Source: Paenarthrobacter sp. JL.01a (GTDB lineage Bacteria; Actinomycetota; Actinomycetes; Actinomycetales; Micrococcaceae). From it: a stretch of DNA of 64,000 bases. The stretch's first letter is position 1; every line of letters begins with the position of its first letter. The notes under the pieces are model-generated. The model did no database searches and was not told the DNA's origin. It saw nothing but the letters and a program-made list of their open reading frames with translations. A program made the position numbers and the translations under genes. The stretch is from positions 186,001 to 250,000 of the forward strand of contig NZ_CP104877.1 in the NCBI RefSeq assembly GCF_025452095.1. Direction: 5' to 3'. Of this stretch, positions 1 to 64,000 are shown piece by piece.

Positions 1-14
1 GCTAGGATGGGGGA

Positions 15-524
15 GTGACTTCCTACTTCACCCTTCGCCCTGCCCGCACCAGCGACGTGGCGGCCATTAAAAGGCTGGTTGCTCCACTGGCGGAGGAGCG
101 GATTCTCATGGCGAAGGAGACGGTGGCCTACTACGAGAGCCTCCAGGAATTCCGGATCGCCGAATCCGACGCCGGCGAGGTTATCGGCTGCGGCGCACTG
201 CATGTGATGTGGGAAGACCTGGCCGAAATCCGCACGCTGGCGGCGGCAGACTCCTGGCGCGGACGCGGCGTCGGGCACACCCTGGTGGAAGATCTCCTGG
301 AAGAAGCACGTGCCCTGGGTGTGAGCCGGGTCTTCTGCCTGACCTTCGAGGTGGACTTCTTCAAGCGCCACGGATTCGAGGTCATGGCGGACCAGTCCGC
401 GGTGGATCCGCAGGTGTACTCGGAGTTGCTGCGCTCGCATGACGAGGGTGTGGCGGAGTTCCTGGACCTTGCCCGGGTCAAGCCCAACACCTTGGGCAAC
501 ACCCGCATGATCAAGCAGCTCTAG
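15..524 (+). CDS. argA: Amino-acid N-acetyltransferase (N-acetylglutamate synthase, short GNAT type)
   Basis: A 169-residue single-domain GNAT protein that probably transfers acetyl from acetyl-CoA to glutamate, the first step of arginine synthesis. The acetyl-CoA loop is visible at residues 82-90 (RGRGVGHTL), followed by the helix and the FFKRHGFE segment near residues 116-123 typical of GNAT C-termini. Length and sequence resemble the stand-alone actinobacterial ArgA rather than the kinase-fused enterobacterial form. The GTG at 15 is preceded by GGATGGGGGAG. No arginine genes are near, so the substrate rests on family resemblance; another GNAT specificity is possible. Confidence 0.8.
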   Translation: MTSYFTLRPARTSDVAAIKRLVAPLAEERILMAKETVAYYESLQEFRIAESDAGEVIGCGALHVMWEDLAEIRTLAAADSWRGRGVGHTLVEDLLEEARALGVSRVFCLTFEVDFFKRHGFEVMADQSAVDPQVYSELLRSHDEGVAEFLDLARVKPNTLGNTRMIKQL

Positions 525-574
525 GCCTTGACAACCGCCGCCCGATTATGGGTGATTTAAAACCTCTTCTCTTA

Positions 575-591
575 TATCCAGTTGATGGATA
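575..591. promoter_or_regulatory. Candidate operator, inverted repeat TATCC-N7-GGATA
   Basis: An AT-rich stretch ahead of the flavin oxidase gene contains TATCC and GGATA arms separated by seven bases, 58 bases before the ATG at 649. This is the only symmetric element seen in the 124-base gap, and the arms are short. It could be an operator for a distant regulator or chance. Confidence 0.3.
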
Positions 592-648
592 AACTGATCA
601 CGGCTTGCTGGGGAAGCTTCCACTACTCGGTCAATGTGAGAGAAGATC

Positions 649-2097
649 ATGCAGTCCCACGCGTCCATTTCAGATGTTTCAGAACTCCAACTCAGCGTGC
701 GCGGGCCAGTGTTCACGCCTGCCAATCCCGGCTTCGCCGCAGAAGTAGCGGCTTTCAATCTATCCACCCGGCACCAGCCGGACCTTGCCTTCGGCGCCCT
801 CGATGCGGAGGACGTCACGGCGGCGGTCCGTTGGGCTGCGGAACGTCGGATGCCTGTTTCCGTGCAATCCACGGGTCACGGTGCCACCAACGCCATTGAA
901 GGTGGCCTGCTCATCAGTACGCGCCGCATGCTGGAGCTCAGTATCGATCCCGTCGAGAAGACCGCCCGTGTCGGAGCGGGTGTCCGGTGGAGGGCAGTGG
1001 TGGACCACGCGGCCACCTTCGGTTTGATGGGCCTCTGCGGCTCAACTACCGACGTCGGCGTGGTGGGCTACACGCTTGGCGGCGGTTTGCCCATACTTGG
1101 CCGCAAGTACGGCTTCGCCTCGGACCATGTAATCGCCTTTGAACTCGTCACCGCCGACGGCACCCAGCGCCGGGTGAGCAAAGACGAGAACTCCGAATTG
1201 TTCTACCTCTTGCGGGGCGGAAAGGGGAACCTCGGCATCGTCACGGCCATGGAATTCCACCTGTTTCCCAGCTCGGACCTCTTCGCCGGCGGCCTCTACT
1301 ACGACGGCGAGCACGCCCCGGCCGTGCTCCAGCAGTTCAGCGAATGGGTGCCGGAGCTGCCCAAGGAGGCATCGGCGTCGTTGGCCTTCCTTCGCCTGCC
1401 GGACATGGACATCGTCCCCGAACCGCTGCGCGGAAGATTCGTAGTGCACCTGCGGTATGCCTACCAGGGCGACGCCGCGGTGGCCACCCAGCTGCTGGAG
1501 CCGATGCGCCGGAGTGCTCCCTTCATGATGGACGGAACCGGTCCCTTGGATTCCACCCAAATGGATATGGTGCATCAGGACCCTGATCAGCCCGTCCCCG
1601 TGCGGGAGCGGGGTTTCCTGCTGGATCGTCTGGACCAGGGGGCCAAGGACGCCATCCTTCGGCACTTCGGCCCTGGTGTCCCAAGCCCCGTGCTCATGGC
1701 GGAAATCCGGCTCCTTGGCGGGGCCCTGGCCACCTGCGCGGATGGCGAGGACATGGTGGGAGCGCGCGATGCTGCGTTCAGCTTCTTTATGGCCGGCATG
1801 GCCGTCCCGCCTGTGGCGGAGCTGCTTCCGGGGGTGTTCGACGCCGTTCGTGAGGACCTGCGCCCGGCCTCCAGCGGCGGAACTTTCGTCAACCTGCACG
1901 GACATTTTGTGGACGCCGAGGACAGGGAACGGCCGTGGGGGCCAAGCGTCCGTGAACGGCTCCGCAAGGCGAAGGCCGAAGTGGATCCGCAGAATATGTT
2001 CAGTTTTGGGCACGTCGTAGGGCTGCCGGTCATCGATCAGACCGTCCTGCTCGAAGACGTTGCCACCGCTGGCGGCGACGCCGTGCTGAACAGCTGA
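649..2097 (+). CDS. FAD-linked oxidoreductase, BBE-like (berberine-bridge/VAO superfamily)
   Basis: A 482-residue flavoprotein of the VAO/PCMH superfamily. The FAD-binding domain fills roughly residues 40-215. His77 in the STGHGA motif is the expected 8-alpha-linked flavin ligand, and the GYTLGGGLP loop follows at about 141-149. Cys130 lies upstream of the usual second-linkage position, so bicovalent flavin is doubtful. The C-terminal BBE motif is recognisable around residues 425-460 (FVNLHGHF, later DPQNMFSFGH). Members oxidise sugars, alcohols or alkaloid-like substrates; nothing here fixes the substrate. A small gene follows 14 bases downstream. Confidence 0.8.
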   Translation: MQSHASISDVSELQLSVRGPVFTPANPGFAAEVAAFNLSTRHQPDLAFGALDAEDVTAAVRWAAERRMPVSVQSTGHGATNAIEGGLLISTRRMLELSIDPVEKTARVGAGVRWRAVVDHAATFGLMGLCGSTTDVGVVGYTLGGGLPILGRKYGFASDHVIAFELVTADGTQRRVSKDENSELFYLLRGGKGNLGIVTAMEFHLFPSSDLFAGGLYYDGEHAPAVLQQFSEWVPELPKEASASLAFLRLPDMDIVPEPLRGRFVVHLRYAYQGDAAVATQLLEPMRRSAPFMMDGTGPLDSTQMDMVHQDPDQPVPVRERGFLLDRLDQGAKDAILRHFGPGVPSPVLMAEIRLLGGALATCADGEDMVGARDAAFSFFMAGMAVPPVAELLPGVFDAVREDLRPASSGGTFVNLHGHFVDAEDRERPWGPSVRERLRKAKAEVDPQNMFSFGHVVGLPVIDQTVLLEDVATAGGDAVLNS

Positions 2098-2111
2098 AGG
2101 GGATGCGGACA

Positions 2112-2300
2112 ATGGACCATAGGGTCACATTTCCCGATTTCTCGGCGTTCCAGATCGACCTCCCCAACGGGCCGTGGCCGCATGATGCTTCCTGGTCCGG
2201 CGACCGGCACAGCGACCCGGATCTCTACTCGGCTTTCTGGCCGGAGTTCCCGGTGCGGCAGGAGGCCAGTGAGGTGACGGAACCGTCCGGCGAGGAGTAG
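2112..2300 (+). CDS. Small hypothetical protein (62 aa)
   Basis: A 62-residue acidic, aromatic-rich frame (many W, F, P and D/E) with no recognised domain. The ATG at 2112 is chosen over the one at 2103 because AAGGGG at 2097-2102 gives proper spacing only for 2112. It follows the flavin oxidase so closely that the two are probably co-transcribed, and a strong hairpin at 2312 ends the unit. It has no signal peptide or membrane segment. Being short, it could be a chance frame. Confidence 0.45.
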
Positions 2301-2311
2301 CCCGCAAGGCC

Positions 2312-2333
2312 TACCGGGGCCACGGCCCCGGTA
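2312..2333. terminator. Hairpin terminator before dhaK
   Basis: A perfect 10-bp stem (TACCGGGGCC and its complement) with a two-base loop sits between the small gene and dhaK. There is no clear T-run, as is common in high-GC actinobacteria. Confidence 0.6.
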
Positions 2334-2374
2334 GTAGGGTCAGAGCACCAGCCACACCACGCCAGGAGCATCCA

Positions 2375-3370
2375 ATGAAAAAGCTCATCAATGATCCGCG
2401 TGCCGTGGTGGACGAGTCCGTCGAAGGGTTCGGCATGGCGCATGCCGACATCGTGGACGTCCACCCCGAGCCGAAGTTCGTCGTCCGGAAAGGTGCACCG
2501 GTAAAGGGCAAGGTCGCCCTAGTTTCCGGCGGAGGCAGCGGCCACGAGCCCCTGCACGCGGGCTTCGTCGGGCTCGGCATGCTCGACGCCGCTGTCCCGG
2601 GTGCCGTCTTCACCTCGCCCACCCCTGACCAGATCATTCCGGCCACCGTCGCGGTCGACTCAGGCGCCGGCGTCGTCCATATCGTGAAGAACTACACCGG
2701 CGACGTCCTGAACTTCGAGACCGCGGCCGAGATGGCGCAGGCCGAGGGCGTTCACGTGCGTTCGGTCCTGGTCAACGACGACGTCGCCGTGGAGGACTCG
2801 CTGTACACGGCCGGGCGCCGTGGTGTTGGCGGAACCGTCTTGGTGGAGAAGATCGCAGGTGCTGCGGCGGAGCGCGGAGACGATCTTGACGCCGTCACGG
2901 CCATCGCCGAAAGGGTGGTGGCCAACGTGCGGACAATGGGCGTGGCCCTGTCCGGGTGCACCGTGCCGCACGCGGGAACACCGAGTTTCGAGCTCGCCGA
3001 CGACGAAATTGAGATCGGCATCGGAATCCACGGCGAGCCGGGCCGCCACAGGATCGCCATGGAAGGAGCCGACGCCATCACCGACCGGCTCCTGGAACCA
3101 GTGCTGGAGGACCTTGGCCTGAGTTCCAAGGTGCTGCTGTTCGTCAACGGAATGGGAGGGACTCCGCAGAGCGAGCTGTACATCGTGTACCGGCACGCCG
3201 CGCAGGTTCTTGCTGAACGTGGCGTCACGGTGGAGCGCTCCCTGGTGGGGAACTATGTGACGTCCCTGGAGATGCAGGGGTGCTCCGTGTCCGTGCTGCG
3301 CCTGGACGACGAGATGACAGGGCTCTGGGACGCTCCCGTCCACACTGCCGCGCTGCGATGGGGAGCCTGA
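2375..3370 (+). CDS. dhaK: Dihydroxyacetone kinase substrate-binding subunit DhaK
   Basis: The 331-residue DhaK subunit of the PTS-dependent dihydroxyacetone kinase, which binds dihydroxyacetone covalently for phosphorylation to DHAP. The [13 protein letters not shown] motif at 51-63 forms the substrate pocket, and His219 in GIHGEPG matches the histidine that forms the hemiaminal with substrate. Length matches the DhaK family. CAGGAG lies ahead of the ATG. It is first of a tight three-gene operon with dhaL two bases downstream and dhaM overlapping. The set feeds dihydroxyacetone or glycerol carbon into glycolysis in the cytoplasm. Confidence 0.95.
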
Positions 3371-3372
3371 GC

Positions 3373-4029
3373 ATGGGGCTGGACGTCAAGTGGGCGCAGG
3401 ATTGGCTGAGGCTGTCCGCCAAAGCGATGGCTGAGCACAGGGTCGAGCTGATTGAGCTGGACCGGGCCATCGGGGATTCCGACCACGGAGAGAACATGGA
3501 CCGCGGTTTCCAGGCGGTGCTGCAGAAGCTTGATGAAAGCCCGCCTGAAACCCCTGGTGCCGCGTTGAAGGCCGCCGCCATGGCGCTCATGTCCAAAGTG
3601 GGTGGAGCAGCCGGGCCGCTTTACGGAACGGCCTACCTGCGCGCGGCCACCTCGCTGGGCGACACGGTCGACGTCGACCCGGAGGCGCTCGCAGCGGCCC
3701 TCGCTGCAGCGCTGGACGGGGTTGTGGCGCGTGGAAAGGCCGAGCCTGGGGACAAGACAATGGTCGATGCGTGGACGCCGGCAGTCGAGGCTGCTGCGAA
3801 GGCGGCGGCCGACGGCGCAGAACCGTCGGCCGTGCTGGAAGCGGCCGCCAAGGCAGCGGAGGAAGGTGCCGGGGCGACGGATCCACTGGTGGCACGAAAG
3901 GGCCGGGCCAGCTACCTTGGCGACCGCAGCGCCGGCCACCGGGACCCCGGAGCGGCATCAACCGCGCTCCTGCTGCGGGCAGCTGCCGAGGCAGCCGCCG
4001 CATCCGGCAGTACGGGAGCGACCGGATGA
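3373..4029 (+). CDS. dhaL: Dihydroxyacetone kinase ADP-binding subunit DhaL
   Basis: A 218-residue DhaL subunit carrying the tightly bound ADP that is phosphorylated by DhaM and donates phosphate to substrate on DhaK. Asp30, Asp35 and Asp37 in DRAIGDSDHG are the Mg2+ ligands; the KTMVDAW and GHRDPGA nucleotide-site motifs are present. The ATG at 3373 has GGGGAG eight bases upstream; an in-frame ATG at 3358 would overlap dhaK and is less likely. The stop overlaps the dhaM start in an ATGA junction, implying translational coupling. Confidence 0.94.
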   Translation: MGLDVKWAQDWLRLSAKAMAEHRVELIELDRAIGDSDHGENMDRGFQAVLQKLDESPPETPGAALKAAAMALMSKVGGAAGPLYGTAYLRAATSLGDTVDVDPEALAAALAAALDGVVARGKAEPGDKTMVDAWTPAVEAAAKAAADGAEPSAVLEAAAKAAEEGAGATDPLVARKGRASYLGDRSAGHRDPGAASTALLLRAAAEAAAASGSTGATG

Positions 4030-4724
4030 CGGTTGGGATTGTGGTGGTGTCGCACAGCAGCAAGATCGCTGAAGGAGCCGTTGAACTCGCCGCCCAGATG
4101 GCGCCCGACGTCGGATTGGTCGCCGCCGGGGGCACTGACGACGGCCGGATCGGGACCAGCCTGGAGAAGGTGCTGGCCGCCGTCGAGCAGTCCCTGGTGG
4201 ATTCCGGTGGCGACGGCGTTGTTGTGCTGACCGACCTTGGCTCGGCAGTAATGACGGCTGAATCCGCGATGGAATTCGCCAGCAATCCGGACGCCGTGCG
4301 ACTGGCCGACGCGCCATTGGTGGAGGGGCTCGTCGCGGCGGCTGTGTCCGCGCAAGGGGGAGCCGGCGTCGAGGATGTCCGCAAGGCGGCCGAGGCGGCC
4401 GGCTCAACCAAGGACTCCGAATCGGCCAAGCGTACTGACCTGCCCGATCCGTATGGACAGGATGAGCCGGACGCGAGCGGAGACTTCGAACTCATCAACC
4501 CCATGGGGATGCACGCACGGCCAGCGGCAAAGATCGCCGGTGGCCTGTCCGGGCTGGACGCTGAGGTGACGGTGAACGGCGTCGACGGCATGTCCATCAT
4601 GGCGCTCATGGCGCTCGCCGCCGGGCAGGGCTCCAGCCTCCATGTCGAAGCCCGGGGCAAGGACGCGTCCAAGGCCGTTGAGTACGTGGGCCGCTTGGTC
4701 AAGGAGGGTTTCGGTGAGCTTTAG
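4026..4724 (+). CDS. dhaM: Phosphoryl carrier DhaM with EIIA-mannose and HPr-like domains
   Basis: A 232-residue two-domain phosphoryl carrier that re-phosphorylates ADP on DhaL. Residues 1-125 form the EIIA-mannose-type domain with phospho-acceptor His10 in VVSHSSK. After an acidic linker at about 128-152, residues 153-232 form an HPr-like domain with His163 in the classic GMHARPA motif. There is no PEP-utilising enzyme I domain, unlike the longer E. coli DhaM, so it must take phosphate from a general enzyme I encoded elsewhere. It starts inside the last codons of dhaL. Confidence 0.92.
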   Translation: MTVGIVVVSHSSKIAEGAVELAAQMAPDVGLVAAGGTDDGRIGTSLEKVLAAVEQSLVDSGGDGVVVLTDLGSAVMTAESAMEFASNPDAVRLADAPLVEGLVAAAVSAQGGAGVEDVRKAAEAAGSTKDSESAKRTDLPDPYGQDEPDASGDFELINPMGMHARPAAKIAGGLSGLDAEVTVNGVDGMSIMALMALAAGQGSSLHVEARGKDASKAVEYVGRLVKEGFGEL

Positions 4725-4748
4725 TTCCAGCGGATTTTGGCCGAAATA

Positions 4749-4778
4749 TTGCTAAGTACACTGATTAGTGATGTTGTA
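4749..4778 (+). promoter_or_regulatory. Possible promoter region of csbD
   Basis: The 89-base gap before csbD is unusually AT-rich. It contains TTGCTA at 4749 and, about 17 bases on, TGTTGT; the stretch between also has CTAA/TTAG symmetry. No convincing stress-sigma promoter can be defined by eye. Confidence 0.25.
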
Positions 4779-4813
4779 GAGGTACAAGGTTCCTACGACG
4801 AAAGAGGTGCGAC

Positions 4814-4990
4814 ATGGGTGCTGACGACAAGTTGGAGAACACCGGCGAGAAGCTTGGCGGCAAGGCCAAGGAAGCTGCAGGCAAGCTGACGGACGACAAG
4901 GGCCTCGAAGCCGAAGGCAAAGGCGACCAGGTCAAGGCTGACCTGAAGAACGCCGGCGAAAAGGTGAAGGACGCCTTCAAGAAGGATTAG
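4814..4990 (+). CDS. CsbD family stress-response protein (58 aa)
   Basis: A complete 58-codon gene. The product is hydrophilic, lysine- and acid-rich, with the CsbD pattern of repeated K-A/G-K segments (ENTGEKLGGKAKEAAGK, then GKGDQVKADLKNAGEKVKDAF). CsbD proteins are small, probably largely helical or disordered, and usually belong to the general stress response; their biochemical role is not known. AAAGAGGTGC precedes the ATG, and a strong hairpin follows the stop within eight bases, so it is a single-gene unit. It is easily missed by length cutoffs. Confidence 0.85.
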   Translation: MGADDKLENTGEKLGGKAKEAAGKLTDDKGLEAEGKGDQVKADLKNAGEKVKDAFKKD

Positions 4991-4997
4991 GAATGTG

Positions 4998-5029
4998 GAC
5001 AGGGCCGCTGCGCTTGCAGCGGCCCTGTC
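4998..5029 (+). terminator. Strong intrinsic hairpin after csbD
   Basis: A perfect 14-bp GC-rich stem with a four-base GCTT loop begins eight bases after the csbD stop. It is one of the strongest hairpins in the window. Confidence 0.75.
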
Positions 5030-5093
5030 GCGTTGTATGAACTTCTTGTGCGAAGCGCCGCTCCAGCGGTGCGCTGATTGATGGAGGATCGTC

Positions 5094-5354
5094 GTGAACA
5101 TAGTGGTAAAGCTGTTTGGACTCGCCGTGAGCCTGGGTGCCGGTGCGCTCGCCAACAAAACGCTGGAGGGGCTCTGGGAGAAGAAAACCGGCAAGCCCGC
5201 ACCCAAGGACGGCACGGACCTCGATGACTCCCTGCCAGGTGTCCTGGTGTTCGCCGTCGTGTCCGCAGCTGTCGGCGCAGTGGTTCACGTACTCACCCAG
5301 CGGGGCACCAAGAGTGCCCTGGCCCGCATGCAAAAGACGGCTGACGAGGTCTGA
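5094..5354 (+). CDS. DUF4235 domain small membrane protein
   Basis: An 86-residue actinobacterial DUF4235 protein. An N-terminal hydrophobic segment (about residues 3-20, with GAGALANKTLEGLWEK) and a second one at about 48-68 (LPGVLVFAVVSAAVGAVVHVL) predict two membrane spans. The C-terminus is basic. Function is unknown; these proteins often sit near stress genes, as here beside csbD. The GTG start at 5094 has GGAGG at the right distance. The next VOC gene starts four bases after the stop, so the two are co-transcribed. Confidence 0.8.
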   Translation: MNIVVKLFGLAVSLGAGALANKTLEGLWEKKTGKPAPKDGTDLDDSLPGVLVFAVVSAAVGAVVHVLTQRGTKSALARMQKTADEV

Positions 5355-5357
5355 ACC

Positions 5358-5717
5358 ATGGCTATAGCCAAATTCCCCAACGTTGTTCTTGATTGCCCCG
5401 ACGCGGCCGCATTGGCCGCCTTCTACGGCGAGCTTTTCGGCTGGGAAGTCAAAGGCAAGGAAGACTGGTACGAGATCCGCCCCAGTGACGGCAGCAACTG
5501 CATCTCCTTCCAGCAGGTGGAGGTTTACCAGGCTCCTGTATGGCCCGGGCAGACCATCCCGCAGCAAATGCACCTGGACATGGTGGTGGAGGACCTGGAC
5601 AAGGGCGAGGAGCCTGTGCTGGCCCTTGGCGCGACCAAGGCGGACCACCAGCCGGGCGAAACATTCCGGGTTTTCCTTGACCCGGCCGGCCACCCCTTCT
5701 GCCTCTGCCTCAGCTAG
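5358..5717 (+). CDS. VOC family protein (glyoxalase-like)
   Basis: A 119-residue single-module vicinal oxygen chelate protein with the expected beta-alpha-beta-beta-beta repeats: residues 1-55 (NVVLDCPDAAALAAFYGELFGW) and 70-119 (HLDMVVEDLDKG, DPAGHPFCLC). The fold usually acts as a dimer; members include glyoxalases, dioxygenases and antibiotic-binding proteins. Metal ligands cannot be assigned with confidence, and substrate is unknown. It is closely coupled to the DUF4235 gene. Confidence 0.8.
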   Translation: MAIAKFPNVVLDCPDAAALAAFYGELFGWEVKGKEDWYEIRPSDGSNCISFQQVEVYQAPVWPGQTIPQQMHLDMVVEDLDKGEEPVLALGATKADHQPGETFRVFLDPAGHPFCLCLS

Positions 5718-5723
5718 CCGCTT

Positions 5724-5737
5724 GGGCCGGCCGGCCC
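5724..5737. terminator. GC palindrome between convergent VOC genes
   Basis: A 14-base palindrome GGGCCGGCCGGCCC lies in the 31-base gap between two convergent genes and may terminate both. A direct repeat CGCTTGGGCCGG overlaps it. Confidence 0.4.
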
Positions 5738-5748
5738 GCTTGGGCCGG

Positions 5749-6261
5749 TCAGCCCTGCTGGGCTGCCCACTCTTCCACCCGGCGGTTGCTTTCTTCCTCG
5801 GAAAGGTCTTCAACCCGGGTCATGATGGACCAGCGAACGCCGAAGGGATCGCGGATGCTGGCGTAGCGGTCACCTGAAACAAAGGTGGTCAGCGGCTCGC
5901 GGACAGTGGCGCCGGCTTGCTCCGCCTTTCGGACCAGACCATCCGCGTCCGCGCAGTACAGGCCCATGGTGTAGCAGTCGTCCTCACCGTCCGGTGCCGG
6001 TACCAGGTGATACTCCGGGTTCGGCTCGCCGAGCTGGAGGTGGCCGTTTCCGAAGTCCAGTTCCGCGTGCACCACCACTCCGCCCATGTCGGTCTGGCCC
6101 ACCACGCGGGCTCCGAAGACGTCGCGGTAGAACGCAATGGCTTCCCGGGCGTTGGGCACGGCCAGGAAGGGCGTGAGGCTGGTCAGCCCGTTGGGGACGC
6201 CGCGGGTGGTGTACTGCCCATCGGCTGCCGTGGTTGATTCTGTGCTTGTAGTATCGGTCAT
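5749..6261 (-). CDS. VOC family protein (PhnB-like, glyoxalase/bleomycin-resistance fold)
   Basis: A 170-residue PhnB-type VOC protein. After a disordered 25-residue N-terminus, TPFLAVPNAREAIAFYRDVFGA (about 30-50) and DPFGVRWSI (about 141-149) are hallmarks of the family. Function is not established for most members. It diverges from the AraC regulator across a 65-base gap, so the regulator may control it. Confidence 0.8.
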   Translation of the reverse strand: MTDTTSTESTTAADGQYTTRGVPNGLTSLTPFLAVPNAREAIAFYRDVFGARVVGQTDMGGVVVHAELDFGNGHLQLGEPNPEYHLVPAPDGEDDCYTMGLYCADADGLVRKAEQAGATVREPLTTFVSGDRYASIRDPFGVRWSIMTRVEDLSEEESNRRVEEWAAQQG

Positions 6262-6326
6262 GGCTACGACGCTACGCTCCGGCCGCGCAGGGGCGCTTGC
6301 AGATTCGCGACAGGTTTGGAGGTCCG

Positions 6327-7130
6327 TTGGAGAGCTCCTTCAAGGGCATCCTGTATCCGGCGCGGCTGCCCACTTTCCATCGGCTGCCCGCCCCGGACGC
6401 CGTCGCGGAGCTCGTGGAATGGTTCTGGATTCCCGAATGGGACATCGAGCCTGGCCGCTCTTCCCGGCAACATGTGATCGCCTACCCTGCCTCCAACCTG
6501 GTGGTCCAAGGTGGTGGCGTCGCGTTTTCCGGCCCAACCACCCGTGCCGGTTTCCGCGACCTCAGCGGCAAAGGTTGGGCCGTGGGCGCCCTGCTCCGGC
6601 CCGCCGCGGTGCCCCTGTTCACGGATGACCCCGAGGCCTTGCGCGACCAGGAAGTCGCCTTACCGCTGGATGGCCTTCACGCCGCGGTTGCTGCCGCCAT
6701 GGACCTGCTTCCCGACGCGGCAACGCCCGTCGGCGGCGCCCGCCGGGAGCGTGCAGTGGCCGCCTTTGCTGCGTGGCTGGCTTCCAGGGATGTTGTTCCC
6801 ACAGAAGAGGCGCTGCTCGCCAACCGCATGGTGGATGTGATCGCTTCCGACCCCGACGTACTCCTGCTTGAGGATGCCGCACGGCGCTTGGCGGTATCGC
6901 CCAGGACCCTGCAACGGATTGCGAAGAAGTACGTCGGGCTCAGCCCTTCTGCCCTCATCCGGCGTCGAAGGCTGCAGGACGCCGCCGAGCGCGCAAGGTC
7001 CGATCCAACAGCGGACCTTGCGGCGATCGCCGTCGAACTTGGCTACGCGGACCACGCGCACCTGACGAACGACTTCCGGAAGTACCTGGGCTTTACGCCG
7101 AGTACGTATCGGAGGATTGTTGATGGCTAG
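6327..7130 (+). CDS. AraC family transcriptional regulator
   Basis: A 267-residue regulator. The N-terminal half (to about residue 160) has the DUF6597-like pattern with ELVEWFWIPEWD; the C-terminal third holds the two AraC helix-turn-helix units, with LLLEDAARRLAVSPRTLQR near 185-203 and IAVELGYADHAHLTNDFRK near 233-251. The TTG at 6327 is chosen because TTTGGAGG lies just upstream and homologues begin near MESSFKG; a TTG at 6297 is in frame but lacks a ribosome site. It is divergent to the PhnB-like gene. Confidence 0.85.
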   Translation: MESSFKGILYPARLPTFHRLPAPDAVAELVEWFWIPEWDIEPGRSSRQHVIAYPASNLVVQGGGVAFSGPTTRAGFRDLSGKGWAVGALLRPAAVPLFTDDPEALRDQEVALPLDGLHAAVAAAMDLLPDAATPVGGARRERAVAAFAAWLASRDVVPTEEALLANRMVDVIASDPDVLLLEDAARRLAVSPRTLQRIAKKYVGLSPSALIRRRRLQDAAERARSDPTADLAAIAVELGYADHAHLTNDFRKYLGFTPSTYRRIVDG

Positions 7131-7567
7131 CGGATCTCTTCGGGTTCGCCGGAGTCGGGTTCGCTGAAGTGCCTGCCGAAGGCGGTGTCTGACGCCGGTG
7201 TCCTTCGGATCGTTACGCTGCGCCTGTCCGAACGACTGAAGGAATGCCTTGCACGCTCCATAGATTGCCTGGAGCGGCGCAGGAGTGCGGGCAATGACTG
7301 ACGAGGTTAACAGGATCCGGCCTGCATTCCGCGCCACCATGTCCCTGGCGACACACTTGGCGATGCTGATCGTGGACGCGACGTTAAGGATCAATGATCC
7401 ACAGTTCCTGCGCCAGGTCCGTCTCGATGAACGGGCCACCCACTCCAATGTCCGACCATGACGGTATCGAAGCCGTTGCTAAGGAATTGCCGGGCCAACT
7501 CGTAGCCGATGCCGGAGGAGGCGCCGGTGACGAGGGCGACAGGGTGGCTGTTGGATGCCGCGACCAA
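7127..7567 (-). pseudogene. Decayed short-chain dehydrogenase/reductase
   Basis: Three SDR pieces can be read in different minus-strand frames. Near 7567-7455 there is an N-terminal NAD(P) fold with VALVTGASSGIG. Near 7450-7385 comes a GGPFIETDLAQELW piece, and near 7390-7200 the catalytic region with ILLTSS and the YGACK active-site segment. About 50-60 residues between the first two pieces are missing and at least two frame changes are needed to join them. The remnant ends in its own stop at 7127-7129. It lies directly downstream of tetR and was probably that regulator's co-transcribed target. Confidence 0.7.
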
Positions 7568-7578
7568 CAGCTGACTTA

Positions 7579-8253
7579 CTATGTACCTCCAGGGGCAGAA
7601 CGGTCTTGAAACTCGACCGCCAAAATCGCCCGGGACAGAGTGACCGCACGGTCCGCCAACACCTCAAGTTCGGTGTCGGTGCAATCAGTGGGAGCCCAGC
7701 GCGTAGCTCCCTCGAGGAGCGTGACCACCACCCTCACATGCTCCGCCGGCTCCGGGCACCCCATGTCACGCGCGGCTGCCTCATACATTTGCTCGTGTAG
7801 TGCCACCCAATCGTCCACCTGTGCCCGTAGATCCTTGGGCAGCACCTCTGCCATCCTGTCTGTGGCGACGAGCAAATCCCAGAGGTTGCTTTCGGGAAGC
7901 CGCACCTGGCGTGTGAAGTGAAGCCTGACCATCGCATCCCAGAACTCTTCCGCATTGCGCGCCGGTGCAACGGCTTCGAGCAGGGCGACGCCGAACCTGT
8001 GGAAGTGCCAGCGCAGGGATTCGGCGACGATTTCGTCCCGGCCATCGGGGAAGTGGGAGTAGAGGCTGGGAGGCTTGATATTTACGGCATTCGCAATGGT
8101 CCGCATCGAGACGGAGTTGAAACCGTTGGCAATGGCGAGCTGCAGGAAGGCCTCAAGGATGTTCTGGCGGCCAGCCTTCTGGCCTGTCCAATTCCATTCC
8201 TCCAGCCGCGATTCGAAGGCCTGGGTGGCAGCTTCATAGGACGTCACGCTCAT
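7579..8253 (-). CDS. TetR/AcrR family transcriptional regulator
   Basis: A 224-residue TetR repressor. The DNA-binding domain covers about 28-75 with the recognition helix in NAVNIKPPSLYSHF. The remainder is the helical ligand-binding domain. It is clearly paralogous to the regulator at 37602-38267: both share NG(F/Y)NSVSMRT, PSLYS-F, and HEQMY(E/A)AA. Two copies of CTAAC-N4-GTTAG stand just upstream, the same operator found before the paralogue, so autoregulation is likely. Its downstream partner is a broken SDR gene. Confidence 0.9.
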   Translation of the reverse strand: MSVTSYEAATQAFESRLEEWNWTGQKAGRQNILEAFLQLAIANGFNSVSMRTIANAVNIKPPSLYSHFPDGRDEIVAESLRWHFHRFGVALLEAVAPARNAEEFWDAMVRLHFTRQVRLPESNLWDLLVATDRMAEVLPKDLRAQVDDWVALHEQMYEAAARDMGCPEPAEHVRVVVTLLEGATRWAPTDCTDTELEVLADRAVTLSRAILAVEFQDRSAPGGT

Positions 8254-8263
8254 AATCGGTCAT

Positions 8264-8279
8264 CCTAACAGTCGTTAGG
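8264..8279. promoter_or_regulatory. TetR-type operator 1 (CCTAAC-AGTC-GTTAGG)
   Basis: A 16-base inverted repeat with six-base arms lies 11 bases upstream of the tetR start codon. The core CTAAC-N4-GTTAG recurs at 8302 and 37553. Confidence 0.75.
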
Positions 8280-8301
8280 TAAATGGAAGCCGAAGTCTTC
8301 C

Positions 8302-8315
8302 CTAACGTCTGTTAG
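8302..8315. promoter_or_regulatory. TetR-type operator 2 (CTAAC-GTCT-GTTAG)
   Basis: A second copy of the same inverted repeat, 37 bases from the first, on the side facing the truncated flavoprotein. It is followed by TTAGG, as in the third copy at 37553, which is followed by TTAG. Paired operators would allow control of both directions. Confidence 0.72.
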
Positions 8316-8385
8316 TTAGGTATTCTGAATGTGGCACGGAGCACATGCACCGGCCATCCGAATGGTTTGAGCGGAAGAGCACGCA

Positions 8386-8610
8386 ATGGTCACCCAAAAC
8401 ACGAGCGTGGGGGCCGCTCGGAACAACAACGTCATCCTCGGAAGCGGTCTTTCGGGAATGGTCGCCGCGTATATCGCCGCACGGGCGCTGGAGGACGACG
8501 CTTCACACGATAAGAACTGGAGTGCGGAACGGGCGTTCCGTCCCAAGCTGCCGAGGTGGCGGCCACGAAGGACCACGCCTGAAGGACCTGGCCCGGCATT
8601 GGCGTCCTGA
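8386..8610 (+). pseudogene. Truncated FAD/NAD-binding flavoprotein N-terminus
   Basis: A 74-codon frame whose first 40 residues look like the dinucleotide-binding start of a flavin oxidoreductase: VILGSGLSGMVAAYIAARAL gives the GxGxxG turn and following helix. Thereafter the reading loses any flavoprotein character and ends in low-complexity R/P-rich residues, so most of the enzyme is gone. Its position next to the tetR operator suggests it was the divergent target. A genuine short protein cannot be excluded. Confidence 0.5.
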
Positions 8611-8635
8611 ACCGAATACCCAGAGAGAACCTCCC

Positions 8636-10432
8636 ATGTCAGCAGAAGTATTGTCATCGTGGCCCTACGAGACACCACGCGAAACCAACCGCCTCCGGGA
8701 GATCTTCCTGATGCAACCCCATGCCGACCTCAGTGGTATCCGTCCGATGGTGGCCCGCTCGTGGTACCGGAGCCGGGCAGCGGGCGTCGACGCGTTTGCC
8801 GACCGCGGGTTCTACGACGAAGGGCGGGTTGACGAGTACACCATCGCGGCGGCCGGCACGCACCTGCGGAAACTGGATGAGGTGGCCGCCGACCTGGGCG
8901 GTTATGTGAACATCACCGCCCCCAACGGTGTGCTTGTCAAAGCCAGTTTCCTCCGGGACGACGGATTCCCCGCCGGCTACTCCCTGCTGGAGGAGAGCTG
9001 CGGCAGCAACGGCGAAGGTCTGGCGCTCGAAGAAGGGCGTGGTGTGTGGCTGGCCCCGGAAGAACATTTCCGTGAGGACATGAGGGGCAATTGGTGCTTT
9101 GCGTCCTTGGTACGCGACCCGTTCCATAACCGGGTGAGGGCCGTGATCGGATTGACGCTCCCGGCAAACAGGGTCAGCACACTGGAACCGTCATCAACAC
9201 TGCTCATGCTGGAAGGTGTTGCTTCGCGGATTGAGCGGGACATCGAGGTCCGTACCTCCTCGAAAGAGCGGGCATTGCTCAGTGAGTACCTCAGGGTCTC
9301 CCGCCGAAGGGGCAACCGGGCGGTCATCGCCGTCGACGGTAAAAACGCGCTTCAGAACGCCTCGGCGACGGCGACGCTGGTGGACAGCGATTTTTCGGTT
9401 GTTTGCGGCTACGCCAAGGCGGTCATGTCCTCCGGCCGTGACATGAACTGCGAAGTCATGCTGCAAGGGCCAGGGCTTTCGACCTTGGAGATAGCGCCTG
9501 TGTCGCTTTCATCGGCCAACGTGGGAGCAATCGTGGTGGTCCGGCCGCACGCACCCGCCAAAGAGCGGTCGAATGCTGCCTCAGGTGCTGCCATAGCGCT
9601 GGAGTCAGCACCAAAGGGGACCGCGGAGCGGTTGTTGAAGCACGTGGATGGCACCAGCACTGAGTTCAAGCGCACCCTCAACCTGGCCCAGAAAGCCGTG
9701 GACCAGGACAGGTCCGTGGTGATGTTCGGTGAAGTCGGCAGCGGAAAGTTGCGGTTGGCCGGTGCCATCGCCGCCCTGCGGGGTGGGCAGATGGTGGTGG
9801 ACGCCCGCAACGGAGACCTCAGGAACACCTCGCTCCGGGACATCCTGCACAGGGTGGCCACCGAGCTTCCCTCAACATTGATCGTGGAGCACGCCGATGA
9901 GCTCTCCCAGAACGAAGCCAGCGAGATCGCCCGCAACCTTCAGGGCATCGCCGCCACCAGGCTGATTTTCACCATCACGCGCCCCACGGAGGCCACCCTC
10001 CTGCTTTCCGAAGCCTTCGATGTCCTGGAGATTTCCGTGGCGCCCTTGCGCAACAGGCGCGAGGATATCCCCCAACTGGCCAACGCCATCGCGAAAGAGC
10101 TGGGGGAGCGGAAGCTGTCCCGGCGGCTCATCACCACCCTGACCCACGCTGATTGGCCCCGAAACATCGACCAGCTGCGCGCGGTGGTTTCCAACGCCGT
10201 CGAACGTGCAGAAGGTGCGGAGGTCACCCTGGACGACCTGCCGCAGGGTTTCCACCGCGTGCTGACCAAGGGCAGACTGTCCCGCCTGGAGGACGCGGAA
10301 CTCAGCGAACTGCGTACGGCGCTCCAGGAAGCGGGCGGCAACCGCAGCCTTGCTGCCGAAACCCTGCAGATCGGCCGTTCCACACTGTACCGGCGCATGG
10401 ACTACTTCCGCAGCCGGGGCTTCGACCTCTGA
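8636..10432 (+). CDS. AcoR-like Fis-type regulator lacking the sigma-54 loop
   Basis: A 598-residue regulator with the AcoR architecture: a GAF-type sensor (about 60-180; KLDEVAADLGGYVNITAPNGVLV, LLEESCGSNGEGLALEEGRGVWLAPEEH), a central AAA+-like domain (about 350-500) and a C-terminal Fis helix-turn-helix (about 553-593; LQEAGGNRSLAAETLQIGRSTLYRRM). The Walker A region GEVGSGKLR lacks the usual T/S after K, Walker B reads LIVEHADE instead of LFLDEIGE, and the GAFTGA segment is absent. Actinobacteria generally lack sigma-54, so it must work with another sigma factor. The ATG at 8636 follows GAGAGAA. It heads the catabolic island and is the best candidate to bind the 17-base boxes. Confidence 0.85.
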   Translation: MSAEVLSSWPYETPRETNRLREIFLMQPHADLSGIRPMVARSWYRSRAAGVDAFADRGFYDEGRVDEYTIAAAGTHLRKLDEVAADLGGYVNITAPNGVLVKASFLRDDGFPAGYSLLEESCGSNGEGLALEEGRGVWLAPEEHFREDMRGNWCFASLVRDPFHNRVRAVIGLTLPANRVSTLEPSSTLLMLEGVASRIERDIEVRTSSKERALLSEYLRVSRRRGNRAVIAVDGKNALQNASATATLVDSDFSVVCGYAKAVMSSGRDMNCEVMLQGPGLSTLEIAPVSLSSANVGAIVVVRPHAPAKERSNAASGAAIALESAPKGTAERLLKHVDGTSTEFKRTLNLAQKAVDQDRSVVMFGEVGSGKLRLAGAIAALRGGQMVVDARNGDLRNTSLRDILHRVATELPSTLIVEHADELSQNEASEIARNLQGIAATRLIFTITRPTEATLLLSEAFDVLEISVAPLRNRREDIPQLANAIAKELGERKLSRRLITTLTHADWPRNIDQLRAVVSNAVERAEGAEVTLDDLPQGFHRVLTKGRLSRLEDAELSELRTALQEAGGNRSLAAETLQIGRSTLYRRMDYFRSRGFDL

Positions 10433-10443
10433 TTCAACGCAGC

Positions 10444-10473
10444 AGCAGCCGACCTCCCAAGGGGTCGGCTGCT
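10444..10473. terminator. Hairpin terminator after the AcoR-like regulator
   Basis: An 11-bp perfect stem (AGCAGCCGACC and complement) with an eight-base loop begins 12 bases after the stop. A related AGCAGCCGAC stem occurs at 18994. Confidence 0.65.
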
Positions 10474-10570
10474 GTGCGCTGCCCACCAACTGAAGAGGCC
10501 CGACGGCGGGTGGCCGCTTTGCGCGTCCGGGGCCCAGACACCCAGGCGCTGGGACAGTGTCCCACCGAGG

Positions 10571-10587
10571 TGTCTCGATCTGGCACG
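10571..10587. promoter_or_regulatory. 17-base regulon box A (TGTCTCG-ATC-TGGCACG)
   Basis: First of seven inverted repeats fitting TGTCYCA-N3-TGRNACA, 109 bases before the D-2-hydroxyacid dehydrogenase start. Extra half sites, TGGGACA at 10550 and TGTCCCA at 10558, lie beside it. It stands directly downstream of the AcoR-like regulator gene. Confidence 0.6.
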
Positions 10588-10695
10588 GATGGCCGCCCCG
10601 ATATCGCGTTGTACTGGAAATCACCCGACACCGGCACCCGTCCCAAGGAGTGTCCGGCAGGACCGAGGGTACCAACACGAACAGGACGACTGACT

Positions 10696-11643
10696 ATGAC
10701 CCGCGATGCCCAGGGAACCATTCTTGTGGCCCCTCACCATTTCCCGGACCTGGACCGTGAGCACGCGCTCGCGGAGGAGTTCGGTTACACACTCAACCCC
10801 GCGGCGGACACTGACGCCTTCCGCGACGGGCTGGCCGAAGCCGATATTGTGATGATCACTCCCTACGCCAAGCTCACTGCGGCGGACTTCCCGCTGATGG
10901 CCAAGTGCCGTGCAGTCATCCGGTACGGGATCGGCTACGACAACATCGACGTCGCCGCGGCCACCGAGGCGGGCATCCCGGTCTCGATCGTTCCCGGCAC
11001 GGCGTCGGAGGAAGTTGCCTCCCACGCCTTCGCGATGGGCCTGGCGCTGGCCCGCCGCCTGCCCGCCGGCAACGCAGCGATCAACAACCTCGGCTGGGCC
11101 GGAACCATCGGCTACGACACCCCTGTCCTCTCCGAGCTGGAGGTAGGCGTCCTGGGCATGGGACGCATCGGCCAGCACGTAGCCCGCATGTACTCGGCCG
11201 TCGGCGCCCGGGTCCGCGCCTACGATCCCTTCGTGACGGACAGCTTCGTGGAGATGGCCGGGCTGGAACACATCCTGGAGAATTCCGACGTCGTTTCCCT
11301 CCACCTGCCGCTGAACGACGAGACGGCGAACCTCATTTCCACCGGAGTCCTCGCCAGGATGCGCAAAGGTACCGTGATCGTCAACGTATCCCGCGGCGGA
11401 CTCATCGACGAGGCCGCGCTCGCCGAGGCCCTGACCTCGGATCACATCGCAGGCGCCGGCATCGACACCTTCGCCCAGGAACCGCTCGCCGCTGACCACC
11501 CCCTGCGCACGGCGCCCAACGCCATCCTCACCCCGCACATTGCCTGGCGTTCCAACCGGTCGACGGGCGCCCTGCAGGACGGCGCTGTGGAGCGGGTCCG
11601 CCTCGCGCTGACCGGCCAGCCACTCATCGACCTCGTGAACTGA
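10696..11643 (+). CDS. D-2-hydroxyacid dehydrogenase, NAD-binding
   Basis: A 315-residue member of the D-isomer-specific 2-hydroxyacid dehydrogenase family, reversibly reducing a 2-oxo acid to a D-2-hydroxy acid with NAD(P)H. The Rossmann motif VLGMGRIGQH is at about 152-161. The catalytic Arg lies in VNVSRGG near 231, Glu near 261 (AQEPL), and His in TPHIAWRS near 280. The ATG at 10696 begins the recognisable fold; the open frame extends upstream only through non-coding DNA. It is first gene of the operon running to hyuB and lies behind box A. Confidence 0.88.
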   Translation: MTRDAQGTILVAPHHFPDLDREHALAEEFGYTLNPAADTDAFRDGLAEADIVMITPYAKLTAADFPLMAKCRAVIRYGIGYDNIDVAAATEAGIPVSIVPGTASEEVASHAFAMGLALARRLPAGNAAINNLGWAGTIGYDTPVLSELEVGVLGMGRIGQHVARMYSAVGARVRAYDPFVTDSFVEMAGLEHILENSDVVSLHLPLNDETANLISTGVLARMRKGTVIVNVSRGGLIDEAALAEALTSDHIAGAGIDTFAQEPLAADHPLRTAPNAILTPHIAWRSNRSTGALQDGAVERVRLALTGQPLIDLVN

Positions 11644-11680
11644 AACGACCTGTGAACTGAAGAGACTGGAGAAACCCGAC

Positions 11681-12976
11681 TTGGCAACCACCAATCATCT
11701 TGAAGACCTCGCTGCTTTACAGAACCCTGTAGAAGATCCGCACCTGCGCCGTGGACCGCGTGGTTTCCCGCTGCTTCCCGGCGGCTACGGCCGCTCAACG
11801 TACTACACCGGCGCTCCGAGCCCCTACGCCATCAAGGGTGAGGGCTACCGGGTGTGGGACGACCGCGGGCGTGAACTGATCGACGCGAACAACAACTTCA
11901 CCTCGCTGATCCACGGCAACGCCCACCCGGAAATCACCGAGGCCGCCACCAAGGCCCTTACCACCGGGGCGAGCTGGGGCATCCCGAACCTAAACGAATG
12001 GGAACTTGCCGAACTCCTGCTCGGCCGCCTTCCGGAGTTGGACCAGGTCCGCTTCGCGAATTCCGGCACCGAGGCCGTCATGTCCGCGATCCGCATCGCC
12101 CGTGCGTCGACGGGGCGCGAGCGCGTTATCGTCACCAAAGGTGGTTACCACGGAACGTCCGAGGTTGCCCTGGTCCCGGGCGGGCCGTCCTACCAGCGCG
12201 GCGTGACCCGCGGCGTGATCGACGACGTCACTGCGGTGCCGCTGAACGACGTCGAATTCCTGCGCCAGGCGGTTGAAGCCGCTCCGGACGCCTATGCCGC
12301 CATCATCCTGGACCTGCTGCCCAACCGTGCCGGCCTGCTCACCATCAACGAGGAATTCGTCCGGACCGCCCGGGAGCTGGCTACCCGCTACGGCATTGTG
12401 CTGATCATCGACGAGGTCATCAGCCTCCGACTTGGCTACAGCGGCTTCAGCGGTGAGTACGGGGTTTCCCCGGATTTGCTGACCACTGGAAAGCTCATCG
12501 GCGGCGGATTCCCCGTCGGTGCGGTCTGCGGCAGGGCCGAGCTCATGGCTGAAGTGGACCCCACCCGTCCGGGCAGCCTGCCCCACGGCGGAACGTTCTC
12601 CGGCAACCCGGTCAGCATGGCCGCCGGTTCCGTTGCCCTGCGCCTCTACACCGAGGACGAGGTCAAGCGACTGAATCATCTGGGCGACACCGCCCGCGAA
12701 ACGGTCAACGCCAGGATTGCCGACGCCGGCTGGGAGATCCGTGGCCACGGCTCGCTCCTCCGCGCGGTTCCTGCCGGTGCGGAGAAAGTGGACGAGCACA
12801 CCCAGCACAAGCTGTGGTGGGCCTCCTACGAGCGCGGACTGCTCGGCTCCCCGGCCAACCTGCTCTCCCTGTCCACGCCCATGGACGAAAAGGTGGTGGC
12901 CGACATTACCGACCGCTTGGCCGACGCTGTCCTGGCAGTCGCCTCGGAGGCTCCCACTACGGAAGGTGCCAAGTAA
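11681..12976 (+). CDS. Class III PLP aminotransferase (glutamate-1-semialdehyde aminomutase-like)
   Basis: A 431-residue class III (omega) aminotransferase. FANSGTEAVMSAIRIARA at about 127-144 binds the PLP phosphate, LIIDEVISLRLG near 245 carries the PLP-ring aspartate, and the Schiff-base lysine is in LTTGKLIGGGFPVGA near 271. HGGTFSGNP matches the semialdehyde-aminomutase subgroup. No heme genes are near, and the catabolic context suggests a transaminase acting on a terminal amine or amino acid. The TTG start has GACTGGAG upstream. The next gene follows after two bases. Confidence 0.88.
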   Translation: MATTNHLEDLAALQNPVEDPHLRRGPRGFPLLPGGYGRSTYYTGAPSPYAIKGEGYRVWDDRGRELIDANNNFTSLIHGNAHPEITEAATKALTTGASWGIPNLNEWELAELLLGRLPELDQVRFANSGTEAVMSAIRIARASTGRERVIVTKGGYHGTSEVALVPGGPSYQRGVTRGVIDDVTAVPLNDVEFLRQAVEAAPDAYAAIILDLLPNRAGLLTINEEFVRTARELATRYGIVLIIDEVISLRLGYSGFSGEYGVSPDLLTTGKLIGGGFPVGAVCGRAELMAEVDPTRPGSLPHGGTFSGNPVSMAAGSVALRLYTEDEVKRLNHLGDTARETVNARIADAGWEIRGHGSLLRAVPAGAEKVDEHTQHKLWWASYERGLLGSPANLLSLSTPMDEKVVADITDRLADAVLAVASEAPTTEGAK

Positions 12977-12978
12977 CC

Positions 12979-13878
12979 ATGAAGATCGTTTCCTACGAAC
13001 ACGAATCCGGTATCCGCGGCGGCGTCCTGATCGAAGACACCGTCTATGACCTGGAACTGCTCCTGCAGGGTTCCCGCCAGGCAGTGCACGGAGCCACCAC
13101 GTCCGTCCGGGAATTCCTGGAACTTTACGGCGACCGGCTGGAGGCCATCTCCGCCGAGGTCAGCGTCTTGGCCGGACAGGATCCGGAAGCACACGTTGGT
13201 GCCCGGGCCGATGTCCGCCTGGCCACTCCGGTGCCCAATCCCTCCAAGGTGCTCTGCATTGGCCTGAACTACAAGGACCATGTTGCCGAGACCGGCCGCG
13301 CGTTCCCGGATTACCCTGACGTCTTCGCCAAGTTCGCCTCCACCATGGTTGGGCCCGAGGACGAAATCGGCGGTGCAAAGGTCAGCGAAAACCTCGACTT
13401 CGAGGGAGAACTGGCAGTAGTCATCGGGCGCAAGGCCAGTGAAGTCACGGAAGAAGAAGCGCTGAACTATGTGGCCGCACTTGCCCCGCTGAACGATGTC
13501 ACGGCCCGCGACCTGCAGTACCGCGGCACCCAGTGGTTGGCAGGCAAAGCCGTGGACGGGTCAACCCCGTGGGGTCCTGCCCTGGTCACCCTGGACGAAG
13601 TGGGCGATCCCCAGAACCTGGACCTCGCAACCCGCGTGAACGGCATCGAAGTGCAGCGCTCCAACACGAGCTACCAGATCTTCCCGATCGCGCGGATCAT
13701 CTCCTACCTCTCAAGCTTCCTCACCCTGGAACCCGGCGACGTCATTGCCACAGGAACCCCGCAGGGCATCGGTGCCAAGCGGAACCCGCCTGTCTGGCTG
13801 GAACCGGGAGACACCGTGGAAATCGAAATCGACAAGGTAGGTCTGCTCCGCAACACCGTGGGCAAGCCCCAGCTCTAA
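12979..13878 (+). CDS. Fumarylacetoacetate hydrolase (FAH) family protein
   Basis: A 299-residue FAH-family enzyme. The central motif KVLCIGLNYKDHVAETG (about 91-107) and acidic metal ligands in NLDFEGELAVVIG (about 137-149) with NDVTARDLQ (about 172-180) define the catalytic site. The C-terminal GDVIATGTPQGIG is typical of the family. Members hydrolyse or decarboxylate beta-diketo acids or dehydrate and hydrate sugar-derived oxo acids, so it could cleave or hydrate a late oxo-acid intermediate. The ATG at 12979 lies two bases after the aminotransferase stop. Confidence 0.9.
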   Translation: MKIVSYEHESGIRGGVLIEDTVYDLELLLQGSRQAVHGATTSVREFLELYGDRLEAISAEVSVLAGQDPEAHVGARADVRLATPVPNPSKVLCIGLNYKDHVAETGRAFPDYPDVFAKFASTMVGPEDEIGGAKVSENLDFEGELAVVIGRKASEVTEEEALNYVAALAPLNDVTARDLQYRGTQWLAGKAVDGSTPWGPALVTLDEVGDPQNLDLATRVNGIEVQRSNTSYQIFPIARIISYLSSFLTLEPGDVIATGTPQGIGAKRNPPVWLEPGDTVEIEIDKVGLLRNTVGKPQL

Positions 13879-13902
13879 CCCCCTGCAAGCTCTACGAAAG
13901 TA

Positions 13903-16002
13903 ATGAAGACCATGAGTGATGTACAAACACAACCAGGCGAGGCACGGTACCGCATCGCCGTCGACACCGGCGGTACCTTTACCGACGTCGTGGTCGGTTC
14001 CAACAGCGGCGACATGGCAGTCGGCAAGGCGCTGACCACCTACGACCGCGTGTTCACCGGCTTCGAAGCCTCGGTCCGCCGCGCGGCCGAGTCCGTTGGC
14101 TGGAGCGGCGACGATGTTCTCCGCAATGCCGACGTCATCGTCTACGGCACCACCCACGCCACCAACGCAGTGCTCACCGGCAAAGTTGCCAAGACGGCGC
14201 TGCTGACCACGGACGGTTTCGCCGACACGCTGCTGCTCCGCGAAGGTGGCCGCCGTGACGCCTTCGATTCCAAGGCTGCCTACCCACCGCCTTACATTCC
14301 CCGTCACCTGACTTTTGAAATCACCGAGCGCATCTCTGCCGAGGGTGACGTCCTGGTGGAGCTGGACGAAGAGCAGGTCCGCGAAGTCCTCGGTTCCTTT
14401 AAGGAACAGGGCATCGAAGCCGTTGCGGTCTCCTTCCTTTGGTCCATCATCAACGACGCCCACGAGAAGCGGGTTGCCGAGCTGATCCAGGAGATCCTTC
14501 CCGGCGTTCCGTACACGCTCTCCAACGCGGCCAACCCCACCATCCGCGAATACCGACGCTCCTCGGCAGCCTCGATCGACGCTTCCCTGAAGCCGCTCAT
14601 GGCAGACCACCTGGGTAAGCTGCGCTCGGACCTGCAGGAATACGGCTTCGCCGGCGACCTCCTGGTAGTGACCTCCGAAGGTGCCGTGCTCGACGTCGCC
14701 GATGTCCTTGACCGTCCCGTCCTGCTGCTGAACTCCGGCCCGTCCATGGCACCGCTGGTGGGTGCGGCGGCAGCCCCGGACCACGACACCGTGGTTGTCT
14801 GCGACATGGGCGGCACCACCTTCGATGTGTCGCTGGTGGAGAACGGCGTGGTCCGCCACACCCGCGAAGCCTGGCTGGGGGAGCCGTTCGTCGGGCACCT
14901 CACCGGCTTGTCTTCCGTTGCGGTTTCCAGCATCGGCGCCGGTGGCGGCAGCATCGCCTGGATCGACGGCGGTGGCCTCCTTCGCGTGGGCCCGCAGAGT
15001 GCGCGCAGCACTCCCGGTCCCGCAGCGTACGGCCGCGGCGGCGAAGAACCAACCGTCACCGACGCCTGCGTGGCGCTTGGCTACCTCGACACGGAGGGCT
15101 TCGAAGGCGGGTTTACCTTGAACCGCGAGGCCGCCGTCAAGGCCATCGATACCCGCATCGCCGGGCCTTTGAAGATGGACACCCTGCAGGCCGCCCAGGC
15201 CATCCTGGATGTCTCCGCCAACCACATGGCTACCGCCATCCGGCAGTCTGCCCTGGAACAGGGCGTTGACCCCCGGGGTGCGCTTATCGTTGCCGGCGGC
15301 GGCGCAGGCGCCATGGTCGCAGCGATCATTGGCAGGCTCCTGGAAGCGGACACCGTCCTGATCCCGGCGACCGCCGGCGTCCTGGCCGCCTACGGCGCCC
15401 ACCGCGCCCCAATCGCCACCGAGTTCCTCTCCCCGCTGCACAACGACACCCGCAGTTTCGACGCCGGTTCGGCCTCCCGCGCCGTGGAGGACCTGACAGC
15501 CAAGGCTGAGCTCTTCGTGAAGCGCTTCGACGGCGTAGGCGAAGCGCCCAAGGTCACCTACTTCGTCGATGCCCGCTACCCCGGCCAGGCCTGGGACCTC
15601 CGCGTCTACCTCGACGCCGCCCCGGACACCTCCGGTGACGCGGCAGGCATCATCGAACGCGCCTTCCACGAAGAGCACGACCGCCGCAACGGCACCCACG
15701 ATCCGGACAGCCGCGTGGAGATCATCACCTGGGGCGTCCGCGTGGAAATCCCGCGTCCGGAGCACACCAGGTCCGAAGGCGAACTCAGCCGCACCGCGGA
15801 AATCCACCGCACTGACAGCATTGTCTTTGGCGGCGAACCCTTCAGCACCCAGCGCTACCGCGGCGTGACGCTCGCTCCGCGCGACAAGATCGTGGGACCG
15901 GCCGTCATCGACCAGCCCACCACCACCATCGTCGTACCACCGGAATGGGACGCGACGCTCGATGAACGATCCAACATCTACCTCACCCGTAAGGAGGCGT
16001 AA
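13903..16002 (+). CDS. Hydantoinase/oxoprolinase subunit A (HyuA type)
   Basis: A 699-residue ATP-dependent amidohydrolase subunit. VDTGGTFTDVVV at about 20-31 is the ASKHA phosphate-binding loop. The Hydant_A_N domain covers about 17-200, and the Hydantoinase_A core follows with VCDMGGTTFDVSLV near 302-315 and GAGGGSIAW near 346. Such proteins pair with subunit B to open lactam, hydantoin or 5-oxoproline rings at the cost of ATP, or carboxylate ketones. The substrate cannot be read from sequence. Either ATG 13903 or 13912 could be used. hyuB follows after two bases. Confidence 0.9.
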   Translation: MKTMSDVQTQPGEARYRIAVDTGGTFTDVVVGSNSGDMAVGKALTTYDRVFTGFEASVRRAAESVGWSGDDVLRNADVIVYGTTHATNAVLTGKVAKTALLTTDGFADTLLLREGGRRDAFDSKAAYPPPYIPRHLTFEITERISAEGDVLVELDEEQVREVLGSFKEQGIEAVAVSFLWSIINDAHEKRVAELIQEILPGVPYTLSNAANPTIREYRRSSAASIDASLKPLMADHLGKLRSDLQEYGFAGDLLVVTSEGAVLDVADVLDRPVLLLNSGPSMAPLVGAAAAPDHDTVVVCDMGGTTFDVSLVENGVVRHTREAWLGEPFVGHLTGLSSVAVSSIGAGGGSIAWIDGGGLLRVGPQSARSTPGPAAYGRGGEEPTVTDACVALGYLDTEGFEGGFTLNREAAVKAIDTRIAGPLKMDTLQAAQAILDVSANHMATAIRQSALEQGVDPRGALIVAGGGAGAMVAAIIGRLLEADTVLIPATAGVLAAYGAHRAPIATEFLSPLHNDTRSFDAGSASRAVEDLTAKAELFVKRFDGVGEAPKVTYFVDARYPGQAWDLRVYLDAAPDTSGDAAGIIERAFHEEHDRRNGTHDPDSRVEIITWGVRVEIPRPEHTRSEGELSRTAEIHRTDSIVFGGEPFSTQRYRGVTLAPRDKIVGPAVIDQPTTTIVVPPEWDATLDERSNIYLTRKEA

Positions 16003-16004
16003 CC

Positions 16005-17765
16005 GTGACCCGCGAATTCGATCCCGTAAAGCTCTCGGTCCTTGCCAACGCATTCGACGGCATTGTCCGCGAGATGACCAGCGGACTGCTCCGCTCCGCC
16101 CGCTCTTCCGTGATCAACACGGCCCGCGACTTCTCCTGCGCCGTGCTGACCGCGGACAACCAGTTGCTTGCCGCGGCTGAAGGTGTTCCCGTGCACGTCT
16201 TCGGTGCCGGCCCGCTGGGCGAGGACATGGTGGAACTCCACAAGGACATCCGCGAAGGCGACGCGTTCCTGCACAACGACCCCTACATGGGTAACTCACA
16301 CGCAGCAGACCACGTGATCCTGGTGCCCATCTTCATCCAGGGCCGCCACCTCTTCACCGCCGTGACCAAGGCCCACCAGGCCGACTGCGGCAACTCCCTT
16401 CCCACCACATTCTTCGCCACCGCGCGGGACGTGTACGAGGAAGGCGCATTGATCTTCCCCTGCGTGCGGATCCAGCGCGACTACACGGACATCGACGACA
16501 TCATCCGCATGTGCCGGTCCCGCATCCGTGTTCCAGACCAGTGGTACGGCGACTACCTGGCCTCCGTCGGCGCCTCGCGCATCGCCGAGCGCCGCATCCA
16601 CGAACTCGCTGAAAAGTTCGGCGTCGATGACCTGGTGGACTTCGTGGACGCCTGGTTCGACTACTCCGAGCGCCTCACCGCCAGCGCGATCGAGAAGCTG
16701 CCCGAATACGTCCTGCACGGCACCTCCGCCCACGATCCGTTCCCCGGAACCGGCCCGGAGGGCGTGCAGCTGCAGGCAACCCTCGAGGTGAAGCCCAAGC
16801 AGGGCAAGGTGGTGATCGACCTGCGCGACAACCCGGACAACCTGCCCAACGGCCTGAACCTCACCAAGGCAACTGCCACCGGCGCCGCCCTGGCCGGCAT
16901 CCTTTCCGGCATCCCGGAGAACCTGCCGAGCAATGCGGGAACCTTCCGTCGCGTCGAGGTGCTGCTGCGGGACGGCTGCGCCGTCGGTGTTCCCAAGCAC
17001 CCGTACTCTTGCTCCTCCGGCACCACGAACCTCGCTGACCGCGTGGTCAACATCGTCCAGGCCGCTTTCTCCCAGATCGACGACGGCTACGGCACCGCCG
17101 AGGGCGCGGCCGGCCAGGCACCCGCCAAGTCGGTCATCTCAGGAACGGACGAACGAAACGGCAATCCCTACGTCAACCAGATCCTGGTAGGTGGCGTCGG
17201 CGGTCCGGCAACACCGTACGTAGACGGCTGGCCCACCTACCAGCGTCCCGTGTGCGGCGCCCTGTTGTACCACGACAGCGTGGAAGTGGACGAGCAGCGG
17301 TACCCGATCCTGGTCCACGAGCGCACCTTGGTTGCCGACTCCGGCGGAGCCGGCCGCCAGCGCGGCGGACTCGCCACACGCGTCACCATGGAGCCCCGCG
17401 GCGACAGCGTCACCCTTACCTATGGCATCGAAGGCAAGATCAACCCCCCGAAGGGTGTCCGCGGTGGCCACGACGGAGCGGAACCGTCCGCGTGGGTGGA
17501 GGACCTCAAGACCGGCGAACGCCGCGAAATTCCCGTGGTGGGCCGCTACGACCTGCAGTCGGGTGAGAAGGTCGTTTCCATCACTCCCGGCGGTGGCGGC
17601 TACGGCGACCCGCTGGAACGCGACGTCCTGGCTGTACTCGACGACTACCGCGAGTCCCGCGTGACCCTCGAAGCCGCGGCCGCACACTACGGCGTGGTCA
17701 TCACCGACGGTGCCATCGACGAGGCAGCCACGGCGAAGACCCGCGAGGAACGCCTGGCCGGCTAA
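16005..17765 (+). CDS. Hydantoinase/oxoprolinase subunit B (HyuB type)
   Basis: A 586-residue partner of the upstream HyuA protein. It spans the Hydantoinase_B family, with EMTSGLLRSARSSVINTARDFS near 23-44, AFLHNDPYMGNSHAADH near 87-103 and the glycine-rich end (SITPGGGGYGDPLERD near 525-540). The GTG at 16005 has TAAGGAGGCG just upstream. Together the pair forms an ATP-dependent ring-opening hydrolase or related ligase. A hairpin at 17784 follows the stop. Confidence 0.92.
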   Translation: MTREFDPVKLSVLANAFDGIVREMTSGLLRSARSSVINTARDFSCAVLTADNQLLAAAEGVPVHVFGAGPLGEDMVELHKDIREGDAFLHNDPYMGNSHAADHVILVPIFIQGRHLFTAVTKAHQADCGNSLPTTFFATARDVYEEGALIFPCVRIQRDYTDIDDIIRMCRSRIRVPDQWYGDYLASVGASRIAERRIHELAEKFGVDDLVDFVDAWFDYSERLTASAIEKLPEYVLHGTSAHDPFPGTGPEGVQLQATLEVKPKQGKVVIDLRDNPDNLPNGLNLTKATATGAALAGILSGIPENLPSNAGTFRRVEVLLRDGCAVGVPKHPYSCSSGTTNLADRVVNIVQAAFSQIDDGYGTAEGAAGQAPAKSVISGTDERNGNPYVNQILVGGVGGPATPYVDGWPTYQRPVCGALLYHDSVEVDEQRYPILVHERTLVADSGGAGRQRGGLATRVTMEPRGDSVTLTYGIEGKINPPKGVRGGHDGAEPSAWVEDLKTGERREIPVVGRYDLQSGEKVVSITPGGGGYGDPLERDVLAVLDDYRESRVTLEAAAAHYGVVITDGAIDEAATAKTREERLAG

Positions 17766-17783
17766 ACCGCAGCTATCGCAACC

Positions 17784-17819
17784 CATCCCGGGGCGGGGTA
17801 TAGTCCTCGCCCCGGGATG
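17784..17819 (+). terminator. Hairpin between hyuB and Gfo/Idh gene
   Basis: A perfect 12-bp stem (CATCCCGGGGCG) with a 12-base loop lies in the 82-base gap. It may terminate or attenuate the operon; the downstream gene has no box of its own, so some read-through is expected. Confidence 0.55.
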
Positions 17820-17847
17820 TTCCAACAATCATTAAACGGAGATTCAC

Positions 17848-18981
17848 ATGGAACCCATTCGAGTCGGCATTATCGGCGTCGGAAACGTCCTCAACCAATA
17901 CCTGGACAAGATCGGCGTCCACCCTGACGTCGACATCGTGGCGCTTGCGGATGTGAACCCGGAGGCCGTGCGGAAGCGCGCCGCCGAGTATGACGTTCCC
18001 AAAGCACTCACCCCGGACGAGTTGCTGGCGGACGAGGACGTGGAGCTGGTCCTGAACCTCACACCGCCCAAGCTGCACGCGCCGGTCACCCTCCAGGCGA
18101 TCGCGGCCGGCAAACACGTCCTTTCGGAGAAGCCCTTTGCCACGTCCCTTGAGGAAGCGAAGCAGATCCTGGACGCGGCACGGGAAGCCGGTGTCAAAGT
18201 GGGCTCCGCGCCCACCACCTTCCTGGGTTCCGGCATGCAGACCAGCCGCAAGCTCATCGACGACGGCTGGATCGGTGAGCCCGTTGCAGCTTTCGCTTCC
18301 TTCGCGTGCAGGGGCTACGAACACTGGCACCCGAACGTTGACCCGTTCTACAGCCCCGGCGCGGGCCCCATGCTGGACATCGGACCATACCTCATCACCA
18401 ACCTGGTGAACTTCTTCGGCCCCGTTTCCCGTGTCTCCGCAACCACGCCGCGTTCGTCCGAGACCCGTCCCCGCCCCGGCAAGGACGGCGAAGTCATCCA
18501 GATCCAGACCCCCACGCATGTCACGGGCACACTCGACTTCGAGTCCGGCGCCTCTGCCACCGTGATCGTCAGCTGGGACATCTGGAACCACAACCTGCCG
18601 CACCTGGAGATCTACGGCACCGGTGGTTCCTTGGCAGCACCGAACCCGGACCACTTCTCCGGCGCTCCCGTGCTGCGGCGCGGTGAGCCGGGCGACCTCG
18701 CGCTGGACATGACGCCTCCGGGCGGCGGCGACTGGCGCGAAACGCCCATCACCCACCGCGACGATGCCTACCGCGGCATCGGCTTGGCCGAGTTCGGCTA
18801 CGCCATCCGCAACGGCGTGGAACCCCGGACGGGCGGCGACTTCGCCTACCACGTGCTGGAAGTCCTCCTCGCCTTCGAGGCCTCCTCGGAGCAGGGCAAG
18901 CACATCGCGATCGAAAGCACCTGCGAGCGGCCCCGGCCGCTGCCCTCCGTGGGACCGCAGGAGCCTTACCGCTTCGACTAA
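17848..18981 (+). CDS. Gfo/Idh/MocA family oxidoreductase
   Basis: A 377-residue NAD(P)-dependent oxidoreductase. The N-terminal Rossmann motif VGIIGVGNV is at 6-14; LSEKPFAT near 92-99 carries the conserved EKP lysine. The C-terminal domain contains GPMLDIGPYLITNLVNFFG near 172-190, where the catalytic His of inositol dehydrogenases is replaced by Tyr in DIGPYL. That change is common in sugar dehydrogenase subgroups. It probably oxidises a sugar, cyclitol or derivative. It is the last gene before the 22-bp hairpin at 18994. Confidence 0.88.
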   Translation: MEPIRVGIIGVGNVLNQYLDKIGVHPDVDIVALADVNPEAVRKRAAEYDVPKALTPDELLADEDVELVLNLTPPKLHAPVTLQAIAAGKHVLSEKPFATSLEEAKQILDAAREAGVKVGSAPTTFLGSGMQTSRKLIDDGWIGEPVAAFASFACRGYEHWHPNVDPFYSPGAGPMLDIGPYLITNLVNFFGPVSRVSATTPRSSETRPRPGKDGEVIQIQTPTHVTGTLDFESGASATVIVSWDIWNHNLPHLEIYGTGGSLAAPNPDHFSGAPVLRRGEPGDLALDMTPPGGGDWRETPITHRDDAYRGIGLAEFGYAIRNGVEPRTGGDFAYHVLEVLLAFEASSEQGKHIAIESTCERPRPLPSVGPQEPYRFD

Positions 18982-18993
18982 GACAAGCGAAAA

Positions 18994-19043
18994 CAAACAG
19001 CAGCCGACGGCGGTACGCACTTACCGCCGTCGGCTGCTGTTTG
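18994..19043. terminator. Very long perfect hairpin (22-bp arms)
   Basis: Perfect 22-base arms flank a six-base loop, starting 13 bases after the Gfo/Idh stop. The core AGCAGCCGAC is shared with the hairpin at 10444. It probably acts as a bidirectional terminator insulating box B from upstream transcription. Confidence 0.75.
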
Positions 19044-19064
19044 CGTGTCCGGGCACGTGGCCCG

Positions 19065-19081
19065 CGTCCCAAACTGGGACA
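19065..19081. promoter_or_regulatory. 17-base regulon box B (CGTCCCA-AAC-TGGGACA)
   Basis: A near-perfect inverted repeat, 86 bases before the IolD-like start and 22 bases after the strong hairpin. Confidence 0.72.
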
Positions 19082-19166
19082 CAACTTTGCTTCCCCGCGG
19101 TGAAAACCTGATGTTCGGGCGAATCGGTTTGCAAATGCCGACGCACCTACGAATTTAGGAGAACGC

Positions 19167-21128
19167 ATGACTAGCACAGCCGCTGCTGATATCGGCACCG
19201 AGGTCAATATCGCAGCCGATAAAAAGGCCGTCCGCCGCCGCACTGTCGCACAAGCGATCGTCGAGTATTTGCAGGTCCAGTACAGCGAACTCGACGGCGA
19301 AGAACGCCGCCTGATCGCCGGCATGTACGGCATCTTCGGGCACGGCAACTCCGTGGGCCTGGCCCAGGGCATCGACGAGTACGGTGTGGACTTCCCGCAC
19401 TTCCAGGGCAAGAACGAACAGTCCATGGTCCACGCGGCCATCGGCTTCGCCAAGGCCTCCAACCGTGCCGCCACCCTGGCCTGCACCGCTTCCGCCGGTC
19501 CGGGATCCACCAACATGGTTTCCGGTGCCGCCACAGCCACCACCAACCGCCTGCCCGTGCTGCTTTTCCCCGCGGACATCATCAACAACCGCTTCGGCGA
19601 TCCCGTGCTGCAGCAGATCGAGCACCCGGTGGAACGCGACGTGTCCGCCAACGACTGCTTCCGTCCTGTCAGCCGCTACTTCGACCGCATCACGCACCCC
19701 GCCCAGTTGCTGTCCACGCTCCCGGAGGCAATGCGCGTCCTCACCGATCCCGTGGAAACCGGTGCCGTGGTGGTTTGCCTGCCGCAGGACATCCAGGGCG
19801 CGGAGTTCGACTTCCCGGAGTCCTTCTTCACCCCGCGCGTCTGGCACATCCGCCGTCGTCCGGCTGTTGAGGACGAGCTTCGTGACGCCGCGGAAATCAT
19901 CCGCAACGCCAAGCGTCCGCTGCTGATCGCCGGTGGCGGCGTCCGCTACTCCAAGGCACAGGAAGAACTGGCGCGCTTCAGCTCCGAGTTCGGCATCCCG
20001 GTCTCCGAGACCTACGCGGGCAAGGGAAGCGGACCCATCACCGACCTCAACCTCGGTGCGCTGGGCGTGACCGGAACCGTGGGTGCCAATGAGATCGCCG
20101 ACGGCGCGGACTGCGTCATTACCGTTGGCTCGCGCCTGCAGGACTTCATCACCGCCTCGCATTCGCTGTTCCAGAACCCGGACGTGAAGTTCGTGAACCT
20201 CAACGTGGGTTCGTTCGACGCCCACAAGATGGGCTCGTTCCCCGTCATCGGCGATGCCAGGCTCAACCTGGCCGGCCTGCGTGAGCGGCTCACCGCCGTC
20301 GGGTACTCGACGTCGGACGAGTTCCGCAGCGACATCGCGGACGCACGCAAGGCCACGCTGGAAGTGCGCAAGCACGACCTCCAGGCCTTCCCGGGCGAAC
20401 TGATGAGCCAGGCCCAGGTGATCGACGTGCTCAACAAGCGCACCACCAGCCAGGACGCCCTGATCCTGGGTTCCGGCGGCGTGGTTGAAGGTATCCACAA
20501 GGCCTGGGACCCGTCCAACGGCACCGAAATCCACTTCGAGTACGCCAACTCCTGCATGGGCCACGAGATCCCCGCAGGCCTGGGTTACCGGATTGCCCGC
20601 GATGACGCGCCGGGCGAGGTGTACGTCCTGATCGGTGACGGCACCTACTTCATGCAGCCCACGGAACTGGTCACGGCCGTCCAGGAACACAAGAAGATCA
20701 TCACGATCGTGATCGACAACCGCGGCCACCAGTGCATCTGGCCGCTGCAGGTTGCCAAGGGCGGTCCGGACCGCGAATTCGGCACCCAGTACCGGGAACG
20801 CAGCATGGAGTCCGGCCGTTTGGACGGGGCAGTACTCGAGTTCGACATCGCCGCCAACGCGGCCAGCATGGGCTGTGCGGCATGGTCGACGACGACGGTC
20901 GAGGAGTTCTCTGCCGCCCTCACCGAGGCGCAGGAAGCCGAGGGTCCAGCAGTGATCGTCGCCCGGGTGGAGCCGTGGCGCTACCTTTCCGGCAACGGCG
21001 CCTTCTGGGACGTTGGAGCTCCGATGACCTCGGAGCGGCCCGCCACCCTGGAGGGTGCTGCCAAGCACCTCAAGGGCCGTGAGCGGCAGCGCTTCTACGC
21101 TGCCACCACCGCACCTGACGCACGCTAG
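19167..21128 (+). CDS. IolD-like ThDP-dependent enzyme (trihydroxycyclohexane-1,2-dione hydrolase family)
   Basis: A 653-residue thiamine-diphosphate enzyme of the IolD branch. The catalytic Glu lies in FQGKNEQSMVHAA near 88. The central domain carries LLIAGGGVRYSKA near 252-264. The ThDP/Mg motif starts at GDGTYFMQP near 490 and ends with VIDNRGHQ. IolD opens the ring of 3D-(3,5/4)-trihydroxycyclohexane-1,2-dione in inositol breakdown. The neighbouring inositol-dehydrogenase-like enzymes support a cyclic polyol substrate, but iolB, iolC and iolE are absent, so this is not a standard myo-inositol operon. Other C-C hydrolytic or lyase roles are possible. Confidence 0.85.
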   Translation: MTSTAAADIGTEVNIAADKKAVRRRTVAQAIVEYLQVQYSELDGEERRLIAGMYGIFGHGNSVGLAQGIDEYGVDFPHFQGKNEQSMVHAAIGFAKASNRAATLACTASAGPGSTNMVSGAATATTNRLPVLLFPADIINNRFGDPVLQQIEHPVERDVSANDCFRPVSRYFDRITHPAQLLSTLPEAMRVLTDPVETGAVVVCLPQDIQGAEFDFPESFFTPRVWHIRRRPAVEDELRDAAEIIRNAKRPLLIAGGGVRYSKAQEELARFSSEFGIPVSETYAGKGSGPITDLNLGALGVTGTVGANEIADGADCVITVGSRLQDFITASHSLFQNPDVKFVNLNVGSFDAHKMGSFPVIGDARLNLAGLRERLTAVGYSTSDEFRSDIADARKATLEVRKHDLQAFPGELMSQAQVIDVLNKRTTSQDALILGSGGVVEGIHKAWDPSNGTEIHFEYANSCMGHEIPAGLGYRIARDDAPGEVYVLIGDGTYFMQPTELVTAVQEHKKIITIVIDNRGHQCIWPLQVAKGGPDREFGTQYRERSMESGRLDGAVLEFDIAANAASMGCAAWSTTTVEEFSAALTEAQEAEGPAVIVARVEPWRYLSGNGAFWDVGAPMTSERPATLEGAAKHLKGRERQRFYAATTAPDAR

Positions 21129-21135
21129 GCGCACC

Positions 21136-21176
21136 GGGCGGGACCGCTCCATCCAGCGGTCCCGCCCGTTTCTTTT
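21136..21176 (+). terminator. Intrinsic terminator between iolD-like gene and aldehyde dehydrogenase
   Basis: A 13-bp stem (GGGCGGGACCGCT) with a six-base loop is followed by GTTTCTTTT. It lies in the 78-base gap; the downstream gene must rely on read-through or its own weak promoter. Confidence 0.7.
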
Positions 21177-21206
21177 ACGGGATTTACTGACCAAGGAGCA
21201 ATCATT

Positions 21207-22562
21207 ATGAGCACATTTGCCGTTACTGATCCGGCTACCGGAACCATCCACGCCGAGTACCCCGCCGCCACTGACGCAGAGGTGGAAGCCGGGCTCAGCG
21301 CCGCCCAGCAGACCTACCAGGAGTGGTCCCGCACCACCACAGTCGCCGAGCGCGCTGCCCTGGCTAAACGCCTCGCGGATCTGTTTGTTGAGCGGAAGGA
21401 TAAGCTGGCCGCCATCATCAACCGCGAGATGGGCAAGCCGCTGCAGCAGGCCGCCGGCGAGGCCGAGTTCTCCGGCTCCATTGCCGCTGCCTTTGCTGAG
21501 CACGCCGAAGAATGGCTCGCCGATGAGCAACTGGAGGTAGCCGACGGGCTGCGGAGCTTCTTCCGCTACCAGGGCCTCGGCGTGATCCTGGGCATCATGC
21601 CGTGGAACTACCCGTATTACCAGGTGGCACGGTTCGCGATTCCCAACATCATCCTGGGCAACACGGTCATTGTCCGGCATGCCAGCCAGTGTCCGGAGTC
21701 GGCGTTGGCATTGGAGGAACTCTTCCGCGATGCAGGTTTCCCGGAGGGTGCCTACGTCAACCTGTTCGCCACCCACCAGCAGATCTCCACCATGATCGCG
21801 GACGACCGGGTGCAGGGTGTCTCGCTCACCGGCTCCGAGCAGGTGGGAGCGATCGTGGCTGAACAGGCCGGACGTGCGCTGAAGAAGTGCGTGCTGGAGC
21901 TCGGCGGCGCCGATGTGTTCCTGGTCCTGGACACGGACAACGTGGACCTCGCCGTGAAGAAGGCCGTCATGGGCCGCATGGGCAACACGGGCCAGTCCTG
22001 CAACGGTTCCAAGAGGATCGTGGTGCTGGACAAGTACTTCGACGAGTTCTCCGGGAAGTTCAAGGCAGCCATCGCCGGACAGTCCTACGAGAACGGCGAT
22101 TTCGGACCGATGTCCTCCGATTCGGCCACAAAGTTCCTGGCTTCCCAGGTGCAGGGCGCCCTGGACCAAGGCGCAGAGATCCTGGTGGGCAACAATGAGC
22201 CCCAGGGCAACGTGTTCACCCCCACAGTGATCACGAACATCACGCCGGCCATGGACGTCTACAGCGAGGAACTCTTTGGCCCTGTTGCGCAGCTGTACAA
22301 GGTCAGCAGCGACGAGGAAGCCATCAAGCTGGCCAATTCCTCGCCGTACGGCCTCGGTTCGGTAGTGATTTGCGACGACGTTGAGCGCGCCGAGCGCGTC
22401 GGAAACCAGCTCGACGTCGGCATGGTCTTCGTGGGTGCCTACGACCTCAGCGGTGCGGACGTGCCCTTCGGCGGCGTCAAGAAGTCCGGCTACGGCCGCG
22501 AACTGGGCAAGGTGGGCATGCTGGAATTCGCCAACAAGAAGCTGTTCCGCTTCGCGAAGTAG
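21207..22562 (+). CDS. NAD(P)-dependent aldehyde dehydrogenase (succinate-semialdehyde dehydrogenase-like)
   Basis: A 451-residue aldehyde dehydrogenase, shorter than the 480-residue norm in the N-terminal region, as in the SSADH-I-like group. GVILGIMPWNYPYYQV (about 113-128) contains the cofactor-site Asn. The catalytic Glu is in LELGGADVF near 231, and the nucleophilic Cys in NTGQSCNGSKR near 265. It oxidises an aldehyde to an acid, plausibly the semialdehyde made by the operon's aminotransferase. A hairpin separates it from the convergent Gfo/Idh gene. Confidence 0.92.
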   Translation: MSTFAVTDPATGTIHAEYPAATDAEVEAGLSAAQQTYQEWSRTTTVAERAALAKRLADLFVERKDKLAAIINREMGKPLQQAAGEAEFSGSIAAAFAEHAEEWLADEQLEVADGLRSFFRYQGLGVILGIMPWNYPYYQVARFAIPNIILGNTVIVRHASQCPESALALEELFRDAGFPEGAYVNLFATHQQISTMIADDRVQGVSLTGSEQVGAIVAEQAGRALKKCVLELGGADVFLVLDTDNVDLAVKKAVMGRMGNTGQSCNGSKRIVVLDKYFDEFSGKFKAAIAGQSYENGDFGPMSSDSATKFLASQVQGALDQGAEILVGNNEPQGNVFTPTVITNITPAMDVYSEELFGPVAQLYKVSSDEEAIKLANSSPYGLGSVVICDDVERAERVGNQLDVGMVFVGAYDLSGADVPFGGVKKSGYGRELGKVGMLEFANKKLFRFAK

Positions 22563-22590
22563 GTTTCAGCGACTAAGTTGCAGCGCAGCA

Positions 22591-22630
22591 AAAGGAGGCC
22601 GGATCACGCGATCCGGCCTCCATCTTTGTC
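22591..22630. terminator. Bidirectional intrinsic terminator
   Basis: A 12-bp stem (GGAGGCCGGATC) with an ACGC loop sits between convergent genes. AAA precedes it and CATCTTT follows it, so it can serve both strands. Confidence 0.7.
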
Positions 22631-22638
22631 GCAGGAGC

Positions 22639-23823
22639 CTAGGCTCCGTACGTGGTGTTCCCTGTGACTTCCGGGACCTCCACCCAGGCGGAAGACTCTG
22701 CGCTGCGCAGGGAGGCATCCACCAGTTCCGATGCCGACCAACCGTCGGCCACAGAAGGTCCAAGCTGCTTGCCTTCGGCCACCGAACGCAAAAACAGCGC
22801 GGCCTCGATGGTCTTGAGGTCGTTGAAGCCGATACCGGGACCGGCGTTGGGCTGGAAGCGCCCAAATTCGCCGAAGGAGGGCGGGGTCATGACGGTCCGG
22901 TATCCACTGCGGTCCGTTGCGACTTCCAGCTGGTTCATGCGCTCGAAGTTCCAGCGGATGGATCCTTCGGTGCCGTAAACCTCCACGATGTATTCAGCGT
23001 GCGGGCCGATCGCGACGCGGGTTGTCTCGAACATGCCCACTGCACCGCCCTCGAAGCGGGCGAGCATGGCCGTGTAGTCCTCGTTCTCCACCTCCCGGGT
23101 CACATCCGAGGCCTCACCCTTGTTGAAGGAATTCGACGACGTTCCGGCTGGCAGCGGACGTTCCTTGATGAACGTTTCCGTCACCGCGTTGACCGAGGTG
23201 ATGCGGCCTACCAGGAACTGGGCCAGGTCGAAACCGTGGCTCAGGATGTCGCCCAAAACGCCGGACCCTGCGCGCGCTTGCTCGTACCGCCAGGTGAACA
23301 CCTGCGTCGGGTCCGAGGCGTAGCTGGTCAGCAGGCGGATCTGCACGTTGGTCACCTTGCCCAGCGCCCCGGAACGGATCAACCGTCGTGCCTCAGCGAT
23401 GGCCGGTGCATGCCGGTAATTGAAGCCCACCGACGTGATAAGTCCGGCGCCCTCAGCGCCCTGGGCAATCTCGCGGGATTCCTGGGCGCTGCGGCCCATC
23501 GGCTTCTCGATCCAAAAGTGCTTGCCGGCCTCGATGGTGGCCAAAGCGATTTCGTGATGCAGGAAGTTGGGGGAGCAGATCGAGACGACATCGACGTCCG
23601 GGTTCTCCAGTACTTTGCGGTAGTCGGTAGCCGTTTCCCTGTAACCGAGCGCGTCCTCGGCATGGTGACGGCCGGCGTCGTCCGGGTCTGCGGCGATGAC
23701 AAGCTCGGGGTGGCGCGGCAGTTCGGGGAAGAACTGTTTGGTGGCGAGGTAGGCGCGGGAATGCAGGCGCCCCATCCACCCCACCGAGATGAGGCCAACG
23801 CCAATGCGGTTCTGGTCTTCCAA
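22639..23823 (-). CDS. Gfo/Idh/MocA family oxidoreductase
   Basis: A 394-residue oxidoreductase. The Rossmann motif GLISVGWMGRLHSRAY lies at about 9-24, HFWIEKPMGRS near 100-110 contains the EKP lysine, and GVLGDILSHGFDLAQF near 190-205 supplies the catalytic Asp and His. The TTG at 23823 is preferred because AAGGAG precedes it with seven-base spacing; an upstream in-frame ATG would add about 20 unlike residues. It is divergent from the SDR gene across box C, so both are likely regulated together. Confidence 0.88.
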   Translation of the reverse strand: MEDQNRIGVGLISVGWMGRLHSRAYLATKQFFPELPRHPELVIAADPDDAGRHHAEDALGYRETATDYRKVLENPDVDVVSICSPNFLHHEIALATIEAGKHFWIEKPMGRSAQESREIAQGAEGAGLITSVGFNYRHAPAIAEARRLIRSGALGKVTNVQIRLLTSYASDPTQVFTWRYEQARAGSGVLGDILSHGFDLAQFLVGRITSVNAVTETFIKERPLPAGTSSNSFNKGEASDVTREVENEDYTAMLARFEGGAVGMFETTRVAIGPHAEYIVEVYGTEGSIRWNFERMNQLEVATDRSGYRTVMTPPSFGEFGRFQPNAGPGIGFNDLKTIEAALFLRSVAEGKQLGPSVADGWSASELVDASLRSAESSAWVEVPEVTGNTTYGA

Positions 23824-23920
23824 AGTGGACTCCTTAGTTTGTGCCGCTCTTCGGCGGTGCTGTGCCGCGCAGAAAGACGGCATCTGCGGATCAGCCTATG
23901 AACGCAAGGAGTGTGCGCTG

Positions 23921-23937
23921 TGTCTCAATCTGAGACA
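23921..23937. promoter_or_regulatory. 17-base regulon box C (TGTCTCA-ATC-TGAGACA)
   Basis: The most symmetric copy, with perfect seven-base arms, in the gap between divergent genes. It lies 98 bases from the Gfo/Idh start and 75 from the SDR start. Confidence 0.75.
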
Positions 23938-24011
23938 TCCTGCGAAGGCCTCCGGCTGTTTAGGTAGAACGTACTAGTCCAGTAACGCCAAGAAAGAGGA
24001 GCCCGTCGACG

Positions 24012-24779
24012 ATGATGGACCGCAGCACGTGGAATCGGACGGAACCCTTGCGGGTACTCGTCACAGGCGCGACGTCCGGCGTCGGCGAAGCGACCGCAAA
24101 GCTGTTCGCAGCGCGGGGTGCGCGGGTGGCCCTTTTGGGACGACGCGCCGGAGAGCTGCAGCGCGTCGTGAAGGAGATCGACGGCGGTGCTCACCAAGTG
24201 TTTACGGACGTCGCTGACGTCGAATCGGTCCGAAATGGGGTCCGGGGTGCCATCCACGCCCTCGGTGGACTCGACGTGGCAGTCAACGCCGCGGGGGTTG
24301 CCGGCTACGCGGCACTGGAGGACCTGAATGATCGCCGCTGGCGTGAAGTGCTGGACACCAACCTCTCCGGCACCTTCTACGTCGCCCGGGAAGCGGGGCT
24401 GCACATGCGCAGGTCCGGGAAAGGGGCCATCGTCAACGTCGCCTCGGACCTTGCCACCATGGGCGTCGCCGGGCTGGCACACTACTGCGCGGCCAAAGCT
24501 GGCGTCGTCGGTCTCACCAAAGCCCTTGCCGTTGAATTAGCACCCCATGTCCGGGTCAACGCCGTGTGTCCGGGCCCCATCGACACCCCCATGTTGCGGT
24601 CAGGTCTGGAATCCGAAGTGGACCCCGTCCTGGCCCTGCAGCAGAAGGAAAGCACCGTGCCGCTGAACCGCCTCGCTGATCCGGAAGAAGTAGCGGCAGC
24701 CATCTACTTCCTGGCGGTGGACGGCACCTTCGCCACTGGCACCAGCATGGCGTTCGACGGCGGCACGTCAGCCGCGTAG
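24012..24779 (+). CDS. Short-chain dehydrogenase/reductase (3-oxoacyl/glucose dehydrogenase-like)
   Basis: A 255-residue classical SDR. VLVTGATSGVGEA at about 15-27 is the TGxxxGxG cofactor motif, VNAAGVAGY near 95-103 the NAG motif, and the catalytic Ser, Tyr and Lys lie in NVASDLATMG and HYCAAKAG (about 141-166). The C-terminal FDGGTSAA is standard. It probably oxidises a hydroxyl on a sugar acid or polyol. Two adjacent ATGs (24012, 24015) are possible starts. It leads the operon with the IlvD/Edd dehydratase 52 bases downstream. Confidence 0.92.
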   Translation: MMDRSTWNRTEPLRVLVTGATSGVGEATAKLFAARGARVALLGRRAGELQRVVKEIDGGAHQVFTDVADVESVRNGVRGAIHALGGLDVAVNAAGVAGYAALEDLNDRRWREVLDTNLSGTFYVAREAGLHMRRSGKGAIVNVASDLATMGVAGLAHYCAAKAGVVGLTKALAVELAPHVRVNAVCPGPIDTPMLRSGLESEVDPVLALQQKESTVPLNRLADPEEVAAAIYFLAVDGTFATGTSMAFDGGTSAA

Positions 24780-24831
24780 CAGCCTCACCCAAGACTTCAC
24801 AACACGAACAAACCAAGGAGTTCCGAAAGAT

Positions 24832-26589
24832 ATGCCTGAGTCGAACTACAACGATCTCCGCAGTGCGCACTGGTTCGCGCCGCACGACCTCACGGGATTC
24901 GTGCACCGTACTGCCATCCAGGCCGAAGGCTTCTCGCGCTTCGCCATCAAGAACCGGCCGGTCATTGGCATCGCAAACTCCTGGTCGGAGCTGGTCAACT
25001 GCAACATCCACTTTAAGCTGCTTGCCGAGGCCGTGAAGCGCGGCGTCCTGATGGCCGGCGGTTTGCCGCTGGAGTTCCCCACCATCTCCTTGGGCGAAAG
25101 CCTGATGAAGCCCTCGGCCATGCAGTTCCGCAACCTGATGGCCATGGACGTTGAGGAGTCCATCCGCGCGTACCCGCTGGATGCGATCGTGCTGCTGGGT
25201 GGTTGTGACAAGACGGTTCCAGCACAGCTCATGGGAGCGGCCAGCGCGGACATTCCCACCATCATGCTGACGGGCGGCCCGCAGGAACCGGCGTACTTCC
25301 GGGGCAAGCAGCTGGGCGTTGGCACGGACACGTGGAAGTACGCGGACGAACTGCGCGCGGGCAAGATCACCGAGGCGGACTTCGATGAACTTGAGTCCTC
25401 TGCCAAGCCCTCCGCCGGCCACTGCAGCGAAATGGGCACGGCCTCCACCATGACATCGCTCGTTGAAGCGCTGGGTATGTGCCTTCCCGGCACTGCGTCC
25501 ATTCCCGCCGTCGATTCACGCCGCGGGCAGGCGGCGGAAGCCACAGGCCGCCGGGCAGTGGAAATGGCCTTGTCGGGCCCGAAGCCCAGCGAGATCCTGA
25601 CCAAGGAGGCGTTCGACAACGCCATCACCTTGCTCATGGCTGTGGGTGGCTCGACCAACGCAGTGGTTCATCTTTTGGCTCTGGCCCGCAGGGTCGGCTA
25701 CGAACTGCAGTTGGACCGCTTCCACGAGATTTCCCAGCGCACCCCACGGATCGTGAATGTCCGGCCATCCGGCGAGTATCTGGTGCAGCAGCTCTTTCAG
25801 GTGGGCGGCATCTCCACCGTTCTCAAGGAACTGACGCCACTGTTGAACAAGGATGCAATCACGGTCACCGGTGAGTCCCTCGAAAAGGGCTACCGTAACG
25901 CACCCGAGCCCGACGGCGTCGTCGTCAGTAAGCTCGAGACGCCCTTTGACGCCTCAGGAGGCATCGCCGTCGTGCGTGGTTCCCTGGCCCCCAACGGTGC
26001 CGTGATCAAGCGCAGCGCCGCCTCCAAGGACCTGCTGCAGCACAAGGGCTCGGCGATTGTCTTTGACGACATTTACGATCTCGGACGGCGGATCGACGAT
26101 CCTGACCTGGACATCACTGAGGACTCGGTCCTGGTGCTGCGCAACAGCGGTCCCGTCGGCGCTCCCGGCATGCCGGAGTGGGGCATGCTGCCCATCCCGC
26201 AGAAGCTGCTGCGCCGCGGCATCCGCGACATTGTGCGCATCTCCGACGCCCGCATGAGCGGCACCGCATTTGGCACAACCGTGCTACATGTCTCGCCCGA
26301 AGCTGCGGTGGGTGGTCCGCTGGCGATCGTCCGCGACGGCGATCCGATCGTGCTGGATGTCGAGAACCAGCGGCTGGACCTGGACCTCCCCGAGGAAGAG
26401 ATCGAAGCCAGGCTTGCGGAACTCAAACTGCCCGAGCCAAAGTACCGCCGCGGCTACGGGCGCCTGTTCATCGACCACGTGAACCAGGCGCATGAAGGTT
26501 GCGACTTCGACTTCCTCAAGGGCCTGCCGGATGAGGAGCCCCAGCGGTTGCCGTACGGCCTGATGAGTGGATGGCAGGGCGGCTGGTAG
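24832..26589 (+). CDS. IlvD/Edd family dehydratase (sugar-acid dehydratase-like)
   Basis: A 585-residue iron-sulfur dehydratase. The three cluster cysteines are Cys57 (LVNCNIH), Cys125 (GGCDKTVP) and Cys198 (GHCSEMGT), and the family motif GTAFGTTVLHVSPEAAVGG lies near 477-495. The sequence fits the L-arabinonate or other aldonate dehydratase subgroup better than biosynthetic IlvD. It would turn a polyhydroxy acid into a 2-keto-3-deoxy acid. AAGGAG is present before the ATG. A hairpin follows. Confidence 0.9.
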   Translation: MPESNYNDLRSAHWFAPHDLTGFVHRTAIQAEGFSRFAIKNRPVIGIANSWSELVNCNIHFKLLAEAVKRGVLMAGGLPLEFPTISLGESLMKPSAMQFRNLMAMDVEESIRAYPLDAIVLLGGCDKTVPAQLMGAASADIPTIMLTGGPQEPAYFRGKQLGVGTDTWKYADELRAGKITEADFDELESSAKPSAGHCSEMGTASTMTSLVEALGMCLPGTASIPAVDSRRGQAAEATGRRAVEMALSGPKPSEILTKEAFDNAITLLMAVGGSTNAVVHLLALARRVGYELQLDRFHEISQRTPRIVNVRPSGEYLVQQLFQVGGISTVLKELTPLLNKDAITVTGESLEKGYRNAPEPDGVVVSKLETPFDASGGIAVVRGSLAPNGAVIKRSAASKDLLQHKGSAIVFDDIYDLGRRIDDPDLDITEDSVLVLRNSGPVGAPGMPEWGMLPIPQKLLRRGIRDIVRISDARMSGTAFGTTVLHVSPEAAVGGPLAIVRDGDPIVLDVENQRLDLDLPEEEIEARLAELKLPEPKYRRGYGRLFIDHVNQAHEGCDFDFLKGLPDEEPQRLPYGLMSGWQGGW

Positions 26590-26617
26590 GAGGCCGCTGG
26601 CACCCCATACAGACATC

Positions 26618-26645
26618 AAGGGCCGCTCCCGTGGGAGCGGCCCTT
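26618..26645. terminator. Hairpin between dehydratase and hydroxyacid dehydrogenase
   Basis: A perfect 13-bp stem (AAGGGCCGCTCCC) with a two-base loop ends 16 bases before the next start codon. There is an A-run but no T-run after it, so on the plus strand it may act as an attenuator or mRNA stabiliser. Confidence 0.5.
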
Positions 26646-26661
26646 CAAAAAAGGAGAAGAT

Positions 26662-27675
26662 ATGCCACGACCCAAAGTGATTGTTATTGTCCAGGAGGGC
26701 CGTCCGGTGCCTCCCGTGGAGCGGTTGAAGGACGAAGCCGACGTGGTGGTGGTCCGGACGGGCGAAGAGTTCCGGGCTGCACTGCCTGGGACGGAGATCC
26801 TGTTCCTCAACGATTTCCGGACCAAGCTGCTGCGCGAAGTGGGCCCGGGTGCCCTCCGTTGGATCCACACGTCCAGCATCGGCGTGGACAGCCTGATGAC
26901 CGAGGAGATCATCAACAGCGACATCGTGGTCAGCAACTCCCGGGGTGTCTGCGAACGCCCCATCGCGGAGTGGGTCCTGGGTGTGCTGTTGATGTTCACC
27001 AAGGACCTGCGCCGTACCATCGAGCTGCAGCAGGCGCGGACGTGGCAGCACCGGGAGACCGAGCCGCTGCTGGGCCGCAAGGTGCTGGTGGTTGGGCCAG
27101 GTCCGGTGGGACGGGAGTCCGTGCTGTTGCTCCGCGCAGCGGGCATGGATGTATCAGTGGTGGGCCGAACCGCACGTGAGGATGCTGAGTTGGGCGCCAT
27201 TGCCTCCTTCGACAATCTGGACGCGCTCCTTGGAGAGGCCCAGGACGTGGTGCTCACGGTTCCGCTCACCGAGGAGACCCGAGGGCTGTTCAACGCGGCC
27301 CGCTTCGACAAGATGCGTCCGGGCGCCCGCTTGGTCAACGTGGGCCGTGGGGCCGTGGTGGTGGAGCAGGACCTCCTCGATGCGATCGACGCGGGTCATT
27401 TGGGAGCTGCGGCTTTGGACGTCTTTGAGAACGAGCCCCTGGCTGCCGAAAACCCGCTGTGGAGCCGCAACAACATCCTGGTCTCACCCCATGCTTCCGG
27501 TGACCTGATCGGCTGGCGCGGGAAGGTTGTGGACTGCTTCGTGAAGAACCTCCAGCAGTGGAAATCGGGCCAGCCCCTCAACGATGTGGTTGACCTGAAA
27601 AAGCTGGGCGGAACCGCTCCAAATACGGTGTCCCAAGCTGGTACAGTGCTCCCACAATCCGCGTCGGTAGTGTGA
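26662..27675 (+). CDS. D-2-hydroxyacid dehydrogenase, second copy
   Basis: A 337-residue NAD-binding D-2-hydroxyacid dehydrogenase, distinct from the one at 10696. The Rossmann motif VVGPGPVGRES is at about 138-148. Catalytic residues lie in VNVGRGAVV (Arg near 233), FENEPL (Glu near 260) and VSPHASG (His near 278). AAAAAAGGAG precedes the ATG. The last 17 residues or so are coded by DNA that also holds box D and the permease -10 element; the tail looks unrelated to the fold and may simply be read-through into regulatory DNA. Confidence 0.88.
   Translation: MPRPKVIVIVQEGRPVPPVERLKDEADVVVVRTGEEFRAALPGTEILFLNDFRTKLLREVGPGALRWIHTSSIGVDSLMTEEIINSDIVVSNSRGVCERPIAEWVLGVLLMFTKDLRRTIELQQARTWQHRETEPLLGRKVLVVGPGPVGRESVLLLRAAGMDVSVVGRTAREDAELGAIASFDNLDALLGEAQDVVLTVPLTEETRGLFNAARFDKMRPGARLVNVGRGAVVVEQDLLDAIDAGHLGAAALDVFENEPLAAENPLWSRNNILVSPHASGDLIGWRGKVVDCFVKNLQQWKSGQPLNDVVDLKKLGGTAPNTVSQAGTVLPQSASVV
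27629..27645. promoter_or_regulatory. 17-base regulon box D (TGTCCCA-AGC-TGGTACA)
   Basis: The box lies inside the 3-prime end of the preceding dehydrogenase gene and 63 bases before the permease ATG at 27708. A TAGTGT -10 candidate begins after a 22-base gap. Confidence 0.75.
27668..27673 (+). promoter_or_regulatory. Candidate -10 element of permease 1 (TAGTGT)
   Basis: TAGTGTGAT overlaps the stop codon of the upstream dehydrogenase. The matching TACTGTGAT lies at exactly the same distance from box G before the second permease. No -35 hexamer is visible, consistent with an activator box overlapping that position. Confidence 0.55.
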
Positions 27676-27707
27676 TTCAGCACTCTAAATTTCGTGACGA
27701 GGATTAC

Positions 27708-29168
27708 ATGTCTAGCTCAACAAAAGGGAAGCCGATAACGCCTACCCAGACCCAGGAACACAAGCTCAGCGGCAACATGGGGGTGGGTGAGCTCGTGATG
27801 AACGTGCTCGCCTTTTCCTCCCCGCTGACCACCGTTGCGGGCACCTTGCCCGTGATGCTCCTCTTCAGCGGCCACACCGCTCCCGGAATCTACCTCCTGG
27901 TGACGTTGATGCTGCTGATCTTCTCGGTAGGTTTCGTCAAGATGAGCCGTAGCGTTGAGGCGCCGGGCGGCTTCTACTCCTTCGTCACAGCGGGTCTTGG
28001 AAAGCCGGCTGGCCTCGGCGGGGCGCTCTTGGCCCTGGTTGGGTATATCTTCATCGGCTTCTTTGCGCCCTCCCTGTTCGCCCTCACGCTGCAGAGCTTC
28101 GTGGTGAATACCCTGGGCGGCCCGGACATCCCGTGGTACTGGTACGGCCTGGGCATCATTGCCATCACAACACTCCTGGCCTACAACCGGATCGATCTGT
28201 CCGCGAAGGTGCTTACGGTGGTCATGCTGCTGGAGTCCGCCGTGGTCATCATTTTCGACGTCGCGGCGTTCGCCTCCGGTGACGTGTCCCAGGGCGTCGG
28301 CTTCTCCATGCCGTGGATTACCGACGCCGGTTTGGGCCTCGCGCTGTTGTTTGCCGTCGGCAATTTCTTCGGCTTCGAAGCGACGGTCATCTACCGCGAC
28401 GAGGTCAAGAATCCGGACCGGACCATTCCCCGCGCAACTTACTTGGCAGTAGTGGGAATCGGCTTGTTCTACGCAGTTGCTGCCTGGGCGTACACGGCCT
28501 TCCTGGGAGCGGACAACGTCCAGGAAGAAGCCAAGGCCAACACTGTGAACCTGTTCAACGACGGCGCCATTGCGTTGGTGGGCAAGATCTTTGCAGACAT
28601 CGGGGTGGTCCTGCTTATCACCTCCATCCTGGCCTCCATGCTGTCCATCCAGAACATCGCTGCACGGTACAGCTTCTCTCTGGCTGCCGACGGTGCGCTT
28701 CCGAAGGCCCTGGGCCGGGTGCATCCCCGGCACAAGTCACCGTACGTTTCAGCCGTGGGCGTTGGTTTGCTCTGGGCCGTGGCCACCGTGGTGTTCACCT
28801 TGGCAGGGGTGGCTCCTGAAGCCCTTTACCCGATCGCGAGCGGCAGCGGCACGTTCTCTGTCCTGCTCCTGATGTTCATTACGAGCTTTGCCGTGCTGGT
28901 GTACTTTGTCCGCCGCCGCAGTTTCGCTCCGGAATCCGTATGGAAGACCATTGTGGCGCCGATAGTCAGTGTGATCTTCCTTGGCCTGATCACCTACCTG
29001 GCAATCGCGAATTACCCTGAGCTGATCGGCGGCTCCATGGTCATGACGGCTATTTTCATGACCTTCACTTTCGCCTTGTTCGTTGGCGGAATAATCTACG
29101 CCTATTTCCTGCGCTCGAAGCGTCCGGATGTTTATGCGCGCCTGGGCCGGCAAAAGATCGAGCAATAA
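27708..29168 (+). CDS. APC superfamily amino acid/amine permease 1
   Basis: A 486-residue membrane transporter with about 12 hydrophobic segments, starting with GVGELVMNVLAFSSPL and containing the APC-type motif GNFFGFEATVIYRDEVKNPDRTIPRATY near 225-252. The family imports amino acids, amines or related cations by proton symport. It is a close paralogue of the permease at 38354, about four residues in five alike by eye. The ATG at 27708 follows GACGAGGATTAC, the same leader as in the paralogue; an in-frame GTG at 27672 is less likely. The Gfo/Idh gene follows 26 bases later. Confidence 0.9.
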   Translation: MSSSTKGKPITPTQTQEHKLSGNMGVGELVMNVLAFSSPLTTVAGTLPVMLLFSGHTAPGIYLLVTLMLLIFSVGFVKMSRSVEAPGGFYSFVTAGLGKPAGLGGALLALVGYIFIGFFAPSLFALTLQSFVVNTLGGPDIPWYWYGLGIIAITTLLAYNRIDLSAKVLTVVMLLESAVVIIFDVAAFASGDVSQGVGFSMPWITDAGLGLALLFAVGNFFGFEATVIYRDEVKNPDRTIPRATYLAVVGIGLFYAVAAWAYTAFLGADNVQEEAKANTVNLFNDGAIALVGKIFADIGVVLLITSILASMLSIQNIAARYSFSLAADGALPKALGRVHPRHKSPYVSAVGVGLLWAVATVVFTLAGVAPEALYPIASGSGTFSVLLLMFITSFAVLVYFVRRRSFAPESVWKTIVAPIVSVIFLGLITYLAIANYPELIGGSMVMTAIFMTFTFALFVGGIIYAYFLRSKRPDVYARLGRQKIEQ

Positions 29169-29194
29169 ACCACCTTAATATCTGGAGACCTGCA

Positions 29195-30205
29195 ATGACG
29201 CAACAGATCAGGGTTGGCCTGTTCGGGACCGGCAGGATCGGTCAAGTGCACGCCATGAGCCTTGCAACGCTCGAAGAAGCAATGTTGGCCTGGGTGTGCG
29301 ACCCCTTCATTGAGGGCGCCAAGAACACGGCCGCTGAATTCGGAGGCCGCGTAAGCGACGATCCGGAGGAAGTGTTTGCCTCCGGGGAAGTCGATGCCGT
29401 TATTGTCGCCTCGCCAACGGCCACCCACGTGGACTTGATCGAACAATCGATCGACGCCGGCATCCCGGTGCTGTGCGAGAAGCCCATCGACCTGGAGATC
29501 GGGCGGGTGGATGCCCTCCGGGCCAAGGCGGCTGCTACGGATGTACCGATCGCCTTGGGTTTCAACAAACGCTTCGACAGGCACTTCGTGGAGCTCAGGC
29601 GGCGTGTGGGTGCTGGTGAAATCGGTGCCCTGGAGCAATTAATCATCACCAGTCGGGATCCAGGGGAGCCCCCGGCGGCCTACTTGCCCCAGTCCGGCGG
29701 AATCTTCCGGGATATGACCATCCATGACCTGGATATGGCACGCTACTTCATCCCGGACATCGTGGAGGTCTCGGCCCGGGGTGCCAATGTCTTCAGCGAC
29801 GGCATCCGGCAGGCGGGCGACTTCGATTCCACCGTGGTTACCCTCAGGGGTTCCGAGGATGAACTCGTGACCATCTTCAATTCCAGGCATTCCGCGTATG
29901 GCTACGACCAGCGCATTGAGGCCTTTGGGTCCACCGGCTTGCTCCAGGTGGCCAACAAGAACGACAGCCTGGTGCGGCACTGGGGTACCCGGTCCGTCGA
30001 GGGCGTGGGCCCCTACCAGAACTTCTTCCTGGAGCGCTATGCGGAGGCGTACCGGCTTGAAGTCGCCGAGTTCCTCCGCGCCGTCCGCGGCCTTCCTTCC
30101 CGGAGTCCCGGCTTCGAGGACGGCCGTGCTGCCTTGATCCTGGCCGACGCGGCGGAGAAGTCCGCCCGGACAGGCTCTGCCATAGCCGTGGAGCTGTCAG
30201 CGTAG
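29195..30205 (+). CDS. Inositol 2-dehydrogenase-like Gfo/Idh/MocA oxidoreductase
   Basis: A 336-residue enzyme of the IolG type. VGLFGTGRIGQVHA at about 7-20 binds NAD, LCEKPIDLE near 93-101 supplies Lys in the EKP motif, and GIFRDMTIHDLDMARYF near 168-184 supplies the catalytic Asp-x3-His pair of myo-inositol dehydrogenases. It is the best inositol-dehydrogenase match of the three Gfo/Idh proteins and supports a cyclitol-like substrate. It sits in an operon with permease 1 under box D. Confidence 0.9.
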   Translation: MTQQIRVGLFGTGRIGQVHAMSLATLEEAMLAWVCDPFIEGAKNTAAEFGGRVSDDPEEVFASGEVDAVIVASPTATHVDLIEQSIDAGIPVLCEKPIDLEIGRVDALRAKAAATDVPIALGFNKRFDRHFVELRRRVGAGEIGALEQLIITSRDPGEPPAAYLPQSGGIFRDMTIHDLDMARYFIPDIVEVSARGANVFSDGIRQAGDFDSTVVTLRGSEDELVTIFNSRHSAYGYDQRIEAFGSTGLLQVANKNDSLVRHWGTRSVEGVGPYQNFFLERYAEAYRLEVAEFLRAVRGLPSRSPGFEDGRAALILADAAEKSARTGSAIAVELSA

Positions 30206-30224
30206 CCCCATGACTGCCCGGTTC

Positions 30225-30256
30225 GGGCACGGATTCTTTCGCAACAATCCGTGCCT
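30225..30256 (+). terminator. Hairpin downstream of the inositol dehydrogenase-like gene
   Basis: An 11-base stem (GGGCACGGATT with one wobble) and ten-base loop lie 20 bases after the stop. The rest of the 322-base gap before the ABC genes holds box E and leader DNA; no further gene is seen. Confidence 0.5.
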
Positions 30257-30329
30257 GGGCTGGGCTTTGTCCTTTTAAAGACTCAACCGCCAAGAATTGT
30301 TTCCTGCAGCAACAATTCCGGCGGGTCCG

Positions 30330-30346
30330 TGTTCCAAAGTGGCACA
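30330..30346. promoter_or_regulatory. 17-base regulon box E (TGTTCCA-AAG-TGGCACA)
   Basis: A copy of the inverted repeat 182 bases before the ABC importer ATPase start. The longer distance implies a leader of over 100 bases. Confidence 0.7.
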
Positions 30347-30527
30347 CATACCGGGATATCCAATCCGTCAAAGTTCAAGTAAGTGAAACAGTGTGGCGAA
30401 GGTCACGCAGTTATGGGGCTTTCTTGAATTACCCCGGAATCTGCAAAGTCGAACAGCGTTGTTTGATGGTCCATCGCCAAAGGTGTTTCACCGGTTCATT
30501 TGCATGGCCCTATCAAACGAGGATGAG

Positions 30528-31412
30528 ATGACCGACGCACCACCGGCGACAACTCCACTGGTCGCCCTAAAGGACATACACAAGACATTCGGGGCGGTGT
30601 CCGCACTGCGCGGCGTCAGCATCGATGTCATGCCCGGCGAAACCTTCGCTCTTCTTGGAGACAACGCCGCCGGCAAATCAACACTCATGAAAGTGCTGAC
30701 GGGTGTCTACCAGCCCGATCGCGGCTCGATCGAACTGGACGGGAAGGCCACCGCTTTCCCCACCCCGTCGGCGTCCCGGGACCAGGGCGTCGAGATGGTC
30801 TACCAGGACTTCGCCCTGGCCGACAATCTCGATGTCCGGACCAACATCTTCCTGGGCCGCGAGCCCCAGAAAAACATCCTGGGTCCGCTGTTGCGGATCA
30901 TCGACAGGAAGAAGATGGAATCCGAGACCAAGCGCGTGCTGGAGCGCCTGGACATTCCCATCAACCCGCGGCTCAAGGTGAAGCGACTCTCCGGCGGCCA
31001 GCGGCAGGCTGTGGCGATTGGACGCGCCCTGGCCTTCGACGCCCGCCTGATCATCATGGACGAGCCCACCGCGAACCTTTCGGTGGCCAAGGTGGACAAG
31101 CTCATTGAAGTCACCCAGCGGCTCAAGGACCTGGGCATCGCGGTCATCATCATCACACACCGCCTCGACGAAGCCTTCGCAGTGGCGGACCGCTTCGCCG
31201 TCATGCGCCAGGGCCAGGTAGTGGGACGCTTCCGCGTGGGCGAGGTTTCCGAGGCCCAGGTGGCCCACCTGATCTCCCACGGCACACTGGACGACTACGT
31301 CGACACCGGGAGCGGCATTCCCGAGGACCGCCGCAAGATCGGAAGCACTTCATCCATGGAAACCGTTGATGCCTTCTCCGCACGCGGTACCACCAACGGG
31401 AGCGACTCATGA
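30528..31412 (+). CDS. Ribose-type ABC importer, ATP-binding protein (single domain)
   Basis: A 294-residue ATPase of the CUT2 (ribose/inositol/fructose) class. Walker A is GDNAAGKST at 44-52, the signature RLSGGQRQAVAIG near 151-163, and Walker B LIIMDEPTANLS near 172-183. RbsA-like proteins usually have two fused ATPase domains; here there is one, as in FrcA-like systems, so it must dimerise. The ATG at 30528 with GAGGATGAG is preferred over upstream frames. Its stop overlaps the permease start as ATGA. Confidence 0.9.
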   Translation: MTDAPPATTPLVALKDIHKTFGAVSALRGVSIDVMPGETFALLGDNAAGKSTLMKVLTGVYQPDRGSIELDGKATAFPTPSASRDQGVEMVYQDFALADNLDVRTNIFLGREPQKNILGPLLRIIDRKKMESETKRVLERLDIPINPRLKVKRLSGGQRQAVAIGRALAFDARLIIMDEPTANLSVAKVDKLIEVTQRLKDLGIAVIIITHRLDEAFAVADRFAVMRQGQVVGRFRVGEVSEAQVAHLISHGTLDDYVDTGSGIPEDRRKIGSTSSMETVDAFSARGTTNGSDS

Positions 31413-32407
31413 CCATCACCATGGACAACCTCAAGACCAAGCTGGGCCCCGCCGACCTCAAGGAAGGCCTCACCGCCACCAAGGTCAAGCGGTTCATTGG
31501 GGACTACGGAATCATCATCCTTTTCGTGGTGATCCTCGTCTTCCTAGCCGCAGCGGCCCCGAACTTCCTCACGCTGAACAACATCGTGAACGTGGTCAGG
31601 CAGTCCTCCATCATCGGGCTGATCGCGCTGGGAATGACCTTCATCATGATCACGGCAGGAATCGACCTGTCCGTGGGGTCGGTGGTGGGCCTGGCCGGCA
31701 TGACCTTCGCCCTGCTAGCCCCCGCCAGTGGTGGCGCCTTCTGGCTGCCGCTGATCGCCGGCCTGGGCGTCGGCCTCCTGGTCGGCTTCCTCAGTGCAGC
31801 GATGGTGGTTTGGGGAGCCATCCTTCCCTTCCTGGCAACGTTGGCCACCATGGCCATAGCCCGCACGGCGGCGCTCGTGATCACCGACGGCCAGGTCGTC
31901 TCGGGTCTCAGCGGACCGGCTGAGTGGCTCGGATCCGGCTTCCTGGGCCCCATCCCGGTTCCCGTGATCATCTTCCTGGTGGCTGCCATCATCTGCGAGT
32001 TCGTGCTGAGCCGCACCAAGTTCGGTTCCCACGTCTACGCCGTGGGCGGCAATGAGGAATCGGCCAAGAAGGTCGGCATCTCAACAGGCCGGGTGCTCTT
32101 CATGGTCTACCTCATCGGCGGCGTCACTGCCGCACTCGGTGGCCTGGTCCTCACTGCCCGTCTCGACGGCGCCGCACCGGTGGCAGGTACCGGTTACGAG
32201 CTCCAGGTGATTGCCGCCGTCGTTATTGGCGGAACGAGTCTCTTCGGCGGCGTCGGCACCATCCGCGGAACCGTCATCGGCGTGCTCCTCCTGGGCGTGG
32301 TGATGAACGGCATGAACCTGATGGGCGTTTCCTCCTACTTCCAGCAAGGCGTCCAGGGCGTGATCCTGGTGCTCGCCGTCCTGCTGAACCGCTGGAAGTC
32401 CGACTGA
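31409..32407 (+). CDS. Ribose-type ABC importer, permease protein
   Basis: A 332-residue membrane protein of the BPD_transp_2 family, with about eight to ten hydrophobic segments beginning near residue 32. The cytoplasmic EAA-like signature is seen in KFGSHVYAVGGNEESAKKVGISTGRVLF near 203-230. It forms the channel with the ATPase and receives ligand from the lipoprotein encoded next. It is translationally coupled to the ATPase gene. Confidence 0.92.
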   Translation: MTITMDNLKTKLGPADLKEGLTATKVKRFIGDYGIIILFVVILVFLAAAAPNFLTLNNIVNVVRQSSIIGLIALGMTFIMITAGIDLSVGSVVGLAGMTFALLAPASGGAFWLPLIAGLGVGLLVGFLSAAMVVWGAILPFLATLATMAIARTAALVITDGQVVSGLSGPAEWLGSGFLGPIPVPVIIFLVAAIICEFVLSRTKFGSHVYAVGGNEESAKKVGISTGRVLFMVYLIGGVTAALGGLVLTARLDGAAPVAGTGYELQVIAAVVIGGTSLFGGVGTIRGTVIGVLLLGVVMNGMNLMGVSSYFQQGVQGVILVLAVLLNRWKSD

Positions 32408-32467
32408 CCCGGCGAAGCACTACAACAATCTCCCAACGCACAGACAAAACCACTGAAAGGAACAACC

Positions 32468-33436
32468 ATGGGTATGCGACGTAAGATCGCCGCGGCGGTC
32501 GCCATGATGGCAGCGGGGGCACTCATCCTTACCGGCTGCGCGGGAAGCAGCAACGCGACCAGCAGCGGCGGGGCGGCCAAGACCTACAACATCGGCGTTG
32601 TGGTCCTTGACCTGCAGGACCCGGACCTGGCCCACATGACCGACGCCATGAAGAAGACGGCCGATGAAAAGGGCGTCAAGCTCAACATCACCGACTCCAA
32701 GAAGGACGTTGGCAGCGAACTGAACCAGGTTGAGGACCTCCTCACCCGCCAAGTGGATGCCGTGATCATGCAGCCCCTGGATGGCGATGCCAGCCAGAAC
32801 GCGGCCAAGCGGGTCATTGCGGCCAATATCCCCCTGTTCATCCTGTCCACAGAGTTCGCTGAGGGCTCGGATGTTGGCTACAAGAGCTACATCGGCGTGG
32901 ATGACACGGTGGCCGGCCAGATGCAGGCCGATTACCTCAACAAACTGATGCCCAACGGCGGAAACCTCGTGTTCGCAGCCGGCATCTACGGCGCCTCGTG
33001 GACCGATCGCCGTAAGAACGGCTTCGACAAGACCATCAATAAGAACTTCAAGATCGTGGCCGAATTCCAGGCCAAGGGCAGCCGCGATGACGCCAAGCGC
33101 AACATGGAGGACACCCTGCAGCGCTTCCCGTCCGGCCAGATCGACGCGGTCGTTGCCAACAACGATGAGATGGCCATCGGTGCCGCCTCCGCCATTGCCG
33201 ACGCCGGCCGCACTGCCGAGTTCAAGGCCGTGGTAGGCGTCGACGGCACCGAGCCGGCGCTGCAGGACATCAAGGGTGGCACCATGTCCGCTACCGTCCG
33301 CCAGGACTCAGCGGGCCAGGGCGTCAAAGCTGTTGAGGTGGTCACCGACTTCCTGAACGGCGGAAACGTGGACAACCGCTACACCCTGCCGTTCACGCTC
33401 ATCACCAAAGACAACCTGTCCGAGTTCCTGAAGTAA
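32468..33436 (+). CDS. Ribose-type ABC importer, substrate-binding lipoprotein
   Basis: A 322-residue periplasmic-binding-protein-like lipoprotein of the Peripla_BP_4 (ribose/inositol) class. The signal peptide ends in a lipobox, ILTGC, with Cys23 as lipid anchor. VVVLDLQDPDLAHMTDAMKKTADEKG near 44-69 is a typical first sugar-binding strand and helix, and VVANNDEMAIGAASAI near 220-235 matches the second. The ligand is probably a sugar, cyclitol or derivative and the likely pathway inducer. AAAGGAACAACC precedes the ATG. Confidence 0.92.
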   Translation: MGMRRKIAAAVAMMAAGALILTGCAGSSNATSSGGAAKTYNIGVVVLDLQDPDLAHMTDAMKKTADEKGVKLNITDSKKDVGSELNQVEDLLTRQVDAVIMQPLDGDASQNAAKRVIAANIPLFILSTEFAEGSDVGYKSYIGVDDTVAGQMQADYLNKLMPNGGNLVFAAGIYGASWTDRRKNGFDKTINKNFKIVAEFQAKGSRDDAKRNMEDTLQRFPSGQIDAVVANNDEMAIGAASAIADAGRTAEFKAVVGVDGTEPALQDIKGGTMSATVRQDSAGQGVKAVEVVTDFLNGGNVDNRYTLPFTLITKDNLSEFLK

Positions 33437-33450
33437 TCTCGTCCGGACAA

Positions 33451-33493
33451 AGAACGGGCACAGCGGATCCCTCCGCTGTGCCCGTTCTGTTTT
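33451..33493 (+). terminator. Strong intrinsic terminator after the ABC operon
   Basis: A perfect 17-bp stem with a TCCC loop is followed by GTTTT. It closes the ABC importer operon 14 bases after the stop. Confidence 0.85.
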
Positions 33494-33562
33494 GGCACAT
33501 TCCAGCAGGGTGCGGGCCTGCCTAAACTTCCAGCGGACCACTACGAATTGGAGACGGCCAAC

Positions 33563-36499
33563 ATGCCCCATGGTGACGACGGAAACACGAAAGTAGAGCA
33601 GTTGCTTTCCGCCCTGCGCGGGCAAGGCATCGAGGTGGATGACTCCCCGCGACGGCTCTCCGAGTACTCCTACGATGCTTCCAACTACCGTGTCCGGCCC
33701 GCCGCCGTCGTCTTCCCCGCGAGCGTCAAGGACGTCAGGAAGGTGTTGCACGCTTGTTCCACGCTAGGCGTCCCGGTTACCGCGCGTGGCGGCGGGACGT
33801 CCATGGCAGGCAACGCAATCGGCCAGTCCTTGGTGATCGACCTTTCGCGCCGCTTGACCTCCGTGGGAGAGCTCGACGGCGGCGCGGCGGCGGTCTGGGC
33901 GGACGCCGGCGTCGTCCTCGGCGAACTGCGCTCCTACGTCGAGAAGGCGAGCGGCGGGGAGCTGACCTTCGCCCCGGACCCTTCGTCCATGACCCGGGCC
34001 ACCATTGGCGGCTCCATCGGCAATGACGCCTGCGGAAACCACTCGGTGGCCTACGGACGAATGACCCAGCACGTGCAGGAAATACAACTGGTGACGGCGG
34101 ACGGAGCCCACCTGCATGCGGGACGCGACTTCCTCCGGGCCGTGGACGCGGGTGACCAGCACTCAGTTGCCCGGGCCGCGGAACTGTTGGCGGCCCTGAA
34201 GGAGTTGGCCCAAGCCAACCTGGCCCCGCTCCGGGTTGAGCTGGGAAACATTCCCCGGCAGGTCTCCGGCTACCACCTGGGACACCTCCTGCCCGAGAAC
34301 GGCCTGGATGTGGCGGCCGCCCTGGCAGGAAGCGAAGGCACGTGCGCGCTGGTGGTCCGGGCCAAGGTGGGATTGGTGCCGAAGCCCCGGACCACGGCAC
34401 TCCTGTGCCTCGGCTACGCGAACACCATCGATTCGGCCCGTGATGTGATGACCATCCTTGCGGCCAAGCCAAGCGCCATCGAAGGCCTGGATGCCTCGAT
34501 TGTGGACATCATGCGCCACCGCCGGGGTGCCGCCAGCGTGGACTCCCTTCCGCAGGGCAAGGCGTTCCTGATGGTCGAGTTCCCGGCGGACACCATGGAA
34601 CAAGCCGCCGCTGACTGCGACCGGCTGCTGGAGAAACTCAAAGCTGACGACCGCGTGGTGGACCACGCGATCGTCACCGAGCCGGGAGAGCGGGCCAAGC
34701 TGTGGCGGGTCCGCGAAGACGGCGCCGGGCTTTCCTCACGCAGGATCGACGGTGTCCAGACCTGGCCCGGCTGGGAGGATTCCGCCGTCGCTCCCGAGCG
34801 CTTGGCGGACTACCTCGCGGAACTGCTGCCCCTCGTGGAGAAGTACGGCTACACCGCCTTCATGTACGGGCATTTTGGTGCGGGCTGCGTGCACATGCGC
34901 CTGGACTATGACCTCCGAAGCGATGCTGGCCGGGAGTCCTTTGAGAACTTCACCCGCGAAGCAGCGGCCCTCGTGGTAGCTCACGGCGGCTCCCTTTCCG
35001 GGGAACACGGGGACGGCCGGGCACGCAGCGAACTGCTGGACGTGATGTATTCGCCCGCCATGGTGGGCATCTTCAGGGCGTTCAAACACCTCTGGGATCC
35101 TGCCGGAATCCTGAATCCGGGAATCATCGTGGATCCCGAGCGCTTCGCTGCCTCCCTGGCCCTTGAGGACGTGCCCCTGCCGGGCCCCGCCCACGGCGAG
35201 GCGGCCGCGGTGCCGAGTACCGCCGTCGTGCCTTCTTCCGGAAACCGGAGCCTGCTCCCGGTGGCGAGCCCGTTCGTTGGGAATACCCACGCGTGCATCG
35301 GTGTGGGCCGCTGCCGGGCGACCACCGGTGGTTTCATGTGTCCCAGCTACCGTGCCACGAAGGACGAGAAGGACTCGACGCGGGGCAGGGCGAGGATCCT
35401 GCAGGAACTTACCCGGACCAAAGGCACGAGCCACGGCGGCTGGTCCAGCCCCGAGGTGCGGGAAGCCCTGGATCTGTGCCTATCCTGCAAGGCCTGCTCG
35501 GCTGACTGCCCCACGGGGGTGGATATCGCGGAGGCCAAGTCGGAATTGGTGGATGAGCACTACCGCGGCAAGATCCGGCCCTTCACCCATTATTCGATCG
35601 GTTGGCTGCCGCGGTGGCTGCCGCTGTTGACGCGCATCGCACCCCTCGCCAACGCGGGGACCGGCTTCCGTCCGCTCCGTTGGGTGGGCGAAAAGCTGGG
35701 CGTCAGCGCACGACGACGGCTCCCGGATTTCGCGCTGGCGACTCGCATACGGCGGCGGGTCCGGGAAGCCCAATTCGCGGACAACGCGGATATTCTCCTG
35801 TTCATTGACAGCTTCACCCGCGCGTTCCGGCCCGAGGTGGTCCCCGCCGCAGCCCGGGTGCTGCGCGACTCTGGTCGTTCTGTAGGGTGCACGCCGGACG
35901 CCTGCTGCGGACTGACGTGGATTTCCACCGGTCAGCGCGACGGTGCCCGACGGCGGCTGGCCAGGCTGATCAGCAGGCTCGACGACGGCACGGACCGGGA
36001 CATTGTGGTGTTGGAGCCCAGTTGCGCGGCGGCCATCCGCGACGAAGGTCCAAAAATGGTGGGCGGTGCAGCTGCCGCGCGCGTCGCCGCCCGGGTCCGC
36101 TCGTTTTCCGTGGCCATCGACGAAGCGATCAAGCGTGGCTGGAAGCCGTCAGCGGTTCCGCCCGAAACCGCTGTCCTGCAAACGCACTGCCACGAACACG
36201 CCGTGTTTGGTTCGGGTGCCCAGAAACGGGTCCTGGAGGCGTGGGGAGTGCCGAACGTCGTGGAATCGTCGTCGTGCTGTGGAGTGGCTGGAAACTTTGG
36301 CTTTGAGGCGGAGCACTTCGACATGTCCATGAAGGTAGCCGAGCATTCCATTGTGCCGGCGCTGGACAGGTGTGACGGGCTCGTGCTCACCGACGGGTTC
36401 AGCTGTGCCATGCAGGTTTCGCAGATTGACCCCGATCGCTCCAGCAAACACCTGGCGATTGCCTTGGACTCGCTGAATGCCCGATGGACGGAGGACTAA
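33563..36499 (+). CDS. FAD-linked oxidase fused to 4Fe-4S and CCG domains (D-lactate/D-2-hydroxyacid dehydrogenase type)
   Basis: A 978-residue three-part dehydrogenase. FAD_binding_4 covers about 35-210 (VTARGGGTSMAGNAIGQ), the FAD-oxidase C domain follows to about 530 (GHFGAGCVHMR; GGSLSGEHGDGRAR), the ferredoxin-type domain has CIGVGRC-like and CLSCKACSADCP clusters near 575-660, and CCG-type motifs PDACCGLTW and SSSCCGVAGNFGF lie near 780 and 910. Such quinone- or cytochrome-linked enzymes oxidise D-lactate, glycolate or other D-2-hydroxy acids, fitting the two D-2-hydroxyacid dehydrogenases nearby. The ATG at 33563 has GGAGA upstream. Confidence 0.88.
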   Translation: MPHGDDGNTKVEQLLSALRGQGIEVDDSPRRLSEYSYDASNYRVRPAAVVFPASVKDVRKVLHACSTLGVPVTARGGGTSMAGNAIGQSLVIDLSRRLTSVGELDGGAAAVWADAGVVLGELRSYVEKASGGELTFAPDPSSMTRATIGGSIGNDACGNHSVAYGRMTQHVQEIQLVTADGAHLHAGRDFLRAVDAGDQHSVARAAELLAALKELAQANLAPLRVELGNIPRQVSGYHLGHLLPENGLDVAAALAGSEGTCALVVRAKVGLVPKPRTTALLCLGYANTIDSARDVMTILAAKPSAIEGLDASIVDIMRHRRGAASVDSLPQGKAFLMVEFPADTMEQAAADCDRLLEKLKADDRVVDHAIVTEPGERAKLWRVREDGAGLSSRRIDGVQTWPGWEDSAVAPERLADYLAELLPLVEKYGYTAFMYGHFGAGCVHMRLDYDLRSDAGRESFENFTREAAALVVAHGGSLSGEHGDGRARSELLDVMYSPAMVGIFRAFKHLWDPAGILNPGIIVDPERFAASLALEDVPLPGPAHGEAAAVPSTAVVPSSGNRSLLPVASPFVGNTHACIGVGRCRATTGGFMCPSYRATKDEKDSTRGRARILQELTRTKGTSHGGWSSPEVREALDLCLSCKACSADCPTGVDIAEAKSELVDEHYRGKIRPFTHYSIGWLPRWLPLLTRIAPLANAGTGFRPLRWVGEKLGVSARRRLPDFALATRIRRRVREAQFADNADILLFIDSFTRAFRPEVVPAAARVLRDSGRSVGCTPDACCGLTWISTGQRDGARRRLARLISRLDDGTDRDIVVLEPSCAAAIRDEGPKMVGGAAAARVAARVRSFSVAIDEAIKRGWKPSAVPPETAVLQTHCHEHAVFGSGAQKRVLEAWGVPNVVESSSCCGVAGNFGFEAEHFDMSMKVAEHSIVPALDRCDGLVLTDGFSCAMQVSQIDPDRSSKHLAIALDSLNARWTED

Positions 36500-36697
36500 G
36501 TGGTGTACGTCGGCATTTTCTTCATCCTCGTGGCGGCCGGGTTGCGCTTGGCGGGCGGGCATTTCGCTGGATCGTCCCGTGAAGCCCGGGCCGCGGCCAG
36601 CTTTCGGGGCGTCCATGCGGTTCCCGTGGGAGCCGCCGCCTTCCTGGTTGCTGCGAGCGGTGTTTTCATCGTCGCTGCGGGCATCAGCATTGGCTGA
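36500..36697 (+). CDS. Small membrane protein, unknown function (65 aa)
   Basis: A 65-residue protein starting at a GTG immediately after the preceding stop (a second GTG follows in frame). Two hydrophobic segments, about residues 3-20 and 41-63, flank a basic loop with GSSREARAA, predicting a two-span protein. No family is recognised. Tight linkage suggests co-expression with the FAD/4Fe-4S dehydrogenase, perhaps as a membrane partner, but this is inference. Confidence 0.6.
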   Translation: MVYVGIFFILVAAGLRLAGGHFAGSSREARAAASFRGVHAVPVGAAAFLVAASGVFIVAAGISIG

Positions 36698-36738
36698 TTT
36701 CGGCCGATGCAGACCGCGTCCGGAGGGTGTCCCAACCG

Positions 36739-36755
36739 TGTCCCAAACTGACACG
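36739..36755. promoter_or_regulatory. 17-base regulon box F (TGTCCCA-AAC-TGACACG)
   Basis: A full box preceded by an additional left half site TGTCCCA at 36728. It lies 70 bases before the small gene at 36825. Confidence 0.7.
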
Positions 36756-36824
36756 GTTAGGCCGCGGCGCCGGGACGGATGCTGGAAGTAGCCCAATAAC
36801 CCACCTATTTGAGAGTTGATCTCG

Positions 36825-37022
36825 ATGATGAACAAGAAGCTCGCACACGGACGGCACGTCGAGTGGCTTCGGGCATCGGCACACTTCAACGAAACCGATC
36901 TCGGCGAACGGACCGACCTTCAACTGAAGCGCTCGGGGAAACTCGTTCACCGTCTCCTTCAGGACATGGCAGAAGGCCGCGATACCAGCGATGCCTCGCC
37001 CTGGCCAACGCCTGGCTCCTGA
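36825..37022 (+). CDS. Small hypothetical protein in the 17-base-box regulon (65 aa)
   Basis: A 65-residue soluble, charged protein. Residues 9-50 look helical (GRHVEWLRASAHFNE, LKRSGKLVHRLLQDMAEG), and the tail is proline-rich. No domain is recognised. GAGAG sits nine bases before the ATG at 36825; a TTG at 36816 is also in frame. Box F upstream is good evidence that it is transcribed as part of the island. It could be a small regulator or enzyme accessory; nothing in the sequence decides this. Confidence 0.55.
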   Translation: MMNKKLAHGRHVEWLRASAHFNETDLGERTDLQLKRSGKLVHRLLQDMAEGRDTSDASPWPTPGS

Positions 37023-37601
37023 CACCCATAGTCTGCGGTCCGTAGCGCTTGTTCCCTGGCACTGTGTTCAGGCGCTGCGGCCGCTTCCTTCGTTCCAGGA
37101 GGCAGAGTTGGACAGTCGTGAATCCGGAGGGATGGCAACCGCGTCCCCGGTAGGGCCAGCACCGGGGGACCCGCCCTCAACCCTCATCATTCCGGTCGAC
37201 TTCGGCGGTTCCGCGGGGCCGGACCTAGCGACGGCGTGCCTGCTTCTGGACATGCCGCCGCGGACGTTGATCAGGCGCCTGTGCCGGACCAAGCACACGG
37301 TCAGGTCATTCGCGGCGCCTGCAGCCTCTGCCCTGATCGAGGTGCCGTGGGGGAGTCACTGGCATCAGATGGGCTACGCAGGGAGGCGCGTTAAGACCGT
37401 GCCCCAGGGTTCCCTCATACTCTCTGCCCTTGGCGTCACTCTCACAAGCTGCGACGGCTACACGGACGACCTCGTAATAGGCCGGGTAGGGGAGCGTTTT
37501 GCCGATTGCCTCATTGGGCGAGGCGATTCGGTGTGGCTCCGGTGTTCTCAAGCTAACGACTGTTAGTTAGACTCATTCCATTACCGCCCTTTGAGGATGA
37601 A
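37023..37601. other. Stretch without a confident gene before tetR 2
   Basis: About 580 bases hold no convincing gene. A plus-strand frame from 37134 to 37566 contains DLATACLLLDMPPRTLIRRL, faintly like an AraC-type helix-turn-helix, but the rest has no family character, and a competing minus-strand frame exists. It may be remnant DNA. The tetR operator lies at its right end. Confidence 0.35.
37553..37566. promoter_or_regulatory. TetR-type operator 3 (CTAAC-GACT-GTTAG)
   Basis: A copy of the inverted repeat found twice before the paralogous regulator at 7579, placed 36 bases before this tetR start. It is followed by TTAG, as is operator 2. Confidence 0.75.
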
Positions 37602-38267
37602 ATGAGTCCATCTCCGCGTGAGCAGGCGAACGCTGCTGTCCTGGAATTCCTGTCGAAACGCGACTGGTCCGCCCAGACGCACGCCCGGAAGAGGATCCTC
37701 CTGGCTTTCCTTCGGTTGGCTGCCACCAACGGTTACAACTCGGTGAGCATGCGTACGCTCGGCCGCGAGTTGGGACTAAAGGCGCCGAGCCTCTACTCCA
37801 GTTTTCCCCAGGGCAAGGACCAGATTGTGGCCGAGTCGCTCCTTTGGTTTACCCATGGATTCGCCCGCGAGCTTCTGGAAGCCGTTCAGCATATTCCCTG
37901 CGCGGGTGACTCGTGGGCGGCCCTTGTCCGCTTCCATGTGATCCAGCAGGTGAGCAGGCCCGAGGCGGAGCTCTGGAACCTGCTGGTTGCCTCGGACAGG
38001 GTGGCTGGTTTCCTGGGGGAAGGCCTGCGTCATGAGTTGTCCCTTTGGCAGCGCCTGCACGAGCAGATGTATGCGGCCGCAGCGGAGGAGATGGGGCTGG
38101 CGGTATCCCACCAAACCATCCAGGCCATTTTTACGCTGCTCGACGGCGCTCCCCATTGGTCCGGCTGGGACGGCGCGGCTGCCCAGTTGGAAAGCCTGGC
38201 GGACCACGGGGTGGCCCTGTCCCGTTCCTTGCTCGAAGTCAGTGCCGGAAGCCGCGTCGGTACGTAG
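37602..38267 (+). CDS. TetR/AcrR family transcriptional regulator, paralogue of the one at 7579
   Basis: A 221-residue TetR protein. The helix-turn-helix region covers about 27-72 (ATNGYNSVSMRTLGRELGLK, PSLYSSFPQGKDQIV). It aligns along its whole length with the 7579 regulator, including WNLLVASDR and HEQMYAAAAEEMG, so the two arose by duplication. The shared operator suggests overlapping DNA targets. GAGGATGAA precedes the ATG. It lies just upstream of box G and permease 2 and may modulate that gene. Confidence 0.9.
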   Translation: MSPSPREQANAAVLEFLSKRDWSAQTHARKRILLAFLRLAATNGYNSVSMRTLGRELGLKAPSLYSSFPQGKDQIVAESLLWFTHGFARELLEAVQHIPCAGDSWAALVRFHVIQQVSRPEAELWNLLVASDRVAGFLGEGLRHELSLWQRLHEQMYAAAAEEMGLAVSHQTIQAIFTLLDGAPHWSGWDGAAAQLESLADHGVALSRSLLEVSAGSRVGT

Positions 38268-38274
38268 TCGGCAC

Positions 38275-38291
38275 TGTCCCAACATGGCACA
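38275..38291. promoter_or_regulatory. 17-base regulon box G (TGTCCCA-ACA-TGGCACA)
   Basis: A box 63 bases before the permease 2 ATG, the same distance as box D to permease 1. A TACTGT -10 candidate follows after 22 bases. Confidence 0.75.
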
Positions 38292-38313
38292 ACGCCCCTC
38301 CTTAACCCGTCGC

Positions 38314-38319
38314 TACTGT
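38314..38319 (+). promoter_or_regulatory. Candidate -10 element of permease 2 (TACTGT)
   Basis: TACTGTGAT stands at the same position relative to its box as TAGTGTGAT does before permease 1, while most bases between box and -10 differ. That supports functional spacing rather than recent copying alone. Confidence 0.55.
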
Positions 38320-38353
38320 GATATGGAACTCAATATTCAGTGATGAGGATTAC

Positions 38354-39817
38354 ATGAATAACACCACCCTTGACGCACCAGAGGTGTCGCGTCACACCCA
38401 GGAGAACCGGCTCAGCGGCAATATGGGAGTGGGCGAGCTTGTGATGAACGTGCTCGCCTTCTCTTCGCCCTTGGCCACGGTAGCGGGCACCCTTCCGGTC
38501 CTGCTGATGTTCAGCGGGCAGACAGCGCCGGCCATCTACCTGCTGGTCACGCTCATGCTCCTGATCTTCTCCGTCGGTTTTGTGAAGATGAGCCGCAGCG
38601 TCCAAGGCCCTGGTGGCTTCTACTCCTTTGTCACCGCAGGGCTCGGCAAGCCCGCAGGCCTGGGAGGTGCCTTCCTTGCGCTGTTCGGCTACATTTTCAT
38701 CGGCTTCTTCGCGCCGTCCTTCTTTGGCGTGACGCTCCAGGGCTTCGTGGTCAACACCCTGGGCGGGCCTGACATCCCCTGGTATTGGTACGCGCTGGCC
38801 ATTACCGCTGTCACTACGCTGCTGGCCTACAACCGAATTGATCTATCGGCCAAGCTGCTGACCCTTGTCATGCTGCTGGAAGTGGCGGTGATCGTTGTGT
38901 TCGATGTGGTGTCCTTCTCCACAAACGGACTGGAAGCAGTGCAGGGCGCAGGACTTGCCCTCCCGTCGATCACCGACGCAACCCTGGGACTGGCACTCCT
39001 TTTCGCAGTGGGCAACTTCTTCGGATTCGAGGCAACCGTGATCTACCGGGACGAGGTCAAGAACCCGGACAAGACCATCTCCCGGGCCACCTATCTTGCC
39101 GTCGTGGGCATCGGCATCTTCTACGCAGTGGCAGCGTGGGCCTACATCGCATTCTTTGGTGCGGACAAGATCCAGGCCGAGGCTTCGAGCAACACGGTGA
39201 ACCTCTTCAATGACGCGCTCGTGGGCCTCGTGGGACGAATTTTCGCGGACGTCGCCGTCATCCTGCTCATCACGTCCGTCCTGGCCTGCATGCTGTCCAT
39301 CCAGAACATCGCTGCCAGGTACAGTTTTGCCCTTGCCTCGGATCACGCTCTTCCCAGGTTCCTGGGCAGGGTCCACCCGAAGCACAAGTCGCCGTACGTC
39401 TCGGCGTTGGCTGTGGGCATCATTTGGGCTGCGGCGACCGTACTCTTTACGGTCCTGGGCGTTGCACCGGAGGCGCTGTATCCCATCGCCAGCGGAAGTG
39501 GCACCTTTGCCGTGCTGCTCCTGATGTTCATCACGAGCTTCGCCGTCCTGGTCTACTTCATCCGCCGCCGTGGCTTCGCGCCGGAATCGGTGTGGAAGAC
39601 CATCGTCGCACCCATCATCAGTGTTTTGTTCCTTGGAGCCATCACGTACCTGGCCATCGCCAACTACCCGGAACTGATCGGCGGTTCGGCGGTCCTGACC
39701 CTGATCTTCATGACCTTCACGTTCGCGCTCTTCTTCGGCGGCATCGTCTATGCCTTCTTCCTGCGGACCAAGCGCCCCGACATCTACGCCCGCCTGGGCC
39801 GCCAGCGGATCGACTGA
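38354..39817 (+). CDS. APC superfamily amino acid/amine permease 2
   Basis: A 487-residue, roughly 12-span permease, nearly the same as the product of 27708. It has the same GNMGVGELVMNVLAFSSPL opening, GNFFGFEATVIYRDEVKNPDK loop and CLRTKRPDIYARLGRQ-like end. Differences cluster around the fifth to sixth membrane segments (FSTNGLEAVQGAG versus ASGDVSQGVG), so ligand range may differ. GATGAGGATTAC precedes the ATG. It is the last member of the box regulon and is followed by a bidirectional terminator. Confidence 0.9.
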   Translation: MNNTTLDAPEVSRHTQENRLSGNMGVGELVMNVLAFSSPLATVAGTLPVLLMFSGQTAPAIYLLVTLMLLIFSVGFVKMSRSVQGPGGFYSFVTAGLGKPAGLGGAFLALFGYIFIGFFAPSFFGVTLQGFVVNTLGGPDIPWYWYALAITAVTTLLAYNRIDLSAKLLTLVMLLEVAVIVVFDVVSFSTNGLEAVQGAGLALPSITDATLGLALLFAVGNFFGFEATVIYRDEVKNPDKTISRATYLAVVGIGIFYAVAAWAYIAFFGADKIQAEASSNTVNLFNDALVGLVGRIFADVAVILLITSVLACMLSIQNIAARYSFALASDHALPRFLGRVHPKHKSPYVSALAVGIIWAAATVLFTVLGVAPEALYPIASGSGTFAVLLLMFITSFAVLVYFIRRRGFAPESVWKTIVAPIISVLFLGAITYLAIANYPELIGGSAVLTLIFMTFTFALFFGGIVYAFFLRTKRPDIYARLGRQRID

Positions 39818-39820
39818 GCC

Positions 39821-39857
39821 GGAACGGGCGGCCATGGGGCACAGGGCCGCCCGTTCC
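39821..39857. terminator. Bidirectional hairpin between permease 2 and dctA
   Basis: A perfect 13-bp stem (GGAACGGGCGGCC) with an 11-base loop lies between convergent genes and marks the right end of the catabolic island. Confidence 0.65.
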
Positions 39858-39865
39858 CACATTCA

Positions 39866-41200
39866 TCAGGAGACGGCAACTGCTGCGGGGACGGGCGAGG
39901 CCGCAACTTTGCCCTCGAAGGCTGCAAGCATCGCCTCCCGGTCGAACTGGCCTTCCCATTTCGCCACCACAAACGTGGCTACACAGTTGCCGAGCAGGTT
40001 CACCACGACGCGCATGGAGTCCATGAGCCGGTCCGCTCCGAGGAGCAGTGCAACCCCGGCGACAGGGAAGATGCCCAGCGCTCCTGCCGTGGCGGACAGG
40101 GCGAGGAAGGCGGAGCCTGGCACGCCGGCCATGCCTTTGGACGTCAGCATCAGCACTCCGAGTGCGGCCAATTGCTGCCCGAGGTCCAGGTTGTGGCCGA
40201 AGGCCTGGGCGAGGAAAAGCAGGGAGATGGAGAGGTAGAGCGCCGCGCCGTCGAGGTTGAAGGAGTATCCGGTGGGAACCACCAGGCCTGTGGTCGCCCT
40301 GGAGCAGCCGGCGTTGGTCAGTTTGGTCATGATCCGTGGCAGTACGGATTCGGTGGAGGCCGTGCCCAGGGCCAACAGGAACTCTTCGCGTGAGTACTTG
40401 ATGAACTGCCACAGCGGGACGCGCGGGTAGACCCAGGCGACGACGAACAGCAGTCCGATGAAGACCAGGGCGGAGCCGTAGCATGCGGCGATCAGGAGTG
40501 CGTAGGTGCTGAGCGAGCTGAGACCGTACTGGCCGATGATGAAGGCCATGGCGCCGAAGGCACCCACCGGGGCAACCCGCATCACCCAGGCCATGATCTT
40601 GAAGAAGAGCTCGAGGGTGGTCTCCATGACGTCGATAACCGGCTTGCACTTTTCCCGGCCCACCACCACGATTGCAGCCCCGAAGAAGACCGCGAAACAC
40701 AGGACCTGAAGCAAGGAGTTGGAGGCGAATGCGCCCACCACGCTGGCAGGGATGATGCCCAGCAGGAACTGTCCCGCATCCTTGGGTGGGGCGGTGGTGG
40801 TCTTGGCATTCACTGCATCCGCGGACAACGTGGCGGGATCGATGTTCAGGCCAGCGCCCGGCTGCACGATGTTGGCCACTACCAGTCCGAAAGCCAGGGC
40901 GAAGAGCGTGGCGGCGGTGAAGTAGATCAAGGCTTTCGCGCCCACCCGGCCCACAGCTTTGACGTCTCCCAATGCGGAGATCCCTGTGACGATGACCAGG
41001 AAGATCAGTGGGGCGATGACCATCTTGATGAGCTGGATGAAGCCGTCGCCCAAGGGGCGAAGCGCGGAACCAAGGTCGGGCCAGAGGTAGCCGATGCTGA
41101 TCCCCAGCACCACGGCCACCAGGATCTGGAAGAACAGGGATTTGTACAGGGGCTTCTTGGCCGCCGGGCTCATGGCGGAGGCGGGTGCAGGGATCTTCAA
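39866..41200 (-). CDS. dctA: C4-dicarboxylate/cation symporter of the DAACS family
   Basis: A 444-residue transporter with 8-9 membrane segments and hairpin-loop motifs of the glutamate/dicarboxylate symporter family: a serine-containing LGTASTESVLP near 270-280 (HP1), TTGLVVPTGYSFNLDGAALY near 294-313, and LTSKGMAGVPGSAFL near 344-358 (HP2). The GVPGS motif and overall similarity favour DctA, importing succinate, fumarate and malate, over GltP. An IclR-like operator lies about 120 bases upstream. Confidence 0.88.
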   Translation of the reverse strand: MKIPAPASAMSPAAKKPLYKSLFFQILVAVVLGISIGYLWPDLGSALRPLGDGFIQLIKMVIAPLIFLVIVTGISALGDVKAVGRVGAKALIYFTAATLFALAFGLVVANIVQPGAGLNIDPATLSADAVNAKTTTAPPKDAGQFLLGIIPASVVGAFASNSLLQVLCFAVFFGAAIVVVGREKCKPVIDVMETTLELFFKIMAWVMRVAPVGAFGAMAFIIGQYGLSSLSTYALLIAACYGSALVFIGLLFVVAWVYPRVPLWQFIKYSREEFLLALGTASTESVLPRIMTKLTNAGCSRATTGLVVPTGYSFNLDGAALYLSISLLFLAQAFGHNLDLGQQLAALGVLMLTSKGMAGVPGSAFLALSATAGALGIFPVAGVALLLGADRLMDSMRVVVNLLGNCVATFVVAKWEGQFDREAMLAAFEGKVAASPVPAAVAVS

Positions 41201-41323
41201 AGTGGCGCCTATCTGTGCGATGGCCGTGCAGGGTCACGGTCCGGGATCACCTAAGACGCTATGGAAGGGTTGTTTCCGGGATGCTAATTCCAAGGGCTTG
41301 CTGTGTTTAATATCGGAATCAAG

Positions 41324-41339
41324 TTTCCATAATGCGAAA
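41324..41339. promoter_or_regulatory. Candidate IclR-family operator upstream of dctA
   Basis: TTTCCATAATGCGAAA is an imperfect inverted repeat of the type bound by IclR-family regulators (TTTC and GAAA ends). It lies in the AT-rich gap upstream of dctA. Two AAGGGCTTG direct repeats at 41292 and 41343 flank it. No iclR gene is present in the window. Confidence 0.4.
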
Positions 41340-41340
41340 T

Positions 41341-41823
41341 CTAAGGGCTTGGCCGTAAACCATCCGCAGCCAGCACCACACCGGCGGAAATGAACCTGCC
41401 GCACTGTTCGCCGTACGGGTAAGCGCCGCGGGGTGTAAAGCTCACCGTCCGCACGGGCAGTGCCACACCGGCCTTGGACGTGCCGGTGACCGTCACTTCC
41501 ATCGGAGACTCCGAGAGAGTGGGCAATTCCACGAAGCCCTGCAGGGTACCGTCGGGAGACGAGGTTGCCGAGCACACGCCATCCGGTGTGCACCTCTCAT
41601 CCGAGGTCACGGCACCCGGGTTCAGCATGAGGTCCTTCTCGGTGCAGGCTCCGTCCTGGCAGGCCTTCAACCGCAGCGAGCCCACTTGGTCCGCGTAGTC
41701 GGCGGTGACGGTCAACGAGACGGCCGCTATATGCCCGATCGCGGGGCAAGCAACCGGCACGTCTGCGCAAGCGGATAGCAGCGCCGTCCCGGCAAGGGTC
41801 AAAGCCAGCCCGATTCTCCCCAT
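41341..41823 (-). CDS. Putative secreted lipoprotein, unknown function
   Basis: A 160-residue exported protein. Residues 1-19 form a signal peptide ending in the lipobox LLSAC, with Cys19 as lipidation site. The mature part is beta-rich and has six further cysteines (for example LKACQDGACT, DERCTPDGVC and GEQC), suggesting disulfides outside the cell. No domain is recognised. It runs co-directionally with mutY upstream, 31 bases away, and may share its transcript. Confidence 0.7.
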   Translation of the reverse strand: MGRIGLALTLAGTALLSACADVPVACPAIGHIAAVSLTVTADYADQVGSLRLKACQDGACTEKDLMLNPGAVTSDERCTPDGVCSATSSPDGTLQGFVELPTLSESPMEVTVTGTSKAGVALPVRTVSFTPRGAYPYGEQCGRFISAGVVLAADGLRPSP

Positions 41824-41854
41824 GACTCAGGGTAGGACGGCAACCCCTTCGCCG

Positions 41855-42805
41855 CTACGCCGGAAGCCGCAACCCGTCGTCGTGCATTTCGGCCAGTCCG
41901 TCGGCGAGCAGGCCGTCCAAGGCCCGCTCGAGCTGCTCCGGTGCGGAGTTGAGCCGGTGCAGGGCGGCCAAGGGAATGCCGATACCCGACGCCTCGAAGC
42001 CGAGGTCGGCGGGCGCGCGCTCGAACATGTCGCGCGGGACGGGGTGTGCGGCCTCGCGCAGGACAGCCATCACGGCACCGCGGACCTGGCGATCGGTGCC
42101 GTGCCAGGACTGGCCCTTGGGGGTGTACGACGGCGGCGGCTCACCGGCCGCGAGCCAGGCGCAGCTGTCGCGGACAGGACACTCCGCGCACTTGGGACTT
42201 CGGGCCGTGCAGACCATGGCTCCCAATTCCATGACCGAGGCGTTCCATCGCACGGAAAGGGCGTGGTCCTCCGGCAGCAGGGCGTCCGCAAGCCGCATTT
42301 CGGCAGCAGTGAGCGCCGGAGCCGGCAAGGCATTCCCGGAGACAAGCCGTGCATGGACGCGCCGGATGTTGGTGTCCACCACTGTTTCCCGGCGGCCGTA
42401 AGCAAAAGCTGCGACGGCGGCCGCGGTGTAGCTGCCGACACCCGGCAATCCAAGAAGCTCGGGAAAGGTGTCGGGAACCTTGCCGTCGTGCTCTTCGCAA
42501 ATGGCGACGGCGGCGGCGTGCAGCCGGAGGGCGCGGCGCGGATACCCCAACCGTCCCCAGTGACGTACGGCCGCGCCGGACGGTTCCGCGGCCAAGTGGG
42601 CGGGCGCCGGCCACCGCTCCATCCAGTCGAGCCACACCGGGAGCACCCTCACCACGGGGGTCTGTTGGAGCATGATTTCGCTGACCAGGATGCCCCACGC
42701 GGTGCAGTCCGGCCGGCGCCAGGGCAGGTCCCTGGCAGCCCCGGCGAACCAGCGGTCCAGGGCGTCGTGCAGCCGGGCAAGCTCATCGGAATCGGGGAGT
42801 GTCAT
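41855..42805 (-). CDS. mutY: A/G-specific adenine glycosylase MutY
   Basis: A 316-residue DNA glycosylase that removes adenine mispaired with 8-oxoguanine. Catalytic Glu43 lies in SEIMLQQTP, and Asp144 in VVDTNIRRVH follows the helix-hairpin-helix LPGVGSYTA at 120-128. The 4Fe-4S cluster cysteines are Cys199, Cys206, Cys209 and Cys215 (C-x6-C-x2-C-x5-C). The C-terminal 8-oxoG-recognition domain is shortened to about 80 residues, as in actinobacterial MutY proteins. Confidence 0.95.
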   Translation of the reverse strand: MTLPDSDELARLHDALDRWFAGAARDLPWRRPDCTAWGILVSEIMLQQTPVVRVLPVWLDWMERWPAPAHLAAEPSGAAVRHWGRLGYPRRALRLHAAAVAICEEHDGKVPDTFPELLGLPGVGSYTAAAVAAFAYGRRETVVDTNIRRVHARLVSGNALPAPALTAAEMRLADALLPEDHALSVRWNASVMELGAMVCTARSPKCAECPVRDSCAWLAAGEPPPSYTPKGQSWHGTDRQVRGAVMAVLREAAHPVPRDMFERAPADLGFEASGIGIPLAALHRLNSAPEQLERALDGLLADGLAEMHDDGLRLPA

Positions 42806-42930
42806 ACTGCCATCAACTGTAGTGGAACCAAGCTACAGGCCGGCTCATGGCCGACGTCACACAGGCCCGGATTGCTGCCCTGCGGCGTGGAGGTTAGGTG
42901 CTCCGTCGGCCACGAGCCTAGCCTAGATGC

Positions 42931-43632
42931 ATGGCCACCAACGGTAAGCAGCACTCGAGCGCGCGCCCCGCCGCGCCGGCAAAGAGCGCTGCACGGGGCT
43001 CCTCCAGCACCCCGGCGAACAGGCGGCGGCCCAGCCCTGCCGTGTACCGCCGTCGTCGTCAGGTCGTTTTCGGAGGGCTGCTGCTGGTGATCGCCCTGGT
43101 CGTGGTGGGTGTGCTGGCACTGACTGGCCTGTTCGCCGGTTCTCCTGAGCCCCAAGCTGTCAACACCACGGCGCCAACATCAGCGCCCACACAGGGGAGC
43201 GCGCCGTCCGTGGCGGCGTCGCCGTCGGCCTCGCCCACTCCGGTGTGCGACTTCAACCTCATGACCGTCGCAGCGAAAACGGACAAACCATCCTACGGTC
43301 CCGACGAAAAGCCGCTGCTGACCATGACCATCACCAACGGCAATGCGGCCCCTTGCGAGGTCAACGTAGGCACATCCCAGATGGAATACGTGGTCATGAG
43401 TGGCTCGGACCGCATTTTCTCGTCCAAGGACTGCCAGACCGGCGGAGTGGACCTGGTCAAGACCATCCAGCCCGGCAAGAGCGAAACCGCCAACTTTCCG
43501 TGGCAACGCAACAGGTCGCTTGAAGGCTGCGGCGTGATCAACGCCAAACCGGGCGGGGGCGGCGCCTACTACACGTTCGAGGCGCGGCTGGGGAACAAAG
43601 CCAGCCCCAAGGCTGTCTTCCAGCTGAACTGA
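42931..43632 (+). CDS. Membrane-anchored extracellular protein, unknown function
   Basis: A 233-residue protein: a basic, disordered cytoplasmic N-terminus of about 45 residues, one membrane span at about 48-70 (FGGLLLVIALVVVGVLALTGLFAG), a T/S/A/P-rich linker to about 105, then a beta-rich extracellular domain with DKPSYGPDEKPLLTMTITNG, an immunoglobulin-like strand pattern. Three cysteines in the outer domain could form disulfides. No enzymatic motif is visible. It is divergent from mutY and convergent with disA. Confidence 0.7.
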   Translation: MATNGKQHSSARPAAPAKSAARGSSSTPANRRRPSPAVYRRRRQVVFGGLLLVIALVVVGVLALTGLFAGSPEPQAVNTTAPTSAPTQGSAPSVAASPSASPTPVCDFNLMTVAAKTDKPSYGPDEKPLLTMTITNGNAAPCEVNVGTSQMEYVVMSGSDRIFSSKDCQTGGVDLVKTIQPGKSETANFPWQRNRSLEGCGVINAKPGGGGAYYTFEARLGNKASPKAVFQLN

Positions 43633-43685
43633 CCGCCCGGCCGTGGCCGGTTTGGGCGGCAACGCCCCGACGGCGGCGGCCGGCT

Positions 43686-44762
43686 TTAGAGGAAACGGTC
43701 CAGCAGGCTGGCCTCGGCCATGCGGCTCAGGCCTTCGCGGACCGTGCGGGCACGCTGATCGCCAATGCCGTCCACGGTCATGAGGTCGTCGATCGTGGCC
43801 GCCATCAGGTTCTGCAGCCCACCGAAGTAGTCCACCAAGCGGTCGGCGACAGCCTTCGGTACGGACTTCAGGCCGGACAACAGGCGGTAACCGCGCGGCT
43901 GGACTACGGCGTCCAACTGCTCGACTCCACCGGCGAAGCCGATGATGTGGGCAATGCGGCTGAGGTCGATCAATTCCGTAGGCCCGAGGTTCAGCAGCGC
44001 CTGGACGGCTTCCTCGATGTCCTCGGGGGTTGCGTTGGGGTCGGAGTAATCGCGGATGATCACTTCGCTGCCCGGACCACGCCCCACGGTGAGTTCCTCC
44101 ACCTGGAGGGACAGCAAGCGGCCGTCCTCGCCGAGTTCAAGAACGTATTGGGCAATTTCCTCGGAGATCCGGCGGACCATTTCCTGGCGTTGCAGCGTGA
44201 CGGCCACGTCCCGCACCGTCACCAAGGCCTCGATCTCCAGCGCAGAAAGGGAACTGGTGACCTGGTCCAGCCTGGCGCTGTAGCGCTCCAGGGTTGCCAA
44301 GGCCTGGTTGGCGCGGGCCAGGACTTTCTCGGAGCCCTCCAGGACGTGGCGCAGGCCGTTCACGTACAGCGCGATGATCTGCATCGACTGGCTGACGGAG
44401 ATTACCGGGACGCCCGTCTGGATGGCGACGCGTTCAGCCGTGCGGTGCCGGGTGCCTGATTCCTGGGTTTCAATACTGGCATCCGGGACGAGTTGGACGG
44501 CCGCTTTGATGATGTTGCTGGCATCCTTGTCGCAAACGATGGCCCCATCCATTTTGGCCAATTCACGGAGCCGTGTGGGGGAGAAGTCGATGCCGATGTC
44601 GAAGCCGCCCGAACAGATGGAATCAATGGTGCGGTCGTGTCCCAACACAATCAGTGCGCCGGTGCGCCCGCGGAGGATGCGCTCAAGGCCGTCGCGCAAT
44701 GGAGTTCCGGGTGCGACTCTGGCAAGAGTCGCCTTAAGCGATTCTTCCGGGCTCCGGGCCAT
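43686..44762 (-). CDS. disA: DNA integrity scanning diadenylate cyclase DisA
   Basis: A 358-residue DisA that makes cyclic di-AMP from ATP and binds branched DNA. The N-terminal DAC domain has the catalytic DGA at 72-74 (MDGAIVCDKD) and RHR at 105-107 (GTRHRTAER). A helical spine follows, and the C-terminal helix-hairpin-helix DNA-binding domain has MTVDGIGDQRARTVREGLSRM near 327-347. Length is standard. Its pairing with radA just upstream in the genome is common in Gram-positive bacteria. Confidence 0.96.
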   Translation of the reverse strand: MARSPEESLKATLARVAPGTPLRDGLERILRGRTGALIVLGHDRTIDSICSGGFDIGIDFSPTRLRELAKMDGAIVCDKDASNIIKAAVQLVPDASIETQESGTRHRTAERVAIQTGVPVISVSQSMQIIALYVNGLRHVLEGSEKVLARANQALATLERYSARLDQVTSSLSALEIEALVTVRDVAVTLQRQEMVRRISEEIAQYVLELGEDGRLLSLQVEELTVGRGPGSEVIIRDYSDPNATPEDIEEAVQALLNLGPTELIDLSRIAHIIGFAGGVEQLDAVVQPRGYRLLSGLKSVPKAVADRLVDYFGGLQNLMAATIDDLMTVDGIGDQRARTVREGLSRMAEASLLDRFL

Positions 44763-44943
44763 AGGGTTTCCCTTCGAAGGTGCAAGCCATGGCTCGCAAA
44801 CATGCTGAATCCGGCGTCAGCGGGCGCATCCAAAAATGGCCTTGTGACGACAAGCTCAATGATAGGGCTTCATTGCACCGTTAACCGCACCAGCAAGCCC
44901 CAAAGTGGGCCATTTCGTTATGTTCGGAGGTGCTTCAAAGTGG

Positions 44944-45567
44944 CTAGTAGTCGACCTGCCGCTTGAGCCTGTTCCCCAGCCAGAGCATCGCCAGGCTGAC
45001 CACGAGGAACCCGACGGAGATGGCCAGCGCGAACATCACCACTCCGCCCCAGCCGCCTGCGCGATCGGGGTTGATGAACCAGTACGGATACCAATTGACG
45101 ATGGATCCGCGGATGAGGCTGTAGACCAGGTAGGCGATGGGATAGATCAGCCAGTACCAGATGTGCCGGAGCTCAAGCGTGGCCCGCGGGGGTTGGAACA
45201 GCCAGTCCGCCACCATCACAACCGGCATCAGGTAGTGCACCACGAAGTTCACCCAAGGAACCATGGATCCCAGGTCCTCGCCGGCAAGCAGGGCACCGAA
45301 GACCAGCCCCACCACTGCCATGGCGATGGTGGCCGTACCGCGCGTGACATCGTCCGCCTCACTGGGGCGTTTGCGGATCAGCACCCTGTAGCCGCTGATG
45401 AGCAGCACGATGGCAGCAAAGATATTGGACAGGTTGGTGAAGTAGCTGAAGAAGTTTCCGACGTCGTAGCCGAGCCCGATGTGGACCGCCAGCTGAGTCG
45501 CCACCGCCACCAACGTCAAAAGCCCAAAGAAGAAGCGTCCCCCGATAAGCACATTCCGTTTGGTCAT
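44944..45567 (-). CDS. Pr6Pr family membrane protein
   Basis: A 207-residue protein with six hydrophobic segments (near 10-30, 43-62, 79-97, 104-123, 136-156, 175-200). FFSYFTNLSNIFAAIVLL and the later WYWLIYPIAYLVYSLIRGSIVNWYPYWFINP are characteristic of the Pr6Pr (FAR-17a/AIG1-like) family, whose function in bacteria is unknown. It lies 53 bases after radA on the same strand and could be co-transcribed. Confidence 0.8.
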   Translation of the reverse strand: MTKRNVLIGGRFFFGLLTLVAVATQLAVHIGLGYDVGNFFSYFTNLSNIFAAIVLLISGYRVLIRKRPSEADDVTRGTATIAMAVVGLVFGALLAGEDLGSMVPWVNFVVHYLMPVVMVADWLFQPPRATLELRHIWYWLIYPIAYLVYSLIRGSIVNWYPYWFINPDRAGGWGGVVMFALAISVGFLVVSLAMLWLGNRLKRQVDY

Positions 45568-45620
45568 GGGCCAATCTTCGCCGAAGCAGAGCCAGGGTGC
45601 CGACGGACACCCCGAAAGAG

Positions 45621-46994
45621 TTAAGTGATGAGCAGTTCCAGTGCCTCAGCCAAATGTCCCACTTCGCGCACTGAGAAGCCGTCGGGGATGACTCCCGCTC
45701 CGGCCGGACTGGCGGGAACGATCGCATGCGTGAACCCGAGGCGGTGGGCTTCCTGGATGCGTTGGTTGATCCCGGGCACGGGTCGGACCTCGCCTGCGAG
45801 GCCCACTTCACCAAAGGCAATCAAACGCTGGGGGAGTGCTTTACGGGACTTGGCAGAGGCAACAGCTAGTGCAACGGCGAGGTCCGTAGCCGGTTCCGTA
45901 AGCTTCACCCCGCCCACGGTCGCCACGTACGAGTCATCCTTGTGCAGCATGCAGCCGGCGCGCTGTTGGAGAACTGCCAGCAGCATGGCCACACGGGAGC
46001 TCTCCAGGCCGCTTGTGGCCCGCCGCGGCTGGGAGTTGGGGCTCTCGGCGAGAAGTGATTGGACCTCGGCCAGCAGGGGACGGCGGCCTTCCATGGTTAC
46101 CGTGATGCACGTTCCCGAAACCGGCTCCCGGGTCCGTGAAACGAACAGCCCGCTGGGATCGGCCAGTCCTTCGATGCCGGCCTCGTTGAGGTCGAAGCAC
46201 CCCACATCATCCGTGGCGCCGTAACGGTTCTTGACCGCCCTCAGCAGACGGAGCCGGGAGTGGCGCTCGCCCTCGAACTGGCACACGACATCCACCAGGT
46301 GCTCCAGCAAGCGCGGGCCCGCGATGGTGCCTTCCTTGGTGACATGGCCTACCAGCAGCGTGGTCATGTTGCGCCTCTTGGCTGCGGCAATGATGGAGGC
46401 AGCAACCTCGCGCACTTGGGAAACACCACCGGCACTGCCCTCGACATCCGCACTGCTCAGCGTCTGCACGGAGTCCACAATCAGGAGTTTCGGCTCGAGC
46501 TTCTCCACTTGGCCAAGGGCCTGGCCAAGGTCTGTCTCCGCGGAAAGGTAAAGGGTATGGGCGACGGCGTCGATCCGTTCGGCGCGCAGCTTCACCTGCG
46601 CGGCGGATTCCTCGCCCGTGATGTACAGGACGTCCTGCCCGGTGCGGGCGAACTTCGCGGCGACGTCCAGCAGCAGCGTGGACTTTCCGACGCCGGGTTC
46701 CCCCGCGAGCAGGATGACGGCACCCGGAACCAGTCCTCCTCCGAGGACGCGGTCGAGCTCGTCCACTCCCGTGGGCAGGAAGGCAGCGGTGGTCCCGTCC
46801 ACCTCGGCGATCCGCCGGGCCGGCTCCAGAACTGTAGCGGCCGCCGTCGTACGCGCAACAGTGGCGCCGTACTCCTCAACGGTTCCCCACGCCTGGCATT
46901 CGCCGCATCGGCCCACCCACTTGATGGCCGTCCAGCCACATTCGGAACACTTGTAGGCGGGTGTCTTGGATGCGCGGGAAGTCTTTGAGGCCAT
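45621..46994 (-). CDS. radA: DNA repair protein RadA (Sms)
   Basis: A 457-residue RadA helicase of recombination repair. The N-terminal zinc finger uses Cys16, Cys19, Cys30 and Cys33 (CSECGW, CGECQAWG). Walker A is GEPGVGKSTLLL near 99-110, the RadA-specific motif reads KNRYG near 263 in place of KNRFG, and the C-terminal Lon-like domain is present. The ATG at 46994 starts exactly at the finger; the longer open frame upstream overlaps the PAP2 gene and is not real. Confidence 0.95.
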   Translation of the reverse strand: MASKTSRASKTPAYKCSECGWTAIKWVGRCGECQAWGTVEEYGATVARTTAAATVLEPARRIAEVDGTTAAFLPTGVDELDRVLGGGLVPGAVILLAGEPGVGKSTLLLDVAAKFARTGQDVLYITGEESAAQVKLRAERIDAVAHTLYLSAETDLGQALGQVEKLEPKLLIVDSVQTLSSADVEGSAGGVSQVREVAASIIAAAKRRNMTTLLVGHVTKEGTIAGPRLLEHLVDVVCQFEGERHSRLRLLRAVKNRYGATDDVGCFDLNEAGIEGLADPSGLFVSRTREPVSGTCITVTMEGRRPLLAEVQSLLAESPNSQPRRATSGLESSRVAMLLAVLQQRAGCMLHKDDSYVATVGGVKLTEPATDLAVALAVASAKSRKALPQRLIAFGEVGLAGEVRPVPGINQRIQEAHRLGFTHAIVPASPAGAGVIPDGFSVREVGHLAEALELLIT

Positions 46995-47004
46995 GCGTTC
47001 CAGA

Positions 47005-47745
47005 TTAGTCGGGGGGACCGACAGGATTGGCCCGCCCGTACCGCACCGCATCGACGAACACCGCCAGGCCGAACACTCCCAACGCCACCCCCATCGATGC
47101 CACCACGTCAGTGAGCCAGTGGTAGCCCAGGTAGAGCCGGCTGTAGGCGACCAGCAACGTGAGCAAGGCAGCGCCGGCGTAGGCGAGGACCGCCGTCGTG
47201 CGTGTCCCGGAACGCGAGACCAGCAGGTAAGCCAGGACGGAAACGAAGACTGCGGCACCGAGGGTATGGCCGGAGGGGAAAGACAGGGCATCGTCGGGGC
47301 CAAGGAGGAAGTCCGACGACGGCGGCCGGGATCTGGAAACCTCCAGCTTGATGACAGCAGCCAGAACGACGGAGAGCACCATGGCACCCATGAGAATGGC
47401 CGGTCGCCAGAGTTCCCTCTTCCACGCGGCCCACACCACCGCCACCAGTCCGCCGGCAACCGACATGACAGTCGGCGAGGTAACCGCCGAGACGCCGGCC
47501 AGGAAGCCGGTAGCAGGATCGCTGCGGGAGTCGACGACGAACGAGTGAACTGCGCCGTCCAGGGTAGCCAGGCCACTCGTGGACAGAACGGCGGCGAACA
47601 TCAACCAGAAGACCGCGTCCCCGGCCACAAACAACGCGCCTGCCCAGAGGAACAAAACCCGCTGAGGCAGGCGAAGGGCAGGGGCCGGCCGGGGGCGCAC
47701 AGACAGCCGTGGTGAAGATGCAGAAAGCATCGGCCCATTATCCAC
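47005..47745 (-). CDS. PAP2 family phosphatase (membrane)
   Basis: A 246-residue integral membrane phosphatase with about six spans. The three PAP2 motifs are KLEVSRSRPP near 136-145, FPSGHT near 158-163 and SRLYLGYHWLTDV near 203-215, with the catalytic His in the last two. It probably dephosphorylates lipid phosphates such as undecaprenyl diphosphate or phosphatidic acid. An in-frame ATG at 47730 is an alternative start. It lies ten bases upstream of radA. Confidence 0.88.
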   Translation of the reverse strand: MDNGPMLSASSPRLSVRPRPAPALRLPQRVLFLWAGALFVAGDAVFWLMFAAVLSTSGLATLDGAVHSFVVDSRSDPATGFLAGVSAVTSPTVMSVAGGLVAVVWAAWKRELWRPAILMGAMVLSVVLAAVIKLEVSRSRPPSSDFLLGPDDALSFPSGHTLGAAVFVSVLAYLLVSRSGTRTTAVLAYAGAALLTLLVAYSRLYLGYHWLTDVVASMGVALGVFGLAVFVDAVRYGRANPVGPPD

Positions 47746-47785
47746 AGCGGGAATGGGACTTCGCTGGGAACATCCTGAATGCTCC

Positions 47786-48913
47786 CTAGAGGGCCGGAAG
47801 CACTGCCCGGGCCTCCTCCGGCTCCATCCCGCTGGCCTCCAACAGGTCGACCATGAGTGGCCGGAAGAGCATCACCACGGTTTCACCCTCGAGCCTTTGC
47901 ACGTCGAGCATCTTGGGGTGCAGCCGGGCCGCGATGTCGGAAAGGTGGTTCCTGGCGCGCCGCAAATGGACCCTCCGGGTGCCTTCGCTTTGCTCGGAGA
48001 GGCCTATGGTCAACTCGTCGATGGCCGCAGCAGTCTCCTGCAGGACCTCCGAGATACTGTCGATCGCTTGGTCGGACAGCGCGGCGTGGTTGATGGCGCT
48101 GGTGAGGCGCCGGGCAAACACCCGGCTGTTACGGAGTGCGAGGTCGATGTATTCCAGGGAGTGCTCCAGGCTGGCGAGCTCCTCGCGGTGCCTGCGATGG
48201 GCGGGTGCCAGGGTGGCAACCTCCCCGGATGCCCGCAGCGTCTGCCGCATACGGTCAACCAGCGGCTGGCAGTTGCGGCCGCGGATCAAAGCGTGCCAGG
48301 CAGCTGTCGAGTCGCTCTCGATCATCGCAGTGGCACACTCCCGCAGTACCTCGGCGAGTTCGTGCAGGATCTTCTGGACGTCCTTGCGGGGTTCCCTGCG
48401 CGGATCCTTCGGCACCAGGATCGTCACCAACAGCGCACAAATACCGCCCACCACTGCGTCCAGGCTGCGCGTGAACGGCCCGCCGGCCGGCGCAGGAAGC
48501 AGCACCACCAGCAACGACTGCAGTCCCAGCTGCGTGGTGAAGATGGTTCCGCTGTCCAGGAACCTGGCCAGCAGGATGGAGAAAAGAAGGACGACGGCGG
48601 CCTGCCAGATTCCAGCGCCGAGCCAGTGGAGCAGGAGGTCGCCGACCACGATGCCGAGGGTGCAGCCCAGCCCTACCTCAATGACCCGGCGAAGGCGTGG
48701 ATCGCGCGAGAAGCCAAGGGCAATCAGTGAGGACGTGGCCGCGAACAGGGGCCCTTGATGGCCCAGAACGTATTCGGCGAAAGCGTAGGCACCCACTGCG
48801 CACACCGTCATTTGGATGGCCGGGGTCAACGAGTTCCGGCTTCGGACCAGGCCGGTCCGTACCCTGGCCCGCAGAAACCTCTTGCTTGCAGTGAGTCCCT
48901 TAGCGGCAGCCAT
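47786..48913 (-). CDS. FUSC family (aromatic-acid exporter-like) membrane protein
   Basis: A 375-residue protein from the ATG at 48913 (or 386 from 48946). The N-terminal half has about six membrane spans and the FUSC pattern (FAATSSLIALGFSRDPRLRRVIEVGLGCTLGIVVGDLL), while residues 180-375 form a long helical cytoplasmic region with DLALRNSRVFARRL. Members resemble YccS and AaeB efflux proteins; the exported compound is unknown. Confidence 0.82.
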   Translation of the reverse strand: MAAAKGLTASKRFLRARVRTGLVRSRNSLTPAIQMTVCAVGAYAFAEYVLGHQGPLFAATSSLIALGFSRDPRLRRVIEVGLGCTLGIVVGDLLLHWLGAGIWQAAVVLLFSILLARFLDSGTIFTTQLGLQSLLVVLLPAPAGGPFTRSLDAVVGGICALLVTILVPKDPRREPRKDVQKILHELAEVLRECATAMIESDSTAAWHALIRGRNCQPLVDRMRQTLRASGEVATLAPAHRRHREELASLEHSLEYIDLALRNSRVFARRLTSAINHAALSDQAIDSISEVLQETAAAIDELTIGLSEQSEGTRRVHLRRARNHLSDIAARLHPKMLDVQRLEGETVVMLFRPLMVDLLEASGMEPEEARAVLPAL

Positions 48914-49017
48914 GCCTTTCAGTCTATTTGCCCGGCCACGTTCCACCGAGGAACGACGAGCGTAACGGGGGAACCACTCAAGGTGGCACGCGACACATAA
49001 CCCAATGGTCCGCCGTC

Positions 49018-49035
49018 GTTCACCTTCCGTTCACC
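49018..49035 (+). promoter_or_regulatory. PHO box (GTTCACC-TTCC-GTTCACC)
   Basis: Two perfect GTTCACC direct repeats with 11-base periodicity lie 128 bases before pstS. This is the actinobacterial PhoP binding pattern that activates phosphate genes under starvation. Confidence 0.85.
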
Positions 49036-49162
49036 TGCCACCGCAGATCCCGTTACCTGCGCTCCTTACCTTCAGTAAAGGAACAAAACGGTCCACAGCT
49101 CGCGCACGCCGAAAACTCCGTTCGGAACGCATCTGAGAAATCCCTGGAAGGGGCACATCCAA

Positions 49163-50284
49163 GTGAAGGCAACTCGCTTCGGCCGCAACGCGGCACTCGC
49201 GGTCATCGCAGCAGGCGCACTCGCGCTCACGGCTTGCGGTTCTGACAACGCAACCGGCACCACTGGCGGATCCCAGTCCGCAGCAGCCGGCACCAAGGTG
49301 ACGGGCACCCTGACCGGCATTGGCGCCTCCTCCACCGGCGCAGCCATGGACGCCTGGAAGGCCGGTTTCGCCTCCGCAAACCAGGGCGCCACGGTCCAGT
49401 ACTCCCCGGACGGCTCCGGCGCAGGCCGCAAGGCCATCATCGACGGTTCGGCACAGTTCGCCGGTTCCGACGCCTACCTGAAGGACGACGAGCTTGCCGC
49501 CTCCAAGGCCAAGTGCGGCCCTGAAGGTGCCATCAACATCCCGGTCTACATCTCCCCGATCGCCGTCGCCTTCAACATCCCCGACGTCAAGGAACTGAAG
49601 CTCGACGCCACCACGGTTGCCAAGATCTTCCGCGGTGAAATCGCCAACTGGAACGATCCCGCCATCGCTGCCCTGAACTCCGGCGTCACCTTGCCGGACC
49701 TCAAGGTCACCCCGGTGAACCGCTCTGACGACTCCGGCACCACCTCGAACTTCACGGACTACCTCGCATCCGCTGCTCCCGAGGTCTGGACCGACAAGGC
49801 TGCCGGCGTTTGGCCCGCCTCCCTGAAGGGCGAGAACGCAAAGGGCACCTCCGGCGTCGTCAAGACCGTCACCGACACCCCCGGTGCCGTGACTTACGCC
49901 GATGACTCCGCTGTTTCCGGCAAGCTGGGCACCGCTTCCATCAAGGTCGGCGACGAGTTTGTGAAGATCTCCGCCGACGCTGCCGCCAAGGCTGTTGAAG
50001 CCGGCAAGCCCGTTGACGGCCGCGCCAGCAACGACGTCGCCATCAAGCTGGACCGCAAGACCACCGCATCGGGCGCCTACCCGGTAGTGCTCGTCTCGTA
50101 CCACGTTGTCTGCACCACGTACGAGACCAAGGCTGTTGCCGACCTGGTCAAGGCCTTCGAGACCTACGTCGTTTCCGACGAGGGCCAGAAGACCGCTGCC
50201 GACGCCGCGAAGTCCGCACCGCTCTCCAAGACGCTGCAGGACAAGGCCAAGGCCGCCATCGAAACCATCAAGGCCAAGTCCTAA
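49163..50284 (+). CDS. pstS: Phosphate-binding lipoprotein PstS
   Basis: A 373-residue high-affinity phosphate-binding protein. The signal peptide ends in LALTACG, with the lipid-anchor Cys near 24. TGIGASSTGAAMDAW near 52-66 and DGSGAGRKAIIDGSAQFAGSD near 80-100 line the phosphate site, and SDDSGTTSNFTDYL near 193-206 closes it. The GTG start has GGAAGGGGC upstream. It heads the pstSCAB operon behind the PHO box; a large hairpin downstream probably sets a PstS excess over the membrane proteins. Confidence 0.95.
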   Translation: MKATRFGRNAALAVIAAGALALTACGSDNATGTTGGSQSAAAGTKVTGTLTGIGASSTGAAMDAWKAGFASANQGATVQYSPDGSGAGRKAIIDGSAQFAGSDAYLKDDELAASKAKCGPEGAINIPVYISPIAVAFNIPDVKELKLDATTVAKIFRGEIANWNDPAIAALNSGVTLPDLKVTPVNRSDDSGTTSNFTDYLASAAPEVWTDKAAGVWPASLKGENAKGTSGVVKTVTDTPGAVTYADDSAVSGKLGTASIKVGDEFVKISADAAAKAVEAGKPVDGRASNDVAIKLDRKTTASGAYPVVLVSYHVVCTTYETKAVADLVKAFETYVVSDEGQKTAADAAKSAPLSKTLQDKAKAAIETIKAKS

Positions 50285-50318
50285 GGGCTTTCGCCAAGAG
50301 CACGGCTGAACACTGAAG

Positions 50319-50370
50319 TTCCCTGTCCCGCTCGCCGGTGGCCGCAACGCCACCGGGGCGGGGCAGGGAA
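50319..50370 (+). terminator. Intercistronic hairpin between pstS and pstC
   Basis: A compound hairpin: an outer 12-bp arm pair with one wobble and a perfect inner CCGGTGGC stem. Such a structure after pstS usually causes partial termination or protects the 3-prime end of the pstS message. Confidence 0.6.
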
Positions 50371-50415
50371 TTTAGCCGTGTAAGACCAGTTCACTCCAGA
50401 CTGAAGGATCGTGAA

Positions 50416-51348
50416 GTGACCACCAACTCCCTGACAACCTCCCGAGGCGCAGGACGCGCCGGGGACAAGGTTTTCTCCGGGGCCGCCATGGCCGCAGGGT
50501 GCCTTATTCTCGCGGTCCTCTTCGGAGTCGCGTTGTTCCTCGTAGTGCAGGCCATCCCGGCCCTCACCGCCGCGCCCGCCGACATCCAAGGCGGACACGG
50601 CTTCTTCGCCTACATTGCTCCGATCGTGGTGGGCACCCTGATCGCCGCCGTGATCGCACTGGTTATCGCAACGCCAGTGGCCATCGGCGTGGCCCTGTTC
50701 ATCTCGCACTACGCACCGCGCCGGCTCGCCGCCGGACTCGGTTACGTGGTGGACCTCCTGGCCGCCATCCCCTCCGTTGTCTACGGTGCGTGGGGTGCGG
50801 CTTTCCTGGCCAAGGAAATTTCCCCGGCCTACGACTGGCTGGCCAACAACCTCGGATGGATCCCGATCTTCCAGGGGCCGGCCTCCGCCACCGGAAAGAC
50901 CATCCTCACTGCGGGCATCGTCCTGTCAGTCATGGTCCTGCCCATCATCACCTCCCTGTCCCGCGAAATCTTCCTGCAGACCCCCAAGCTGCACGAAGAA
51001 GCCGCGCTGGCACTGGGAGCCACCCGTTGGGAAATGATCAAAATGGCAGTGCTGCCCTTTGGCCGTCCCGGCATCATCAGCGCCGTCATGCTTGGCCTGG
51101 GCCGCGCGCTCGGAGAAACCATGGCCGTGGCCCTGGTGCTGTCCTCCGGCGTCCTCACCGCCAGCCTGATCCAGTCCGGCAACCAGACCATTGCCGCGGA
51201 AATCGCCCTGAACTTCCCTGAAGCCAGTGGCCTGAAGGTGAACACTCTGATCGCCGCCGGCCTGGTGCTGTTCGTCATCACCCTTGGCGTGAACATGATC
51301 GCCCGCTGGATCATCACCAAGCACAAAGAATTCTCGGGAGCCAACTAA
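50416..51348 (+). CDS. pstC: Phosphate ABC transporter permease PstC
   Basis: A 310-residue membrane protein with six spans. The cytoplasmic EAA loop is visible in LHEEAALALGATRWEMIKMAVLPFGRPGI near 195-223. The GTG at 50416 is chosen because GAAGGATCGTGAA lies just before it; an earlier ATG would add 26 uncharacteristic residues. pstA begins on the base after the stop. Confidence 0.94.
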   Translation: MTTNSLTTSRGAGRAGDKVFSGAAMAAGCLILAVLFGVALFLVVQAIPALTAAPADIQGGHGFFAYIAPIVVGTLIAAVIALVIATPVAIGVALFISHYAPRRLAAGLGYVVDLLAAIPSVVYGAWGAAFLAKEISPAYDWLANNLGWIPIFQGPASATGKTILTAGIVLSVMVLPIITSLSREIFLQTPKLHEEAALALGATRWEMIKMAVLPFGRPGIISAVMLGLGRALGETMAVALVLSSGVLTASLIQSGNQTIAAEIALNFPEASGLKVNTLIAAGLVLFVITLGVNMIARWIITKHKEFSGAN

Positions 51349-52452
51349 ATGACCGCCACCGCAGTCCGCAAGCGCTCCGCGCTCACCAAGGGCCAACTGC
51401 CGAAGTTCGCGCCCTACATCGTCCTGGCTGTCGCGCTCATCGTCGGCGCGGCCATCCTGGCATTGATCGGCTTCAACGCCTTCGGCTGGGGCATCGTTTC
51501 GGCGATCCTCTTCGCCGTCGGCCTGGTTTCCTGGAGCGGCGTTGTAGAGGGTTCCCGCAAAGCCAAGGACAAGCTGGCTACCTGCCTCGTTGTGGGTGCG
51601 TTCCTGATCGCTTTGCTGCCTTTGATCTCGGTGATCGTCACGGTGCTGATCAACGGCATCCCCGGACTCATCACCCCCGGATTCCTTGGCACCTCCATGA
51701 ACGGCGTCACCGGCGCGTTCGACAACAAGGCAGCCGAAGAGGGCGGGAAGGTCCTCGGCGGCATCTACCACGCACTGATCGGCACCATCCAGATCACCCT
51801 CCTTGCAACCGTCATCTCGGTGCCCGTTGGCCTGCTCACCTCGATCTACCTGGTGGAATACGGCAACGACCGTCCGCTGGCCCGCGCCATCACCTTCTTC
51901 GTCGATGTCATGACCGGCATCCCGTCGATCGTGGCCGGCCTCTTCGCGGCAGCGTTCTTCTTCGCCGTCGTGGGCCCCGGCACCAAGACCGGTGCGGTGG
52001 CCGCCGTCGCGCTCTCCGTCCTGATGATCCCGGTGGTGGTCCGCTCCAGCGAGGAAATGCTGAAGATCGTCCCGAACGAGCTCCGCGAGGCCTCCTACGC
52101 GCTGGGCGTACGCAAATGGCGCACCATCACCAAAGTGGTTATTCCGACGGCGATCTCCGGTATCGCTTCCGGTGTCACCTTGGCGATCGCGCGCGTGATC
52201 GGTGAGACCGCGCCCATCCTGGTGACCGCCGGTTTCGCCACCACCATCAACAACAACGTGTTCAGCGGCTGGATGGCTTCGCTGCCCACGTTCATCTACA
52301 CGCAGATCCTCAACCCGACGTCGCCGTCCAACCCTGGTCCGTCCGACCAGCGTGCCTGGGGCGCTGCACTGGTGCTGATCATCCTGGTGATGCTCCTGAA
52401 CCTCGGAGCACGCCTCATCGCCCGCATCTTCGCTCCCAAGACGGGCCGTTAG
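51349..52452 (+). CDS. pstA: Phosphate ABC transporter permease PstA
   Basis: A 367-residue permease, longer than E. coli PstA by an N-terminal extension with two or three extra hydrophobic segments (about 22-60 and 80-100), common in actinobacteria. The EAA loop LREASYALGVRKWRTITKVVIPTAISGI lies near 245-272. It partners PstC in the membrane channel. The ATG abuts the pstC stop without spacing. Confidence 0.94.
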   Translation: MTATAVRKRSALTKGQLPKFAPYIVLAVALIVGAAILALIGFNAFGWGIVSAILFAVGLVSWSGVVEGSRKAKDKLATCLVVGAFLIALLPLISVIVTVLINGIPGLITPGFLGTSMNGVTGAFDNKAAEEGGKVLGGIYHALIGTIQITLLATVISVPVGLLTSIYLVEYGNDRPLARAITFFVDVMTGIPSIVAGLFAAAFFFAVVGPGTKTGAVAAVALSVLMIPVVVRSSEEMLKIVPNELREASYALGVRKWRTITKVVIPTAISGIASGVTLAIARVIGETAPILVTAGFATTINNNVFSGWMASLPTFIYTQILNPTSPSNPGPSDQRAWGAALVLIILVMLLNLGARLIARIFAPKTGR

Positions 52453-52502
52453 CCGGCCGCCGGCTCTAAACTTCCAGAACCCCCAAGGAACAAAGGAACA
52501 CC

Positions 52503-53282
52503 ATGTCCAAGCGCATCGACGTCAAAGACCTGAATGTCTACTACGGCAATTTCCTGGCCGTCGAGGACGTCAACATCAACATCCAGGCCAAGTCCGTAAC
52601 GGCATTCATTGGCCCGTCCGGCTGCGGCAAGTCCACCTTCCTCCGCACCCTTAACCGCATGCACGAGGTCCTCCCGGGCGCCCGCGTCGAAGGCGAAGTA
52701 CTGCTCGACGGCGACAACCTGTACGGTCCCGGCGTGGACCCCGTAACCGTTCGCACGCAGGTGGGCATGGTCTTCCAGCGCCCCAACCCGTTCCCCACCA
52801 TGTCCATCCGCGACAACGTGCTGGCCGGCGTTAAGCTGAACAACAAGAAGATCTCCAAGGGCGCAGCTGATGCCCTGGTGGAGAAGTCCCTCGTGGGCGC
52901 CAACCTGTGGAACGAGGTCAAGGACCGCCTGGACAAGCCGGGATCCGGCCTCTCCGGTGGCCAGCAGCAGCGGCTCTGCATCGCCCGCGCCATCGCCGTT
53001 GAACCCCAGGTGATCCTCATGGACGAGCCGTGCTCCGCTCTGGACCCCATCTCCACGCTGGCCGTCGAAGACCTCATCAACGAGCTCAAGGACCAGTACA
53101 CCGTGGTGATCGTTACCCACAACATGCAGCAGGCTGCCCGCGTGTCCGACAAGACCGCGTTCTTCAACATCGCAGGCACCGGCAAGCCGGGCAAGCTCAT
53201 CGAATTCGCTGACACCGCGTCCATTTTCAACAACCCGTCCCAGAAGGCCACGGAAGACTACGTCTCAGGCCGCTTCGGATAA
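52503..53282 (+). CDS. pstB: Phosphate ABC transporter ATPase PstB
   Basis: A 259-residue ATPase. Walker A is GPSGCGKST at 37-45, the Q-loop [12 protein letters not shown] near 90-101, the signature [14 protein letters not shown] near 152-165 and Walker [14 protein letters not shown] near 172-184, with [13 protein letters not shown] near 204-216. All are diagnostic of PstB. CAAGGAACAAAGGAAC precedes the ATG. It is the last gene of the operon. Confidence 0.96.
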
Positions 53283-53323
53283 GGGTTCCGCGGGTTCCGG
53301 CTTCCATGGGGGAGCCGGCACAT

Positions 53324-53365
53324 AACGACGGCGGCCGTCGCCTTGGGGGTACGGCCGCCGTCGTT
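53324..53365 (+). terminator. Terminator of the pstSCAB operon
   Basis: A perfect 15-bp GC-rich stem with a 12-base loop is followed by CTTTGTT, 42 bases after the pstB stop. Confidence 0.75.
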
Positions 53366-53372
53366 CTTTGTT

Positions 53373-53440
53373 ACCCAACTGGGGGACAGGTGAGGGTCCA
53401 CTGAACGCTCAGTGGGCCCGTATCTGTCCCCCAGTTGGGT
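53373..53440. repeat. 68-base nested palindrome (REP/MITE-like hairpin)
   Basis: Perfect 17-base outer arms (ACCCAACTGGGGGACAG and complement) enclose a second 11-bp stem (GGGTCCACTGA, one wobble) with an ACGC loop; only four bases per side are unpaired between them. It ends on the base before the stop codon of the convergent pit gene. The near-perfect symmetry exceeds what a terminator needs and resembles a palindromic repeat family. Confidence 0.6.
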
Positions 53441-54457
53441 TTATAGGCGGGTGAGGGGGGAGAACGCGAGTTCCAGGATGAACGCCGCGGCCGCAGTGAT
53501 CAGCGGGGTGGCTACCCAGAACATCAGGATCCTCCGAACGAGGCGCCGGTTCACGGTGTGGAACCGCTGGTTGATGCCCCCGCCCAGTACGGACGCTGTG
53601 AGCGTGTGCGTAGTGGAGAGCGGCAGCTGGAAACCAATTGCACCCACAAACAGCATGACGGACGTCAGGGTCTGGGCCACGAATCCCCGTAACGGATCCA
53701 CCCGGATCAGTTTGTGCCCCAGGGTGTGGGAGATTCTCCAGCCACCCAGCAATGTTCCCGCCGTGAGCATGGCGGCCGTGAGCAGCAGAATCCATAGGGG
53801 TAGCTCGTCACCGCCTGACAACCCGGCGGCCACAACGGCCAGGAAAATGACCGCTGCTGTGCGCTGGCCGTCCTGCAGGCCATGACCGAACGCGACAGCC
53901 GCACTGGACACGGCCTGGGCCCGCCGGAAGCGCCTGTTCACCACATTCGGCTGGGTGTAGCGGGCGGCCCACGTCACTGGCCACACCAGCAAATACGCCG
54001 CGCCGAAAGCTATCAACGGGGAAAGCACCAGCGGCAGCACCACCTGGGTGAGAACGATGCCGTCCACGCCACCGAGGGAGTTTCCACCCACCAGGATGCT
54101 GGCGCCGCCCGCACCTATGAGCCCACCCACCAACGAGTTCGTGGAGGACAAGGGAATGCCCCGCCACCACGCATAAACTCCCCACAGTATGGAAGCCGCC
54201 AAGGCTGAGGCGAGCATGGTGAGGCCCCCGGTGCCCTGGGGCAGTGTGATCCAGGATTGCGTGAAGGCCAGGACGAACGTCCCGCTGAGCATGGCGCCCA
54301 CAAAGTTGAAGACAGCAGCCAGGAGCACGGCGACCGATGGCGTGAGGGCTCGGGTTCGCGTTGAAAGCGCGACGGCGTTGGAGACATCCCGGAAGCCGTT
54401 CAGGAATGCAAAACCCGAGGCCAAAGCAACTACCAGGACCAGGACGGCGATGGTCAC
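53441..54457 (-). CDS. pit: Inorganic phosphate transporter, PiT family
   Basis: A 338-residue low-affinity phosphate permease. Both PiT signature repeats are present: GFAFLNGFRDVSNAVALSTRTRAL near 15-38 and VAFGHGLQDGQRTAAV near 192-207, with about ten spans. In the first repeat the usual GANDVANA is changed to GFRDVSNA, and in the second NDxxK is LQDGQ, so the phosphate or cation site is atypical. It follows the DUF47 gene by one base, as in most Pit operons. Confidence 0.88.
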   Translation of the reverse strand: MTIAVLVLVVALASGFAFLNGFRDVSNAVALSTRTRALTPSVAVLLAAVFNFVGAMLSGTFVLAFTQSWITLPQGTGGLTMLASALAASILWGVYAWWRGIPLSSTNSLVGGLIGAGGASILVGGNSLGGVDGIVLTQVVLPLVLSPLIAFGAAYLLVWPVTWAARYTQPNVVNRRFRRAQAVSSAAVAFGHGLQDGQRTAAVIFLAVVAAGLSGGDELPLWILLLTAAMLTAGTLLGGWRISHTLGHKLIRVDPLRGFVAQTLTSVMLFVGAIGFQLPLSTTHTLTASVLGGGINQRFHTVNRRLVRRILMFWVATPLITAAAAFILELAFSPLTRL

Positions 54458-54458
54458 G

Positions 54459-55076
54459 TCATGATTCCTTGACGATGATGCTGCCTACCTGCGTGGCGAC
54501 CTTCCGCATGTCCTTGGTTACTTCCACCAACTGGTTGGCGATGTCCCGGTGCCGTGCGTACTGTGTCGACTTCATGTCCTTGAGCATCTCCGCTACCCAG
54601 ATCCGGTGGGTGCGCTCGGCACGCTTCGCCAGGCGGAGTATCTCGATCCAGTAGTCCTCCAGCTCGTCGAGGTCTTCGAGTTTCCGCATGGCGTCCACCG
54701 TCAGCTCGGCCTGGCGGCTGATGATCTCCAGCTGGTCGGCCGCACGTTTGGGGAGCCGGTCCAGCTTGTAGATCGCCACGAGGTCACCGGCGGCATCCAG
54801 CTTCTCCATGGCCTCGTTGAGGTGCCGGGAGAGGGTGTACATGTCCTCGCGGGGGAGGGGGTTCACGAAACTGGTGCGCATATGCGTCAGGAGGGCGAAG
54901 TGCAGGTCCAGCGACTTGGACTCGTGCTCGTGGAGCTCTTCTGCGAGCCGTTCGTGCTCGCTGGCAGGGGCGCCAAGAATTTCGGAGAGCGTTCCGGTGG
55001 CGGCCACTATGACGCCGGCCATCTGTGCCAGCAGTACGAGCCCGGCAGGTTCCTGGGGGAAAAGGCGCAGCTTCAT
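54459..55076 (-). CDS. DUF47 (PhoU-like) phosphate transport regulator
   Basis: A 205-residue helical protein of the DUF47 family, distantly like PhoU. LRLFPQEPAGLVLLAQMAGVIV, the HEHESKSLDLHFALLTHMRTSFVNPLPREDMYTLSRHLNEAMEKLDAAGD core near 48-97 and the ADQLEII helix are diagnostic. Partners of PiT transporters of this type are thought to control transport activity. It is first of the two-gene pit operon, divergent from the lipoprotein gene. Confidence 0.9.
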   Translation of the reverse strand: MKLRLFPQEPAGLVLLAQMAGVIVAATGTLSEILGAPASEHERLAEELHEHESKSLDLHFALLTHMRTSFVNPLPREDMYTLSRHLNEAMEKLDAAGDLVAIYKLDRLPKRAADQLEIISRQAELTVDAMRKLEDLDELEDYWIEILRLAKRAERTHRIWVAEMLKDMKSTQYARHRDIANQLVEVTKDMRKVATQVGSIIVKES

Positions 55077-55251
55077 GTCGCTTCCGGGCTGGGGACGGGT
55101 GGGCGCGGGCCGCTTGACTTGACGCGTCCCGTTTCGCTCCCAACTTTACCGGTCAGCAGGAGTGCTGCGGGAACTTGTCCCCATCGCAAGCCGCCTCACA
55201 TGCATGCAACACTTGGGACGTCTGCTAATTAATCCAATCAATGGGGGATCC

Positions 55252-55977
55252 ATGCGTCTCAATAACCTTATGAAGATCAGCGGCCTGGCCGCCGCGGGGC
55301 TTCTTGCCCTGAGTGCCTGCGCTCCGGCCGCGACGGGCCCGACGGCGGGCGGTTCCGAATCGCCGTCGTCGTCCTCGTCCTCCTCGCCGTCGTCGTCTGC
55401 CTCATCCGCAGCATCATCGGCTGCCTCCGAGGGCACCTCCTCGGGTTCCTACAAGGTGGCGTCATGGGCGCTCCCCATCTCCGACGAGGGGGAGAAGCTG
55501 GGCAGCATGAAGGGTGACAGCTTCTCCGTCGACGTCTTCCAGGTGGCCACGGATGTCGCTTCCAAGGACAGCATGTTCGTGGACAAGGAAACCAAGGAGA
55601 ACCTGCTGAAGAAGGGCGCTCCGATCGTCTACGTGAACTACGTGGTCACCAACACGTCATCGGCCGACATCCCCCTGAGTCACTCGCTGGTGACGCCCAA
55701 CGCCAAGTACACGGACTGGAAGTACCTTGGCGGCATGCCGTCCGACTCCAGCAGTGACGGGTTCAAGAAATATGGCCTCACCAGCTCAGGCATCAAGCTG
55801 AAGGAGAAGGACCCGTTCGTGCTGAAGCCGGGCGAGTCGTTCAACATCGCTGAGAACTTCGCCTATACCGCTGGCAAGGAGACGGAGATCAAGGCGACGA
55901 TGACGCCCCAGGATGCCTCCGGCGACCTCGATCACGACAAGAAGGAAACCGCCGAAACCACGGTCACGCTGAAGTAG
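55252..55977 (+). CDS. Putative cell-surface lipoprotein, unknown function
   Basis: A 241-residue lipoprotein. The signal peptide ends at LLALSAC, with Cys23 lipidated, followed by a serine/alanine-rich linker of about 40 residues (many consecutive Ser) and a beta-rich C-terminal domain with VYVNYVVTNTSSADIPLSHSLV near 125-146, like DUF4352-type immunoglobulin folds. The ATG at 55252 has GGGGGATCC upstream. Role is unknown; it may bind a surface partner. Confidence 0.75.
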   Translation: MRLNNLMKISGLAAAGLLALSACAPAATGPTAGGSESPSSSSSSSPSSSASSAASSAASEGTSSGSYKVASWALPISDEGEKLGSMKGDSFSVDVFQVATDVASKDSMFVDKETKENLLKKGAPIVYVNYVVTNTSSADIPLSHSLVTPNAKYTDWKYLGGMPSDSSSDGFKKYGLTSSGIKLKEKDPFVLKPGESFNIAENFAYTAGKETEIKATMTPQDASGDLDHDKKETAETTVTLK

Positions 55978-55990
55978 TTCCTTTGCCACG

Positions 55991-56025
55991 TTTGCCCGGG
56001 CCGTCTCAGGACGAGCCCGGGCAAA
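55991..56025 (+). terminator. Hairpin terminator after the lipoprotein gene
   Basis: An 11-bp stem (TTTGCCCGGGC) with a 13-base loop starts 14 bases after the stop. The following 187 bases to the convergent gene show no recognisable feature. Confidence 0.65.
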
Positions 56026-56212
56026 CTGCGTTCGGGCATAAAAATGGTGCCGAACCGGATACGCCTCTCGGCGGTAGGCCGCTCGAAGCGGCTATAAGTT
56101 GAAGCCCGGGGGTTTCGCGGTTCGACACCAGTTTTAGTTTTCACCGTCTGGCTGGCTAAGTCAACATTGACAGTCCGGGCCGGACGTGGGTACGTTTCGC
56201 CCGTTTTGCGCG

Positions 56213-56872
56213 TTAGTCCAGCTCGCCCAGCCGCCACGCGTTAGCCGCGTGCTCGAGGTCTTCGGCGGTCTTCACCAGCTGGTGGGAGTTGCGGGTGAGC
56301 TTGCTGGCGTGGCCCTCGTTGGTGTGCTCGGCGCCGTCGGCAATCGTTGCCTGGCCGAGCGCCACCACGCGGCAGAATGCAGCCGAACGTTCCAGCGCGA
56401 CGTCGAACTCGCCGTCGAAAGCACCAGACAAAATAGCGTCCGCCATCGTCTTCATTTCTTCGGCTCCAGGCGGCTCGGCCGCCCCTGCCACCACGTTGGA
56501 AACCTGTGCCGTGTCCCGGCCGGCCCTGAAGTACACCGAGATGCGCTCCGGGTTCTGGATGGTGGCGGCGCGAAGGGCGTACAGCCGCCAGAGCGCGCCG
56601 GGCAGGCTGCGGGCGGGGCTCTCGGCCCACATCTCGGCGATCGCATCCAGGCCCTGCTCGTCGGCTAGCTTCACCAATCTGCGCGTGACTTTGGGGTCGT
56701 CGCTGTCGCGGCCACGCTTCACCAAGGCCTGGGCGGCGAGGTGGGCGGCCTCGGAAACTCTTGCGGGATCGGCCCCGCCGGCGAACGGTTCGAAATCGAT
56801 GGGAGCGAAGGGCTTGGGCTTGTGGTGCCTGTTTGCTCCGCCGTACGCACGTGATCCTGGCTGTTCGCTCAT
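56213..56872 (-). CDS. Conserved actinobacterial protein, unknown function
   Basis: A 219-residue soluble, helix-rich protein. The opening SRAYGGANRHHKPKPFAPIDFEPFAGGADPARVSEAAHLAAQALV is a pattern I recognise from many actinobacteria, where it is variously named, at times wrongly as an RNA polymerase subunit. No catalytic motif is visible. The ATG at 56872 is favoured because the conserved segment begins there; a longer frame to 57049 is low-complexity. Confidence 0.75.
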   Translation of the reverse strand: MSEQPGSRAYGGANRHHKPKPFAPIDFEPFAGGADPARVSEAAHLAAQALVKRGRDSDDPKVTRRLVKLADEQGLDAIAEMWAESPARSLPGALWRLYALRAATIQNPERISVYFRAGRDTAQVSNVVAGAAEPPGAEEMKTMADAILSGAFDGEFDVALERSAAFCRVVALGQATIADGAEHTNEGHASKLTRNSHQLVKTAEDLEHAANAWRLGELD

Positions 56873-57111
56873 GAGTTCACCGTACTCCTGTGCTCTGGCG
56901 GGGTCGAGTAACGCTTGTTTCGGGCGCTTGGGGCCGAGGGGCGTGCCTCCACGACCCACTTTGCCGCCGCCGGTGGGCCGACACGCCGCCCTCAGCGGCG
57001 CGTCGCCGTCGTGCTTCCGCCCAAAGAAGGTCACGACGGCGCACCCCACCCCGGGTTCCTTACCTGCCTTGACCTTGGGGTACAGTATTTATGGCTGTTT
57101 CAACAGCTGGA

Positions 57112-57184
57112 GGGCCTTTAGCTCAGTTGGTAGAGCATCGGACTTTTAATCCGTGGGTCGTGGGTTCGATCCCCACAGGGCCCA
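57112..57184 (+). tRNA. tRNA-Lys (anticodon TTT)
   Basis: A 73-base cloverleaf. The acceptor stem GGGCCTT pairs with AGGGCCC (one G-T), discriminator A follows, the D-loop has AGCTCAGTTGGTAGAGC, the anticodon loop CTTTTAA gives TTT, and the T-arm is GTGGGTTCGATCCCCAC. CCA is not encoded. A strong terminator follows. Confidence 0.97.
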
Positions 57185-57192
57185 CCCTCCAG

Positions 57193-57228
57193 ATCCCCCG
57201 GAACTTCACGGTTCCGGGGGATTTTTTG
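57193..57228 (+). terminator. Intrinsic terminator of tRNA-Lys
   Basis: A 12-bp stem (ATCCCCCGGAAC) with a six-base loop is followed by TTTTTT, a textbook terminator nine bases after the tRNA. Confidence 0.92.
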
Positions 57229-57356
57229 TCTCAGGGCGGCGCGGATTTTGCCACCTTTGGATGGCGCCCGGAATCTTCGATGGGCGGCTCTTGCGAGGGC
57301 TGCCTTCGATTGCTACGGTTGTGAACGTAGGACGCGGAAACGTCTCCCACATAGAC

Positions 57357-57391
57357 CGAAACCCCGATGCAGAAGCGCGGGGTTTCGCGTT
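57357..57391. terminator. Hairpin downstream of the DUF3800-like gene
   Basis: A nine-base stem (CGAAACCCC and complement) with a 13-base loop is followed by CGTTTTAAT on the plus strand. It lies 18 bases beyond the stop of the minus-strand gene. Nothing else is seen between 57230 and 57404. Confidence 0.45.
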
Positions 57392-57404
57392 TTAATCAGC
57401 AGTC

Positions 57405-58103
57405 CTACTGGTCGGGCCAAACAAGGCTGAACCGGGTAGCTTTCTCGAGATTGCTTCTGATTTCCCGCATCGCTTTTTTCGCTGCGGGATGGCCTTCCGT
57501 AATTGTGAGGAAGCGGTTAGTCAGGAAAGTGGCCATGTCTGCGGCTTGAAGCAGCCGGCTGTGGTTCGACGGGCCGAAATAGATCGTGTCTATAAGGTCG
57601 CTCAAGGGAATGGTTGTATAACCCCACTGCGCGGCGGCGCGCATCCCTCGAAATCGCGTTCTGCTGTCCGGCGCGGCGTGGTGCTCGTCGGCGAGAACCA
57701 GAACGCTTTCGTTTGTGTGATCAAGGTTCAGGACGCGCTGGACGGACTCGAGAACGTGAGAGAGTGCGAGCCTATGAGCCGGAAGGGGAGCCGCATAGTT
57801 GCCGTTGAGTTTCTCGATGTCAATGCCTCGAAAGACAAAGACAGCCCCGGACTCCCGTATGGCCTCGGCGGCTTGCTTGCAGACGCTGACCGACAGCCAG
57901 ACCGGCACACCTTCCCATGCTCCCTTTTGGTGGAAAACTTCATAGCCATGGAGCTCAGTTGCGGGATCGAACCCAGGTACGTCCTGCGTGACCGTTGCGA
58001 CAATTGCATCGAGACTCTTTTCCAGCGCGCGTGCTTCCACTGCTCCCACCATCAGTGCACCCATGTAGTAGAGCTTGCCGCCTCGCGCCGATGCAAGGAT
58101 CAT
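57405..58103 (-). CDS. DUF3800-like protein with a missing N-terminus
   Basis: A 232-residue protein resembling DUF3800 (RNase H-like fold): LHGYEVFHQKGAW near 51-63, VLVLADEHH near 135-143 and LLQAADMATFLTNR near 184-197 match conserved blocks. The family's first strand, with the DESG motif, is absent, and the start MILASARGG falls where it should be. The gene is therefore probably 5-prime truncated or an unusual variant. It appears less GC-rich than its neighbours and lies beside tRNA-Lys, suggesting recent acquisition. DUF3800 proteins often occur in mobile or defence contexts. Confidence 0.55.
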   Translation of the reverse strand: MILASARGGKLYYMGALMVGAVEARALEKSLDAIVATVTQDVPGFDPATELHGYEVFHQKGAWEGVPVWLSVSVCKQAAEAIRESGAVFVFRGIDIEKLNGNYAAPLPAHRLALSHVLESVQRVLNLDHTNESVLVLADEHHAAPDSRTRFRGMRAAAQWGYTTIPLSDLIDTIYFGPSNHSRLLQAADMATFLTNRFLTITEGHPAAKKAMREIRSNLEKATRFSLVWPDQ

Positions 58104-58173
58104 TCGGTGATTTTAGTTGAAAATCCATCAAAGTTACTAAACCGTTGAAGCGCATCGGGGCCTCCGGAAAGTC

Positions 58174-58774
58174 TTACCGACGTGCTGCCACGACCGCCGC
58201 ATGGGGGCGGACTCCGGGATCCGTCCGCGAGTCCGCGCTGACCAGGGCGAAACCTGCACGCTCCAACCGGGCGGACATCTCCTCCGCAGGCCAAAAGTAG
58301 GCGGGCATTACGGCGTGCGGGAATTTCCTCCACCGCGTCGGCTTCGAAGAAACCGAGCAGCAGACTCCCTCCTGGCCTGAGGCGTCGGGCGAATTCGGTA
58401 AACACCGCACCCAGATCCTCCGGCGGCGTGTGGATCACCGAGTACCACGCGAGAATTCCTGCCAGCGAGCCGTACGGCGTCGACAGCTGTTCCAGGGAAC
58501 CCAAGGAGAAATGTATGTCCGGGTAGTTCTCCCGGGCGGTGGCGATGAACTCCGGAACCAGGTCCACCCCCTCGACGTCAGTGCCCAGCGAGTGAAGGAA
58601 GCTAGCCCACTGCCCCGGGCCGCAGCCGGCATCGATGACCTTTCCATCGAGTTCGCCGGCCCATTCCCGGACCAGTGCCCTGTCGGAAGGATGCATGCTG
58701 CTGATGGACCCGAAAAGGCGCGTGTACTCGGCAGCCCGGGCAGCGTAGGCGGCACGAACGGTGTGCGATCGCAT
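58174..58774 (-). pseudogene. Class I SAM-dependent methyltransferase with a frameshift
   Basis: The first frame gives the Rossmann methyltransferase core: GKVIDAGCGPGQWASFL (motif I, about 44-60), VEGVDLVPEFI, ILAWYSVIHTPPEDL and RLRPGGSLLLGFFEAD. Near 58322-58326 the frame is lost; the next frame continues with FPHAVMPAYFWPAEEMSARLERAGF and ends properly at 58174. Removing one base in the AAA run restores a protein of about 200 residues. It could be a real lesion or a sequencing error. Likely start at 58774; an upstream ATG at 58822 is less likely. Confidence 0.7.
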
Positions 58775-58840
58775 GAACCCAGCGTAGAGCCGCGCGAAAA
58801 AATCTCTTGACTCCCACCCCATCCACCGACAGCATGGTTT

Positions 58841-58853
58841 CTATAACGTTGTA
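58841..58853. promoter_or_regulatory. LacI-type operator before the arabinofuranosidase gene
   Basis: CTATAACGTTGTA is centred on AACGTT, the usual centre of LacI/GalR-family operators, 45 bases before the TTG start at 58899. A LacI-family gene lies 3 kb downstream. Confidence 0.5.
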
Positions 58854-58898
58854 AATTGACTCGTACGCCCCGCACACCAGCAGACAAGGACCCACGCT

Positions 58899-60434
58899 TT
58901 GGGAGCCCAGAACAACACCGCCAAGATCACCATCGACCCCGCGTTCGTCATCGGCCCCGTGAGGAGGAAGACCTTCGGGGCTTTCGTCGAGCACCTCGGC
59001 CGCTGTGTCTACACCGGCATTTTCGAGCCGGAGCATCCCAAGGCTGATGAGGACGGATTCCGTACAGACGTCCTGGAGCTGACCAAGGAACTCGGCGTCT
59101 CCACGGTCCGCTATCCCGGCGGCAACTTCGTTTCCGGCTACCGCTGGGAGGACGGGGTGGGCCCGAAGGAAAACCGTCCCACGCGTCTTGACCTCGCCTG
59201 GCACTCGAGCGACCCCAACCTGGTGGGCGTGGATGAGTTCGCCAAGTGGTCCGTGAATGCCGGGGTGGAGCCCATGATGGCCGTGAACCTCGGCACCCGT
59301 GGAACCCAGGAAGCACTGGACCTGCTGGAGTACTCCAACATCAAGGGCGGCACGGCGTTGTCCGAGCAGCGCAAGGCCAACGGTGCCGTGGAACCCCACA
59401 ACATCACCATGTGGTGCCTCGGCAACGAGATGGACGGCTTCTGGCAGATCGGCCACAAGACGGCCACGGAGTACGGACGCCTGGCCGCGGAAACCGCCCG
59501 GGCGATGCGCATGGTCAACCCGGATCTGGAACTCGTTGCCTGTGGAAGTTCCGGGCCCAACATACCCACGTTCGGCGAATGGGAACGCGTGGTCCTCAAC
59601 GAAACCTATGAGCTGGTGGACCTGATCTCGGCGCACCAGTACTTCGAGGACTTCGGCGACCTGCAGGAACACCTGTCCGCAGGCCACAGGATGGAAGCAT
59701 TCATCAAGGACATTGTTTCCCACATCGATCATGTGAAGTCGGCTACCAAGTCCGGGAAGCAGGTCAACATCTCCTTTGATGAGTGGAATGTCTGGCACAT
59801 GACACGCGACGAGTCCAAGACGCCAACGGGTGACGACTGGCCGGTTGCGCCGGTTCTGCTGGAGGACCGTTACACGGTGGCGGACGCAGTGGTGGTGGGC
59901 GATCTCCTGATCACGCTGCTGCGCCACACCGATCGCGTTCATTCAGCGAGCCTTGCCCAGCTGGTCAACGTCATCGCGCCGATCATGACCGAGCCCGGCG
60001 GCCGCGCGTGGAAGCAGACAACCTTCCACCCGTTCGCCCTCACGTCCCAGCATGCCTCGGGCGCAGTACTCAATCTCGCCGTCGAGTCACCGCAGTTGGA
60101 CAGCGAAAAGACAGCCGGCTTCAGCGCCCTGTCGGCCGTGGCGACCTACGACGCCGATGCCAACCAGGCCGTCGTATTCGCCGTGAACCGTTCGGCGACG
60201 GACGCGCTGACCCTGGAGGCCGCCGTCGGAAGCTTGAACGCCGGCAAGGTTATCGAGGCCGTGACCTACGCGAACAAGGACCCGTACTGGCAGGCGACAG
60301 CCGACGATTCGACGTCGGTCCTGCCGTCCGAGAACGTCAGTGTGAAGCTCGACGGCGGCAACCTCACCGCGGAGCTTCCGGCCGTGAGCTGGACCATGAT
60401 CAGGCTGTCCCTGGATTCGGGCAACGACAGCTAA
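58899..60434 (+). CDS. abfA: Alpha-L-arabinofuranosidase, GH51
   Basis: A 511-residue GH51 enzyme releasing arabinose from arabinoxylan or arabinan oligomers. The acid/base Glu177 is in WCLGNEMDG, and the nucleophile Glu295 is in SFDEWNVWH; STVRYPGGNFVSGYRWEDGVGP near 68-89 is also typical. There is no signal peptide, so it acts on imported oligosaccharides in the cytoplasm. The TTG start is supported by the protein opening in family register. Its stop overlaps the stop of the convergent small gene. Confidence 0.94.
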   Translation: MGAQNNTAKITIDPAFVIGPVRRKTFGAFVEHLGRCVYTGIFEPEHPKADEDGFRTDVLELTKELGVSTVRYPGGNFVSGYRWEDGVGPKENRPTRLDLAWHSSDPNLVGVDEFAKWSVNAGVEPMMAVNLGTRGTQEALDLLEYSNIKGGTALSEQRKANGAVEPHNITMWCLGNEMDGFWQIGHKTATEYGRLAAETARAMRMVNPDLELVACGSSGPNIPTFGEWERVVLNETYELVDLISAHQYFEDFGDLQEHLSAGHRMEAFIKDIVSHIDHVKSATKSGKQVNISFDEWNVWHMTRDESKTPTGDDWPVAPVLLEDRYTVADAVVVGDLLITLLRHTDRVHSASLAQLVNVIAPIMTEPGGRAWKQTTFHPFALTSQHASGAVLNLAVESPQLDSEKTAGFSALSAVATYDADANQAVVFAVNRSATDALTLEAAVGSLNAGKVIEAVTYANKDPYWQATADDSTSVLPSENVSVKLDGGNLTAELPAVSWTMIRLSLDSGNDS

Positions 60435-60802
60435 GCGATCTGCTGCGTTCCGTCGTGGAACGTCGGGTAGGCGGAGATGGGAGTGACGGTGGCGGGGGCC
60501 GGTTTTGGTGGGTGCGATGCAGCTTCCGGAGCCGGGCCGTCAACGGTCACGATCTCCATGGATTCCATGTCCAGCAGGCGCCGGGTCCCTGTCTGGTCGT
60601 TGAGCCAGAACAGGTCGGTGCCCGCCACGGTCTTGACCACGGTGCCCTGGTGGTAGAGGCGGCCGTTGTGCCACGCCTCAATGTAATCGCCCTGTTTCAG
60701 GGGGTGCTGTTCCTCCTGGCTGCCGGGTACTGCGCCGAATGCTTGGGCCAAGGTGGCCTGTGTCTTCAGCGCCTGGAACAGGTCCCTGTTTGCAATGCCC
60801 AT
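60431..60802 (-). CDS. Hypothetical protein (123 aa)
   Basis: A 123-residue soluble protein. Residues 35-75 (QHPLKQGDYIEAWHNGRLYHQGTVVKTVAGTDLFWLNDQTG) look like a small SH3-like beta barrel; the C-terminus is P/A-rich. The ATG at 60802 is favoured because GAGGAGG precedes it by six bases; an upstream ATG at 60829 lacks one. No family is recognised. It lies downstream of the ANTAR regulator on the same strand. Confidence 0.65.
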   Translation of the reverse strand: MGIANRDLFQALKTQATLAQAFGAVPGSQEEQHPLKQGDYIEAWHNGRLYHQGTVVKTVAGTDLFWLNDQTGTRRLLDMESMEIVTVDGPAPEAASHPPKPAPATVTPISAYPTFHDGTQQIA

Positions 60803-60920
60803 GGTTGCCTCCTCAGCTGGCTCCGCCATCTACTTGGATCCAGCTTTGCGCAACTATGTTGCGGGCGCGTTGCAGGGGTATGAGCGACGTGTGACGGCTT
60901 AAGGAGTCTGTGTGGGGCCC

Positions 60921-61727
60921 TTAGTCTTCAAAGGATGCAGGAAGATGCCGGTCTCCCGCGATATGGGCGACGACGGCCTCCGCCACCGCGCGCAGCTTGA
61001 TGTTGCGATGACTGGAAGCATCCGCCAGGACCTGGAAGGCAGCATCGCGGCCACATCTGTTTTGCGCCATGACGATGCCCACGGCGGTGTCGATGGTGGT
61101 GCGGGAATCCAGTGCCGCTGCCAAGTTCGCGCGTGCGTCCTGCAGCTGGGTCATCTTCAGGGCCAGCTGCAGTGCCTTCGCTCCAGTGGTGGTCACCCGC
61201 TGGGCTGCACGAACGTCCTCCTCGCCGAAGCTGTGTGGATTTGCCGAGTACAGATTGACGACGGCGGCAGAGGTGCTGTTCAAGTCCAGGGGCAGCGCCA
61301 GGATGGCACCAATATCCGTGTCCTCCACGGCTTGCATGTAGTCCGGCCAACGGCTTTCATGCCGTATGTCGGGGACATGGGTCATGGTCCGTGTCCGGAG
61401 GGCGCTGAGGCAGGGGCCGTCGCCCAGGTCATTTTGAATCTTGTCCAGGCGGCGGGCCAGCGGGTCACTGTCCGCTACGGCAACCGGCTTTTTCTGCCGC
61501 ATGACCGTCATTCCGCAGGACACCGCGTTGGCCGACGTTGTGAGTTCGTCCGCGGTCAATTCCACAAGGTCGCCGAGAAAGCCGGGAATGTCCGCGTTTT
61601 CCACCAGCAGATCCTGGATGCGCTCCAGAAAATTGGTCAGGTCTGGCCCGGATCCTGCGGATGGAACGTTTTCAGAAAGATGATTTTGCTTTTTTGCAGA
61701 ATATTTCGCTTTTTGGTTCCGGGCCAT
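60921..61727 (-). CDS. GAF and ANTAR domain protein (RNA-binding antiterminator)
   Basis: A 268-residue regulator. After a lysine-rich tail, a GAF domain spans about 40-190 (DLVELTADELTTSANAVSCGMTVMR, DGPCLSAL, GAILALPLDL). The C-terminal ANTAR helices at about 198-255 have LAAALDSRTTIDTAVGIVMAQNRCGRDAAFQVLADASSHRNIKLRAVA. ANTAR proteins bind paired RNA hexaloops to prevent termination; the trigger sensed by this GAF domain and its target are unknown. Confidence 0.88.
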   Translation of the reverse strand: MARNQKAKYSAKKQNHLSENVPSAGSGPDLTNFLERIQDLLVENADIPGFLGDLVELTADELTTSANAVSCGMTVMRQKKPVAVADSDPLARRLDKIQNDLGDGPCLSALRTRTMTHVPDIRHESRWPDYMQAVEDTDIGAILALPLDLNSTSAAVVNLYSANPHSFGEEDVRAAQRVTTTGAKALQLALKMTQLQDARANLAAALDSRTTIDTAVGIVMAQNRCGRDAAFQVLADASSHRNIKLRAVAEAVVAHIAGDRHLPASFED

Positions 61728-61942
61728 TGTGGCCTCGATTCAGCGTGGCCGGACCGCACGAATTTCCGGCTGGGCGGTTGGGCACTCGTATTCGCGCACA
61801 ACCCGGATAAATCAGTTCCGGAGCATCACCATCCGGTATCTCATACTTCGACACTACGCTTAGGACGTGCAACAAGATACAGCCGTCAGTGCGCATCTTT
61901 AATTGCACCGATGTATTTCACCAGCACTGAAGGAGTGCCCGC

Positions 61943-62947
61943 ATGGCCGTCACCATGAACGACGTCGCGAAAGCCGCAGGGGTTTCGTTGAAGACAGTTT
62001 CCAATGTCATCAACAACTACGAATTCATCCGGCCAACCACGCGGCAACGTGTCCTGGACGCCATCGAGGAGCTTGGCTATGAGACCAACCTCACGGCCCG
62101 CAGTCTCCGGTCCGGGAAGACCAACATGCTGGGCCTCGTCCTGGCCGACCTTTCCATCCCCTATTACGCGGAGCTGGCGTCCGACATCATGAAAGCAGCC
62201 TGGCGTCGCGGCTACCGGGTCCTCGTGGAACAGTCCGGCAACGAGGCAGGACACGAGAAGGCAGCAATCCAGGGCCAATTCCGCAGCCTCACCGACGGCC
62301 TTCTTTTCATTCCCCTGGCCCTTGGTGCCGAGGAGATTATCCAGGCGGCGGGCACCAAGCCGTTGGTCCTCCTGGGGGAATATGTGCAGGACCCGCGCTT
62401 GGACATGGTCCTCATCCAGAACCAGGAAGCCGCCGCCGCCATCACCACCCACCTGCTGGCGGGTGGCCGCCGTCGTATAGCTGTCCTGGGGGCGGCCGAC
62501 GGCGACACAACAGGCAGCGCCGGCCTGCGGCTCAGCGGGTACAAGGCTGCGCTCGCGGACGCCGGCGTTGAGTACGACCCCACCTTGCTGGTGCGGTGTG
62601 AGTGGCGACGAGATGGGGGAGCAGGGGCCATCGCCAGGCTGTTGGACAGTGGCGCAGAGTTTGACGCCGTGTTCGGCCTCAACGACGCCTTGGCCCTGGG
62701 AGCTCTTCACGAGCTCCTGGTCCGTGGAAAGAAGGTGCCGCAGGAGATCGCCGTGGCCGGTTTCGACGACATTGAGGAGGCGCGGTTCGCGTCGCCGTCG
62801 CTGACCACCGTGGCGCCGGGGCGGGCGGAAATTGCCGAGCGCGCCGTCGAACTCCTGATCGAGAGGATCGAAAGCGACCAGGAAACCTCCGGGGTCCGCC
62901 AGCCGGAAGCCGCCTTCGAGGTGAGGGTCCGGGATTCCGCGCCTTAG
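61943..62947 (+). CDS. LacI family transcriptional regulator
   Basis: A 334-residue LacI repressor. The helix-turn-helix and hinge cover 1-57 (MNDVAKAAGVSLKTVSNVINNYEFIRPTTRQRV). The sugar-binding domain follows with LGLVLADLSIPYYAELA near 65-81 and VAGFDDIEEARFASPSLTTVAP near 271-292. GAAGGAGTGCC precedes the ATG. The AACGTT palindrome before abfA is a plausible target, which would make arabinose-type sugars candidate inducers. The 215-base gap upstream holds no gene. Confidence 0.92.
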   Translation: MAVTMNDVAKAAGVSLKTVSNVINNYEFIRPTTRQRVLDAIEELGYETNLTARSLRSGKTNMLGLVLADLSIPYYAELASDIMKAAWRRGYRVLVEQSGNEAGHEKAAIQGQFRSLTDGLLFIPLALGAEEIIQAAGTKPLVLLGEYVQDPRLDMVLIQNQEAAAAITTHLLAGGRRRIAVLGAADGDTTGSAGLRLSGYKAALADAGVEYDPTLLVRCEWRRDGGAGAIARLLDSGAEFDAVFGLNDALALGALHELLVRGKKVPQEIAVAGFDDIEEARFASPSLTTVAPGRAEIAERAVELLIERIESDQETSGVRQPEAAFEVRVRDSAP

Positions 62948-62979
62948 AGGTTGGTGCCGGGCCGGTTAGTCTTTGAGGA

Positions 62980-64000
62980 ATGAACGTAATTCCAGCCGCC
63001 CTCCGTACCCCCGCCGTCATGATCGACGTCGATATCCTTGACCGCAACATCCAGCGGATGGCTGACAGCATGCAGGGCCGTGGGCTGAATCTGCGCCCGC
63101 ACGTCAAGACGCACAAGACCTTGGAGATTGCGCGCAAGCAGCTGGCCGCAGGGGCAGTCGGTATCACGGTTGCCACTATCGGCGAGGCTGAGGTTTTTTC
63201 GGCTGACGGCGTGAAGGACATCTTCATCGCGTACCCGCTGTGGGTCGAAGCTGAGAACGCTGAGCGGCTCCGGGCCCTGGCCGCGGTTTCCCGCCTGGCT
63301 GTCGGCGTGGATTCAGCGGAAGGCGCGACGGCGATGGGTCACCAATTGGGGCCGGACGCCGGTTCCGTGGAGGTTCTGATCGAGGTGGACAGCGGCCACC
63401 ACCGCAGTGGTGTCCTTCCGGACGAGGCAGTGGACGTGGCCCGTGCTGCGGCCGCCGCAGGACTCAGGGTGGCCGGCGTCTTCACCTTCCCCGGCCACAG
63501 TTACAAACCCGGGATGCCAACGGGTGCGGCCGGCAACGAAAACGAGGCCCTGGGGCAGGCGGCTGCGGCCCTCGGTTCGGCTGGTTTCGAGGCACGGACC
63601 ATCAGCGGTGGGTCCACTCCCACGGCACTCCTCGACGGGCCGACGGCTGCAACTGAGCTGCGCCCCGGCGTCTACGTCTTTGGCGACGCCCAGCAACTGG
63701 AGCTTGAACGGTGCACCTGGGACGACATCGCCCTTACGGTGGCCGCTACGGTGGTCAGCCGCCACGAAGCACGCGGCGGCAACGTCCGGCGCGTGGTGGT
63801 GGATGCCGGCAGCAAGGTCCTGGGCGGCGATCGTCCCGACTGGGCCACGGGTTACGCCCGGCTGCCTGAGTTCCCGGAGGCCCGGGTGACGGCGCTGTCG
63901 GAGCACCACGCCACGGTAGTCTGGCCGGATTCGGAGGAGCTTCCGGCCTTGGGCACCCGGCTCAGGGTGATCCCCAACCACGTCTGCCTCACCATGAACC
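62980..64000 (+). CDS. D-threonine aldolase/D-serine dehydratase-like PLP enzyme (partial, runs off the window)
   Basis: The first 340 residues of a fold-type III PLP enzyme. RPHVKTHKTLE at 39-50 contains the PLP lysine (Lys43 or Lys46), GVFTFPGHSY and SGGSTPTALL are family blocks, and the Zn-site His-x-Cys occurs at 334-336 (PNHVCLT). These residues mark the DSD1 group, which cleaves D-threonine or dehydrates D-serine. The frame is still open at the last base, so only a short end is missing. GAGGA precedes the ATG. Specificity cannot be told from sequence alone. Confidence 0.85.
   Translation, partial: MNVIPAALRTPAVMIDVDILDRNIQRMADSMQGRGLNLRPHVKTHKTLEIARKQLAAGAVGITVATIGEAEVFSADGVKDIFIAYPLWVEAENAERLRALAAVSRLAVGVDSAEGATAMGHQLGPDAGSVEVLIEVDSGHHRSGVLPDEAVDVARAAAAAGLRVAGVFTFPGHSYKPGMPTGAAGNENEALGQAAAALGSAGFEARTISGGSTPTALLDGPTAATELRPGVYVFGDAQQLELERCTWDDIALTVAATVVSRHEARGGNVRRVVVDAGSKVLGGDRPDWATGYARLPEFPEARVTALSEHHATVVWPDSEELPALGTRLRVIPNHVCLTMN

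Follow-up and report, generated by a model that had tools for sequence, protein, structure and literature searches.

The open reading frame at 8636..10432 (+ strand; ATG 8636, TGA 10432) of the 64,000-nucleotide stretch of DNA analysed here (the window) encodes a protein of 598 residues that consists of a sensor region, a loopless AAA core, a lid and a Fis-type helix–turn–helix (HTH) motif. Within the enhancer-binding-protein superfamily, this regulator is likely to be a one-component activator that acts independently of sigma-54 and has a build like that of DhaR, and it would regulate the adjoining catabolic island via palindromic sites. The features of the sigma-54-dependent class, namely the GAFTGA L1 loop, the hydrolysis residues and an rpoN gene in the genome, are all lacking; the sensor, AAA and Fis HTH regions are kept with the loop missing, as in loopless DhaR-like proteins.

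Domain structure of the regulator

The lid (AAA_lid_14) lies at residues 472-540 (10049..10255, + strand) and scores 43.5 bits against a Pfam cut-off of 27; Asp512 stands in it in place of the sensor II arginine. It is followed by the HTH (HTH_8) at residues 551-589 (10286..10402, + strand; 43.9 bits, cut-off 22). Both profiles match all 14 proteins of alignment A2, and the combination of lid and Fis HTH argues for common descent with the sigma-54-dependent enhancer-binding proteins. The regulator provides the sole AAA_lid_14 match of the genome at E<=0.01, and the Pfam profiles Sigma54_activ_2 and Sigma54_activat both stay under their cut-offs in it.

The sensor (8831..9547, + strand) is modelled as a GAF-like region (residues ~66-205) and a PAS-like region (~206-304). 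The first-pass annotation had described the GAF sensor and the Fis HTH as kept. This holds for the HTH, but by sequence the GAF domain is weak, since PF01590 matches just one of the 14 A2 proteins at E<=0.1 and the window protein is not that one. The model of the N-terminal region (mean pLDDT 67) has the DhaR sensor as its top PDB match (4lrz_H, E 1.6e-5), with IclR-type effector domains lower in the list, and it is on this fold comparison that the predicted sensor assignment is based.

An AAA core without the loop or the hydrolysis residues

No GAFTGA motif is found in the regulator, either in the motif table or on alignment with canonical proteins, nor does it occur in the 13 orthologue rows, which bears out the original proposal of a missing loop. 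The distance from the Walker A lysine to Walker B is 47 residues, in comparison to 65-66 in five canonical proteins, and the approximate place of the would-be L1 loop (9815..9886, + strand) is thus ~19 residues short. The ~25 flanking residues thought to have gone with the loop are not missing at this point; a second deficit, of 25 residues, follows Walker B, from which sensor II is 94 residues away against 119 in canonical proteins.

The two motifs GEVGSGKL and VEHADE are present as first written, and they differ in what they mean. The second is a degenerate Walker B (9887..9892, + strand), confirmed as such by Glu418-His419 at the Asp-Glu positions. Residues 451-465 (9986..10030, + strand) cover the place of the missing arginine fingers, where neither arginine is kept in any of the 14 orthologue rows, and the same is true of the Walker B Asp-Glu pair and of the sensor II arginine. 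GSGKL, in contrast, had been counted as a Walker A defect and by sequence is an intact P-loop (GEVGSGK, residues 365-371; 9728..9748, + strand). The canonical comparison proteins read GxxGxGKE here. As the regulator fits GxxGxGK, and Lys371 is invariant in all 14 orthologue rows, nucleotide binding may be retained. A fold search with the core places RFC clamp loaders and RuvB above enhancer-binding proteins (Z 15.5 against 14.4), near ties with large r.m.s.d. that point to an AAA+ fold and to nothing narrower.

The intact P-loop raises a reading in which the protein and its targets are the same but ATP binding, rather than hydrolysis, is the essential switch, and to this we would give somewhat less than an even chance. 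In its favour are the retention of GxxGxGK in every orthologue row, a lysine at the P-loop position in 26 of 36 class and family relatives, a core modelled as a regular five-strand fold, and the NtrC protein of Rhodobacter capsulatus, for which ATP binding is essential according to the accessible text of PMC10274813. However, the remaining 10 of the 36 relatives carry arginine for this lysine, as do two of three named actinobacterial proteins, the rest of the core evolves fast (see below), and in the same accessible text a V. cholerae protein is reported to have no need for ATP. The motif table behind these counts covers 36 of the 37 relatives; L026 (390 residues, truncated before the AAA region) was left out.

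A conserved palindrome at the first promoter

The predicted operator of the hydroxyacid-dehydrogenase operon, GTGTCTCGATCTGGCACGG (10570..10588, centre 10579), is one of the two best-conserved intergenic 17-mers (0.94; 12 aligned loci). In each of 13 actinobacterial loci, the window among them, a site of this candidate operator type, near GTGTNCCANNNTGGNACAC, precedes a -10-like hexamer of the next operon by 40 bp. In the window the predicted hexamer is TGTACT (10610..10615, + strand; 40 bp from the operator start), a poor match at 4/6. The stretch from operator to hexamer is free of gaps in all 12 loci of the alignment, which was made without L047 and L055; the latter was read separately, and a manual count puts its hexamer, TGTAAT, at 40 bp too. 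At this promoter the operator sits ~44 bp ahead of the predicted start near 10622, which puts it immediately before the -35 position. Further upstream is a dyad, GGGACA-G-TGTCCC (10551..10563, centre 10557), with exact copies in 7 of the 14 loci (window, L043, L047, L049-L052) and weaker or absent in the others.

Downstream lies the regulator's probable target operon (10696..18981, + strand), with genes for a D-2-hydroxyacid dehydrogenase, a class III aminotransferase, an FAH-family protein, hydantoinase A and B and a Gfo/Idh/MocA protein (Pfam). Its gene order recurs at the loci of the actinobacterial orthologues over all the locus DNA covered. The island as a whole (~10.6-38 kb of the window) contains hydroxyacid dehydrogenases, an aminotransferase, hydantoinase-type and IolD-like enzymes, a dehydratase, permeases and an ABC transporter, and a search for its substrate gave families only. 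No acetoin dehydrogenase-typical family stood out in a Pfam scan of 20 window proteins.

That the regulator represses the island, or both represses and activates it, is improbable. A promoter-adjacent operator can also repress, and DhaR and TyrR are both annotated as dual regulators in E. coli, but a site just upstream of -35 at an invariant distance from the -10-like hexamer in 13 loci fits activation better. Quite improbable is the assignment of the GTGT palindrome to another regulator, whether encoded elsewhere or one of two related TetR proteins encoded close to either end of the island (7579 and 37602). Each TetR gene has beside it a box (8302 and 37553, the only two in the window) that is distinct from the palindrome. 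The first, CTAACGTCTGTTAGTTAG (8302..8319), lies between the TetR gene (7579-8253) and the regulator, a region in which no GTGT site was found upstream of the regulator in the window. The palindrome also persists in L054, L055 and L058, where the locus DNA searched holds no relative of the neighbouring TetR, and in L055 a copy stands ~200 bp upstream of the regulator gene itself.

Further sites across the island

Activation through this palindrome would extend to other genes of the island. A predicted operator, GCGTCCCAAACTGGGACAC (19064..19082), lies upstream of the IolD-like gene at 19167 and has a matching site in 10 loci (L043, L047-L053, L056, L057). Another, GTGTCTCAATCTGAGACAT (23920..23938), lies between a Gfo gene (22639-23883, - strand) and an SDR gene (24012, + strand), with a counterpart in L065 at 13814, and a third, GTGTCCCAAGCTGGTACAG (27628..27646; counterpart in L065 at 17521), is found in the 3' end of the gene at 26662-27675, before a permease. 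Here the hexamer is TAGTGT, 40 bp from the site start; the listed permease start at 27672 falls within it, and a later ATG behind GAGGA fits better. The same 40-bp spacing recurs before a second permease (38318) with TACTGT, counted from the start of a weaker predicted operator, CTGTCCCAACATGGCAC (38274..38290); as the listed start again overlaps the hexamer, translation probably begins at a later codon. An operator-like palindrome, GTGTTCCAAAGTGGCACAC (30329..30347), precedes the ABC transporter genes (30393-33436), and a predicted operator, GTGTCCCAAACTGACACGG (36738..36756), has no clear gene directly downstream and a similar site in L052 at 7941. At 19064, 30329 and 36738 the best hexamer in the range scanned is no better than 3/6.

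A genome scan with a 17-bp pattern gave 8 matches, distributed over 7 places, and the control gave 2 matches. Of the 7 places, 6 belong to the window and share a 26-kb stretch next to the gene; the pattern was drawn up after several sites were known, so this clustering is partly circular. A less circular test used a position weight matrix (PWM) trained on the site of the first promoter alone, with 20 column-shuffled controls. When symmetrised, its first six places are the training place and five others in the window. The best control (18.2) is cleared at the training place, 19064, 36738 and 23920 only, and 27628 (17.1) and 30329 (13.3) fall under it. In the plain 17-mer form only the training place clears the best control (17.0; control median 12.0), with 16.8 for 23920, 15.5 for 27628, 13.2 for 19066, 13.0 for 36738, 10.1 for 38274 (under the controls) and 8.6 for 30329. 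Taken from sequence, the position and clustering of the operators fit ordinary sigma-70-type activation.

Relatives and selection

The loop motif is found in none of the 37 actinobacterial relatives, of which one (L026) stops short of the AAA region, and by alignment its loss is family-wide among them rather than peculiar to the window gene. The supposed conversion to a conventional activator with a vestigial ATPase is supported as to the end state, by the lack of a sigma-54 match in the genome, the lost hydrolysis motifs, the fast core and the operator geometry, and not as a change of this gene. Orthologues occur in L043 and L047-L058 (13 rows, 57-100% identity; the L047 gene, of Paenarthrobacter nicotinovorans SSBW5, is nearly identical) and share the same motif losses in intact frames, an agreement that rules out sequencing error as the cause. 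Related proteins in the plasmid records examined are annotated merely as HTH or GAF proteins.

Across 10 close rows (L047 omitted; L054, L055 and L058 given by identity) pN/pS is 0.207 for the AAA core and 0.213 for the linker, against 0.053 for the GAF region, 0.085 for the lid and 0.072 for the HTH. The core thus evolves at a linker-like speed and the sensor, lid and HTH are constrained. Pairwise identity of the core is 0.23 over 630 actinobacterial pairs and 0.56 over 10 canonical pairs, and for the HTH the order is reversed (0.46 actinobacterial, 0.27 canonical). The loss of core motifs might suggest a decaying gene, an explanation that is very improbable and in essence refuted by the intact frames in the window and 13 orthologue rows, the low pN/pS of sensor, lid and HTH, and the conserved operator.

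A loopless relative is also found in a Rhizobium, whose genome has two PF04552 matches. At E<=1e-20 it occurs in one of 199 genomes of the family, its own source genome, and in the tree it pairs with an Arthrobacter plasmid copy (support 100/98). For these two reasons the copy was probably imported, which is likelier than loss within a sigma-54 host, and the idea of loss inside such a host was dropped. In its locus just one site was found, 138 bp upstream of an aminotransferase. The deep order of the tree, which omits L047, L051 and TyrR, is weakly set (92/74, midpoint root). The loopless class proteins L017, L023 and L029 appear on the same side as the rows that have a loop, accompanied by a loopless alphaproteobacterial protein from Ponticoccus on a long branch; one loss and several losses both fit.

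Sigma-54 in the host

Profile searches of the one-contig genome, rated 100% complete, gave no match to PF04552 or PF04963, as expected of a lineage without sigma-54; of 14 control genomes put through the same searches, 4 gave matches, including E. coli and B. subtilis. PF04552 was likewise absent from the 11 actinobacterial orthologue genomes searched. The absence of sigma-54 had been offered as the explanation for the loss, but it is not required, because E. coli DhaR and TyrR have no loop in a sigma-54 host and the Rhizobium relative is loopless in an rpoN-bearing one. That the regulator still functions through a sigma-54 overlooked by the searches has next to no likelihood and is refuted by the absence of both loop and rpoN. 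TGGCACG at 10581-10587 resembles a -24 element, but a sigma-54 promoter was rejected at this place: it matches the full consensus at 7/12, and 1421 plus-strand positions in the window attain that score.

Comparison with known systems

The closest precedent is E. coli DhaR, which similarly combines a sensor, a degenerate AAA region without GAFTGA and a Fis HTH, has also lost the Walker B, arginine finger and sensor II residues, and keeps the P-loop lysine. DhaR is both the top PDB match of the N-terminal model, through its sensor, and the top NCBIfam row, although the score for NF008485 (85.2 bits against a cut-off of 551) is well short of equivalog level. The spacing in DhaR is nearly full (62 and 118 residues, against 47 and 94 in the regulator), and DhaR binds DhaK/DhaL. 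A similar partnership was rejected for the regulator: dhaKLM-like genes lie 4 kb upstream of it in the window with no operator near them, and dhaK is present in only one of 13 orthologue loci (flanks of at most 10 kb), that of L047 with nearly the same gene set.

The accessible text of PMC3162934 describes DhaR as sigma-70 dependent, and there and in that of PMC10274813 action at sigma-70 promoters is reported, or argued, for loopless proteins, namely the NtrC proteins of Rhodobacter capsulatus and Caulobacter, TyrR, HupR and VpsR. TyrR differs from the regulator in retaining the Walker B, arginine finger and sensor II residues. The NtrC, HupR and VpsR proteins, compared here by description, carry receiver domains, and none is seen in the regulator. 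AcoR-like proteins with a loop (Cupriavidus metallidurans, Caballeronia, Peribacillus, Parageobacillus) have their AAA core, lid and Fis HTH arranged in the same order, and three of the four align over the GAF region too, but they carry the loop motif, as GAFTGA or GSFTGS, and the full set of catalytic residues.

Among actinobacterial proteins, MYCCH_RS28775 of M. chubuense NBB4, encoded beside a monooxygenase cluster and labelled 'AcoR-like' or 'Fis family', is loopless like the regulator and differs in having arginine for the P-loop lysine. The regulators of such clusters (NBB4, Rhodococcus prm, MimR) are distant (<=~30% identity) with different targets, and those of Rhodococcus BCP1 prm and MimR are likened by description rather than by sequence. 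According to PMC4428276, prmA of Rhodococcus BCP1 has a mapped start site and a putative -35 box that is overlain by a palindrome.

Proposed mechanism and implications

In the proposed mechanism a metabolite ligand would bind the GAF/PAS-like sensor and alter a dimer or higher oligomer, which may be held together by the loopless, hydrolysis-dead AAA core and the conserved lid. The Fis-type HTHs would then bind the palindrome, as its co-conservation with the regulator suggests. The housekeeping RNA polymerase would be recruited or contacted, in place of ATP-driven remodelling of a sigma-54 polymerase; this is proposed because the palindrome at the first promoter precedes the predicted start by ~44 bp and keeps an unvarying distance to the -10-like hexamer. 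The regulon would be the neighbouring catabolic island, with the two TetR proteins, which have a box of their own, probably acting above it.

A more specific and tentative version, on balance unlikely in all its parts, makes the core, which lacks both loops and all hydrolysis residues and keeps its P-loop, a nucleotide-gated scaffold. Paired Fis HTHs would sit on palindromes at ~-44 (and -65 where present) of housekeeping promoters, and the regulator would travel with catabolic genes and its operator type, once into a sigma-54-bearing Rhizobium and still loopless.

A literature search, most subscription journals being outside its range, returned no paper on such loss in Actinobacteria. In the accessible parts of that literature, named loopless enhancer-binding proteins are mostly single proteobacterial cases; here there is a set of actinobacterial relatives with more extensive loss, and for one of these the sequence itself yields a probable operator, a regulon and a promoter geometry. 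The use of an AAA core that can no longer touch sigma-54 or, to judge by its residues, hydrolyse ATP becomes directly testable, and the predicted operator offers a handle on the catabolic island. If the core is indeed a nucleotide-gated scaffold, an actinobacterial branch would have turned a ring-forming, ATP-burning remodeller of polymerase into an energy-free recruiter.

Architecture and motif loss

The 8636-10432 (+) frame encodes a protein of 598 residues, whose Fis-type helix-turn-helix (HTH) and AAA+ lid both exceed the Pfam cut-offs and which scores under cut-off with both Pfam sigma-54 activator models. It is the sole protein of the genome matched by AAA_lid_14 (E<=0.01), and DhaR is its best NCBIfam row. 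A gene 99.8% identical to it is found in Paenarthrobacter nicotinovorans SSBW5 (L047). The full-length model (mean pLDDT 70.3, AAA blocks mostly 80-90) has a regular AAA core of five strands. TM-scores were low in the structure comparisons, in which Foldseek placed NtrX and ZraR in the top rows and DhaR(N) at rank 26, while a model of the N-terminal part (mean pLDDT 67.2) gave DhaR(N) as best match (E 1.6e-5), with IclR-type effector domains ranked lower. PF01590 (GAF) matched one of the 14 proteins of the orthologue set. Assignment of the N-terminal part as a GAF/PAS sensor thus has support at the fold level, short of proof.

The window protein and 13 orthologue rows were compared with four loop-bearing AcoR-like proteins and E. 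coli NtrC. As the first-pass annotation had noted, GAFTGA is missing; alignment places it in none of the 14 rows. Where the annotation counted the loop plus some 25 flanking residues, about 19 residues in all are missing between the Walker A lysine and Walker B (46-47 vs 65-66 in the canonical proteins), and another 25 between Walker B and sensor II (94 vs 119). VEHADE is a real Walker B loss, EH replacing DE in 12 of the 14 rows; neither arginine finger is retained in any row, and the sensor II arginine is replaced by Asp (13 rows) or Glu (one), the positions of individual residues in the divergent rows being alignment-dependent. The GSGKL sequence, also listed as a defect, is in contrast an intact P-loop, because a similar motif (GxTGxGKE or GxSGTGKE) stands in four canonical proteins of the five and all five have the lysine, which is retained in 14/14 rows here.

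Distribution and selective constraint

Searches at E<=1e-15 found relatives in 22 of 296 genomes of the class and 8 of 245 of the family, the window's own counted. None of these 37 relatives has the loop motif (L026 ends before the AAA region), nor do the NBB4, PH-06 and RHA1 proteins. With L026 left out, the Walker A lysine is present in 26 of 36 and replaced by Arg in the remaining 10, Walker B keeps its Asp in one and its Glu in none, and the sensor II arginine survives in 13. Loss of the loop is therefore family-wide among the relatives found and not confined to the window gene. In the tree, the orthologue group, a Rhizobium protein and a second protein of Arthrobacter sp. StoSoilB13 form a single branch (100/100), and the loop-bearing rows, DhaR and Ponticoccus another (100/99). 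Support for the deep nodes is modest (92/74), and the latter branch has three loopless class proteins placed beside it.

Among ten close orthologues pN/pS is 0.053 for GAF, 0.072 for HTH and 0.085 for the lid, against 0.125 for the N-terminus, 0.207 for the AAA core and 0.213 for the linker; with synonymous differences near 0.6, the contrast between regions alone is meaningful. The core is the most conserved part of the canonical set (identity 0.56 vs 0.27-0.30 for GAF, HTH and lid; 10 pairs) and the least conserved of the actinobacterial set (0.23 vs 0.46 for HTH; 630 pairs). By this pattern of substitution the core, its P-loop excepted, is free to drift, and sensor, lid and HTH are constrained.

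Sigma-54 context and the Rhizobium copy

In the Paenarthrobacter sp. JL.01a genome, a single 4,404,497-bp contig with a completeness rating of 100%, neither sigma-54 model (PF04552, PF04963) finds a match; PF04552 likewise gave no match in any of the 11 actinobacterial orthologue genomes searched. The proposal that the loss fits a lineage without sigma-54 holds as regards rpoN, but not if this absence is taken as a prerequisite: DhaR and TyrR of E. coli, a species that has sigma-54, are loopless. Absence of sigma-54 permits loop loss and is not required for it.

Sigma-54 homologues occur in two of the 296 class genomes, G223 (L004, L081) and G281 (L005, L082), the latter of the same genus as the window. 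They match PF04552 (E 2e-22 and 1e-24) and PF04963, with no match to AID. Each has an enhancer-binding protein with intact GSFTGA or GAFTGA, LFLDE, R-finger and GNxR motifs, at approximately 5 and 9 kb. Such pairs are possibly exceptional and could be a mobile cassette; contamination of the genomes is rated 0 and 1%, a rating short of formal exclusion.

The Rhizobium relative, 31% identical and likewise loopless, resides in a genome matched twice by PF04552. Its locus has related catabolic genes for a hydroxyacid dehydrogenase (53%), an aminotransferase (62%) and FAH (58-60%). It was found in one of 199 genomes of its family, namely its own, and among the proteins of the plasmid collection the second StoSoilB13 protein is closest to it (43.5%). 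It appears to have been imported. The Rhizobium leguminosarum loci L044 and L059 share the regulator and several catabolic genes with the actinobacterial islands, and in strain BIHB 1217 these genes lie on a plasmid typed as conjugative; inter-phylum transfer is probable. On the StoSoilB13 plasmid (L065) the second regulator lies in the same island, about 19 kb from the first, adjoining permease and aldehyde dehydrogenase genes.

Predicted operator and regulon

Between the regulator and the operon at 10696-18981, the best-conserved 17-mers start at 10570-10571, GTGTCTCGATCTGGCAC(G), with a conservation of 0.94 in 12 aligned loci; the stretch preceding the start codon reaches 0.90. From this predicted operator to a -10-like hexamer (TGTACT, TCTACT, TGTAAT or TGGAAT) the alignment is ungapped in 12/12, and L055, read separately, has GTGTCTCGGAATGGTAC followed by TGTAAT at the same 40 bp. 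If transcription starts approximately 7 bp downstream of the hexamer, the centre of the palindrome (10579) would fall near -44 and an upstream dyad (10557), matched exactly in 7 of 14 loci, near -65.

A pattern from this promoter alone found two window sites, and successively broader ones matched 2, 3 and in the end 8 times in the genome, the 8 matches lying at seven places (six in the window, 10570 to 36754, and one at 3326852) with two control matches. As these patterns had grown with the sites, a weight matrix was trained on the 13 first-promoter sites only. In its symmetrised form the six best window places are 19064 (23.0), 36738 (22.9), the training place 10570 (22.1), 23920 (21.9), 27628 (17.1) and 30329 (13.3); the last two fail the controls because 20 column-shuffled matrices peaked at 18.2 (median 14.5). 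With the plain 17-mer matrix the ranking after the training place holds (23920, 16.8; 27628, 15.5; 19066, 13.2; 36738, 13.0; 38274, 10.1; 30329, 8.6), although the scores by themselves all fall short of the best control (17.0; median 12.0).

Position lends the sites further support: site 19064 was found again in ten orthologue loci and sites 23920 and 27628 in L065. Candidate sites precede a permease gene in L048 and L056, the regulator in L055 and Gfo in L058, and the Rhizobium locus has one related site, 138 bp upstream of the aminotransferase. Both window permease genes have a hexamer 40 bp from the site start (27628, TAGTGT; 38274, TACTGT). Since both hexamers overlap the permease starts as listed, the true starts are probably ATGs further downstream. 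The good predicted operator at 36738 has no clear gene behind it (36738-37600), and L052 has a similar orphan site at 7941 with like flanks; a gene since lost, or else a small RNA, is possible.

Two TetR genes, 7579-8253 (-) and 37602-38267 (+), approximately 47% identical, lie near opposite ends of the island. The box CTAACGWCTGTTAGTTAG occurs exactly twice in the window (8302 and 37553), once adjoining each, and differs from the GTGT palindrome. The palindrome is retained in L054, L055 and L058, loci whose available DNA yielded nothing related to the neighbouring TetR. Judged from sequence, the regulator is the best candidate for its binder. A conserved small ORF, 8386-8610 (+), of 74 residues (MVTQNTSVGAARNNNVILGSGLSGMVAAYIAARALED...) separates the regulator from the TetR box; it is recognisable in 9 of 12 loci, and its middle part looks like a dinucleotide-binding glycine motif. 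Genes named from sequence as dhaK, dhaL and dhaM-like (2375-4724, +) lie 4 kb upstream of the regulator, and the dhaK linkage is not conserved among the loci compared.

Proposed mechanism

The regulator would activate by contacting the housekeeping RNA polymerase, which fits the promoter geometry. Rhodococcus BCP1 hints independently at such a geometry: there, a promoter adjoining a Fis-family regulator has had its start mapped, and a palindrome covers its putative -35 box (PMC4428276). ATP binding may still gate activity, and the precedents differ: R. capsulatus NtrC needs ATP binding and not hydrolysis, Caulobacter NtrC depends on the residues of its Walker A and Walker B motifs, and a V. 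cholerae protein does not need ATP (PMC10274813). The anatomy of the protein and the genome in practice exclude remodelling of sigma-54 polymerase. Loopless relatives of sigma-70 type are already established (PMC3162934); as far as the literature examined shows, what is new here is the extent of the loss, its actinobacterial spread, and the predicted operator and regulon.
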